From: Xestospongia bergquistia
Taxonomy: Eukaryota; Porifera; Demospongiae; Haplosclerida; Petrosiidae
Length of the DNA: 64,000 nucleotides
Assembly (NCBI GenBank): GCA_963965975.1
Contig: OZ014411.1
Location: forward strand, 16,272,446-16,336,445
Direction: 5' to 3'
The first letter of the stretch is position 1. Every line of letters begins with the position of its first letter. The position numbers and the translations under genes are program-made. The notes under the pieces are model-generated. The model did not search any database. It saw only the letters and a list, made by a program, of their open reading frames with translations, and was not told the DNA's origin. Below are positions 1 through 64,000 of the stretch, piece after piece.

Positions 1-1040
1 CATACCAATACAAAGAAGCACTAGCAAATAATACAGACTACAGATGCAAGAGAAACAGGTACACTATACATAACAACAGGCTTAACACTAATCATGTGGT
101 TAGTTGTCTCCTGTTATGTAAATACTTGTGTCCATGTATGGATATGATTGTGGCAAGTGTCTGCATACTATTGTTATCCATAATTCACCACTCTTACTCT
201 TACACACATAGCATATATAATTTTGAAGACATAAAGAAAAAGCCGGAGAAATAGATCTGAGTGTGAATACTTTGCCATAAATGAAGAGAGGAAGGCGATT
301 ACTCTTAGGAGAGGTTCTTAATAAAGAGATCACGAAGGAGTTGTTACTATACCAGTAATCATGGCAATTAAACTCCATCATTGACTCCAGTAGTTATATT
401 AGTTTGTCTAAAAAGATATTTCTATGGAAATTACAAGAAATTGGGTCAGATCACTCCTATTTTGTTGTCCTTGTATGTCATTAAAAGAAATATTACCACC
501 ATTCTTCTAACTCAGTTCTGGTTACTACCCCTTCCCACCAGTTCTACTAGCACCCATGAGTTACTGTAATTTCTGAGTTGGCTTGTGCCTGATTTTCCCT
601 TGTGGGTTGGGGGTTGATTCAGCCCAAACCCTCTCTAGGCAATACCCCAGAAACTCAGGGCATATGCACATGGATGACAACAAAGATAATGACTATAGGA
701 AAAAAATACAAAATAGACAATAGACAATACAACATGAAGTATACCTGTAATACCATGCATATACTTATTGTCTGAATAAGACCACCTACATATTGAATCT
801 GACCTTCAGAGGCCTACACCAGAACTTAGGAATAATGAGACAATGCTGCTCCAGGGAGTTTAAAGTAGTGCATATATACCTCACTATTCCACCAACCCAA
901 TGCTTTGATTGTTGAGTCCTTAATGCCACAAAGTGCAGATGTTGACGCTGCCCGAAATGAAAGCTATGTTAAGTATATTTAATTGATTGTACTCCTACCA
1001 TAAGAAGAGTTGATCTAACCTCTTTACTAGTCACTGTTTT
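1..1040. other. No gene recognised
   Basis: AT-rich single-copy sequence. Short open frames on both strands show no domain, signal peptide or convincing splice structure. Nothing here is repeated later in the window. Confidence 0.5.
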
Positions 1041-1045
1041 GTCAT

Positions 1046-1231
1046 TCATCTTGGAGAACAAAGAGCAGACCTTTTTTTATCCTGCACTACAACATAGTTG
1101 CTGAAAGCATTGACTGGAAAGAGGGGGCAAGGTGTGCTTCCAGTGAATATATCTGCTCCATGCCTGAAAGGATCTGGTTTAGATGCATTCAGCCATAATC
1201 TGAACATGGAAAGCCTTAAATTATTGTCCAA
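1046..1231 (-). mobile_element. Fossil tyrosine-recombinase fragment (DIRS/Ngaro- or Crypton-type)
   Basis: The minus-strand translation carries a stretch typical of the tyrosine recombinases of DIRS-like retroelements and Cryptons: a K-x-DPFR motif, then a glycine-serine-threonine turn, then CPLFPVNAFSNY, matching the usual CPVxALLxY pattern. Only the middle of the recombinase is recognisable. It is treated as a broken, old fossil. It lies on the same strand as, and downstream of, the Ty3-type pol fragment at about 1450-2150. It may belong to a different element, because DIRS reverse transcriptases look different from that fragment. Confidence 0.5.
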
Positions 1232-1449
1232 CTCCTAACTTCCTAAGTCAGTCAAAATATGCTGCTATAAAGTGAGCACTCTCACCAGAGGCATCATATG
1301 TACACGATTGCTAGTACTAGAGTACACTGCAGCTATAGCTGTGTCTGTGTCACACTGAACAACAAAACTTGTCTGCCCATTCATTACTCTATTTAGCTGC
1401 TGTCAGAAGTATTGCCATTACATTTTTCACAGCTGACTTCCATGCAACT

Positions 1450-2150
1450 CCATAACCTAGGTATTTGGAGAAATTCCTGTGATTGAGAACATAAACCTAA
1501 AATATAATAGAGTTCCTGTTAAATTCCCACTTTTTCTTGTTCATAGTTAGACCAACCTCTGAAAACTTTTGGATGACTCCTTGAAGTGGTAGCTTGTCTT
1601 TCTAAACACTATAACATCATGACTGATATCAATACACCTGAAATATCATGAATTTGTCTATTAATTATCTTCTGGAATGATTTAGTTGCTGGTTTTGTGC
1701 ATAAATATAATTGGGCATAACATCACAGCACTTTATGATTGGCAAAAATGGCTATATAGTAGCTTTCTTGTGATAATACTAATCAGTGATAACCAGTTTA
1801 CAAGTAAAGCTTTGATAATACTGTTCTTCCATTTAATGTATGATCAAATCATCAACTGTTGGACTGGGATGTCTTTCACAATAAATAGCTTAGCCATTCT
1901 CATAACAACACAGAGTCTAACAGCACCTTTTTTGAAATAATATTTAAGTAGGAAACCCAGGGAGTTGATTCTTCAACCTTCGTAATTATTTCTTGTTGTT
2001 CTGTATCATCTAATTTTTTTCTTGACTTTTTTCATGTATAAAAAGGAATGCAATGAGCTGACTGAGCAACAGTGGTATAGTCTTGTCAATGTGTAGCTTG
2101 ATCTTGACATTCTTCAACAGTCCAATCCTTTCAAACAAGTTTGGATATCG
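1450..2150 (-). mobile_element. Fossil Ty3/Gypsy-type pol (reverse transcriptase) fragment
   Basis: Minus-strand translations show, in the expected order, several landmarks of Ty3/Gypsy reverse transcriptase: a 'G.LK..K.KLHID' linker, 'ESTPWVS', a 'VRLCV..RMA' block and 'QKFSEVGLTMN'. The fragment is heavily decayed, with many breaks spread over several frames, so it looks old and inactive. I found no LTRs, gag or integrase next to it. The family call rests on the motif order; the bounds are approximate. Confidence 0.7.
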
Positions 2151-2159
2151 TTGTACCAA

Positions 2160-4670
2160 CTGTTCAGAGTTTAATAGCTAACTTGATAAAGCTGTATATC
2201 TAGAGAGAGGGTATTTTGATGAAGAGGAAATCTTCAGAGACACTTGTATGACAGTTTGTATAATAGGTGATATAATTGTCTGTCTAAGTCAGTGAATTTA
2301 TAATAGGCTGCTGATTTTCTCAATTGAGTATCAATAATATTAGCTCTTAGCCTCTTTCATCTTTTCAGTGGATTACTTGTCAAAATTGCTAAATTACATA
2401 ATGCACATTCTTCTTGGGTAAGAAATGTTCTGTCATAGCTGTTGCATAGTTATCTCCAGTATTTGGGATAGTATCCAATATTTCCTGTATTGTCTGTCCA
2501 ACTTGATACAGCGATAAAGTTCATTTTGGATTGTCATCTGTGATATTCAAGGCTACAAGTTAAATCTGAAAATGTCATTGCTGACTTTTCTATTGTTGAG
2601 TTATGGAGCTAAGGTCACTGATCAGGTCTAATGCGGGAAGTAGTGTTAAATTGATTGTTGATGCCATAAGTAGGTAAATATAAGTAGTTTAACATTTGTT
2701 GCTGGTTATAATATCTTATACTCCCTGATTATAGTCAATGTCAATGGATGCAAAGTTTAACATGTGTTCTAACTCTCACCAAAACATCACGTGATTATAC
2801 ATTACAAAGTTAATGACACAGTATAATTAGTGAATATTAATACAGTATTATATTGACACAAGTAAACATTAGAGTCTTGCTACCATTGAAAGGGGAAGAG
2901 AACAGGTAGACAATGCACTATACTATGTAAGATCATATAAGAGGACTGACATGAGTTTAACTTAGTACACCTATGCACCCTACTGTTCATATGCCAATGC
3001 CAACATGACACAGAGATCACATTTTGATAACTGAATATTTTCTGCTTTAGGACCACGTCGAATTCATCAATTCAATAAATAACATGTCACAATATATAAA
3101 AAACACATCCTGGATACCCAGTAAAAGATATAGTGCCACCTCTTGTAATTATGTCTTTAGAGTTAAAATTCCAGCAAATTGCACAGATAGGCTATACCCC
3201 ATAGATTTGAGTGTCCGTAAGTCAGTGAAGGAATTCTAATGACAGATGTTTGTGAAATAGTGCTTGACTTTGTCATTAAAAAGTTATTGTAGACTTAATT
3301 GATTTAAACTCTCTATTATGAAAGTATTAGGAGTAAAAGAGCTCATGGCATTGTTTGACAAAATAGTAAACTATTAGCAGCAAGCTAATAGTTTACTTTA
3401 TCAAGCAGCTAAGTATTTAATTATTGATAAAGTTAAAAGTTATACTCCAAAGAGATACACGAGGGTGTTGTCCTAACAGAGGTGTGGTTGGGCTGGATAC
3501 TGCTATGGTGCTGATGATTATATAGTTATCAAACAGTACTAAGTTAATACTGGTGAGTTTTTTAAGTAGTGGGGAAAACATTTAAAAAACCATATACCAC
3601 GATGTAGTAAATTTATTCTCTACAATACAGCTCTTTTGATGAGATTGACTTTTTCATTGTGTTCTAATCATATGTATCAATTACTGTTATGAAAGGAATT
3701 AGATATGAGGATGATGTTCAAGAGGTACAATGTATAGATAATCTATATGACACTCCACAATGTCCAAATATACCTAATATTAATACTGTCATGTTGTGAT
3801 CAATGCTCAACATATTTCTTCTGGTCACAACATGTACATCACAAGTAGTTGTATATCTATTATCCCTTTGTCAAAGACTTTTCAACAATTATTGGAAAGA
3901 AAGAAAGGTATATAGGGATAGGCATGGCTACCTCTGGCTAAATAGTAATCTAGGACCTTGTGTGTCTCCTGATGAGATCTTTGGGTAGAAGATTGAAACA
4001 ACTTTGGTTACTTCAACAATTGTGATCTGTCAAGGACTCTATTCATGCTACCTCATTAGCTGTTGCTATGGATTCCTCAGATCTATTTTCATTGGTTGTT
4101 GTATTGTATATATAGCTTGGTTTTGTTTGTTGATTTTTGGTATTTGTTGTCCAGACAAACATAAAGTCTGAAAAGTCCTTTTATAATCAAATCAATTATT
4201 GTTTATTTATATCAAGTTCATTTCCTCCTATATAGCCATCAATATATTGTCCTTAAATTTTTTTGTGATTATCAAAATTGTTGTAATTTTCCTGATGCTC
4301 AATGTGTTATTTGACAACTATTGACAATACTAAACTAATTTTATAGTCAATGGAACTGACATAACAGATCAATGTAGTATGTTCTACAAATACTCTAGTT
4401 TAAAACAGGTTTGTTTATAGTGTATACATTACCTCCTTAATCTCAATAGAATTATGCATTATACATGTACTGTATATTTAAACCATGTGGAGCTACTTGT
4501 GTTGATACACATTCCATTCAAAGAATGAATTAACCAGTTATCTGCTCACCCTCATGCAAACCAGGTTATGCAAGACAAGCAAGTGCTTATTTTAAATTCA
4601 TTTTTAGAGCACTTGTTGTTATTTAATGCATTAATTGAGGCACATATAATTACATTGTATGATCATATAT
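2160..4670. other. Long stretch without a recognised gene
   Basis: AT-rich single-copy DNA. No open frame in it has a recognisable domain or a convincing splice pattern. The only distinct structure is the hairpin at 3365-3397. Confidence 0.5.
3365..3397. repeat. Perfect 14-bp stem hairpin
   Basis: AGTAAACTATTAGC is followed after 5 nt (AGCAA) by its exact reverse complement. It lies in non-coding DNA. It may be a chance palindrome or the relic of a foldback element. Confidence 0.7.
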
Positions 4671-4678
4671 CTTCCTAG

Positions 4679-4972
4679 ATTGTGGATGAATCTAGTAACA
4701 GAAGTGTGTGTCCTGATCAATGTTCCTGTCCTACATGTACTCCACATTTACTAACTGCTCACAGTATATAAATGACACATGTGGTTGTACTGTCTGTGGA
4801 GGTTAGTCAATGTTGGTACTCAGTAAATATTTCATAGTGTAATTTTCTATATGGAATAGATTGCTTAATTGAAGGTCAAGTACATCAACAAATTTGTACC
4901 TGTTCAAGAATATGTTCTAGTTTGTCAATTGTTTGTGAATTAAATGTACCAGGATGTATTTGTAATAATTTT
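4679..4972 (+). CDS. Two Cys-rich exons, second TIL-like (partial gene)
   Basis: Two plus-strand exon candidates are seen. The first (about 4679-4801) follows TTCCTAG and ends before GTTAGT. It encodes a Cys cluster (CPDQCSCPTC) and, in a shifted frame, a second one (CGCTVCGG), so it is either frameshifted or spliced differently. The second (about 4860-4972) follows an AG acceptor and ends before GTATGT. Its cysteine spacing, ending VPGCICNN, is that of trypsin-inhibitor-like (TIL) modules. TIL modules accompany vWD domains in FCGBP and mucin-type secreted proteins. These could be C-terminal exons of an IgGFc-binding-like gene related to the one amplified downstream, but no upstream exons were found. 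Confidence 0.45.
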
Positions 4973-5049
4973 GTATGTAGTGTTGTTAATTGATTTTTCA
5001 AATCACATTTTTCATTTAATTAATTATTAAAAAGACTGGTTTATCAAAC

Positions 5050-5098
5050 AGTCTCACGTTGCCAGCCCTTCCCTCTTTCGGGCTGGCAATGCAAGACT
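5050..5098. repeat. MITE-like hairpin
   Basis: AGTCTCACGTTGCCAGCCC (5050-5068) is followed after 11 nt by an imperfect reverse complement (5080-5098) with 3 mismatches over 19 bp. The inner 10 bp, TTGCCAGCCC, pair perfectly. A compact GC-rich foldback in AT-rich DNA fits a palindromic MITE end or solo hairpin. I saw no other copy in the window. Confidence 0.55.
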
Positions 5099-5099
5099 A

Positions 5100-6190
5100 T
5101 TGGGAATGGAAAAGATGAGAAGGATCAAAAGCCACACATTACCGAACATTTATAGATTCTTTGGAGTGATAAAATAAAAGGATTTGTAACGAATGTACAC
5201 ATTGTAATTATAGTACCACTAACTGTCCTCCCAAGACTCTACCTCTTTACTCAACTGTACATATTAGACATATAGCTATATAATAATAGTTAATATGTAT
5301 TAATATCACTCATATTAACATAGTCATTAAATATAATGTTAAAAGGAACACCAATAATTTTCTAGTTAACCTATTAAAACAAGATGTAAGCCACACCTCT
5401 ATTTATTACAAACGCCGGATTGGATAATAAGACATGATATGCTACATCTCCACTCTATATTAAAAAGGGTTCTGAACAGTTACTGAATGATTGTCACTTT
5501 TAAAATATATGTATTGGAATTATTATATCTTTTGGACTTTTACAACAGCTGATTCTGATAAGCTTTTCTTGTTTAACTCAAGTGGTCTAGACATACTCAA
5601 ACATTAATCTTAATGAGTTGATGATGGAAAACAAATAAATGATAATATTTTCTATATTTTTATTTCTTATCTATTATTAATTTATCCATATCACTACAAC
5701 TTAAATGTGAAGTATTTATTTAAAAAGAAGTTAAAAAGTTATTTTATATGTAAATAACATTATAGCAAAGTAAAAAGCAACTTGTTATTTAAGACCTTGG
5801 ACTGATAATCCAGCAGCAAGTAAAAAACTTAAAACATATTACCACAGATGTTCTATACCGTAATAAATTTAGCACCAGATCCTCCCTTTGAATGTTATAT
5901 TCCCTTTATTCACAATTCTTACAATAAAACCAATGAGAAAACAGAGAGAGAGAGAGAGAGAGAGAGGTCTTACAATGCAAAATCAGAGCACACGGTTATC
6001 ACATGATACATATTATAACATAATAGTAATAATAGTCAATTAATCATAAATACACAACATGCATATATTTTACAAAGCAAAACAAACTATTTGATTTGAA
6101 AAGGAACATTGAATACATTAGAAATTCATCAGCGTTATTTTTAAAAATATACTTGAATTTGCATGATCCATTGTTGTGTACCCTCAACAT
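5100..6190. other. No gene recognised
   Basis: AT-rich intergenic or intronic sequence between the Cys-rich exons and the EGF-like exon. It contains an (AG)n microsatellite at 5943-5967. Confidence 0.5.
5943..5967. repeat. (AG)n microsatellite
   Basis: Uninterrupted dinucleotide AG tract of about 12 repeats. Confidence 0.9.
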
Positions 6191-6199
6191 TGCAATTAG

Positions 6200-6339
6200 A
6201 TATCAACAAATGTTCTATCTCTAATGGTGGATGTGAGAAAATATGTACAAATACCTATAAATCATTTATTTGCTCCTATCATCAAGGATATATGTTAACG
6301 GAATCTCCAGACGTTTCCCTCTCCAAGAAATTAGGATAG
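6200..6339 (+). CDS. EGF-like domain exon (partial gene, possibly terminal)
   Basis: A plus-strand exon candidate follows the acceptor TTGCAATTAG. It opens in phase 1, the usual phase of EGF-domain exons, and reads DINKCSISNGGCEKICTN, then a YKSFICSYHQGYML block. Six-cysteine EGF spacing with the NGGC and Y-x-C..G-Y features is clear, and DIN-x-C hints at a calcium-binding EGF. The frame ends at TAG (6337-6339). It lies about 120 bp upstream of the first IgGFc-type gene, and about 1.2 kb downstream of the Cys-rich exons. It may be the 3' end of the same mosaic secreted-protein gene. Confidence 0.6.
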
Positions 6340-6459
6340 ACTTCAAAAGCGACACTGGGACATTCGTTGGTTACATACTGGGCGTGGTAAACGGAAGACT
6401 ATGTTAATTAATTATTAATTTTGTTGCTATTAAAATCTTGTCCACAGATTACTAACTTC

Positions 6460-7296
6460 ATGACAATGTCACGGATTGTAGTGATGTTCATATCACTGCT
6501 GGTTCTTGTTGTAGGTATGTCATAATAAGTTAATATTGTTGTATAGTTATGTATTATCTTAACAGTACCAAGATGTACTGGAACTAGCATCACTAATTAT
6601 GGCACTGAATTCTACTTTGGATTGTTGAAAAATGCTGGGAGGACAAACGGTCTGTTAGCTCTAGCCATATCTACTACCAGTAATAATGTGTCTGTAAAAA
6701 TCACAACACCTGAGACTACTTTAAACAGATCAATATTATCACCAAATAATGCTCCAATTGTCACTCTCTCTGGCAGCAATGTGGTTTCTGAATCTAGTAC
6801 TTATGATAATCGTAACAGAAATATTCATGTTAGTAGTGATCAACCAATTGCTATGAGTGCATTTAATTGGCTTTCAGGAAGCTGAGGAGAATATCTTGTC
6901 TTACCCTGTCATGATTATAATATCAATAAATATGAATACTATGCATTAGCTGCAACAAGTGTTTTCGGATCAAGTCAAGTACTACTTGTTGGATGTGAAA
7001 ATGACACTAATATTATCATCACTCCATCAAAAACTGTGTCTCTTCCTTCAGATACTCAATCATTTACAGATCAACTTGTAAATGTTTGTAAAGGTACTCC
7101 TCATCACGTTGTTCTTCATCAAGGACAAACTCTTTATTTTGATGCATCATTAATTGATCTTACAGGAACTCACATTGTCTCTAATAAACCATTGACTGTC
7201 ATTAGTGGACATGAATGTGGTCAAATACCACTTGGAGTCGATTATTGTGAACATATGACACAACATATAACATATGCATATTACGGACAGGAGTAA
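6460..7296 (+). pseudogene. IgGFc-binding-protein-like gene, copy 1 (internal TGA)
   Basis: Exon 1 (6460-6514) encodes a signal peptide, MTMSRIVVMFISLLVLVV. A 51-bp GTATGT...AACAG intron (6515-6565) follows. Exon 2 encodes the start of an IgGFc-binding N-terminal domain, with the family landmarks GTEFYFG, AMSAFNWLSGS, FGSSQVLLVGCENDT, IIITPS and THIVSNKPLTVISGHECG. The frame meets TGA at 6883-6885, where units 3-5 have CGT (Arg). CGA to TGA would be a CpG transition. After it the same frame is open to 7296, reaching CEHMTQHI and YGQE. This C-terminal stretch is missing in units 3-5. Without the stop it would be about 276 residues, still shorter than full-length family members. No vWD or TIL modules follow. 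Confidence 0.8.
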
Positions 7297-7897
7297 TAGA
7301 GCGTCTAACTTCATCAGGGGGTGGAGCATCTTCACGACAGAGTACCTCTTCATATGCCATCAAATTAGCCCATAACCACGATTTAGAGGATTGGAACCTA
7401 AATGTACTAATTTCACATTAAAGTATGGCATTCCATTACTGGCACTTTTATACACAGCATGTAACTATTACTACTATATAGCCAGTAATAATTATTATAT
7501 ATAAACAATTCACTCATTAATGGCTATAGTTGGTTACATGTAATGATATACATGTACATGTACATACAGTGTATTACTCTTCTATTAGCAGCTCCATTCT
7601 CTGTTACTAGAGTAGATATCATAGATGTAAAGGACAATGCTACAGCTCCTATTGAATAATGAGCCTAGAGATAGGGTTACTACAGCAACAGTTGTCATAG
7701 TAACAATGTGGTTAATTAATAATAACTTACAACATTTGTAGAAGTGAAGTATTTGAATGAAAGAGAGGGAAATGGAATTTAAAATAGGAGCATAATCAAG
7801 CCACTTTCGGACCTGTTCATGTTTGTATTAAACTTATAAATTGTCTTAACGCTGCTTCTTACACATGGACAATTAAAAAAGGAGTTAAAAAGTAAAG

Positions 7898-8257
7898 ACC
7901 CGCCTACTTTAATGAAGATCCTCAGGGTATTATGTCAATGGTCCAGCTCACTGCAATGCCAGAGGACCAACATTAGGCAAATGGTTGATATTCAAACATA
8001 TCTCCTGTATTGATCAGTTCTGGGAGACAATAAGTCAGACTTTGGTATCTGGTGAATTTGGAGCTACTGCCGCTAAAGTGTCGACAAAGAAAGTCAACCC
8101 AAAATCATTAAAGTGATATTTGTGTATACTACAGCAGAAAAAGTTAATTCCTTATGTAATATGATGTAAAACTTATGCAGAGACTCATGCTTGGAGGTAT
8201 GCTTGTCATGGTGATCGTAGAGTAACGTTGAGAACACTGGAATGGAATAAAGGGTAA
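7898..8257 (+). pseudogene. BLES03/C11orf68-like (DUF1917) remnant, copy 1
   Basis: Plus-strand frames encode GPTLGKWLIFKH, then CIDQFWETI, GEFGATAAKVSTKK and NPKSL, with VIFVYT in a shifted frame. Further on comes TYAETHAWRYA and VTLRTLEWN. The order (G-K-W-x-x-F, W..I....GE.G..AKVST, V.VYT, then a T(Y/F)A..Y block) is that of the BLES03/C11orf68 family, known from memory as putative phosphothreonine-lyase-like proteins. Stops and frame changes show that it is decayed. It may be a remnant of a host gene captured next to the IgGFc-type gene. The family call is from motif order only. Confidence 0.5.
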
Positions 8258-8586
8258 TCCAAAATTTAAAGAGTAATTATTGGATTATTCTTTTAAGACC
8301 AAAGCTTTGTGTATTTTTAATATTTCATATAGACTGGTCCCATTGATCTTGTTTGAAAAGAAATTACTAATGCAGAGATGACTATTGTATGAAAGTAGCA
8401 GTGACAGTATAACTTGACTTGACTTGTACGACAAATGCCAAACACTGTCTGTATTTTAAAATGTATCATTTAATACGATTCCAAATAAAACTGTTTTATT
8501 ACCAAACTTTACATTTTTATATTTACTATAAATAAATTGTATATTTGTTATTTAGACATGTTACTGTATTATACTAGTATATATCA

Positions 8587-8710
8587 TCAAGTAGTAACAC
8601 TTAATATACAGAGAGGAAGATCTTTGAGTTGGAAGTTGACAGTGATTATGCAGTCTCTCTGATCTCTATTGATCTCATCCAGTTTGTTGATATCTTCTGA
8701 GAGTACTGAA
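8587..8710 (-). CDS. Putative terminal exon SVLSEDINKLDEI, unit 1
   Basis: Minus-strand candidate last exon: acceptor TTTTACAAAG, then SVLSEDINKLDEINRDQRD, a hydrophobic stretch and a stop, 40 codons in all. AATAAA-type motifs lie about 80 bp further on this strand. The charged heptad-like start suggests coiled coil. Similar exons occur at 19432-19555, 30275-30398, 41379-41502 and 57565-57688, all open. I do not recognise the protein. It might be the 3' end of the minus-strand coiled-coil gene at 11331-11990. Confidence 0.35.
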
Positions 8711-8921
8711 CTTTGTAAAATACAACAAACAAGTTAAGTGACAAATAAACATTTATTTTGATGATTATAAACAAGAATAAAAAATAATTACCTGAAAAAA
8801 CTTAATTAAAAATAACGCTGAAACAGAAATTAAAATTTCAATTGGTGAAGAGTTCAATCAAAGAAGGTCTGCAGAGAATCTATTACTAGATTATCAGCAC
8901 ACTACTAGAGATGAACAGCAA

Positions 8922-8991
8922 ACGCGTGACCTACCATTATGGCGGGAAAATATGTCATTATGGCGGGAAAACATAACAGCAGCACACGCGT
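8922..8991. promoter_or_regulatory. E2F-like / MluI-box cluster
   Basis: Two direct repeats of CATTATGGCGGGAAAA, 21 bp apart, are flanked on each side by ACGCGT. GGCGGGAAA matches the known E2F site, and ACGCGT is the MluI cell-cycle box of yeast. A further TTTGGCGGGAAA with ACGCGT nearby lies at 10446-10470. Present in all units; unit 4a has lost one of the two repeats. A regulatory role is inferred only. Confidence 0.35.
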
Positions 8992-9719
8992 TCAGCAAAA
9001 AGCTTACAAGAACACCAAAACACTTTTAATAGTTTTTAATTTAATTATTAAAAAAATTAATTAAATAATTTAGCTTTTGGTTAAAAAATAGTAATGATAA
9101 TATCATCTAAAGAGTTAGTAATATCATGATACAATGGTTGTAAAATAATTGATAAGAATTCATTCCATATGATTGTAGTTGTTTAGTAACTAAAGATAAA
9201 AATTGAATTCTAAACTGATTCAGTTTTCGAAGTTATATTAAATCTAGAGTAGAAATTTTATAAGTTGGTGATTACAGAATGAAGTTAAAATATAACTGAG
9301 ATTAAGATAATTGACTTTTGACTAACTTTAGTAAAAAAATTAATATTAATAAATTAAAAACAACATACTAACAAACTATAGAACATGAAAAAAATACAAT
9401 AAAAAAGAAAAAAAATTAAAATAAGACAGTTTTAGTAGTTGAAAGTCCCCAAGAGTCCAGTAACTCCACAAGTAGAGAACATAGAGAAAGAAAGAGAGAG
9501 GTAGTTGTAACAACTGGAATGCTAAAGAGTGAATGAGATGAATGGATGGAGAAATAGCTCACCTTCTTCAAAAGTGCTGCTCCTGCAAGGAAAGAAAAAG
9601 TAGTTATTAACTGAACTGGTGAAGACAATGGATAGGAGTGAAGAGAGACAGAGGAAGTGAAAAGGGACCACCAACACATACACACACAGCACACACACGC
9701 GCGCCCTAGAAGATCAGAG

Positions 9720-9789
9720 CTCCTCCCCGCCACTCGGCGGCCCGAGATATTAAAAAAAATTTTTTAGGCCGCCGAGCGGCAGGGAGGAG
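9720..9789. repeat. GC-rich 23-bp stem hairpin in AT-rich DNA
   Basis: The arms 9720-9742 and 9767-9789 pair over 23 bp with 2 mismatches (CGGCGGCC / GGCCGCCG core), around an AT-rich spacer containing AAAAAATTTTTT. Copies lie at 20565-20634, 31408-31477, 42540-42609, 47797-47867 and 58747-58815. It may be a MITE or a stable RNA hairpin in a minus-strand intron. Confidence 0.75.
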
Positions 9790-9944
9790 ATGATTAATAG
9801 GGTTTGTATGAGTGTGTGTATGATGTATGGGCTGAATAGCCCAAAATAAAATTTAAAAAATAAAAATTAAAAAAAGAAGAGGAAAGAAGGCTTGAGGAAG
9901 ACAGAAGAGACCAAGCAGGAGAGCGACTCATCTTTTACATCCAG

Positions 9945-10066
9945 AGAACGTCAGAGAAGAACAGTCAAGAACATCAGAAGACATCAGAGAAGAACAGTCA
10001 AGAACATCAGAAGACATCAGAGAAGAACAGTCAAGATCATCAGAGAACGCCAGAGAAGAACAGTTG
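9945..10066. repeat. 33-bp minisatellite, unit 1 (about 4 cores)
   Basis: Tandem 33-bp unit containing AGAGAAGAACAGTCAAGAAC. Purine-rich on the plus strand; any reading frame across it gives an 11-residue periodic peptide, which I treat as a by-product. Copy number differs between array units. Confidence 0.85.
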
Positions 10067-10348
10067 AGTCCTGTAGAAACGAAGTGAAAGGAAAACTTTA
10101 TTTAAAAATTCAAAAAATCAAATGACAAAAATTATAAAATAAAACTAAAAAGTTTGAGAGCAAAAAAGAAAAGATAAAGATGACATAACTAAAATGAAAA
10201 AGATGATCCAGCGACGAGAGGTTATCCAACGAAGTACGAGATGATCCAACGATGAGGCGAATCGTAGAGAACATAGAGGAAGAAAGAGAGAGTTATTTGT
10301 AACAACTGCTGAATAGATGTGAGATAGATGGATGGAGAGATAACTCAC

Positions 10349-10405
10349 CTTATAATAAAGGTATGCAAAATGGAGTACTTTTATAATATCAAGAAATCTC
10401 GTCAT
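10349..10405 (-). CDS. Possible first exon MTRFLDIIKVLHFAYLYYK, unit 1
   Basis: A 19-codon minus-strand frame from ATG to a good donor (AAG/GTGAGT). It lies about 40 bp downstream, on the minus strand, of a TTTGGCGGGAAA box that could sit in its promoter. The following intron sequence resembles the sequence after another donor near 9555, where AG/GTGAGC follows a candidate 20-nt exon, so this segment was duplicated locally. Copies: 21194-21250, 32157-32213, 43289-43345, 48447-48503 and 59462-59518. No protein family is recognised. Confidence 0.25.
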
Positions 10406-10976
10406 GCTTCAAATTGACAACCAGTCAACACAAGCTTGTGACAAATTTGGCGGGAAACAAGTACACGCGTGATCAACATTAATTGATTTTTAATTGATTG
10501 GATTAACAACTAATTGAAATCTTCAAAATATACAAGTATTTATAACATTCTACAAGTTGTTAGTAGAAAGAAATATAGTTTTAAAGCAATGTGTATATAC
10601 AATAAAAGGTATAACATATTCTATCAGAAACTTCCAAACTAAACAGTTTAGTGGTTTCAGCTTTTTCTATAATAATATGTTTGTATATATTATGAATTAG
10701 TGAAAGTAGTATAGATATGAAGGAGACAGCTATTGATGTTCAAATGGTTGAAGAGATAAACTAGACACAATATTATCATACCAGTTGTATTATATGTACT
10801 TACCTATAACAATTAAATGGAAGTCGTTTGAATTCTGATTTTTCTACCCTTAGCAGAAGCTGCTGCCTTCATTCTGCCATATATTGTGAACCATTCTCTA
10901 CAAGTGAGGTTATCAGAATAAAAGAGAGGGAAATGGAATTTAAAACTGGAACATATTTAGCTACTTTTATGTGTAC

Positions 10977-11345
10977 CTAGGTACATGTACATATTGTATA
11001 TATGGTAATATTGATATACAAGCTACCCTCAATAGGTACATGTATATGTAATATGGTATGCAAGCTATCCTCGATAGCTATTGAGGACAGCTTCCATACT
11101 GTTATTACCATATTAAATGTGTATGTGCACCTACTGAGGCTAGTTTCCATACTGTATTGCATATACATGTACACCTACTATCATTACCAGATTACATACA
11201 TATGTATATCTATTAAGGATAGTCCCATACTATTACTAACATATTACATGTACAAGTACATGTACTTATTGAGGGTATCTTCCATACCTTTATTACCATA
11301 TTATATGTATATGTATATATACCTATTGAGGTTTGTTTCAAATGT
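10977..11345. repeat. Inverted 42-bp minisatellite, unit 1
   Basis: Degenerate units built on CCTCAATAGGTACATGTATA run in one orientation on the left. After the palindromic centre TCCTCGATAGCTATTGAGGA (about 11070-11090) they run in the opposite orientation. Units 3, 4a, 4b and 5 have one extra left-arm unit. Copies begin near 21822, 32855, 43985, 49070 and 60155. Confidence 0.75.
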
Positions 11346-11990
11346 AGACAGTTTCTCTTGAAATTCTTTATTATTTCTTAGAGAACTCTACAGCATTTTG
11401 ATATAATTTTAATATTTTAGTATAGTGATGTGTTTGTGATATATGTGAGATTGAAAAATAACCTGAAAAGATTAGAACGATAGTTCTGAACCATGAGAAT
11501 CAAATAATGAAATTTATAGAACCAGAATAAAAAAACATGGGAATGAATCATTACTAGCAACACACTTACATTATGTTGGTCATTCTTCATGGTAGCATAC
11601 TTCACTAACTGGTTCTCTAGTGCTGTGATATGATCTTTACGTTCTATGAGTTCTTACTCCTTGGTGCCCAGGACTGAATCTTTAGCCTCTAGAACAGAAT
11701 ATAATTTTTCTATTGTCTCTTTTAGTTTTGTTAGTCTCTTGTCATAGACTGGGTTAGATGACAGCTAAATGGACAAATGTAATGTTGAATGGATGTATAG
11801 TATATTAATGGATGTGTGGTATGTTGAATGGATGTATGATATGTTAACTGGATTCATAGTAGAACATAACAAATGATGAAATGGATTAAGATCTTAACCA
11901 CACCTACCAAACATATGACTTCTAACAGTTTCACTTTCATATTCTTTTAATATTCCTTCTAATCATTTGACATGCCCCTCCCATTGTGCA
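11331..11990 (-). pseudogene. Coiled-coil exons, unit 1
   Basis: The main minus-strand exon is 11570-11764, phase 0 to 0, with TTTAG acceptor and GTAAGT donor. It encodes 65 codons rich in K/E/L: LTKLKETIEKLYSVLEAKDS, then ELIERKDHITALENQLVKY. A TAA interrupts it after GTKE; one change from CAA (Gln) would explain it. All six copies share the stop, so it predates the array. Flanking candidates are about 11906-11970 (LEGILKEYESE) and about 11331-11380 (NNKEFQEKLSTFETN). The protein is coiled-coil and otherwise unrecognised. Confidence 0.5.
11790..11850. repeat. Short 20-21-bp tandem repeat
   Basis: About three degenerate copies of GTTGAATGGATGTATGRTAT, inside the minus-strand coiled-coil region. 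Present in every unit. Confidence 0.6.
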
Positions 11991-12661
11991 GAGACTCATT
12001 CTAAATTAGTTTGAAAACATTTGTTCTCCGCTTACAAAGTAATAACATCAACTTCAGATGATCCCTACAGAAATGGACGCAGCCACATCACGTGACCAGA
12101 TCTTGACAAACTATAACTACCCACTCACATAATGAGAGAAGTACAAGACATATATATTAACTACATGTATTGAGTGAGACATCCACATGTATAGTTGATA
12201 AGAATATTAAAATACCAACAGACACCAATATAACTATACCTGTATATTAGCTTATGAAAACCAGTGTTACCAGTAGTTGCTACAGATGTATTCTGCTTTG
12301 CAGAACTAGTCTAGTGAGGTCATCCCCTTGAGAGACCAAGATAGAACTACATGTAAATAGCAATAATTTCCCACCATTCATGGTTACTTTACCATTTTAT
12401 TTTGAATGGGCAAGATCTCTTATATAGGTCAGTGAATAAATTAGATAAACTTGAACATATTGAATAAAGTTTTTTCCTATATTTATTAGAACAAACCACA
12501 TCAATAATTAGCTCCACCCACCAGACATTACTAATTAATTATTCATAATACTGTTAACAGGCAATAACTCATTACTTTATCACATTGTTTACATCTCCTA
12601 TATCATTCTGTTTGAAAAGTGCATTTATACATATTGAATAAGGTTTTTTCCTCTTTATTAG

Positions 12662-12767
12662 ATATAACTGCTCATATAATGGGTAATGGAGCACAGAAGG
12701 TTGAACTTCTTATTGTTAACAGTAGCCCAAATCATTATTACAAGTTTTATGATATTCAAATGGTCGG
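12662..12767 (+). pseudogene. Plus-strand exon, possibly PARP WGR-domain fragment, unit 1
   Basis: This exon follows TTTTTTCCTCTTTATTAG and ends at a GTATAG donor. It encodes AHIMGNGAQKVELLIVN, then NHYYKFYDIQM. The YYKFY.IQ pattern resembles the start of WGR domains of poly(ADP-ribose) polymerases, but the diagnostic WGR triplet is not present here. A second, similar acceptor segment lies about 170 bp upstream. Copies at 23507, 34595, 45728, 50805 and 61900 have no stop. The strand is opposite to the surrounding EFTUD2-like fragments. Confidence 0.3.
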
Positions 12768-12974
12768 GTATAGATAGATTGACATGTCATGACAAGTCAT
12801 GTGACTATTATATTAACAACATGTTCATCAGGTGACTATGACATGCAAATACAAATTAATACAGTGATAATTAATCTGTCAATATTAATATTAGCATTAA
12901 TTGTAGATCATCACATAGTTAGAGAGCATTACATTGACCATGACATGATTATATAAATAACCACACCTACTGAC

Positions 12975-13730
12975 CTGGAGTGTCATATACATTGATGAGA
13001 CATGACTTGTCTTTAGAATCAAGTGGAACTAATGAGAGGGGCACTCACTTTATACTAACTCCATGCTAGAATTTATATGTTAATTATTGAGGGGGTGGTA
13101 TCTGAAATACTAACCTCTTGTACTGTGAAAAGTGTATCCATATATCTCAACTAATCACAATGAGATGAACTCCTTTAATTATTAATATAATTATACAACT
13201 CATATTTTTATTTCTTCCAACGAACATATTAAGATGAGTCTGTTCAATTAAATAAAAACTTGTCAACAAACAAAACATATAAACATGTACATATTGACAT
13301 GTAACACTTACCTTGTAATGATGATGATGTCCTATAATAGACACATTTTGGATTAACTCTGGACTATCAATTATATCAACTAAAACCTGTCAGACAAGTT
13401 AAAGATTATTTGCAAACCTGTTTAGTTTAATTTATTTTGTATGTTGTTACTACATGGTAACTCCTCCTCTTGGTGAAAAAAAATTCACTTTTTAACAGGA
13501 GCAATGGCTGGTTCTAAAGGAGGTGTGGTCAGGTTACTATAGTAACAAACATAAACTAACCAGTAAGTGGCTTCTTGTATTATCATCTAAAATATGCCCA
13601 AATAAGGTAATAGTCTAATTAATCCTTTCCTCAAGATCAGGTCCATACACTTCTTCAGTTGTTGGATAATAACATTATCTTCAAACAATACAATAGCTTG
13701 TGCTTGTAAATCAAGAGTATCTTCTCAATT
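12975..13730 (-). pseudogene. EFTUD2: EFTUD2 (U5 snRNP GTPase) N-terminal fragment, unit 1
   Basis: EFTUD2/Snu114 is the EF-2-like GTPase of the U5 snRNP. In minus-strand order the fragment keeps: YYPTTEEVYGPDLEE (acidic N-terminal region), EPAIAPVKK, exon 13312-13386 (LVDIIDSPELIQNVSIIG plus HHHHYK, phase 0), FYLIEQTH, MDTLFTVQE, and exon 12975-13065 (VPLDSKDKSCLINVYDTPG, containing the G3 motif). Splice sites flank several pieces, so it arose by genomic duplication, not by retrocopying. The P-loop reads GHHHHYK where the active protein has GHLHHGKT, so nucleotide binding is probably lost. There are stops, including TGA after GVSIK, and a frameshift in the acidic region. Confidence 0.8.
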
Positions 13731-14486
13731 TCCATAACTTGATGTACGTTTTCTGTCAAAATTTTCTATTGTCAAAATTTTAAAAAATCAACAGACAAGC
13801 TTCACAAGAGATGTGTTCAATTTACTTATTTGGTAGGTTTTAAACTTTTAATATTCCACCTCTGACAAATGTATAGTTACAATCTGTAACTTCTATTGTA
13901 TTTAAAATACATAATACTATTAATTAGAGAATACAATAGATTACTTACTCATTGGTATCATCTTTATGTTAGTAAAGTACCTAGTTTTATATTGACCTAT
14001 ATAATTATAATAATATTTATTATTATATGGAATTACACTGTAGTAGTAAAGAATTCATATTTAATATCATCAGTCATGTCCTCTAGTAAATATTGAAATG
14101 TGGAATAAACTACAGTACATGACACACATGTTATGGACAAGGACAGGGGAACTAGTAATTAAGTATAAATGACACACATATGTCCACTAGTATTAATATA
14201 TTCTAATGTTATATGTGATAATTGAAAGGGACAAATTTCAACTACGGGCACAAAATGATGACCAGTCAAAATAATTAGAATTAAAATTTATACATATAAT
14301 GTTATGATGTGTAAATGTATTGTCATTGTAAATGTATTGTCATTAGAATGTTAATGCAAACCAACCTAATTCTAATTGAATTCTAATATTCTTTAATCAT
14401 TCCACTTCTGCCACTCTCCAACTTTTAAAATTCATTGATGTTAGTATAATACAAATCAATTATTTATTAATTATCTTTTTCTACTT

Positions 14487-14581
14487 ACAGTTATTGCTAC
14501 TAACCATAATCTCTAGGAGCTGAAATAGCTGATATATTAATAATAAATGTACCATTGTCATCAACAACATTAAGTTTGTCT
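14487..14581 (-). pseudogene. Unrecognised minus-strand exon candidate, unit 1
   Basis: Flanked by an acceptor (TTTTAG) and a donor (GTAAGT) on the minus strand. One frame reads DKLNVVDDNGTFIINISAIS then APRDYG and a stop; another is leucine-rich and open throughout. Neither continues the INTS2 protein sequence that precedes it. The true frame is undecided. Confidence 0.3.
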
Positions 14582-14745
14582 CTAAAATATAAAAGAGAAT
14601 AGAGATAGTAGTATTGCAAAGTTGAATATTTACCAAGGTCCTAGGCCTAGTTTAATGTTATGACATCATTCAGTATTTGCATAGATTACTGTAGGAATTA
14701 TAACAACTATAATCTAACTATTCTAGATTGATTCACTTGTCTAAC

Positions 14746-15459
14746 CTAATTCTAACTGTGGTTGAGTCAGGAGTTCAGATATCAAGTCCATCACTATATG
14801 CATTGTTGGAACACCAGACACTATTAATGGTAACAACTATGGAGGATAGCTTTAAAAATGAATTAGTTTGACCATACTGGGTTCAGGAATGAAAATATGT
14901 AATCACAACAACAATAATAAAAATTCTCTCTCTCTCCAAACCTTATGAAGGTATGAACAAACTAAACACTGGATATTTCAAAGTGATGTTAGACCAAAAA
15001 CAGCTATATCCTATATGACAGATAAACTATGATATGGCATGGATACTATAGGAATAAGATGGGATTGAGACTAGACAGTATTATATTGAGAATGTACAGT
15101 ATGGGAGTGAGACTGTATGGTATGGGATTAAAACATACAATATAGAAATGACACTAGACATATTGGGAGTGAGACTAGGAATTGAAACCTGAAGATAATT
15201 CAACACTGCTATGTTTATACAATTAATAATGTGGACTAGTTCTAATAGTCATATACACCTGAAGACTGATGAGTTAGTGATTAAAATACTTAAATGGATT
15301 TCAAAGACTGCAGAACATCTGGAACAAAATAACAAAGACTTGAATTTATGAGAATCAGTCTTGTCTACATACCTGAAAACATGAGTATCACATTTAAATA
15401 CAATTATAACAGATCGTCAATGAGATTTTGGTGAAGTATTTGTTGTTTCATCCAGTCCT
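14746..15459 (-). pseudogene. INTS2: INTS2 (Integrator subunit 2) fragments, unit 1
   Basis: INTS2 is a subunit of the Integrator complex, which cleaves nascent snRNAs and other transcripts. Two minus-strand exons are colinear with the human protein. Exon 15373-15459 (CAG acceptor, GTATGT donor) reads DWMKQQILHQNLIDDLL then LYLNVIL, matching the DWIYRQL...LIDVYINSIL region. Exon 14746-14836 (91 nt, CATAG acceptor, GTTAGA donor) reads LLPLIVSGVPTMHIVMDL then ISELLTQPQLEL, closely matching LLPLTVAGIPSMHICLDFIP. The first exon has a stop after DDLL. Only two blocks remain of a protein of roughly 1,200 residues. Confidence 0.65.
15045..15180. repeat. Degenerate tandem repeat with GGGAGTGAGACT motif
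   Basis: Several imperfect copies of a unit containing TGGGAGTGAGACTAGACA and TATGGGATT. Present in units 1, 2, 3 and 4b. Confidence 0.5.
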
Positions 15460-15600
15460 CTGAAAGACATAGAAAATAAGAGATAAATTATACAAAAAAG
15501 AGAAGAATAAATAGTCTGGTAACCTTTTTGATTTTCTGCTATAAATTTATTTCTATATTTATATCAGAAACTAATTAATCAATAAGATAACGGGGGTTAC

Positions 15601-15692
15601 CTCTTGATTGGTGTAGTAGCAAAACATTTTAAAGATGAAGTTTCTATAACTGTTTCACAAAATGTAACCACCAGATCAGCCACTTTTAATAT
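15601..15692 (-). pseudogene. EFTUD2: EFTUD2 C-terminal-half exon, unit 1
   Basis: Minus-strand exon between a TTAG acceptor and a GTAACC donor. It encodes [18 protein letters not shown] then [10 protein letters not shown], matching [18 protein letters not shown] / LKCFAETPNK of EFTUD2 (domain IV region). It is open in this unit. On this strand it lies upstream of the INTS2 and EFTUD2 N-terminal fragments, so the EFTUD2 pieces are in reversed order relative to the protein. Confidence 0.8.
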
Positions 15693-15974
15693 CTAATGAG
15701 AAGGAATGATTAACACATGTAGTGAACTTTTATGGTTAAAGAAATCAGGTCCTATTTACATATTATTATAATTTAAATAAAGTAACTAATAGTGTGTGGC
15801 TTAGTATTAATTGTAGATAGTACAGTGTTCCAAACAACACTGTTAGTAATCATGTCTGTAATATTGACCTTAGTCCTAATAAAAAGAACACCATTGACTA
15901 CATAAAAATTTTAAAAATTACACTGACTGAAGTAATTCGTCTTCTTCTCATTTTTACCAATATTGATAAACTTG

Positions 15975-17183
15975 TTTATTTGATAAGAGGATGGCCACAA
16001 AGGATTGTCATACTACAGGATCTACAACTTCCTGTCCCAATAAGAAACTTCCTCCACTTGTTTCATCTCTTTCATCTAGTTCATCTTTTGTCACCTTATC
16101 AGAAGAAGTGGTAACTATAGTATGCTGAATTTAATCCCAAATAAAATATATAGTGACTTCTGGAACACTCTAGTATATTAAAACTCAAAATAAAATTTAA
16201 AAAAACAAAAAAAATGGACAATATCAACTTAAAGTACAACATTTGAAATTGTTTACTTACAGATTCTCAATACTTGACAAAACCTTCTGGTCCATATAAC
16301 AAAGACAGCAACTTGGATCTCTATAAAAAGTAATAGTTGAGATTTAGAATGCTATATTAAATTTACAGAACATATCAGTGTCTCCTTGTTACTATCTTGA
16401 CATACTATCATTGGTTTAGTAACACAAGAACTAATACAGTTCTTAATATTGGATAACAAAGGGAACAAGAGTGAAAGAAAGAGAGAGAGAGAGGGGGGGG
16501 GGGGAGGGGGGAAGAGAGATAAAGTGAGCTAGAGGGAGAGATTGTTCTATAGAAATGTATCTACACACTTACTGTCTCCATTTGCTTTATAGAGTGAGCG
16601 ATTCCTTTTGAAACTCCAAATAATGTCAATACATCATTCACACCTGTATACAATAACATAACAATAAACATTAGTTTTATCTATTGTCTATGTATTAAGT
16701 ACACTGATATTAGCTGAACCTTTTAATTTTCTAGACACTCTTTCTCCAATAATAAATCTCTCAATACTGTCATCGTCCTCTGTATGAGCTAATCATTTAG
16801 TACAGTGAAATCTATACAAACAGTAAACCAGTTATTGTTGTACTTGATGATTAGTCTTGTTATTAGTTTAACAGAAGTTTATAAGAAATACCTATAAAAA
16901 CAAAATGAGTTAATATAACATAATATATGGAGCTCATAACTTTAACTAATACAATGTAATATTATTAAGACATGACTAAATGTCTACTATAGTATTAAGT
17001 AACCTCTAATTGATGATGTCTCCTAGTATAATTATTGTAATGACATAGTTTGTACTAAAATCTATTAAGAATATAGTGATGACCATATTTAATACATACT
17101 TGTGTCTCTGAAAGCTGATGTGAGCAGTTAAAATCTCCAACAAACAAAAACAAGAGATGAAATAACAACTGTTCTTTCTCATC
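15975..17183 (-). pseudogene. Phase-consistent unrecognised exon set A-E, unit 1
   Basis: Minus-strand exons: A 17100-17183 (DEKEQLLFHLLFLFVGDF, 28 codons), B 16720-16788 (EDDDSIERFIIGERVSRKLK), C 16573-16643 (VNDVLTLFGVSKGIAHSIKQ), D 16261-16320 (RSKLLSLLYGPEGFVKY), and E near 16110-15975 (VTKDELDERDETSGGSFLLG). B to C to D to E join in consistent phase (1, 0, 0), with standard splice sites. This argues for a real ancestral gene. D has TGA in unit 1 where the other units have TTA (Leu); E has a stop in all copies. Exon A has phases that do not join B directly. I do not recognise the protein. Confidence 0.5.
16474..16521. repeat. (AG)n-(G)n tract
   Basis: An AG dinucleotide run merges into a poly-G run (GGGGGGGGGGGAGGGGGG-like) in the intron between exons C and D. 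Lengths differ between units (near 27311, 38417 and 54601). Poly-G of this length could form G-quadruplexes. Confidence 0.85.
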
Positions 17184-17304
17184 CTCAGTCAGCAAGAAAG
17201 TATACTTACAATAATTGTGTATAAAATAAGGATGATATTTACATACCAAATATGGTCATTAATATATGAGTACCTGTATAAGTTTGTATTAGATAGAAAA
17301 TTTC

Positions 17305-18141
17305 ATGACAATGTCACGGATTGTAGTGCAGTTCATATCACTGCTGGTTCTTGTTGTAGGTATGTCATAATGAGTTAATATTGTTGTATAGTTATGTATT
17401 TTCTTAACAGTACCAAGATGTACTGGAACTAACATCAATAATTATGGAACTGAGTTCTACTTTGGATTGTTGAAAAATGCTGGAAGGGCAAGCAGTCTGT
17501 TAGCTCTGGCCATATCTACTACCAGTATTAATGTGTCTGTAAAGATCACAATACCTGAGACTACTTTAAACATATCAATATTATCACCAAATAATGCTCC
17601 AATTGTCACTCTCTCTGGCAGCAATGTGGTTTCTGAATCTAGTACTTATGATAATCGTAACAGAAATATTCATGTTAGTAGTGATCAACCAATTGCTATG
17701 AGTGCATTTAATTGGCTTTCAGGAAGCTGAGGAGAATATCTTGTCTTACCCTGTCATGATTATAATATCAATAAATATGAATACTATGCATTAGCTGCAA
17801 CAAGTGTTTTCGGATCAAGTCAAGTACTACTTGTTGGATGTGAAAATGACACTAATATTATCATCACTCCATCAAAAACTGTGTCTCTTCCTTCAGATAC
17901 TCAATCATTTACAGATCAACTTGTAAATGTTTGTAAAGGTACTCCTCATCACGTTGTTCTTCATCAAGGACAAACTCTTTATTTTGATGCATCATTAATT
18001 GATCTTACAGGAACTCACATTGTCTCTAATAAACCATTGACTGTCATTAGTGGACATGAATGTGGTCAAATACCACTTGGAGTCGATTATTGTGAACATA
18101 TGACACAACATATAACATATGCATATTACGGACAGGAGTAA
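17305..18141 (+). pseudogene. IgGFc-binding-protein-like gene, copy 2 (internal TGA)
   Basis: Same two-exon structure as copy 1: exon 1 is 17305-17359, the intron 17360-17410, and exon 2 starts at 17411. The signal peptide reads MTMSRIVVQFISLLVLVV. The same TGA (17728-17730) replaces the Arg codon, and the frame then stays open to 18141 with CEHMTQHI and YGQE. Exon 2 near its start resembles units 3-5 (AGRASS, INVSVKIT) and not unit 1 (AGRTNG, NNVSVKIT). The copy is therefore mosaic: unit-3-like at the 5' end and unit-1-like beyond. Confidence 0.8.
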
Positions 18142-18742
18142 TAGAGCGTCTAACTTCGTCAGGGGGTGGAGCATCTTCACGACAGAGTACCTCTTCATAT
18201 GCCATCAAATTAGCCCATAACCACGATTTAGAGGATTGGAACCTAAATGTACTAATTTCACATTAAAGTATGGCATTCCATTACTGGCACTTTTATACAC
18301 AGCATGTAACTATTACTACTATATAGCCAGTAATAATTATTATATATAAACAATTCACTCATTAATGGCTATAGTTGGTTACATGTAATGATATACATGT
18401 ACATGTACATACAGTGTATTACTCTTCTATTAGCAGCTCCATTCTCTGTTACTAGAGTAGATATCATAGATGTAAAGGACAATGCTACAGCTCCTATTGA
18501 ATAATGAGCCTAGAGATAGGGTTACTACAGCAACAGTTGTCATAGTAACAATGTGGTTAATTAATAATAACTTACAACATTTGTAGAAGTGAAGTATTTG
18601 AATGAAAGAGAGGGAAATGGAATTTAAAATAGGAGCATAATCAAGCCACTTTCGGACCTGTTCATGTTTGTATTAAACTTATAAATTGTCTTAACGCTGC
18701 TTCTTACACATGGACAATTAAAAAAGGAGTTAAAAAGTAAAG

Positions 18743-19102
18743 ACCCGCCTACTTTAATGAAGATCCTCAGGGTATTATGTCAATGGTCCAGCTCACTGCA
18801 ATGCCAGAGGACCAACATTAGGCAAATGGTTGATATTCAAACATATCTCCTGTATTGATCAGTTCTGGGAGACAATAAGTCAGACTTTGGTATCTGGTGA
18901 ATTTGGAGCTACTGCCGCTAAAGTGTCGACAAAGAAAGTCAACCCAAAATCATTAAAGTGATATTTGTGTATACTACAGCAGAAAAAGTTAATTCCTTAT
19001 GTAATATGATGTAAAACTTATGCAGAGACTCATGCTTGGAGGTATGCTTGTCATGGTGATCGTAGAGTAACGTTGAGAACACTGGAATGGAATAAAGGGT
19101 AA
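18743..19102 (+). pseudogene. BLES03/C11orf68-like remnant, copy 2
   Basis: Sequence and breaks as in copy 1, including GKWLIFKH, GEFGATAAKVSTKK and the shifted VIFVYT. No difference that would restore the frame. Confidence 0.5.
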
Positions 19103-20789
19103 TCCAAAATTTAAAGAGTAATTATTGGATTATTCTTTTAAGACCAAAGCTTTGTGTATTTTTAATATTTCATATAGACTGGTCCCATTGATCTTGTTTG
19201 AAAAGAAATTACTAATGCAGAGATGACTATTGTATGAAAGTAGCAGTGACAGTATAACTTGACTTGACTTGTACGACAAATGCCAAACACCGTCTGTACT
19301 TTAAAATGTATCATTTAATACGATTCCAAATAAAACTGTTTTATTACCAAACTTTACATTTTTATATTTACTATAAATAAATTGTATATTTGTTATTTAG
19401 ACATGTTACTGTATTATACTAGTATATATCATCAAGTAGTAACACTTAATATACAGAGAGGAAGATCTTTGAGTTGGAAGTTGACAGTGATTATGCAGTC
19501 TCTCTGATCTCTATTGATCTCATCCAGTTTGTTGATATCTTCTGAGAGTACTGAACTTTGTAAAATACAACAAACAAGTTAAGTGACAAATAAACATTTA
19601 TTTTGATGATTATAAACAAGAATAAAAAATAATTACCTGAAAAAACTTAATTAAAAATAACGCTGAAACAGAAATTAAAATTTCAATTGGTGAAGAGTTC
19701 AATCAAAGAAGGTCTGCAGAGAATCTATTACTAGATTATCAGCACACTACTAGAGATGAACAGCAAACGCGTGACCTACCATTATGGCGGGAAAATATGT
19801 CATTATGGCGGGAAAACATAACAGCAGCACACGCGTTCAGCAAAAAGCTTACAAGAACACCAAAACACTTTTAATAGTTTTTAATTTAATTATTAAAAAA
19901 ATTAATTAAATAATTTAGCTTTTGGTTAAAAAATAGTAATGATAATATCATCTAAAGAGTTAGTAATATCATGATACAATGGTTGTAAAATAATTGATAA
20001 GAATTCATTCCATATGATTGTAGTTGTTTAGTAACTAAAGATAAAAATTGAATTCTAAACTGATTCAGTTTTCGAAGTTATATTAAATCTAGAGTAGAAA
20101 TTTTATAAGTTGGTGATTACAGAATGAAGTTAAAATATAACTGAGATTAAGATAATTGACTTTTGACTAACTTTAGTAAAAAAATTAATATTAATAAATT
20201 AAAAACAACATACTAACAAACTATAGAACATGAAAAAAATACAATAAAAAAGAAAAAAAATTAAAATAAGACAGTTTTAGTAGTTGAAAGTCCCCAAGAG
20301 TCCAGTAACTCCACAAGTAGAGAACATAGAGAAAGAAAGAGAGAGGTAGTTGTAACAACTGGAATGCTAAAGAGTGAATGAGATGAATGGATGGAGAAAT
20401 AGCTCACCTTCTTCAAAAGTGCTGCTCCTGCAAGGAAAGAAAAAGTAGTTATTAACTGAACTGGTGAAGACAATGGATAGGAGTGAAGAGAGACAGAGGA
20501 AGTGAAAAGGGACCACCAACACATACACACACAGCACACACACGCGCGCCCTAGAAGATCAGAGCTCCTCCCCGCCACTCGGCGGCCCGAGATATTAAAA
20601 AAAATTTTTTAGGCCGCCGAGCGGCAGGGAGGAGATGATTAATAGGGTTTGTATGAGTGTGTGTATGATGTATGGGCTGAATAGCCCAAAATAAAATTTA
20701 AAAAATAAAAATTAAAAAAAGAAGAGGAAAGAAGGCTTGAGGAAGACAGAAGAGACCAAGCAGGAGAGCGACTCATCTTTTACATCCAG

Positions 20790-20911
20790 AGAACGTCAGA
20801 GAAGAACAGTCAAGAACATCAGAAGACATCAGAGAAGAACAGTCAAGAACATCAGAAGACATCAGAGAAGAACAGTCAAGATCATCAGAGAACGCCAGAG
20901 AAGAACAGTTG
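20790..20911. repeat. 33-bp minisatellite, unit 2 (about 4 cores)
   Basis: Same number and sequence of cores as unit 1. Confidence 0.85.
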
Positions 20912-22175
20912 AGTCCTGTAGAAACGAAGTGAAAGGAAAACTTTATTTAAAAATTCAAAAAATCAAATGACAAAAATTATAAAATAAAACTAAAAAGTTT
21001 GAGAGCAAAAAAGAAAAGATAAAGATGACATAACTAAAATGAAAAAGATGATCCAGCGACGAGAGGTTATCCAACGAAGTACGAGATGATCCAACGATGA
21101 GGCGAATCGTAGAGAACATAGAGGAAGAAAGAGAGAGTTATTTGTAACAACTGCTGAATAGATGTGAGATAGATGGATGGAGAGATAACTCACCTTATAA
21201 TAAAGGTATGCAAAATGGAGTACTTTTATAATATCAAGAAATCTCGTCATGCTTCAAATTGACAACCAGTCAACACAAGCTTGTGACAAATTTGGCGGGA
21301 AACAAGTACACGCGTGATCAACATTAATTGATTTTTAATTGATTGGATTAACAACTAATTGAAATCTTCAAAATATACAAGTATTTATAACATTCTACAA
21401 GTTGTTAGTAGAAAGAAATATAGTTTTAAAGCAATGTGTATATACAATAAAAGGTATAACATATTCTATCAGAAACTTCCAAACTAAACAGTTTAGTGGT
21501 TTCAGCTTTTTCTATAATAATATGTTTGTATATATTATGAATTAGTGAAAGTAGTATAGATATGAAGGAGACAGCTATTGATGTTCAAATGGTTGAAGAG
21601 ATAAACTAGACACAATATTATCATACCAGTTGTATTATATGTACTTACCTATAACAATTAAATGGAAGTCGTTTGAATTCTGATTTTTCTACCCTTAGCA
21701 GAAGCTGCTGCCTTCATTCTGCCATATATTGTGAACCATTCTCTACAAGTGAGGTTATCAGAATAAAAGAGAGGGAAATGGAATTTAAAACTGGAACATA
21801 TTTAGCTACTTTTATGTGTACCTAGGTACATGTACATATTGTATATATGGTAATATTGATATACAAGCTACCCTCAATAGGTACATGTATATGTAATATG
21901 GTATGCAAGCTATCCTCGATAGCTATTGAGGACAGCTTCCATACTGTTATTACCATATTAAATGTGTATGTGCACCTACTGAGGCTAGTTTCCATACTGT
22001 ATTGCATATACATGTACACCTACTATCATTACCAGATTACATACATATGTATATCTATTAAGGATAGTCCCATACTATTACTAACATATTACATGTACAA
22101 GTACATGTACTTATTGAGGGTATCTTCCATACCTTTATTACCATATTATATGTATATGTATATATACCTATTGAG

Positions 22176-22835
22176 GTTTGTTTCAAATGTAGACAGTTTC
22201 TCTTGAAATTCTTTATTATTTCTTAGAGAACTCTACAGCATTTTGATATAATTTTAATATTTTAGTATAGTGATGTGTTTGTGATATATGTGAGATTGAA
22301 AAATAACCTGAAAAGATTAGAACGATAGTTCTGAACCATGAGAATCAAATAATGAAATTTATAGAACCAGAATAAAAAAACATGGGAATGAATCATTACT
22401 AGCAACACACTTACATTATGTTGGTCATTCTTCATGGTAGCATACTTCACTAACTGGTTCTCTAGTGCTGTGATATGATCTTTACGTTCTATGAGTTCTT
22501 ACTCCTTGGTGCCCAGGACTGAATCTTTAGCCTCTAGAACAGAATATAATTTTTCTATTGTCTCTTTTAGTTTTGTTAGTCTCTTGTCATAGACTGGGTT
22601 AGATGACAGCTAAATGGACAAATGTAATGTTGAATGGATGTATAGTATATTAATGGATGTGTGGTATGTTGAATGGATGTATGATATGTTAACTGGATTC
22701 ATAGTAGAACATAACAAATGATGAAATGGATTAAGATCTTAACCACACCTACCAAACATATGACTTCTAACAGTTTCACTTTCATATTCTTTTAATATTC
22801 CTTCTAATCATTTGACATGCCCCTCCCATTGTGCA
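22176..22835 (-). pseudogene. Coiled-coil exons, unit 2
   Basis: The main exon, 22415-22609, has the same 65 codons and shared TAA as unit 1. The upstream LEGILKEYESE candidate keeps the unit-1 form of its 3' end. Confidence 0.5.
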
Positions 22836-23819
22836 GAGACTCATTCTAAATTAGTTTGAAAACATTTGTTCTCCGCTTACAAAGTAATAACATCAACTTC
22901 AGATGATCCCTACAGAAATGGACGCAGCCACATCACGTGACCAGATCTTGACAAACTATAACTACCCACTCACATAATGAGAGAAGTACAAGACATATAT
23001 ATTAACTACATGTATTGAGTGAGACATCCACATGTATAGTTGATAAGAATATTAAAATACCAACAGACACCAATATAACTATACCTGTATATTAGCTTAT
23101 GAAAACCAGTGTTACCAGTAGTTGCTACAGATGTATTCTGCTTTGCAGAACTAGTCTAGTGAGGTCATCCCCTTGAGAGACCAAGATAGAACTACATGTA
23201 AATAGCAATAATTTCCCACCATTCATGGTTACTTTACCATTTTATTTTGAATGGGCAAGATCTCTTATATAGGTCAGTGAATAAATTAGATAAACTTGAA
23301 CATATTGAATAAAGTTTTTTCCTATATTTATTAGAACAAACCACATCAATAATTAGCTCCACCCACCAGACATTACTAATTAATTATTCATAATACTGTT
23401 AACAGGCAATAACTCATTACTTTATCACATTGTTTACATCTCCTATATCATTCTGTTTGAAAAGTGCATTTATACATATTGAATAAGGTTTTTTCCTCTT
23501 TATTAGATATAACTGCTCATATAATGGGTAATGGAGCACAGAAGGTTGAACTTCTTATTGTTAACAGTAGCCCAAATCATTATTACAAGTTTTATGATAT
23601 TCAAATGGTCGGGTATAGATAGATTGACATGTCATGACAAGTCATGTGACTATTATATTAACAACATGTTCATCAGGTGACTATGACATGCAAATACAAA
23701 TTAATACAGTGATAATTAATCTGTCGATATTAATATTAGCATTAATTGTAAATCATCACATAGTTAGAGAGCATTACATTGACCATGACATGATTATATA
23801 AATAACCACACCTACTGAC

Positions 23820-24575
23820 CTGGAGTGTCATATACATTGATGAGACATGACTTGTCTTTAGAATCAAGTGGAACTAATGAGAGGGGCACTCACTTTATAC
23901 TAACTCCATGCTAGAATTTATATGTTAATTATTGAGGGGGTGGTATCTGAAATACTAACCTCTTGTACTGTGAAAAGTGTATCCATATATCTCAACTAAT
24001 CACAATGAGATGAACTCCTTTAATTATTAATATAATTATACAACTCATATTTTTATTTCTTCCAACGAACATATTAAGATGAGTCTGTTCAATTAAATAA
24101 AAACTTGTCAACAAACAAAACATATAAACATGTACATATTGACATGTAACACTTACCTTGTAATGATGATGATGTCCTATAATAGACACATTTTGGATTA
24201 ACTCTGGACTATCAATTATATCAACTAAAACCTGTCAGACAAGTTAAAGATTATTTGCAAACCTGTTTAGTTTAATTTATTTTGTATGTTGTTACTACAT
24301 GGTAACTCCTCCTCTTGGTGAAAAAAAATTCACTTTTTAACAGGAGCAATGGCTGGTTCTAAAGGAGGTGTGGTCAGGTTACTATAGTAACAAACATAAA
24401 CTAACCAGTAAGTGGCTTCTTGTATTATCATCTAAAATATGCCCAAATAAGGTAATAGTCTAATTAATCCTTTCCTCAAGATCAGGTCCATACACTTCTT
24501 CAGTTGTTGGATAATAACATTATCTTCAAACAATACAATAGCTTGTGCTTGTAAATCAAGAGTATCTTCTCAATT
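23820..24575 (-). pseudogene. EFTUD2: EFTUD2 N-terminal fragment, unit 2
   Basis: Same pieces and order as unit 1, including SPELIQNVSIIG with HHHHYK, LIEQTH, DTLFTVQE and INVYDTPG. The stop after GVSIK is present. Confidence 0.8.
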
Positions 24576-25590
24576 TCCATAACTTGATGTACGTTTTCTG
24601 TCAAAATTTTCTATTGTCAAAATTTTAAAAAATCAACAGACAAGCTTCACAAGAGATGTGTTCAATTTACTTATTTGGTAGGTTTTAAACTTTTAATATT
24701 CCACCTCTGACAAATGTATAGTTACAATCTGTAACTTCTATTGTATTTAAAATACATAATACTATTAATTAGAGAATACAATAGATTACTTACTCATTGG
24801 TATCATCTTTATGTTAGTAAAGTACCTAGTTTTATATGGACCTATATAATTATAATAATATTTATTATTATATGGAATTACACTGTAGTAGTAAAGAATT
24901 CATATTTAATATCATCAGTCATGTCCTCTAGTAAATATTGAAATGTGGAATAAACTACAGTACATGACACACATGTTATGGACAAGGACAGGGGAACTAG
25001 TAATTAAGTATAAATGACACACATATGTCCACTAGTATTAATATATTCTAATGTTATATGTGATAATTGAAAGGGACAAATTTCAACTACGGGCACAAAA
25101 TGATGACCAGTCAAAATAATTAGAATTAAAATTTATACATGTAATGTTATGATGTGTAAATGTATTGTCATTGTAAATGTATTGTCATTAGAATGTTAAT
25201 GCAAACCAACCTAATTCTTATTGAATTCTAATATTCTTTAATCATTCCACTTCTGCCACTCTCCAACTTTTAAAATTCATTGATGTTAGTATAATACAAA
25301 TCAATTATTTATTAATTATCTTTTTCTACTTACAGTTATTGCTACTAACCATAATCTCTAGGAGCTGAAATAGCTGATATATTAATAATAAATGTACCAT
25401 TGTCATCAACAACATTAAGTTTGTCTCTAAAATATAAAAGAGAATAGAGATAGTAGTATTGCAAAGTTGAATATTTACCAAGGTCCTAGGCCTAGTTTAA
25501 TGTTATGACATCATTCAGTATTTGCATAGATTACTGTAGGAATTATAACAACTATAATCTAACTATTCTAGATTGATTCACTTGTCTAAC

Positions 25591-26305
25591 CTAATTCTAA
25601 CTGTGGTTGAGTCAGGAGTTCAGATATCAAGTCCATCACTATATGCATTGTTGGAACACCAGACACTATTAATGGTAACAACTATGGAGGATAGCTTTAA
25701 AAATGAATTAGTTTGACCATACTGGGTTCAGGAATGAAAATATGTAATCACAACAACAATAATAAAAATTCTCTCTCTCTCCAAACCTTATGAAGGTATG
25801 AACAAACTAAACACTGGATATTTCAAAGTGATGTTAGACCAAAAACAGCTATATCCTATATGACAGATAAACTATGATATGGCATGGATACTATAGGAAT
25901 AAGATGGGATTGAGACTAGACAGTATTATATTGAGAATGTACAGTATGGGAGTGAGACTGTATGGTATGGGATTAAAACATACAATATAGAAATGACACT
26001 AGACATATTGGGAGTGAGACTAGGAATTGAATACCTGAAGATAATTCAACACTGCTATGTTTATACAATTAATAATGTGGACTAGTTCTAATAGTCATAT
26101 ACACCTGAAGACTGATGAGTTAGTGATTAAAATACTTAAATGGATTTCAAAGACTGCAGAACATCTGGAACAAAATAACAAAGACTTGAATTTATGAGAA
26201 TCAGTCTTGTCTACATACCTGAAAACATGAGTATCACATTTAAATACAATTATAATAGATCGTCAATGAGATTTTGGTGAAGTATTTGTTGTTTCATCCA
26301 GTCCT
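25591..26305 (-). pseudogene. INTS2: INTS2 fragments, unit 2
   Basis: Exons 26219-26305 (DWMKQQILHQN) and 25591-25681 (LLPLIVSGVPTMHIVMDL). The first reads DDLL then a stop, as in unit 1; the second is open. Confidence 0.65.
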
Positions 26306-26446
26306 CTGAAAGACATAGAAAATAAGAGATAAATTATACAAAAAAGAGAAGAATAAATAGTCTGGTAACCTTTTTGATTTTCTGCTATAAATTTATTTCT
26401 ATATTTATATCAGAAACTAATTAATCAATAAAATGACGGGGGTTAC

Positions 26447-26530
26447 CTCTTGATTGGTGTAGTAGCAAAACATTTTAAAGATGAAGTTTCTATAACTGTT
26501 TCACAAAACCAGATCAGCCACTTTTAATAT
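26447..26530 (-). pseudogene. EFTUD2: EFTUD2 C-terminal-half exon, unit 2
   Basis: As in unit 1 ([19 protein letters not shown]) but with a 9-bp in-frame deletion that removes part of the VVTF stretch. Unit 4b has the same deletion; units 1 and 3 do not. Confidence 0.75.
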
Positions 26531-26819
26531 CTAATGATAAGGAATAATTAACACATGTAGTGAACTTTTATGGTTAAAGAAATCAGGTCCTATTTACATA
26601 TTATTATAATTTAAATAAAGTAACTAATAGTGTGTGGCTTAGTATTAATTGTAGATAGTACAGTGTTCCAAACAACACTGTTAGTAATCATGTCTGTAAT
26701 ATTGACCTTAGTCCTAATAAAAAGAACACCATTGACTACATAAAAATTTTAAAAATTACACTGACTGAAGTAATTCGTCTTCTTCTCATTTTTACCAATA
26801 TTGATAAACTTGTTTATTT

Positions 26820-28021
26820 GACAAGAGGATGGTCACAAAGGATTGTCATACTACAGGATCTACAACTTCCTGTCCCAATAAGAAACTTCTTCCACTTGTT
26901 TCATCTCTTTCATCTAGTTCATCTTTTGTCACCTTATCAGAAGAAGTGGTAACTATAGCATGCTGAATTTAATCCCAAATAAAATATATAGTGACTTCTG
27001 GAACACTCTAGTATATTAAAACTCAAAATAAAACTTAAAAAAACAAAAAAATGGACAATATCAACTTAAAGTACAACATTTGAAATTGTTTACTTACAGA
27101 TTCTAAATACTTGACAAAACCTTCTGGTCCATATAACAAAGACAGCAACTTGGATCTCTATAAAAAGTAATAGTTGAGATTTAGAATGCTATATTAAATT
27201 TACAGAACATATCAGTGTCTCCTTGTTACTATCTTGACATACTATCATTGGTTTAGTAACACAAGAACTAATACAGTTCTTAATATTGGATAACAAAGGG
27301 AACAAGAGTGAAAGAAAGAGAGAGAGAGAGAGGGGGGGGGGGAGGGGGGAAGAGAGATAAAGTGAGCTAGAGGGAGAGATTGTTCTATAGAAATGTATCT
27401 ACACACTTACTGTCTCCATTTGCTTTATAGAGTGAGCGATTCCTTTTGAAACTCCAAATAATGTCAATACATCATTCACACCTGTATATAATAACATAAC
27501 AATAAACATTAGTTTTATCTATTGTCTATGTACTAAGTACACTGATATTAGCTGAACCTTTTAATTTTCTAGACACTCTTTCTCCAATAATAAATCTCTC
27601 AATACTGTCATCGTCCTCTGTATGAGCTAATCATTTAGTACAGTGAAATCTATACAAACAGTAAACCAGTTATTGTTGTACTTGATGATTAGTCTTGTTA
27701 TTAGTTTAACAGAAGTTTATAAGAAATACCTATAAAAACAAAATGAGTTAATATAACATAATATATGGAGCTCATAACTTTAACTAATACAATGTAATAT
27801 TATTAAGACATGACTAAATGTCTACTATAGTATTAAGTAACCTCTAATTGATGATGTCTCCTAGTATAATTATTGTAATGACATAGTTTGTACTAAAATC
27901 TATTAAGAATATAGTGATGACCATATTTAATACATACTTGTGTCTCTGAAAGCTGATGTGAGCAGTTAAAATCTCCAACAAACAAAAACAAGAGATGAAA
28001 TAACAACTGTTCTTTCTCATC
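26820..28021 (-). pseudogene. Unrecognised exon set A-E, unit 2
   Basis: Same exons as unit 1; A is 27938-28021. Exon D here is open (EGFVKYLES), unlike unit 1. Exon E still carries its shared stop. Confidence 0.5.
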
Positions 28022-28142
28022 CTCAGTCAGCAAGAAAGTATACTTACAATAATTGTGTATAAAATAAGGATGATATTTACATACCAAATATGGTCATTAA
28101 TATATGAGTACCTGTATAAGTTTGTATTAGATAGAAAATTTC

Positions 28143-28939
28143 ATGACAATGTCACGGATTGTAGTGAAGTTCATATCACTGCTGGTTCTTGTTGTAGGTA
28201 TGTCATAATGAGTTAATATTGTTGTATAGTTATGTATTTTCTTAACAGTACCAAGATGTACTGGAACTAACATCAATAATTATGGAACTGAGTTCTACTT
28301 TGGATTGTTGAAAAATGCTGGAAGGGCAAGCAGTCTGTTAGCTCTGGCCATATCTACTACCAGTATTAATGTGTCTGTAAAGATCACAATACCTGAGACT
28401 ACTTTAAACATATCAATATTATCACCAAATAATGCTCCAATTGTCACTCTCTCTGGCAGCAATGTGGTTTCTGAATCTAGTACTTATGATAATCGTAACA
28501 GAAATATTCATGTTAGTAGTGATCAACCAATTGCTATGAGTGCATTTAATTGGCTTTCAGGAAGCCGTGGAGAATATCTTGTCTTACTTGTCATGATTAT
28601 AATATTAATAAATATGAATACTATGCAGTAACTCCAAGAAGTGTTTTCGGATCAAGCCAAGTACTACTTGTTGGATGTGAAAATGACACTAATATTATCA
28701 TCACTCCATCAGAAGCTGTGTCTCTTCCTTCAGATACTCAATCATCTACAGATCAACTTGTAAATGTTTCTAAACGTACTCCTCATCACGTTGTTCTTCA
28801 TCAAGGGCAAACTCTTTATTTTGATGCATCATTAATTTATCTTACAGGAACTCACATTGTCTCTAATAAACCATTGACTGTCATTAGTGGACATGAATGT
28901 GGTCAAATACACTTGGAGTCGATTATTGTGAACATATGA
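28143..28939 (+). pseudogene. IgGFc-binding-protein-like gene, copy 3 (1-nt deletion)
   Basis: Exon 1 is 28143-28197 (MTMSRIVVKFISLLVLVV), the intron 28198-28248, and exon 2 starts at 28249. The Arg codon replaces the TGA of copies 1-2 (SGSRGEYLV). A 1-nt deletion near 28587, in the run encoding LVLPCHDY, shifts the frame: the first frame ends at 28631. The rest of the domain (FGSSQVLLVGCENDT, THIVSNKPLTVISGHECG) is in the next frame and ends at 28939. It also carries the C-terminal 1-nt deletion of units 4a and 5, which gives HLESIIVNI. Apart from these it is very close to copy 5. Confidence 0.8.
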
Positions 28940-29580
28940 CACAACATATAACATATGCATATTACGGACAGGAGTAATAGAGCGTCTAACTTCGTCAGGG
29001 GGTGGAGCATCTTCACGACAGAGTACCTCTTTATATGCCATCAAATTCGCCTATAACCATGATTTAGAGGATTGGAACCTAAATGTACTAATTTCACATT
29101 TAAGTATGGCATTTCATTACTGGCACTTTTATACACAGCATGTAACTATTACTACTGTATAGCCAATAATAATTATTATATATAAACAATTCACTCACAA
29201 ATGGCTATAGTTGGTTACATGTAATGATATACATGTACATGTACATACAGTGTATTACTCTTCTATTAGCAGCTTCATTCTCTGTTACTGGAGTAGATAT
29301 CATAGATGAAAAGGACAATGCTACAGCTCCTATTGAATAATGAGCCTAGAGATAGGGTTACTACAGCAACAGTTGTCATAGTAACAATGTGGTTAATTAT
29401 TAATAACTTACAACATTCTGTAGAAGTGAAGTATTTGAATGAAAGAGAGGGAAATGGAATTTAAAATAGGAGCATAATCAAGCCACTTTAAGACCTGTTC
29501 ATCTTTGTATTAAACTTATAAATTGTCTTTTAACGCTGCTTCTTACACATGGACAATTAAAAAAGAGTTAAAAAGTAAAG

Positions 29581-29938
29581 ACCCGCCTACTTTAATGAAG
29601 ATCCTCAGGGTATTATGTCAATGGTCCAGCTCACTGCAATGCCAGAGGACCAACATTAGGCAAATGGTTGATATTCAAACATATCTCCTGTATTGATCAG
29701 TTCTGGGAGACAATAAGTCAGACTTTGGTATCTGGTGAATTTGGAGCTACTGCCGCTAAAGTGTCGACAAAGAAAGTCAACCCAAAATCATTAAAGTGAT
29801 ATTTGTGTATACTACAGCAGAATAAGTTAATTCCTTATGTAATATGATGTAAAACTTATGCAGAGAATCATTCTTGGAGGTATGCTTGTCATGGTGATCA
29901 TAGAGTAACGTTGAGGACACTGGAATGGAATAAAGGTA
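29581..29938 (+). pseudogene. BLES03/C11orf68-like remnant, copy 3
   Basis: Same blocks as copy 1, with an additional stop in the VIFVYTTAE stretch (GCAGAATAAG) and R to H in the HGDH region. Further decayed. Confidence 0.5.
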
Positions 29939-31632
29939 ATTCAAAATTTAAAGACTAGTCTAATTATTGGATTATTCTTTTAAGACCAAAGCTTTGTGTA
30001 TTTTTAATATTTCATATAGACTGGTCCCATTGATTTTGTTTGAAAAGAAATTACTAATGCAGAGATGACTATTGTATGAAAGTAGTAGTGACAGTATAAC
30101 TTGACTTGACTTGTACGACAAATGCCCAACACTGTCTGTATTTTAAAATGTATCATTTAATACGATTCCAAATAAAACTGTTTTATTATCAAACTTTACA
30201 TTTTTATATTTACCATAAATAAAATTGTATATTTGTTATTTAGACATGTTACTGCATTATACTAGTATATATCATCAAGTAGTAACACTTAATATACATA
30301 GAGGGAGATCTTTGAGTTGGAAGTTGACAGTGATTATGCAGTCTCTCTGATCTCTATTGATCTCATCCAGTTTGTTGATATCTTCTGAGAGTACTGAACT
30401 TTGTAAAATACAACAAACAAGTTAAGTGACAAATAAACATTTATTTTGATGATTATAAACAAGAATAAAAAATAATTACCTGAAAAAACTTAATTAAAAA
30501 TAACGTTGAAACAGAAATTAAAATTTCAATTGGTGAAGAGTTCAATCAAAGAAGGTCTGCAGAGAATCTATTACTAGATTATCAGCACACGACTAGAGAT
30601 GAACAGCAAACGCGTGACCTATCATTATGGCGGGAAAATATGTCATTATGGCGGGAAAACATAACAGCAGCACACGCGTTCAGCAAAAAGCTTACAAGAA
30701 CACCAAAACACTTTTAATAGTTTTTAATTTAATTATTAAAAAAATTAATTAAATAATTTAGCTTTTGGTTAAAAAATAGTAATGATAATATCATCTAAAG
30801 AATTAGTAATATCATGATACAATGGTTGTAAAATAATTGATAAGAATTCATTCCATATGAATGTAGTTGTTTAGTAACTAAAGATAAAAATTGAATTCTA
30901 AACTGATTCAGTTTTCGAAGTTATATTAAATCTAGAGTAGAAATTTTATAAGTTGGTGATTACAGAATGAAGTTAAAATATAACTGAGATTAAGATAATT
31001 GACTTTTGACTAACTTTAGTAAAAAAATTAATATTAATAAATTAAAAACAACATACTAACAAACTATAGAACATGAAAAAAATACAATAAAAAAGAAAAA
31101 AAATTAAAATAAGACAGTTTTAGTAGTTGAAAGTCCCCAAGAGTCCAGTAACTCCACAAGTAGAGAACATAGAGAAAGAAAGAGAGAGGTAGTTGTAACA
31201 ACTGGAATGCTAAAGAGTGAATGAGATGAATGGATGGAGAAATAGCTCACCTTCTTCAAAAGTGCTGCTCCTGCAAGGAAAGAAAAAGTAGTTATTAACT
31301 GAACTGGTGAAGACAATGGATAGGAGTGAAGAGAGACAGAGGAAGTGAAAAGGGACCACCAACACATACACACACAGCACACACACGCGCGCCCTAGAAG
31401 ATCAGAGCTCCTCCCCGCCACTCGGCGGCCCGAGATATTAAAAAAAATTTTTTAGGCCGCCGAGCGGCAGGGAGGAGATGATTAATAGGGTTTGTATGAG
31501 TGTGTGTATGATGTATGGGCTGAATAGCCCAAAATAAAATTAAAAAAATAAAAATTAAAAAAAGAAGAGGAAAGAAGGCTTGAAGGAAGACAGAAGAGAC
31601 CAAGCAGGAGAGCGACTCATCTTTTACATCCA

Positions 31633-31853
31633 GAGAACGTCAGAGAAGAACCGTCAAGAACATCAGAAGACATCAGAGAAGAACAGTCAAGAACATCAGA
31701 AGACATCAGAGAAGAACAGTCAAGAACATCAGAAGACATCAGAGAAGAACAGTCAAGAACGTCAGAAGACATCAGAGAAGAACAGTCAAGAACATCAGAA
31801 GACATCAGAGAAGAACAGTCAAGATCATCAGAGAACGCCAGAGAAGAACAGTT
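31633..31853. repeat. 33-bp minisatellite, unit 3 (about 7 cores)
   Basis: Seven cores, three more than units 1-2. One core has A to G (GAACGTCAG) that is also seen in units 4a and 5. Confidence 0.85.
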
Positions 31854-33256
31854 GAGTCCTGTAGAAACGAAGTGAAAGGAAAACTTTATTTAAAAATTCA
31901 AAAAATCAATTGACAAAAATTATAAAATAAAACGAAAAAGTTTGAGAACATAAAAGAAAAGATAAAGATGACATAACTAAAATGAAAAGATGATCCAGCG
32001 ACGAGAGGTTATCCAACGATGAGACGAGTTGATCCAACGAAGTACGAGATGATCCAACGATGAGGCGAATCGTTGAGAACATAGAGGAAGAAAGAGAGAG
32101 TTATTTGTAACAACTGCTGAATAGATGTGAGATAGATGGATGGAGAGATAACTCACCTTATAATAAAGGTATGCAAAATGGAGTACTTTTATAATATCAA
32201 GAAATCTCGTCATGCTTCAAATTGACAACCAGTCAACACAAGCTTGTGACAAATTTGGCGGGAAACAAGTACACGCGTGATCAACATTAATTGATTTTTA
32301 ATTGATTGGATTAACAACTAATTGAAATCTTCAAAATATACAAGTATTTATAACATTCTACAAGTTGTTAGTAGAAAGAACTATAGTTTTAAAGCAATGT
32401 GTATATACAATAAAAGGTATAACATATTCTATCAGAAACTTCCAAACTAAACAGTTTAGTGGTTTCAGCTTTTTCTATAATAATATGTTTGTATATATTA
32501 TGAATTAGTGAAAGTAGTATAGATATGAAGGAGACAGCTATTGATGTTCTAATGGTTGAAGAGATAAACTAGACACAATATTATCATACCAGTTGTATTA
32601 TATGTACTTACCTATAACAATTAAATGGAAGTCGTTTGAATTCTGATTTTTCTATCCTTAGCAAAAGCTGCTGCCTTCATTTTGCCATATATTGTGAACC
32701 ATTCTCTACAAGTGAGGTTATCAGAATGAAAGAGAGGGAAAGGGAATTTAAAACTGGAACATATTTAGCTACTTTTAATCCAGCTCATCCTTGTATTAAA
32801 TTGTATTAAATTTCAATTTGTCTTTCTTTATAAGCAAATTACATATACATGTACGTGTACCTAGGTACATGTACATGTTGTATATATGGTAATATTGATA
32901 TGCAAGCTACCTTCAATAGGTACATGTATATGTAATATGGTATGCAAGTTATCCTCAATAGGTACATGTATATGTAATATGGTATGCAAGCTATCCTCGA
33001 TAGCTATTGAGGACAGCTTCCATACTGTTATTACCATATTAAATGTGTATGTGCACCTACTGAGGCTAGTTTCCATACTGTATTGCATATACATGTACAC
33101 CTACTATCATTACCAGATTACATATATATGTATATCTATTAAGGATAGTCCCATACTATTACTAACATATTACATGTACAAGTACATGTACTTATTGAGG
33201 GTATCTTCCATACCTTTATTACCATATTATATGTATATGTATATATACCTATTGAG

Positions 33257-33930
33257 GTTTGTTTCAAATGTAGACAGTTTCTCTTGAAATTCTTTATTAT
33301 TTCTTAGAGAACTCTACAGCATTTTGATATAATTTTAATATTTTAGTATAGTGATGTGTTTGTGATATATGTGAGATTGAAAAATTACCTGAAAAGATTA
33401 GAATGATAGTTCTGAACCATATGCATGAGAATCAAATAATGAAATTTATAGAACCAGAATGAAACATGGGAATGAATCATTACTAGCAACACACTTACAT
33501 TATGTTGGTCATTCTTCATGGTAGCATACTTCACTAACTGGTTCTCTAGTGCTGTGATATGATCTTTACGTTCTACGAGTTCTTACTCCTTGGTGCCCAG
33601 GACTGAATCTTTAGCCTCTAGAACAGAATATAATTTTTCTATTGTCTCTTTTAGTTTTGTTAGTCTCTTGTCATAGACTGGGTTAGATGACAGCTAAATG
33701 GACAAATGTAATGTAGAATGGATGTATAGTATATTAATGGATGTATGGTATGTTGAATGGATGTATGATATGTTAAAGGATTCATAGTAGAACATAACAA
33801 ATGATGAAATGGATTAAGATCTTAACCACACCTACCAAACTTACAACTTCTAACAGTTCTTTTTCACTTTCATATTCTTTTAATATTCCTTCTAATCATT
33901 TGACATGCCCCTCCCATTGTGCAGAGACTC
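33257..33930 (-). pseudogene. Coiled-coil exons, unit 3
   Basis: Main exon 33499-33693 with the shared TAA. In this unit the LEGILKEYESE exon continues EKELLEV and ends at a good GTAAGT donor. Units 1, 2, 4a and 4b have lost this 3' end, so units 3 and 5 preserve the better version. Confidence 0.5.
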
Positions 33931-34907
33931 ATTCTAAATTAGTTTGAAAACATTTGTTCTCCGCTTACAAAGTAATAACATCAACTTCAGATGATCCCTA
34001 CAGAAATGGACGCAGCCACATCACGTGACCAGATCTTGACAAACTATAACTACCCACTCACATAATGAGAGAAGTACAAGACATATATATTAACTACATG
34101 TATTGAGTGAGACATCCACATGTATAGTTGATAAGAATATTAAAATACCAACAGACACCAATATAACTATACCTGTATATTAGCTTATGAAAACCAGTGT
34201 TACCAGTAGTTGCTACAGATGTATTCTGCTTTGCAGAACTAGTCTAGTGAGGTCATCCCCTTGAGAGACCAAGATAGAACTACATGTAAATAGCAATAAT
34301 TTCCAACCATTCATGGTTACTTTACCATTTTATTTTGAATGGGCAAGATCTCTTATATAGGTCAGTGAATAAATTAGATAAACTTGAACATATTGAATAA
34401 AGTTTTTTCCTATATTTATTAGAACAAACCACATCAATAATTAGCTCCACCCACCAGACATTACTAATTAATTATTCATAATACTGTTAACAGGCAATAA
34501 CTCATTACTTTATCACATTGTTTACATCTCCTATATCATTCTGTTTGAAAAGTGCATTTATACATATTGAATAAGGTTTTTTCCTCTTTATTAGATATAA
34601 CTGCTCATATAATGGGTAATGGAGCACAGAAGGTTGAACTTCTTATTGTTAACAGTAGCCCAAATCATTATTACAAGTTTTATGATATTCAAATGGTCGG
34701 GTATAGATAGATTGACATGTCATGACAAGTCATGTGACTATTATATTAACAACATGTTCATCAGGTGACTATGACATGCAAATACAAATTAATACAGTGA
34801 TAATTAATCTGTCGATATTAATATTAGCATTAATTGTAGATCATCACATAGTTAGAGAGCATTACATCGACCATGACATGATTATATAAATAACCACACC
34901 TACTGAC

Positions 34908-35664
34908 CTGGAGTGTCATATACATTGATGAGACATGACTTGTCTTTAGAATCAAGTGGAACTAATGAGAGAGGCACACACTTTATACTAACTCCATGCT
35001 AGAATTTACATGTTAATTATTGAGGGGGTGGTATCTGAAATACTAACCTTTTGTACTGTGAAAAGTGTATCCATATATCTTAACTAATCACAATGAGATA
35101 AACTCCTTTAATTATTAATATAATTATACAGCTCATATTTTTATTTCTTCCAACGAACATATTAAGATGAGTCTGTTCAATTAAATAAAAACTTGTCAAC
35201 AAACAAAACATATAAACATGTACATATTGACATGTAACACTTACCTTGTAATGATGATGATGTCCTATAATAGACACATTTTGGATTAACTCTGGACTAT
35301 CAATTATATCAACTAAAAACCTGTCAGACAAGTTAAAGATTATTTGCAAACCTGTTTAGTTTAATTTATTTTGTATGTTGTTACTACATGGTAACTCCTC
35401 CTCTTGGTGAAAAAAAATTCACTTTTTAACAGGAGCAATGGCTGGTTCTAAAGGAGGTGTGGTCAGGTTACTATAGTAACAAACATAAACTAACCAGTAA
35501 GTGGCTTCTTGTATTATCATCTAAAATATGCCCAAATAAGGTAATAGTCTAATTAATCCTTTCCTCAAGATCAGGTCCATACACTTCTTCAGTTGTTGGA
35601 TAATAACATTATCTTCAAACAATACAATAGCTTGTGCTTGTAAATCAAGAGTATCTTCTCAATT
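34908..35664 (-). pseudogene. EFTUD2: EFTUD2 N-terminal fragment, unit 3
   Basis: As in unit 1, but the GVSIK exon reads SIKCVPLSLVPLDSKDKSC with no stop (TGT in place of TGA). The P-loop exon has one extra A near its acceptor, giving RFLVDIIDS. P-loop GHHHHYK unchanged. Confidence 0.8.
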
Positions 35665-36679
35665 TCCATAACTTGATGTACGTTTTCTGTCAAAATTTTC
35701 TATTGTCAAAATTTTAAAAAATCAACAGACAAGCTTCACAAGAGATGTGTTCAATTTACTTATTTGGTAGGTTTTAAACTTTTAATATTCCACCTCTGAC
35801 AAATGTATAGTTACAATCTGTAACTTCTATTGTATTTAAAATACATAATACTATTAATTAGATAATACAATAGATTACTTACTCATTGGTATCATCTTTA
35901 TGTTAGTAAAGTACATAGTTTTATGTGGACCTATATAATTATAATAATATTTATTATTATATGGAATTACACTGTAGTAGTAAAGAATTCATATTTAATA
36001 TCATCAGTCATGTCCTCTAGTAAATATTGAAATGTGGAATAAACTACAGTACATGACACACATGTTATGGACAAGGACAGGGGAACTAGTAATTAAGTAT
36101 AAATGACACACATATGTCCACTAGTATTAATATATTCTAATGTTATATGTGATAATTGAAAGGGACAAATTTCAACTACGGGCACAAAATGATGACCAGT
36201 CAAAATAATTAGAATTAAAATTTATACATATAATGTTATGATGTGTAAATGTATTGTCATTGTAAATGTATTGTCATTAGAATGTTAATGCAAACCAACC
36301 TAATTCTAATTGAATTCTAATATTCTTTAATCATTCCACTTCTGCCACTCTCCAACTTTTAAAATTCATTGATGTTAGTATAATACAAATCAATTATTTA
36401 TTAATTATCTTTTTCTACTTACAGTTATTGCTACTAACCATAATCTCTAGGAGCTGAAATAGCTGATATATTAATAATAAATGTACCATTGTCATCAACA
36501 ACATTAAGTTTGTCTCTAAAATATAAAAGAGAATAGAGATAGTAGTATTGCAAAGTTGAATATTTACCAAGGTCCTAGGCCTAGTTTAATGTTATGACAT
36601 CATTCAGTATTTGCATAGATTACTGTAGGAATTATAACAACTATAATCTAACTATTCTAGATTGATTCACTTGTCTAAC

Positions 36680-37394
36680 CTAATTCTAACTGTGGTTGAG
36701 TCAGGAGTTCAGATATCAAGTCCATCACTATATGCATTGTTGGAACACCAGACACTATTAATGGTAACAACTATGGAGGATAGCTTTAAAAATGAATTAG
36801 TTTGACCATACTGGGTTCAGGAATGAAAATATGTAATCACAACAACAATAATAAAAATTCTCTCTCTCTCCAAACCTTATGAAGGTATGAACAAACTAAA
36901 CACTGGATATTTCAAAGTGATGTTAGACCAAAAACAGCTATATCCTATATGACAGATAAACTATGATATGGCATGGATACTATAGGAATAAGATGGGATT
37001 GAGACTAGACAGTATTATATTGAGAATGTACAGTATGGGAGTGAGACTGTATGGTATGGGATTAAAACATACAATATAGAAATGACACTAGACATATTGG
37101 GAGTGAGACTAGGAATTGAATACCTGAAGATAATTCAACACTGCTATGTTTATACAATTAATAATGTGGACTAGTTCTAATAGTCATATACACCTGAAGA
37201 CTGATGAGTTAGTGATTAAAATACTTAAATGGATTTCAAAGACTGCAGAACATCTGGAACAAAATAACAAAGACTTGAATTTATGAGAATCAGTCTTGTC
37301 TACATACCTGAAAACATGAGTATCACATTTAAATACAATTATAATAGATCGTCAATGAGATTTTGGTGAAGTATTTGTTGTTTCATCCAGTCCT
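36680..37394 (-). pseudogene. INTS2: INTS2 fragments, unit 3
   Basis: Exons 37308-37394 and 36680-36770, as in unit 1. Confidence 0.65.
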
Positions 37395-37535
37395 CTGAAA
37401 GACATAGAAAATAAGAGATAAATTATACAAAAAAGAGAAGAATAAATAGTCTGGTAACCTTTTTGATTTTCTGCTATAAATTTATTTCTATATTTATATC
37501 AGAAACTAATTAATCAATAAGATAACGGGGGTTAC

Positions 37536-37627
37536 CTCTTGATTGGTGTAGTAGCAAAACATTTTAAAGATGAAGTTTCTATAACTGTTTCACAAAATGT
37601 AACCACCAGATCAGCCACTTTTAATAT
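37536..37627 (-). pseudogene. EFTUD2: EFTUD2 C-terminal-half exon, unit 3
   Basis: Full-length form without the 9-bp deletion, as in unit 1 ([18 protein letters not shown]). Confidence 0.8.
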
Positions 37628-37919
37628 CTAATGAGAAGGAATGATTAACACATGTAGTGAACTTTTATGGTTAAAGAAATCAGGTCCTATTTACATATTA
37701 TTATAATTTAAATAAAGTAACTAATAGTGTGTGGCTTAGTATTAATTGTAGATAGTACAGTGTTCCAAACAACACTGTTAGTAATCATGTCTGTAATATT
37801 GACCTTAGTCCTAATAAAAAGAACACCATTGACTACATAAAAATTTAAAAAATTGCACTAAATCATAAGTAATACATCTTCCATATACCTTCTCATTTTT
37901 ACCAATATTGATAAACTTG

Positions 37920-39125
37920 TTTATTTGACAAGAGGATGGTCACAAAGAATTGTCATACTACAGGATCTACAACTTCCTGTCCCAATAAGAAACTTCTTCC
38001 ACTTGTTTCATCTCTTTCATCTAGTTCATCTTTTGTCACCTTATCAGAAGAAGTGGTAACTATAGCATGCTGAATTTAATCCCAAATAAAATATATAGTG
38101 ACTTCTGGAACACTCTAGTATATTAAAACTCAAAATAAAACTTAAAAAAACAAAAAAATGGACAATATCAACTTAAAGTACAACATTTGAAATTGTTTAC
38201 TTACAGATTCTAAATACTTGACAAAACCTTCTGGTCCATATAACAAAGACAGCAACTTGGATCTCTATAAAAAGTAATAGTTGAGATTTAGAATGCTATA
38301 TTAAATTTACAGAACATGTCAGTGTCTCCTTGTTACTATCTTGACATACTATCATTGGTTTAGTAACACAAGAACTAATACAGTTCTTAATATTGGATAA
38401 CAAAGGGAACAAGAGTGAAAGAAAGAGAGAGAGAGAGAGGGGGGGGAGGGGGGAAGAGAGATAAAGTGAGCTAGAGGGAGAGATTGTTCTATAGAAATGT
38501 ATCTACACACTTACTGTCTCCATTTGCTTTATAGAGTGAGCGATTCCTTTTGAAACTCCAAATAATGTCAATACATCATTCACACCTGTATATAATAACA
38601 TAACAATAAACATTAGTTTTATCTATTGTCTATGTACTAAGTACACTGATATTAGCTGAACCTTTTAATTTTCTAGACACTCTTTCTCCAATAATAAATC
38701 TCTCAATACTGTCATCGTCCTCTGTATGAGCTAATCATTTAGTACAGTGAAATCTATACAAACAGTAAACCAGTTATTGTTGTACTTGATGATTAGTCTT
38801 GTTATTAGTTTAACAGAAGTTTATAAGAAATACCTATAAAAACAAAATGAGTTAATATAACATAATATATGGAGCTCATAACTTTAACTAATACAATGTA
38901 ATATTATTAAGACATGACTAAATGTCTACTATAGTATTAAGTAACCTCTAATTGATGATGTCTCCTAGTATAATTATTGTAATGACATAGTTTGTACTAA
39001 AATCTATTAAGAATATAGTGATGACCATATTTAATACATACTTGTGTCTCTGAAAGCTGATGTGAGCAGTTAAAATCTCCAACAAACCAAGACAAGAGAT
39101 GAAATAACAACTGTTCTTTCTCATC
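37920..39125 (-). pseudogene. Unrecognised exon set A-E, unit 3
   Basis: Same exon set; D is open. Exon A (39042-39125) has a private change, giving HLLSWFVGDF in place of HLLFLFVGDF. Confidence 0.5.
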
Positions 39126-39246
39126 CTCAGTCAGCAAGAAAGTATACTTACAATAATTGTGTATAAAATAAGGATGATATTTACATACCAAATATGGTCA
39201 TTAATATATGAGTACCTGTATAAGTTTGTATTAGATAGAAAATTTC

Positions 39247-40044
39247 ATGACAATGTCACGGATTGTAGTGAAGTTCATATCACTGCTGGTTCTTGTTGTA
39301 GGTATGTCATAATGAGTTAATATTGTTGTATAGTTATGTATTTTCTTAACAGTACCAAGATGTACTGGAACTAACATCAATAATTATGGAACTGAGTTCT
39401 ACTTTGGATTGTTGAAAAATGCTGGAAGGGCAAGCAGTCTGTTAGCTCTGGCCATATCTACTACCAGTATTAATGTGTCTGTAAAGATCACAATACCTGA
39501 GACTACTTTAAACATATCAATATTATCACCAAATAATGCTCCAATTGTCACTCTCTCTGGCAGCAATGTGGTTTCTGAATCTAGTACTTATGATAATCGT
39601 AACAGAAATATTCATGTTAGTAGTGATCAACCAATTGCTATGAGTGCATTTAATTGGCTTTCAGGAAGCCGTGGAGAATATCTTGTCTTACCTTGTCATG
39701 ATTATAATATTAATAAATATGAATACTATGCAGTAACTCCAAGAAGTGTTTTCGGATCAAGCCAAGTACTACTTGTTGGATGTGAAAATGACACTAATAT
39801 TATCATCACTCCATCAGAAGCTGTGTCTCTTCCTTCAGATACTCAATCATCTACAGATCAACTTGTAAATGTTTCTAAACGTACTCCTCATCACGTTGTT
39901 CTTCATCAAGGGCAAACTCTTTATTTTGATGCATCATTAATTGATCTTACAGGAACTCACATTGTCTCTAATAAACCATTGACTGTCATTAGTGGACATG
40001 AATGTGGTCAAATACACTTGGAGTCGATTATTGTGAACATATGA
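39247..40044 (+). CDS. Secreted IgGFc-binding-protein-like protein, copy 4 (intact frame)
   Basis: Exon 1 (39247-39301) joins exon 2 (39353-40044) across a 51-bp GTATGT...AACAG intron, giving 248 residues. Residues 1-19 form a signal peptide (MTMSR, then a hydrophobic IVVKFISLLVLVVV). GTEFYFG is at 31-37, AMSAFNWLSGSRGEYL at about 114-128, LPCHDY at 131-136, GCENDTNIIITP at 161-172 and GTHIVSNKPLTVISGHECG at about 219-237. These are landmarks of the FCGBP N-terminal domain, in which FCGBP is a mucus protein. Several N-x-S/T sites fit a secreted glycoprotein. Compared with copies 1-2, a 1-nt loss after CGQI replaces the C-terminal stretch with HLESIIVNI and a stop, so the domain is truncated. 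Whether it is expressed is unknown. Confidence 0.75.
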
Positions 40045-40685
40045 CACAACATATAACATATGCATATTACGGACAGGAGTAATAGAGCGTCTAACTTCGT
40101 CAGGGGGTGGAGCATCTTCACGACAGAGTACCTCTTTATATGCCATCAAATTCGCCTATAACCATGATTTAGAGGATTGGAACCTAAATGTACTAATTTC
40201 ACATTTAAGTATGGCATTTCATTACTGGCACTTTTATACACAGCATGTAACTATTACTACTGTATAGCCAATAATAATTATTATATATAAACAATTCACT
40301 CACAAATGGCTCTAGTTGGTTACATGTAATGATATACATGTACATGTACATACAGTGTATTACTCTTCTATTAGCAGCTTCATTCTCTGTTACTGGAGTA
40401 GATATCATAGATGAAAAGGACAATGCTACAGCTCCTATTGAATAATGAGCCTAGAGATAGGGTTACTACAGCAACAGTTGTCATAGTAACAATGTGGTTA
40501 ATTAATAATAACTTACAACATTCTGTAGAAGTGAAGTATTTGAATGAAAGAGAGGGAAATGGAATTTAAAATAGGAGCATAATCAAGCCACTTTAAGACC
40601 TGTTCATCTTTGTATTAAACTTATAAATTGTCTTTTAACGCTGCTTCTTACACATGGACAATTAAAAAAGAGTTAAAAAGTAAAG

Positions 40686-41043
40686 ACCCGCCTACTTTAA
40701 TGAAGATCCTCAGGGTATTATGTCAATGGTCCAGCTCACTGCAATGCCAGAGGACCAACATTAGGCAAATGGTTGATATTCAAACATATCTCCTGTATTG
40801 ATCAGTTCTGGGAGACAATAAGTCAGACTTTGGTATCTGGTGAATTTGGAGCTACTGCCGCTAAAGTGTCGACAAAGAAAGTCAACCCAAAATCATTAAA
40901 GTGATATTTGTGTATACTACAGCAGAATAAGTTAATTCCTTATGTAATATGATGTAAAACTTATGCAGAGAATCATTCTTGGAGGTATGCTTGTCATGGT
41001 GATCATAGAGTAACGTTGAGGACACTGGAATGGAATAAAGGTA
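40686..41043 (+). pseudogene. BLES03/C11orf68-like remnant, copy 4
   Basis: As copy 3, with the extra stop in the VIFVYT stretch. Confidence 0.5.
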
Positions 41044-42765
41044 ATTCAAAATTTAAAGACTAGTCTAATTATTGGATTATTCTTTTAAGACCAAAGCTTT
41101 GTGTATTTTTAATATTTCATATAGACTGGTCCCATTGATTTTGTTTGAAAAGAAATTACTAATGCAGAGATGACTATTGTATGAAAGTAGTAGTGACAGT
41201 ATAACTTGACTTGACTTGTACGACAAATGCCCAACACTGTCTGTATTTTAAAATGTATCATTTAATACGATTCCAAATAAAACTGTTTTATTACCAAACT
41301 TTACATTTTTATATTTACTATAAATAAATTGTATATTTGTTATTTAGACATGTTACTGTATTATACTAGTATATATCATCAAGTAGTAACACTTAATATA
41401 CAGAGAGGGAGATCTTTGAGTTGGAAGTTGACAGTGATTATGCAGTCTCTCTGATCTCTATTGATCTCATCCAGTTTGTTGATATCTTCTGAGAGTACTG
41501 AACTTTGTAAAATACAACAAACAAGTTAAGTGACAAATAAACATTTATTTTGATGATTATAAACAAGAATAAAAAATAATTACCTGAAAAAACTTAATTA
41601 AAAATAACGTTGAAACAGAAATTAAAATTTCAATTGGTGAAGAGTTCAATCAAAGAAGGTCTGCAGAGAATCTATTACTAGATTATCAGCACACGACTAG
41701 AGATGAACAGCAAACGCGTGACCTATCATTATGGCGGGAAAACATAACAGCAGCACACGCGTTCAGCAAAAAGCTTACAAGAACACCAAAACACTTTTAA
41801 TAGTTTTTAATTTAATTATTAAAAAAATTAATTAAATAATTTAGCTTTTGGTTAAAAAATAGTAATGATAATATCATCTAAAGAATTAGTAATATCATGA
41901 TACAATGGTTGTAAAATAATTGATAAGAATTCATTCCATATGATTGTAGTTGTTTAGTAACTAAAGATAAAAATTGAAATCTAAACTGATTCAGTTTTCG
42001 AAGTTATATTAAATCTAGAGTAGAAATTTTATAAGTTGGTGATTACAGAATGAAGTTAAAATATAACTGAGATTAAGATAATTGACTTTTGACTAACTTT
42101 AGTAAAAAAATTAATATTTTTTTGGAGAAACTCTATATAATAAATTAAAAACAACATACTAACAAACTATAAACATGAAAAAAATACAATAAAAAAGAAA
42201 AAAATTAAAATAAAATATAATAAAAAAGAAAAAAAACTAAAATAAGACAGTTTTAGTAGTTGAAAGTCCCCAAGAGTCCAGTAACTCCACAAGTAGAGAA
42301 CATAGAGAAAGAAAGAGAGAGTTAGTTGTAACAACTGGAATGCTAAGAGTAAATGAGATGAATGGATGGAGAAATAGCTCACCTTCTTCAAAAGTGCTGC
42401 TCCTGCAAGGAAAGAAAAAGTAGTTATTAACTGAACTGGTGAAGACAATGGATAGGAGTGAAGAGAGACAGAGGAAGTGAAAAGGGACCACCAACACATA
42501 CACACACAGCACACACACGCGCGCCCTAGAAGATCAGAGCTCCTCCCCGCCACTCGGCGGCCCGAGATATTAAAAAAAAAATTTTAGGCCGCCGAGCAGC
42601 AGGGAGGAGATAATTAATAGGGTTTGTATGAGTGTGTGTATGATGTATGGGCTGAATAGCCCAAAATAAAATTAAAAAAATAAAAATTAAAAAAAGAAGA
42701 GGAAAGAAGGCTTGAAGGAAGACAGAAGAGACCAAGCAGGAGAGCGACTCATCTTTTACATCCAG

Positions 42766-42985
42766 AGAACGTCAGAGAAGAACCGTCAAGAACATCAGAA
42801 GACATCAGAGAAGAACAGTCAAGAACATCAGAAGACATCAGAGAAGAACAGTCAAGAACATCAGAAGACATCAGAGAAGAACAGTCAAGAACGTCAGAAG
42901 ACATCAGAGAAGAACAGTCAAGAACATCAGAAGACATCAGAGAAGAACAGTCAAGATCATCAGAGAACGCCAGAGAAGAACAGTT
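42766..42985. repeat. 33-bp minisatellite, unit 4a (about 7 cores)
   Basis: Same seven cores as unit 3. Confidence 0.85.
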
Positions 42986-44388
42986 GAGTCCTGTAGAAAC
43001 GAAGTGAAAGGAAAACTTTATTTAAAAATTCAAAAAATCAATTGACAAAAATTATAAAATAAAACGAAAAAGTTTGAGAACATAAAAGAAAAGATAAAGA
43101 TGACATAACTAAAATGAAAAGATGATCCAGCGACGAGAGGTTATCCAACGATGAGACGAGTTGATCCAACGAAGTACGAGATGATCCAACGATGAGGCGA
43201 ATCGTTGAGAACATAGAGGAAGAAAGAGAGAGTTATTTGTAACAACTGCTGAATAGATGTGAGATAGATGGATGGAGAGATAACTCACCTTATAATAAAG
43301 GTATGCAAAATGGAGTACTTTTATAATATCAAGAAATCTCGTCATGCTTCAAATTGACAACCAGTCAACACAAGCTTGTGACAAATTTGGCGGGAAACAA
43401 CTACACGCGTGATCAACATTAATTGATTTTTAATTGATTTGATTAACAACTAATTGAAATCTTCAAAATATACAAGTATTTATAACATTCTACAAGTTGT
43501 TAGTAGAAAGAACTATAGTTTTAAAGCAATGTGTATATACAATAAAAGGTATAATATATTCTATCAGAAACTTCCAAACTAAACAGTTTAGTGGTTTCAG
43601 CTTTTTCTATAATAATATGTTTGTATATATTATGAATTAGTGAAAGTAGTATAGATATGAAGGAGACAGCTATTGATGTTCTAATGGTTGAAGAGATAAA
43701 CTAGACACAATATTATCATACCAGTTGTATTATATGTACTTACCTATAACAATTAAATGGAAGTCGTTTGAATTCTGATTTTTCTATCCTTAGCAAAAGC
43801 TGCTGCCTTCATTTTGCCATATATTGTGAACCATTCTCTACAAGTGAGGTTATCAGAATGAAAGAGAGGGAAAGGGAATTTAAAACTGGAACATATTTAG
43901 CTACTTTTAATCCAGCTCATCCTTGTATTAAATTGTATTAAATTTCAATTTGTCTTTCTTTATAAGCAAATTACATATACATGTACGTGTACCTAGGTAC
44001 ATGTACATGTTGTATATATGGTAATATTGATATGCAAGCTACCTTCAATAGGTACATGTATATGTAATATGGTATGCAAGTTATCCTCAATAGGTACATG
44101 TATATGTAATATGGTATGCAAGCTATCCTCGATAGCTATTGAGGACAGCTTCCATACTGTTATTACCATATTAAATGTGTATGTGCACCTACTGAGGCTA
44201 GTTTCCATACTGTATTGCATATACATGTACACCTACTATCATTACCAGATTACATATATATGTATATCTATTAAGGATAGTCCCATACTATTACTAACAT
44301 ATTACATGTACAAGTACATGTACTTATTGAGGGTATCTTCCATACCTTTATTACCATATTATATGTATATGTATATATACCTATTGAG

Positions 44389-45040
44389 GTTTGTTTCAAA
44401 TGTAGACAGTTTCTCTTGAAATTCTTTATTATTTCTTAGAGAACTCTACAGCATTTTGATATAATTTTAATATTTTAGTATAGTGATGTGTTTGTGATAT
44501 ATGTGAGATTGAAAAATTACCTGAAAAGATTAGAATGATAGTTCTGAACCATATGCATGAGAATCAAATAATGAAATTTATAGAACCAGAATGAAACATG
44601 GGAATGAATCATTACTAGCAACACACTTACATTATGTTGGTCATTCTTCATGGTAGCATACTTCACTAACTGGTTCTCTAGTGCTGTGATATGATCTTTA
44701 CGTTCTATGAGTTCTTACTCCTTGGTGCCCAGGACTGAATCTTTAGCCTCTAGAACAGAATATAATTTTTCTATTGTCTCTTTTAGTTTGGTTAGTCTCT
44801 TGTCATAGACTGGGTTAGATGACAGCTAAATGGACAAATGTAATGTTGAATGGATGTATAGTATATTAATGGATGTATGGTATGTTGAATGGATGTATGA
44901 TATGTTAACTGGATTCATAGTAGAACATAACAAATGATGAAATGGATTAAGATCTTAACCACACCTACCAAACATATGACTTCTAACAGTTTCACTTTCA
45001 TATTCTTTTAATATTCCTTCTAATCATTTGACATGCCCCT
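44389..45040 (-). pseudogene. Coiled-coil exons, unit 4a
   Basis: Main exon 44631-44825 with the shared TAA. The LEGILKEYESE region has the unit-1 form, although the left part of this unit resembles unit 3. An exchange point therefore lies between them. Confidence 0.5.
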
Positions 45041-46040
45041 CCCATTGTGCAGAGACTCATTCTAAATTAGTTTGAAAACATTAATTTTGTTCTCCGCTTA
45101 CAAAGTAATAACATCAACTTCAGATGATCCCTACAGAAATGAACGCAGCCACATCACGTGACCAGATCTTGACAAACTATAACTACCCACTCACATAATG
45201 AGAGAAGTACAAGACATATATATTAACTACATGTATTGAGTGAGACATCCACATGTATAGTTGATAAGAATATTAAAATACCAACAGACACCAATATAAC
45301 TATACCTGTATATTAGCTTATGAAAACCAGTGTTACCAGTAGTTGCTACAGATGTATTCTGCTTTGCAGAACTAGTCTAGTGAGGTCATCCCCTTGAGAG
45401 ACCAAGATAGAACTACATGTAAATAGCAATAATTTCCCACCATTCATGGTTACTTTACCATTTTATTTTGAATGGGCAAGATCTCTTATATAGGTCAGTG
45501 AATAAATTAGATAAACTTGAACATATTGAATAAAGTTTTTTCCTATATTTATTAGAACAAACCACATCAATAATTAGCTCCACCCACCAGACATTACTAA
45601 TTAATTATTCATAATACTGTTAACAGGCAATAACTCATTACTTTATCACATTGTTTACATCTCCTATATCATTCTGTTTGAAAAGTGCATTTATACATAT
45701 TGAATAAGGTTTTTTCCTCTTTATTAGATATAACTGCTCATATAATGGGTAATGGAGCACAGAAGGTTGAACTTCTTATTGTTAACAGTAGCCCAAATCA
45801 TTATTACAAGTTTTATGATATTCAAATGGTCGGGTATAGATAGATTGACATGTCATGACAAGTCATGTGACTATTATATTAACAACATGTTCATCAGGTG
45901 ACTATGACATGCAAATACAAATTAATACAGTGATAATTAATCTGTCGATATTAATATTAGCATTAATTGTAGATCATCACATAGTTAGAGAGCATTACAT
46001 TGACCATGACATGATTATATAAATAACCACACCTACTGAC

Positions 46041-46797
46041 CTGGAGTGTCATATACATTGATGAGACATGACTTGTCTTTAGAATCAAGTGGAACTAATG
46101 AGAGAGGCACACACTTTATACTAACTCCATGCTAGAATTTACATGTTAATTATTGAGGGGGTGGTATCTGAAATACTAACCTTTTGTACTGTGAAAAGTG
46201 TATCCATATATCTTAACTAATCACAATGAGATAAACTCCTTTAATTATTAATATAATTATATAACTCATATTTTTATTTCTTCCAACGAACATATTAAGA
46301 TGAGTCTGTTCAATTAAATAAAAACTTGTCAACAAACAAAACATATAAACATGTACATATTGACATGTAACACTTACCTTGTAATGATGATGATGTCCTA
46401 TAATAGACACATTTTGGATTAACTCTGGACTATCAATTATATCAACTAAAAACCTGTCAGACAAGTTAAAGATTATTTGCAAACCTGTTTAGTTTAATTT
46501 ATTTTGTATGTTGTTACTACATGGTAACTCCTCCTCTTGGTGAAAAAAAATTCACTTTTTAACAGGAGCAATGACTGGTTCTAAAGGAGGTGTGGTCAGG
46601 TTACTATAGTAACAAACATAAACTAACCAGTAAGTGGCTTCTTGTATTATCATCTAAAATATGTCCAAATACGGTAATAGTCTAATTAATCCTTTCCTCA
46701 AGATCAGGTCCATACACTTCTTCAGTTATTGGATAATAACATTATCTTCAAACAATACAATAGCTTGTGCTTGTAAATCAAGAGCATCTTCTCAATT
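46041..46797 (-). pseudogene. EFTUD2: EFTUD2 N-terminal fragment, unit 4a
   Basis: As unit 3: no stop after GVSIK and the extra A in the P-loop exon. The array breakpoint lies about 55 bp beyond its right (5') end. Confidence 0.8.
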
Positions 46798-48021
46798 TCC
46801 ATAACTTGATGTACGTTTTCTGTCAAAATTTTCTATTGTCAAAATTTTAAAAAATTAAAATTTCAATTGGTGAAGAGTTCAATCAAAGAAGGTCTGCAGA
46901 GAATCTATTACTAGATTATCAGCACACGACTAGAGATGAACAGCAAACGCGTGACCTATCATTATGGCGGGAAAATATGTCATTATGGCGGGAAAACATA
47001 ACAGCAGCACACGCGTTCAGCAAAAAGCTTGCAAGAACACCAAAACACTTTTAATAGTTTTTAATTTAATTATTAAAAAAGTTAATTAAATAATTTAGCT
47101 TTTGGTTAAAAAATAGTAATGATAATATCATCTAAAGAATTAGTAATATCATGATACAATGGTTGTAAAATAATTGATAAGAATTCATTCCATATGAATG
47201 TAGTTGTTTAGTAACTAAAGATAAAAATTGAATTCTAAACTGATTCAGTTTTCGAAGTTATATTAAATCTAGAGTAGAAATTTTATAAGTTGGTGATTAC
47301 AGAATGAAGTTAAAATATAACTGAGATTAAGATAATTGACTTTTTGACTAACTTTAGTAAAAAAATTAATATTTTTTTGGAGAAACTCTATATAATAAAT
47401 TAAAAACAACATACTAACAAACTATAAACATGAAAAAAATACAATAAAAAAGAAAAAAAATTAAAATAAAATACAATAAAAAAGAAAAAAAACAAAAATA
47501 AGACAGTTTTAGTAGTTGAAAGTCCCCAAGAGTCCAGTAACTCCACAAGTAGAGAACATAGAGAAAGAAAGAGAGAGTTAGTTGTAACAACTGGAATGCT
47601 AAAGAGTGAATGAGATGAATGGATGGAGAAATAGCTCACCTTCTTCAAAAGTGCTGCTCCTGCAAGGAAAGAAAAAGTAGTTATTAACTGAACTGGTGAA
47701 GACAATGGATAGGAGTGAAGAGAGACAGAGGAAGTGAAAAGGGACCACCAACACATACACACACAGCACACACACGCGCGCCCTAGAAGATCAGAGCTCC
47801 TCCCCGCCACTCGGCGGCCCGAGATATTAAAAAAAAAATTTTTAGGCCGCCGAGCGGCAGGGAGGAGATAATTAATAGGGTTTGTATGAGTGTGTGTATG
47901 ATGTATGGGCTGAATAGCCCAAAATAAAATTTAAAAATAAAAATTAAAAAAAGAAGAGGAAAGAAGGCTTGAAGGAAGACAGAAGAGACCAAGCAGGAGA
48001 GCGACTCATCTTTTACATCCA

Positions 48022-48144
48022 GAGAACGTCAGAGAAGAACCGTCAAGAACATCAGAAGACATCAGAGAAGAACAGTCAAGAACATCAGAAGACATCAGAG
48101 AAGAACAGTCAAGATCATCAGAGAACGCCAGAGAAGAACAGTTG
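48022..48144. repeat. 33-bp minisatellite, unit 4b (about 4 cores)
   Basis: Four cores, but the first carries the C variant (GAAGAACCGTC) of units 3, 4a and 5. Confidence 0.85.
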
Positions 48145-49469
48145 AGTCCTGTAGAAACGAAGTGAAAGGAAAACTTTATTTAAAAATTCAAAAAATCAAT
48201 TGACAAAAATTATAAAATAAAACGAAAAAGTTTGAGAACAAAAAAGAAAAGATAAAGATGACATAACTAAAATGAAAAGATGATCCAGCGACGAGAGGTT
48301 ATCCAACGATGAGACGAGTTGATCCAACGAAGTACGAGATGATCCAACGATGAGGCGAATCGTTGAGAACATAGAGGAAGAAAGAGAGAGTTATTTGTAA
48401 CAACTGCTGAATAGATGTGAGATAGATGGATGGAGAGATAACTCACCTTATAATAAAGGTATGCAAAATGGAGTACTTTTATAATATCAAGAAATCTCGT
48501 CATGCTTCAAATTGACAACCAGTCAACACAAGCTTGTGACAAATTTGGCGGGAAACAACTACACGCGTGATCAACATTAATTGATTTTTAATTGATTTGA
48601 TTAACAACTAATTGAAATCTTCAAAATATACAAGTATTTATAACATTCTACAAGTTGTTAGTAGAAAGAACTATAGTTTTAAAGCAATGTGTATATACAA
48701 TAAAAGGTATAATATATTCTATCAGAAACTTCCAAACTAAACAGTTTAGCGGTTTCAGCTTTTTCTATAATAATATGTTTATATATATTATGAATTAGTG
48801 AAAGTAGTATAGATATGAAGGAGACAGCTATTGATGTTCAAATGGTTGAAGAGATAAAGTAGACACAATATTATCATACCAGTTGTATTATATGTACTTA
48901 CATAAAACATTTAAATGGAAGTCGTTTGAATTCTGATTTTTCTACCCTTAGCAGAAGCTGCTGCCTTCATTCTGCCATATATTGTGAACCATTCTCTACA
49001 AGTGAGGTTATCAGAATAAAAGAGAGGGAAATGGAATTTAAAACTGGAACATATTTAGCTACTTTTATGTGTACCTAGGTACATGTACATATTGTATATA
49101 TGGTAATATTGATATACAAGCTACCCTCAATAGGTACATGTATATGTAATATGGTATGCAAGCTATCCTCAATAGGTACATGTATATGTAATATGGTATG
49201 CAAGCTATCCTCGATAGCTATTGAGGACAGCTTCCATACTGTTATTACCATATTAAATGTGTATGTGCACCTACTGAGGCTAGTTTCCATACTGTATTGC
49301 ATATACATGTACACCTACTATCATTACCAGATTACATACATATGTATATCTATTAAGGATAGTCCCATACTTTTACTAACATATTACATGTACAAGTACA
49401 TGTACTTATTGAGGGTATCTTCCATACCTTTATTACCATATTATATGTATATGTATATATACCTATTGA

Positions 49470-50130
49470 GGTTTGTTTCAAATGTAGACAGTTTCTCTTG
49501 AAATTCTTTATTATTTCTTAGAGAACTCTACAGCATTTTGATATAATTTTAATATTTTAGTATAGTGATGTGTTTGTGATATATGTGAGATTGAAAAATT
49601 ACCTGAAAAGATTAGAATGATAGTTCTGAACCATATGCATGAGAATCAAATAATGAAATTTATAGAACCAGAATGAAACATGGGAATGAATCATTACTAG
49701 CAACACACTTACATTATGTTGGTCATTCTTCATGGTAGCATACTTCACTAACTGGTTCTCTAGTGCTGTGATATGATCTTTACGTTCTATGAGTTCTTAT
49801 TCCTTGGTGCCCAGGACTGAATCTTTAGCCTCTAGAACAGAATATAATTTTTCTATTGTCTTTTTTAGTTTTGTTAGTCTCTTGTCATAGACTGGGTTAG
49901 ATGACAGCTAAATGGACAAATGTAATGTTGAATGGATGTATAGTATATTAATGGATGTATGGTATGTTGAATGGATGTATGATATGTTAACTGGATTCAT
50001 AGTAGAACATAACAAATGATGAAATGGATTAAGATCTTAACCACACCTACCAAACATATGACTTCTAACAGTTTCACTTTCATATTCTTTTAATATTCCT
50101 TCTAATCATTTGACATGCCCCTCCCATTGT
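49470..50130 (-). pseudogene. Coiled-coil exons, unit 4b
   Basis: Main exon 49713-49907. The shared TAA is kept, with GAG to GAA before it. Confidence 0.5.
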
Positions 50131-51117
50131 GCAGAGACTCATTCTAAATTAGTTTGAAAACATTTGTTCTCCGCTTACAAAGTAATAACATCAACTTCAG
50201 ATGATCCCTACAGAAATGGACGCAGCCACATCACGTGACCAGATCTTGACAAACTATAACTACCCACTCAGATAATGAGAGAAGTACAAGACATATATAT
50301 TAACTACATGTATTGAGTGAGACATCCACATGTATAGTTGATAAGAATATTAAAATACCAACAGACACCAATATAACTATACCTGTATATTAGCTTATGA
50401 AAACCAGTGTTACCAGTAGTTGCTACAGATGTATTCTGCTTTGCAGAACTAGTCTAGTGAGGTCATCCCCTTGAGAGACCAAGATAGAACTACATGTAAA
50501 TAGCAATAATTTCCCACCATTCATGGTTACTTTACCATTTTATTTTGAATGGGCAAGATCTCTTATATAGGTCAGTGAATAAATTAGATAAACTTGAACA
50601 TATTGAATAAAGTTTTTTCCTATATTTATTAGAACAAACCACATCAATAATTAGCTCCACCCACCAGACATTACTAATTAATTATTCATAATACTGTTAA
50701 CAGGCAATAACTCATTACTTTATCACATTGTTTACATCTCCTATATCATTCTGTTTGAAAAGTGCATTTATACATATTGAATAAGGTTTTTTCCTCTTTA
50801 TTAGATATAACTGCTCATATAATGGGTAATGGAGCACAGAAGGTTGAACTTCTTATTGTTAACAGTAGCCCAAATCATTATTACAAGTTTTATGATATTC
50901 AAATGGTCGGGTATAGATAGATTGACATGTCATGACAAGTCATGTGACTATTATATTAACAACATGTTCATCAGGTGACTATGACATGCAAATACAAATT
51001 AATACAGTGATAATTAATCTGTCGATATTAATATTAGCATTAATTGTAAATCATCACATAGTTAGAGAGCATTACATTGACCATGACATGATTATATAAA
51101 TAACCACACCTACTGAC

Positions 51118-51873
51118 CTGGAGTGTCATATACATTGATGAGACATGACTTGTCTTTAGAATCAAGTGGAACTAATGAGAGGGGCACTCACTTTATACTA
51201 ACTCCATGCTAGAATTTATATGTTAATTATTGAGGGGGTGGTATCTGAAATACTAACCTCTTGTACTGTGAAAAGTGTATCCATATATCTCAACTAATCA
51301 CAATGAGATGAACTCCTTTAATTATTAATATAATTATACAACTCATATTTTTATTTCTTCCAACGAACATATTAAGATGAGTCTATTCAATTAAATAAAA
51401 ACTTGTCAACAAACAAAACATATAAACATGTACATATTGACATGTAACACTTACCTTGTAATGATGATGATGTCCTATAATAGACATATTTTGTATTAAC
51501 TCTGGACTATCAATTATATCAACTAAAACCTGTCAGACAAGTTAAAGATTATTTGCAAACCTGTTTAGTTTAATTTATTTTGTATGTTGTTACTACATGG
51601 TAACTCCTCCTCTTGGTGAAAAAAAATTCACTTTTTAACAGGAGCAATGGCTGGTTCTAAAGGAGGTGTGGTCAGGTTACTATAGTAACAAACATAAACT
51701 AACCAGTAAGTGGCTTCTTGTATTATCATCTAAAATATGCCCAAATAAGGTAATAGTCTAATTAATCCTTTCCTCAAGATCAGGTCCATACACTTCTTCA
51801 GTTGTTGGATAATAACATTATCTTCAAACAATACAATAGCTTGTGCTTGTAAATCAAGAGTATCTTCTCAATT
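51118..51873 (-). pseudogene. EFTUD2: EFTUD2 N-terminal fragment, unit 4b
   Basis: Unit-1 type: the stop after GVSIK is present and there is no extra A in the P-loop exon. One private change gives IQNMSIIG. Confidence 0.8.
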
Positions 51874-52888
51874 TCCATAACTTGATGTACGTTTTCTGTC
51901 AAAATTTTCTATTGTCAAAATTTTAAAAAATCAACAGACAAGCTTCACAAGAGATGTGTCCAATTTACTTATTTGGTAGGTTTTAAACTTTTAATATTCC
52001 ACCTCTGACAAATGTATAGTTACAATCTGTAACTTCTATTGTATTTAAAATACATAATACTATTAATTAGATAATACAATAGATTACTTACTCATTGGTA
52101 TCATCTTTATGTTAGTAAAGTACCTAGTTTTATATGGACCTATATAATTATAATAATATTTATTATTATATGGAATTACACTGTAGTAGTAAAGAATTCA
52201 TATTTAATATCATCAGTCATGTCCTCTAGTAAATATTGAAATGTGGAATAAACTACAGTACATGACACACATGTTATGGACAAGGACAGGGGAACTAGTA
52301 ATTAAGTATAAATGACACACATATGTCCACTAGTATTAATATATTCTAATGTGATATGTGATAATTGAAAGGGACAAATTTCAACTACGGGCACAAAATG
52401 ATGACCAGTCAAAATAATTAGAATTAAAATTTATACATATAATGTTATGATGTGTAAATGTATTGTCATTGTAAATGTATTGTCATTAGAATGTTAATGC
52501 AAACCAACTTAATTCTAATTGAATTCTAATATTCTTTAATCATTCCACTTCTGCCACTCTCCAACTTTTAAAATTCATTGATGTTAGTATAATACAAATC
52601 AATTATTTATTAATTATCTTTTTCTACTTACAGTTATTGCTACTAACCATAATCTCTAGGAGCTGAAATAGCTGATATATTAATAATAAATGTACCATTG
52701 TCATCAACAACATTAAGTTTGTCTCTAAAATATAAAAGAGAATAGAGATAGTAGTATTGCAAAGTTGAATATTTACCAAGGTCCTAGGCCTAGTTTAATG
52801 TTATGACATCATTCAGTATTTGCATAGATTACTGTAGGAATTATAACAACTATAATCTAACTATTCTAGATTGATTCACTTGTCTAAC

Positions 52889-53595
52889 CTAATTCTAACT
52901 GTGGTTGAGTCAGGAGTTCAGATATCAAGTCCATCACTATATGGAACACCAGACACTATTAATGGTAACAACTATGGAGGATAGCTTTAAAAATGAATTA
53001 GTTTGACCATACTGGGTTCAGGAATGAAAATATGTAATCACAACAACAATAATAAAAATTCTCTCTCTCTCCAAACCTTATGAAGGTATGAACAAACTAA
53101 ACACTGGATATTTCAAAGTGATGTTAGACCAAAAACAGCTATATCCTATATGACAGATAAACTATGATATGGCATGGATACTATAGGAATAAGATGGGAT
53201 TGAGACTAGACAGTATTATATTGAGAATGTACAGTATGGGAGTGAGACTGTATGGTATGGGATTAAAACATACAATATAGAAATGACACTAGACATATTG
53301 GGAGTGAGACTAGGAATTGAATACCTGAAGATAATTCAACACTGCTATGTTTATACAATTAATAATGTGGACTAGTTCTAATAGTCATATACACCTGAAG
53401 ACTGATGAGTTAGTGATTAAAATACTTAAATGGATTTCAAAGACTGCAGAACATCTGGAACAAAATAACAAAGACTTGAATTTATGAGAATCAGTCTTGT
53501 CTACATACCTGAAAACATGAGTATCACATTTAAATATAATTATAATAGATCGTCAATGAGATTTTGGTGAAGTATTTGTTGTTTCATCCAGTCCT
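52889..53595 (-). pseudogene. INTS2: INTS2 fragments, unit 4b
   Basis: Exons 53509-53595 and 52889-52971. The second has an 8-bp deletion in the GVPTMHI stretch, so this copy is further broken. Confidence 0.6.
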
Positions 53596-53736
53596 CTGAA
53601 AGACATAGAAAATAAGAGATAAATTATACAAAAAAGAGAAGAATAAATAGTCTGGTAACCTTTTTGATTTTCTGCTATAAATTTATTTCTATATTTATAT
53701 CAGAAACTAATTAATCAATAAAATGACGGGGGTTAC

Positions 53737-53820
53737 CTCTTGATTGGTGTAGTAGCAAAACATTTTAAAGATGAAGTTTCTATAACTGTTTCACAAAACC
53801 AGATCAGCCACTTTTAATAT
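53737..53820 (-). pseudogene. EFTUD2: EFTUD2 C-terminal-half exon, unit 4b
   Basis: Carries the same 9-bp deletion as unit 2. Confidence 0.75.
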
Positions 53821-54104
53821 CTAATGATAAGGAATAATTAACACATGTAGTGAACTTTTATGGTTAAAGAAATCAGGTCCTATTTACATATTATTATAAT
53901 TTAAATAAAGTAACTAATAGTGTGTGGCTTAGTATTAATTGTAGATAGTACAGTGTTCCAAACAACACTGTTAGTAATCATGTCTGTAATATTGACCTTA
54001 GTCCTAATAAAAAGAACACCATTGACTACATAAAAATTTTAAAAATTACACTGACTGAAGTAATTCGTCTTCTTCTCATTTTTACCAATATTGATAAACT
54101 TGTT

Positions 54105-55310
54105 TATTTGACAAGAGGATGGTCACAAAGGATTGTCATACTACAGGATCTACAACTTCCTGTCCCAATAAGAAACTTCTTCCACTTGTTTCATCTCTTT
54201 CATCTAGTTCATCTTTTGTCACCTTATCAGAAGAAGTGGTAACTATAGCATGCTGAATTTAATCCCAAATAAAATATATAGTGACTTCTGGAACACTCTA
54301 GTATATTAAAACTCAAAATAAAACTTAAAAAAACAAAAAAATGGACAATATCAACTTAAAGTACAACATTTGAAATTGTTTACTTACAGATTCTAAATAC
54401 TTGACAAAACCTTCTGGTCCATATAACAAAGACAGCAACTTGGATCTCTATAAAAAGTAATAGTTGAGATTTAGAATGCTATATTAAATTTACAGAACAT
54501 ATCAGTGTCTCCTTGTTACTATCTTGACATACTATCATTGGTTTAGTAACACAAGAACTAATACAGTTCTTAATATTGGATAACAAAGGGAACAAGAGTG
54601 AAAGAAAGAGAGAGAGAGAGAGGGGGGGGGGAGGGGGGAAGAGAGATAAAGTGAGCTAGAGGGAGAGATTGTTCTATAGAAATGTATCTACACACTTACT
54701 GTCTCCATTTGCTTTATAGAGTGAGCGATTCCTTTTGAAACTCCAAATAATGTCAATACATCATTCACACCTGTATATAATAACATAACAATAAACATTA
54801 GTTTTATCTATTGTCTATGTACTAAGTACACTGATATTAGCTGAACCTTTTAATTTTCTAGACACTCTTTCTCCAATAATAAATCTCTCAATACTGTCAT
54901 CGTCCTCTGTATGAGCTAATCATTTAGTACAGTGAAATCTATACAAACAGTAAACCAGTTATTGTTGTACTTGATGATTAGTCTTGTTATTAGTTTAACA
55001 GAAGTTTATAAGAAATACCTATAAAAACAAAATGAGTTAATATAACATAATATATGGAGCTCATAACTTTAACTAATACAATGTAATATTATTAAGACAT
55101 GACTAAATGTCTACTATAGTATTAAGTAACCTCTAATTGATGATGTCTCCTAGTATAATTATTGTAATGACATAGTTTGTACTAAAATCTATTAAGAATA
55201 TAGTGATGACCATATTTAATACATACTTGTGTCTCTGAAAGCTGATGTGAGCAGTTAAAATCTCCAACAAACAAAAACAAGAGATGAAATAACAACTGTT
55301 CTTTCTCATC
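54105..55310 (-). pseudogene. Unrecognised exon set A-E, unit 4b
   Basis: Same exon set as unit 2; D is open and A is 55227-55310. Confidence 0.5.
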
Positions 55311-55431
55311 CTCAGTCAGCAAGAAAGTATACTTACAATAATTGTGTATAAAATAAGGATGATATTTACATACCAAATATGGTCATTAATATATGAGTAC
55401 CTGTATAAGTTTGTATTAGATAGAAAATTTC

Positions 55432-56229
55432 ATGACAATGTCACGGATTGTAGTGAAGTTCATATCACTGCTGGTTCTTGTTGTAGGTATGTCATAATGA
55501 GTTAATATTGTTGTATAGTTATGTATTTTCTTAACAGTACCAAGATGTACTGGAACTAACATCAATAATTATGGAACTGAGTTCTACTTTGGATTGTTGA
55601 AAAATGCTGGAAGGGCAAGCAGTCTGTTAGCTCTGGCCATATCTACTACCAGTATTAATGTGTCTGTAAAGATCACAATACCTGAGACTACTTTAAACAT
55701 ATCAATATTATCACCAAATAATGCTCCAATTGTCACTCTCTCTGGCAGCAATGTGGTTTCTGAATCTAGTACTTATGATAATCGTAACAGAAATATTCAT
55801 GTTAGTAGTGATCAACCAATTGCTATGAGTGCATTTAATTGGCTTTCAGGAAGCCGTGGAGAATATCTTGTCTTACCTTGTCATGATTATAATATTAATA
55901 AATATGAATACTATGCAGTAACTCCAAGAAGTGTTTTCGGATCAAGCCAAGTACTACTTGTTGGATGTGAAAATGACACTAATATTATCATCACTCCATC
56001 AGAAGCTGTGTCTCTTCCTTCAGATACTCAATCATCTACAGATCAACTTGTAAATGTTTCTAAACGTACTCCTCATCACGTTGTTCTTCATCAAGGGCAA
56101 ACTCTTTATTTTGATGCATCATTAATTTATCTTACAGGAACTCACATTGTCTCTAATAAACCATTGACTGTCATTAGTGGACATGAATGTGGTCAAATAC
56201 ACTTGGAGTCGATTATTGTGAACATATGA
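55432..56229 (+). CDS. Secreted IgGFc-binding-protein-like protein, copy 5 (intact frame)
   Basis: Exon 1 is 55432-55486, the intron 55487-55537, and exon 2 55538-56229: 248 residues. It differs from copy 4 by one visible residue, LIYL in place of LIDL near position 216. Signal peptide, GTEFYFG, SGSRGEYLVLPCHDY, GCENDT and ISGHECG blocks are all present. The same C-terminal frameshift (HLESIIVNI, stop) truncates the domain. Near-identity to copy 4 suggests either very recent duplication or conversion. Confidence 0.75.
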
Positions 56230-56870
56230 CACAACATATAACATATGCATATTACGGACAGGAGTAATAGAGCGTCTAACTTCGTCAGGGGGTGGAGCAT
56301 CTTCACGACAGAGTACCTCTTTATATGCCATCAAATTCGCCTATAACCATGATTTAGAGGATTGGAACCTAAATGTACTAATTTCACATTTAAGTATGGC
56401 ATTTCATTACTGGCACTTTTATACACAGCATGTAACTATTACTACTGTATAGCCAATAATAATTATTATATATAAACAATTCACTCACAAATGGCTATAG
56501 TTGGTTACATGTAATGATATACATGTACATGTACATACAGTGTATTACTCTTCTATTAGCAGCTTCATTCTCTGTTACTGGAGTAGATATCATAGATGAA
56601 AAGGACAATGCTACAGCTCCTATTGAATAATGAGCCTAGAGATAGGGTTACTACAGCAACAGTTGTCATAGTAACAATGTGGTTAATTATTAATAACTTA
56701 CAACATTCTGTAGAAGTGAAGTATTTGAATGAAAGAGAGGGAAATGGAATTTAAAATAGGAGCATAATCAAGCCACTTTAAGACCTGTTCATCTTTGTAT
56801 TAAACTTATAAATTGTCTTTTAACGCTGCTTCTTACACATGGACAATTAAAAAAGAGTTAAAAAGTAAAG

Positions 56871-57228
56871 ACCCGCCTACTTTAATGAAGATCCTCAGGG
56901 TATTATGTCAATGGTCCAGCTCACTGCAATGCCAGAGGACCAACATTAGGCAAATGGTTGATATTCAAACATATCTCCTGTATTGATCAGTTCTGGGAGA
57001 CAATAAGTCAGACTTTGGTATCTGGTGAATTTGGAGCTACTGCCGCTAAAGTGTCGACAAAGAAAGTCAACCCAAAATCATTAAAGTGATATTTGTGTAT
57101 ACTACAGCAGAATAAGTTAATTCCTTATGTAATATGATGTAAAACTTATGCAGAGAATCATTCTTGGAGGTATGCTTGTCATGGTGATCATAGAGTAACG
57201 TTGAGGACACTGGAATGGAATAAAGGTA
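56871..57228 (+). pseudogene. BLES03/C11orf68-like remnant, copy 5
   Basis: Same as copies 3-4, including the extra stop. Confidence 0.5.
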
Positions 57229-58970
57229 ATTCAAAATTTAAAGACTAGTCTAATTATTGGATTATTCTTTTAAGACCAAAGCTTTGTGTATTTTTAATAT
57301 TTCATATAGACTGGTCCCATTGATTTTGTTTGAAAAGAAATTACTAATGCAGAGATGACTATTGTATGAAAGTAGTAGTGACAGTATAACTTGACTTGAC
57401 TTGTACGACAAATGCCCAACACTGTCTGTATTTTAAAATGTATCATTTAATACGATTCCAAATAAAACTGTTTTATTATCAAACTTTACATTTTTATATT
57501 TACCATAAATAAAATTGTATATTTGTTATTTAGACATGTTACTGCATTATACTAGTATATATCATCAAGTAGTAACACTTAATATACATAGAGGGAGATC
57601 TTTGAGTTGGAAGTTGACAGTGATTATGCAGTCTCTCTGATCTCTATTGATCTCATCCAGTTTGTTGATATCTTCTGAGAGTACTGAACTTTGTAAAATA
57701 CAACAAACAAGTTAAGTGACAAATAAACATTTATTTTGATGATTATAAACAAGAATAAAAAATAATTACCTGAAAAAACTTAATTAAAAATAACGTTGAA
57801 ACAGAAATTAAAATTTCAATTGGTGAAGAGTTCAATCAAAGAAGGTCTGCAGAGAATCTATTACTAGATTATCAGCACACGACTAGAGATGAACAGCAAA
57901 CGCGTGACCTATCATTATGGCGGGAAAATATGTCATTATGGCGGGAAAACATAACAGCAGCACACGCGTTCAGCAAAAAGCTTACAAGAACACCAAAACA
58001 CTTTTAATAGTTTTTAATTTAATTATTAAAAAAATTAATTAAATAATTTAGCTTTTGGTTAAAAAATAGTAATGATAATATCATCTAAAGAATTAGTAAT
58101 ATCATGATACAATGGTTGTAAAATAATTGATAAGAATTCATTCCATATGATTGTAGTTGTTTAGTAACTAAAGATAAAAATTGAAATCTAAACTGATTCA
58201 GTTTTCGAAGTTATATTAAATCTAGAGTAGAAATTTTATAAGTTGGTGATTACAGAATGAAGTTAAAATATAACTGAGATTAAGATAATTGACTTTTGAC
58301 TAACTTTAGTAAAAAAATTAATATTTTTTTGGAGAAACTCTATATAATAAATTAAAAACAACATACTAACAAACTATAAACATGAAAAAAATACAATAAA
58401 AAAGAAAAAAATTAAAATAAAATATAATAAAAAAGAAAAAAAACTAAAATAAGACAGTTTTAGTAGTTGAAAGTCCCCAAGAGTCCAGTAACTCCACAAG
58501 TAGAGAACATAGAGAAAGAAAGAGAGAGTTAGTTGTAACAACTGGAATGCTAAGAGTAAATGAGATGAATGGATGGAGAAATAGCTCACCTTCTTCAAAA
58601 GTGCTGCTCCTGCAAGGAAAGAAAAAGTAGTTATTAACTGAACTGGTGAAGACAATGGATAGGAGTGAAGAGAGACAGAGGAAGTGAAAAGGGACCACCA
58701 ACACATACACACACAGCACACACACGCGCGCCCTAGAAGATCAGAGCTCCTCCCCGCCACTCGGCGGCCCGAGATATTAAAAAAAATTTTTAGGCCGCCG
58801 AGCAGCAGGGAGGAGATAATTAATAGGGTTTGTATGAGTGTGTGTATGATGCATGGGCTGAATAGCCCAAAATAAAATTTAAAAAATAAAAATTAAAAAA
58901 AGAAGAGGAAAGAAGGCTTGAAGGAAGACAGAAGAGACCAAGCAGGAGAGCGACTCATCTTTTACATCCA

Positions 58971-59159
58971 GAGAACGTCAGAGAAGAACCGTCAAGAACA
59001 TCAGAAGACATCAGAGAAGAACAGTCAAGAACATCAGAAGACATCAGAGAAGAACAGTCAAGAACGTCAGAAGACATCAGAGAAGAACAGTCAAGAACAT
59101 CAGAAGACATCAGAGAAGAACAGTCAAGATCATCAGAGAACGCCAGAGAAGAACAGTTG
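58971..59159. repeat. 33-bp minisatellite, unit 5 (about 6 cores)
   Basis: Six cores, one fewer than units 3 and 4a. Confidence 0.85.
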
Positions 59160-60559
59160 AGTCCTGTAGAAACGAAGTGAAAGGAAAACTTTATTTAAAA
59201 ATTCAAAAAATCAATTGACAAAAATTATAAAATAAAACGAAAAAGTTTGAGAACAAAAAAGAAAAGATAAAGATGACATAACTAAAATGAAAAGATGATC
59301 CAGCGACGAGAGGTTATCCAACGATGAGACGAGTTGATCCAACGAAGTACGAGATGATCCAACGATGAGGCGAATCGTTGAGAACATAGAGGAAGAAAGA
59401 GAGAGTTATTTGTAACAACTGCTGAATAGATGTGAGATAGATGGATGGAGAGATAACTCACCTTATAATAAAGGTATGCAAAATGGAGTACTTTTATAAT
59501 ATCAAGAAATCTCGTCATGCTTCAAATTGACAACCAGTCAACACAAGCTTGTGACAAATTTGGCGGGAAACAAGTACACGCGTGATCAACATTAATTGAT
59601 TTTTAATTGATTGGATTAACAACTAATTGAAATCTTCAAAATATACAAGTATTTATAACATTCTACAAGTTGTTAGTAGAAAGAAATATAGTTTTAAAGC
59701 AATGTGTATATACAATAAAAGGTATAACATATTCTATCAGAAACTTCCAAACTAAACAGTTTAGTGGTTTCAGCTTTTTCTATAATAATATGTTTGTATA
59801 TATTATGAATTAGTGAAAGTAGTATAGATATGAAGGAGACAGCTATTGATGTTCTAATGGTTGAAGAGATAAACTAGACACAATATTATCATACCAGTTG
59901 TATTATATGTACTTACCTATAACAATTAAATGGAAGTCGTTTGAATTCTGATTTTTCTATCCTTAGCAAAAGCTGCTGCCTTCATTTTGCCATATATTGT
60001 GAACCATTCTCTACAAGTGAGGTTATCAGAATGAAAGAGAGGGAAAGGGAATTTAAAACTGGAACATATTTAGCTACTTTTAATCCAGCTCATCCTTGTA
60101 TTAAATTGTATTAAATTTCAATTTGTCTTTCTTTATAAGCAAATTACATATACATGTACGTGTACCTAGGTACATGTACATGTTGTATATATGGTAATAT
60201 TGATATGCAAGCTACCTTCAATAGGTACATGTATATGTAATATGGTATGCAAGTTATCCTCAATAGGTACATGTATATGTAATATGGTATGCAAGCTATC
60301 CTCGATAGCTATTGAGGACAGCTTCCATACTGTTATTACCATATTAAATGTGTATGTGCACCTACTGAGGCTAGTTTCCATACTGTATTGCATATACATG
60401 TACACCTACTATCATTACCAGATTACATATATATGTATATCTATTAAGGATAGTCCCATACTATTACTAACATATTACATGTACAAGTACATGTACTTAT
60501 TGAGGGTATCTTCCATACCTTTATTACCATATTATATGTATATGTATATATACCTATTG

Positions 60560-61220
60560 AGGTTTGTTTCAAATGTAGACAGTTTCTCTTGAAATTCTTT
60601 ATTATTTCTTAGAGAACTCTACAGCATTTTGATATAATTTTAATATTTTAGTATAGTGATGTGTTTGTGATATATGTGAGATTGAAAAATTACCTGAAAA
60701 GATTAGAATGATAGTTCTGAACCATATGCATGAGAATCAAATAATGAAATTTATAGAACCAGAATGAAACATGGGAATGAATCATTACTAGCAACACACT
60801 TACATTATGTTGGTCATTCTTCATGGTAGCATACTTCACTAACTGGTTCTCTAGTGCTGTGATATGATCTTTACGTTCTACGAGTTCTTACTCCTTGGTG
60901 CCCAGGACTGAATCTTTAGCCTCTAGAACAGAATATAATTTTTCTATTGTCTCTTTTAGTTTTGTTAGTCTCTTGTCATAGACTGGGTTAGATGACAGCT
61001 AAATGGACAAATGTAATGTAGAATGGATGTATAGTATATTAATGGATGTATGGTATGTTGAATGGATGTATGATATGTTAAAGGATTCATAGTAGAACAT
61101 AACAAATGATGAAATGGATTAAGATCTTAACCACACCTACCAAACTTACAACTTCTAACAGTTCTTTTTCACTTTCATATTCTTTTAATATTCCTTCTAA
61201 TCATTTGACATGCCCCTCCC
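60560..61220 (-). pseudogene. Coiled-coil exons, unit 5
   Basis: Main exon 60804-60998 with the shared TAA. EKELLEV continuation and GTAAGT donor as in unit 3. Confidence 0.5.
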
Positions 61221-62212
61221 ATTGTGCAGAGACTCATTCTAAATTAGTTTGAAAACATTTGTTCTCCGCTTACAAAGTAATAACATCAACTTCAGATGAT
61301 CCCTACAGAAATGGACGCAGCCACATCACGTGACCAGATCTTGACAAACTATAACTACCCACTCAGATAATGAGAGAAGTACAAGACATATATATTAACT
61401 ACATGTATTGAGTGAGACATCCACATGTATAGTTGATAAGAATATTAAAATACCAACAGACACCAATATAACTATACCTGTATATTAGCTTATGAAAACC
61501 AGTGTTACCAGTAGTTGCTACAGATGTATTCTGCTTTGCAGAACTAGTCTAGTGAGGTCATCCCCTTGAGAGACCAAGATAGAACTACATGTAAATAGCA
61601 ATAATTTCCCACCATTCATGGTTACTTTACCATTTTATTTTGAATGGGCAAGATCTCTTATATAGGTCAGTGAATAAATTAGATAAACTTGAACATATTG
61701 AATAAAGTTTTTTCCTATATTCATTAGAACAAACCACATCAATAATTAGCTCCACCCACCAGACATTACTAATTAATTATTCATAATACTGTTAACAGGC
61801 AATAACTCATTACTTTATCACATTGTTTACATCTCCTATATCATTCTGTTTGAAAAGTGCATTTATACATATTGAATAAGGTTTTTTCCTCTTTATTAGA
61901 TATAACTGCTCATATAATGGGTAATGGAGCACAGAAGGTTGAACTTCTTATTGTTAACAGTAGCCCAAATCATTATTACAAGTTTTATGATATTCAAATG
62001 GTCGGGTATAGATAGATTGACATGTCATGACAAGTCATGTGACTATTATATTAACAACATGTTCATCAGGTGACTATGACATGCAAATACAAATTAATAC
62101 AGTGATAATTAATCTGTCGATATTAATATTAGCATTAATTGTAAATCATCACATAGTTAGAGAGCATTACATTGACCATGACATGATTATATAAATAACC
62201 ACACCTACTGAC

Positions 62213-62968
62213 CTGGAGTGTCATATACATTGATGAGACATGACTTGTCTTTAGAATCAAGTGGAACTAATGAGAGGGGCACTCACTTTATACTAACTCC
62301 ATGCTAGAATTTATATGTTAATTATTGAGGGGGTGGTATCTGAAATACTAACCTCTTGTACTGTGAAAAGTGTATCCATATATCTCAACTAATCACAATG
62401 AGATGAACTCCTTTAATTATTAATATAATTATACAACTCATATTTTTATTTCTTCCAACGAACATATTAAGATGAGTCTATTCAATTAAATAAAAACTTG
62501 TCAACAAACAAAACATATAAACATGTACATATTGACATGTAACACTTACCTTGTAATGATGATGATGTCCTATAATAGACACATTTTGGATTAACTCTGG
62601 ACTATCAATTATATCAACTAAAACCTGTCAGACAAGTTAAAGATTATTTGCAAACCTGTTTAGTTTAATTTATTTTGTATGTTGTTACTACATGGTAACT
62701 CCTCCTCTTGGTGAAAAAAAATTCACTTTTTAACAGGAGCAATGGCTGGTTCTAAAGGAGGTGTGGTCAGGTTACTATAGTAACAAACATAAACTAACCA
62801 GTAAGTGGCTTCTTGTATTATCATCTAAAATATGCCCAAATAAGGTAATAGTCTAATTAATCCTTTCCTCAAGATCAGGTCCATACACTTCTTCAGTTAT
62901 TGGATAATAACATTATCTTCAAACAATACAATAGCTTGTGCTTGTAAATCAAGAGTATCTTCTCAATT
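62213..62968 (-). pseudogene. EFTUD2: EFTUD2 N-terminal fragment, unit 5
   Basis: Unit-1 type, with the stop after GVSIK and no extra A in the P-loop exon. P-loop GHHHHYK as elsewhere. Confidence 0.8.
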
Positions 62969-64000
62969 TCCATAACTTGATGTACGTTTTCTGTCAAAAT
63001 TTTCTATTGTCAAAATTTTAAAAAATCAACAGACAAGCTTCACAAGAGATGTGTTCAATTTACTTATTTGGTAGGTTTTAAACTTTTAATATTCCACCTC
63101 TGACAAATGTATAGTTACAATCTGTAACTTCTATTGTATTTAAAATACATAATACTATTAATTAGAGAATACAATAGATTACTTACTCATTGGTATCATC
63201 TTTATGTTAGTAAAGTACCTAGTTTTATATGGACCTATATAATTATAATAATATTTATTATTATATGGAATTACACTGTAGTAGTAAAGAATTCATATTT
63301 AATATCATCAGTCATGTCCTCTAGTAAATATTGAAATGTGGAATAAACTACAGTACATGACACACATGTTATGGACAAGGACAGGGGAACTAGTAATTAA
63401 GTATAAATGACACACATATGTCCACTAGTATTAATATATTCTAATGTTATATGTGATAATTGAAAGGGACAAATTTCAACTACGGGCACAAAATGATGAC
63501 CAGTCAAAATAATTAGAATTAAAATTTATACATATAATGTTATGATGTGTAAATGTATTGTCATTGTAAATGTATTGTCATTAGAATGTTAATGCAAACC
63601 AACTTAATTCTAATTGAATTCTAATATTCTTTAATCATTCCACTTCTGCCACTCTCCAACTTTTAAAATTCATTGATGTTAGTATAATACAAATCAATTA
63701 TTTATTAATTATCTTTTTCTACTTACAGTTATTGCTACTAACCATAATCTCTAGGAGCTGAAATAGCTGATATATTAATAATAAATGTACCATTGTCATC
63801 AACAACATTAAGTTTGTCTCTAAAATATAAAAGAGAATAGAGATAGTAGTATTGCAAAGTTGAATATTTACCAAGGTCCTAGGCCTAGTTTAATGTTATG
63901 ACATCATTCAGTATTTGCATAGATTACTGTAGGAATTATAACAACTATAATCTAACTATTCTAGATTGATTCACTTGTCTAACCTAATTCTAACTGTGGT

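Follow-up and report, generated by a model that had tools for sequence, protein, structure and literature searches.

Putative EFTUD2 and INTS2 relics carried in a tandem array of Xestospongia bergquistia

The window, a stretch of 64,000 nucleotides of contig OZ014411.1 from the sponge Xestospongia bergquistia, carries pieces of two genes, EFTUD2 and INTS2, on its minus strand between positions 12975 and 15692 (Table 1). A six-frame reading of 12901-15900 (minus strand) was used for protein searches, with stops entered as X. Searches by tblastn with human sequences led to the same places as PDB and Pfam (PF14750) searches, and the strong matches lie far above shuffles. With the real proteins, the best scores on bases 1-17300 were 59.5 bits for EFTUD2 and 76.7 bits for INTS2; the maxima of the shuffle control on the same bases (n=20 each) were 26.7 and 25.0 bits, and the reversed-sequence control gave 22.8 and 21.5 bits, respectively. 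The homology to both proteins is beyond chance, as it is in duplicated pseudogenes. An earlier note, made from the sequence alone, had named these two parents and had placed the pieces on one strand, in the minus-strand order EFTUD2 domain IV, INTS2, EFTUD2 N-terminus. Both statements hold.

Table 1. Coordinates of the array, of the putative relics and of other exon-like features. A tilde on an EFTUD2 N-terminal piece marks an end that no splice site fixes.
Feature	Position	Strand	Evidence or remark
Tandem array	6454..64000	.	6 head-to-tail copies; self-blastn and unit alignment
U1	6454-17298		
U2	17299-28136		
U3	28137-39240		
U4	39241-~46855		truncated
U5	~46856-55425		rearranged join with U4; without IgGFc part
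U6	55426-64000		incomplete; window end cuts unit
Signal-peptide-like exon and IgGFc-binding-domain relic	6454..7300	+	PF17517
Bles03 (C11orf68-like) relic	7960..8120	+	PF08939; 5 copies
Coiled-coil-like exon piece	11565-11770	-	at 6 places in window
EFTUD2 N-terminal and G-domain relic, about aa 55-205	12975..13723	-	PDB, tblastn; five or six exon pieces
EFTUD2 N-terminal pieces	13723-~13630, 13586-~13449, 13386-13312, 13258-~13200, 13150-13115, 13065-12975	-	
Candidate INTS2 relic, about aa 1050-1096	14036..14197	-	tblastn, weak
INTS2 relic, about aa 979-1044	14750..14992	-	Pfam, PDB, tblastn; strong
INTS2 relic exon, about aa 838-861, frame broken	15373..15459	-	weak alone
EFTUD2 domain-IV relic exon, about aa 648-681	15601..15692	-	PDB phmmer, tblastn
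Exon-like pieces, descending from 17183, 16792, 16643, 16320 and 16120	15985..17190	-	

The INTS2 piece covering residues 979-1044 matches PF14750 with an E of 6.1e-17, above the curated cut-off, and PDB chain 7cun_B (Integrator subunit 2) with an E of 1.3e-12. It was found by blastn at four places in the window; in-frame stops are present in all four copies, and one of them has lost a further 8 bases. The claim that two colinear INTS2 exons lie here stands firmly for this piece and less so for the other, in which tblastn aligned 12 residues (850-861) at an E of 4.9 under one of three scorings. We accept this second piece, also present at four places (blastn), as an INTS2 exon because it is colinear with the first, can be read by eye in two frames and is flanked by splice dinucleotides. 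The candidate at residues 1050-1096 is possibly another INTS2 piece; its E was 0.039, 0.46 or 0.90 depending on which of three tblastn scorings was used, it gave no Pfam match when scanned by itself, and blastn placed it at five positions in the window. Between the INTS2 pieces, an open exon-like piece with a good acceptor (14505-14581, minus strand) showed no family match.

The EFTUD2 domain-IV exon matches the human 116 kDa U5 snRNP component, with a best E of 3.6e-7 among nine PDB chains (phmmer), and is 80% identical to the human sequence across 30 residues (tblastn, E 7.5e-10). Its frame is broken close to the exon start. The exon is present at four places in the window (blastn); the frame break occurs in all of these copies and an extra 8-bp deletion in two. 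In PDB, the best four of eight chains matched the N-terminal and G-domain pieces at E values from 8.1e-6 to 1.3e-5; linked, the pieces gave a tblastn E of 8.8e-13 with the human query. They were found at six places (blastn). A frame break and an altered P-loop motif, in which the P-loop glycine is replaced by tyrosine, are common to all six copies. Four of the six, U1 among them, carry a stop in the last of these pieces, at a site where U3 and U4 read cysteine. Pfam did not detect the EFTUD2 relics on the minus strand of 12901-15900, even in short frames.

An AG precedes and a GT follows five of the pieces: the EFTUD2 domain-IV exon, the INTS2 exon of residues 838-861, and the EFTUD2 N-terminal pieces at 13386-13312, 13150-13115 and 13065-12975. 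The remaining pieces have an acceptor alone or no clear splice site. The retained splice dinucleotides indicate that the pieces are DNA-level, intron-bearing copies. Thus, the earlier view that they are genomic rather than processed copies is borne out, and a processed (retro) origin was rejected because the introns are retained. Judged from their sequence, the EFTUD2 and INTS2 pieces look like pseudogene relics, apparently dead, because they carry frameshifts, stops and an altered P-loop. Disabling lesions and retained introns with splice sites, two of the features by which duplicated pseudogenes are recognised, were both found.

The region lies in U1, the first unit of a tandem array revealed by self-blastn of the window. 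Full units are 10.8-11.1 kb long and identity between copies is about 95-99%; the weakest same-strand segment listed is 94.8% over 1293 bp. Most lesions are common to every copy that holds the piece, which indicates that most of the decay preceded the amplification. Lesions that are not universal, among them the EFTUD2 stop that U3 and U4 lack, indicate that some decay took place during or after it. Homogenisation of the array is patchy. In the unit alignment, U3 and U6 have 0 differing sites in each of five windows from 6454 to 8953, and U1 and U3 differ at 8-24 sites in the same five windows. Between U1 and U2, 18 of the 500 sites of the first window are different, against 0-6 in each later window. 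Because this difference is concentrated in the first window, position 6454 appears to be a genuine, less homogenised left edge of the array. The INTS2 piece of residues 979-1044 has 0/243, 0/243 and 0/235 differing sites in three comparisons between copies. The windows neighbouring the relic pieces also show few differences between copies (unit alignment), so this comparison argues neither for nor against constraint on the pieces. Directly left of the array lies an EGF-like exon (6211-6303, plus strand; FXa_inhibition, E 1.7e-5, below the curated cut-off). Within the array, a 33-bp minisatellite at 9951-10064 and in its copies has 3.5 to 6.5 copies depending on the unit, and 11000-11301 is an imperfect inverted-repeat block, possibly a small foldback element.

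Besides EFTUD2 and INTS2, the unit carries fragments of other genes. The IgGFc-binding fragment matches PF17517 with an E of 8.8e-22 in short frames and 1.2e-20 in long frames. It is broken by stops or frame changes in all five copies read: one stop is common to U1 and U2, and different breaks are found in U3, U4 and U6. The Bles03 fragment matches PF08939 (E 4.7e-6 in short and 1.7e-5 in long frames) and has a frame change downstream. Splice-like starts are seen in three of the exon-like pieces at 15985-17190, which had no Pfam match and a best PDB E of 0.17; one frame of 15700-17700 was without PDB match, and NCBIfam searches found nothing in one frame of 15700-17699 or in three of 10900-12900. 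The coiled-coil-like piece had a best PDB E of 0.68 and no Pfam match in short-frame scans. Scanned by itself, it hit RNase_Y_N at an E of 0.001, below the curated cut-off; we read this as coiled-coil similarity. Apart from IgGFc, Bles03 and INTS2, Pfam returned one mucin-like match on 6454-17500 (E 0.077, below cut-off), and Rfam returned nothing at gathering score. Frame length matters in these scans: Pfam frames of about 3000 residues miss INTS2 (0 families on repeat) and a 999-residue frame finds it, and bases 1-6453 were scanned in long frames only. The unit is a patchwork of broken fragments from at least four gene families.

It is highly probable that the EFTUD2 and INTS2 pieces are non-functional relics, copied at the DNA level, decayed, and then multiplied as passengers in the tandem array. 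The identities, the lesions, the tandem copies and the lesions common to copies were directly established, and the following course may be proposed to connect them. Parts of EFTUD2 and INTS2 would have been copied with their introns into one locus, and internal deletions and point decay would have cut the copies up at breakpoints lying within introns or other non-coding sequence. A block of about 10.8 kb holding the relics and the other gene fragments would then have been amplified, presumably by unequal crossing-over, and gene conversion would have partly homogenised the copies. The patchy identity between copies supports this step of amplification and gene conversion. The relics would be passengers that probably have no function.

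Two known kinds of sequence resemble this arrangement. Like duplicated (non-processed) pseudogenes, the relics are DNA-level copies with introns, splice dinucleotides, stops and frame breaks, but they juxtapose pieces of two parents and only parts of each parent are found. Like macrosatellites, or tandem segmental duplications under concerted evolution, the array consists of head-to-tail units of about 11 kb with about 95-99% identity and patchy homogenisation; several kilobase-scale head-to-tail copies of high identity, which define this class, are present. Unlike macrosatellites, the unit is a mosaic of broken fragments from at least four gene families, with no intact gene shown. The array is probably an ordinary relic patchwork that hitchhikes in a macrosatellite-like segmental duplication.

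The order of the pieces bears on their origin. The earlier note called them scrambled. The linear order is as it claimed, but the units are joined head to tail without a fixed start, so the linear order is not fully informative, and around the unit the minus-strand circular order is EFTUD2 N-terminus, EFTUD2 domain IV, INTS2. This is compatible with an unscrambled EFTUD2-then-INTS2 arrangement. Such an arrangement would follow if the parents were head-to-tail neighbours on the same strand, with EFTUD2 upstream, and if their region was duplicated and shrunk by deletions into a unit that is circularly permuted, with nothing scrambled. The gap between the domain-IV exon and the first INTS2 exon is just 141 bp (15600-15460), which fits a single deletion across a gene boundary. 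Human EFTUD2 and INTS2 both lie on chromosome 17, which also counts for neighbouring parents. However, three same-strand pieces can form two circular orders only, each with a chance of one half; about 8.1 kb with other gene fragments separate the EFTUD2 N-terminal pieces from the next domain-IV exon; and the genuine-looking left edge at 6454 would make the scrambled phase ancestral. Neighbouring parents are a tentative explanation that we hold to be rather doubtful. Should the parents turn out to be neighbours in this genome, the relic would preserve a trace of local gene order. The unusual order of the pieces probably arose as a side effect of duplication and decay.

A gene-capturing transposon, similar to a Helitron or a Pack element, might instead have gathered intron-bearing fragments mostly on one strand. 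The unit is like the products of such capture in being a mosaic, where fragments of several unrelated genes lie together with their introns, several of them in the same orientation. It differs in that no element protein and no framing terminal repeats were found. Pfam detected no transposon domain in one unit (6454-17500, six frames, pieces of 549-1183 residues), and among the seven pairs of short inverted repeats (20-51 nt) found at 6300-17600, none frames the unit. These results weigh little, as Pfam missed the EFTUD2 relics and a decayed element could escape as well. We regard capture by a transposon as unlikely.

Tandem arrays are difficult to assemble, and U4 and U5 are rearranged, which might suggest that the array or the joins between fragments were misassembled. 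Substitutions and indels distinguish the copies from one another, and the order of pieces is constant among the copies that hold them. These observations make an assembly artefact very improbable. It is hardly credible that minus-strand transcription of the array yields chimeric, spliced EFTUD2-INTS2 RNAs which act on the two parents, for instance by giving rise to small RNAs, with the pairing under selection. The earlier note had pointed out that both parents act on snRNA or splicing; we found no support for anything beyond coincidence in this pairing, because the unit also carries the unrelated IgGFc-binding-domain and Bles03 fragments.

The preferred reading, relics multiplied as passengers, means that the array shows housekeeping-gene relics carried and multiplied inside tandem repeats. 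It also calls for caution, since a "scrambled" exon order in an array may be apparent only where the unit has no fixed start. Among the literature matches listed, none concerned EFTUD2/INTS2 relics or such an array, and exact phrases were also without match. Animal genes are not expected in prokaryote or viral contigs. When contigs of prokaryote genomes were searched for relatives, the INTS2 relic had 164 pattern matches, none of which was confirmed; in viral contigs, part of human EFTUD2 had two, neither confirmed. A distant relative of the IgGFc stretch is encoded in an IMG/VR contig (L001, 5001-5183), with 34% identity over query residues 39-105.
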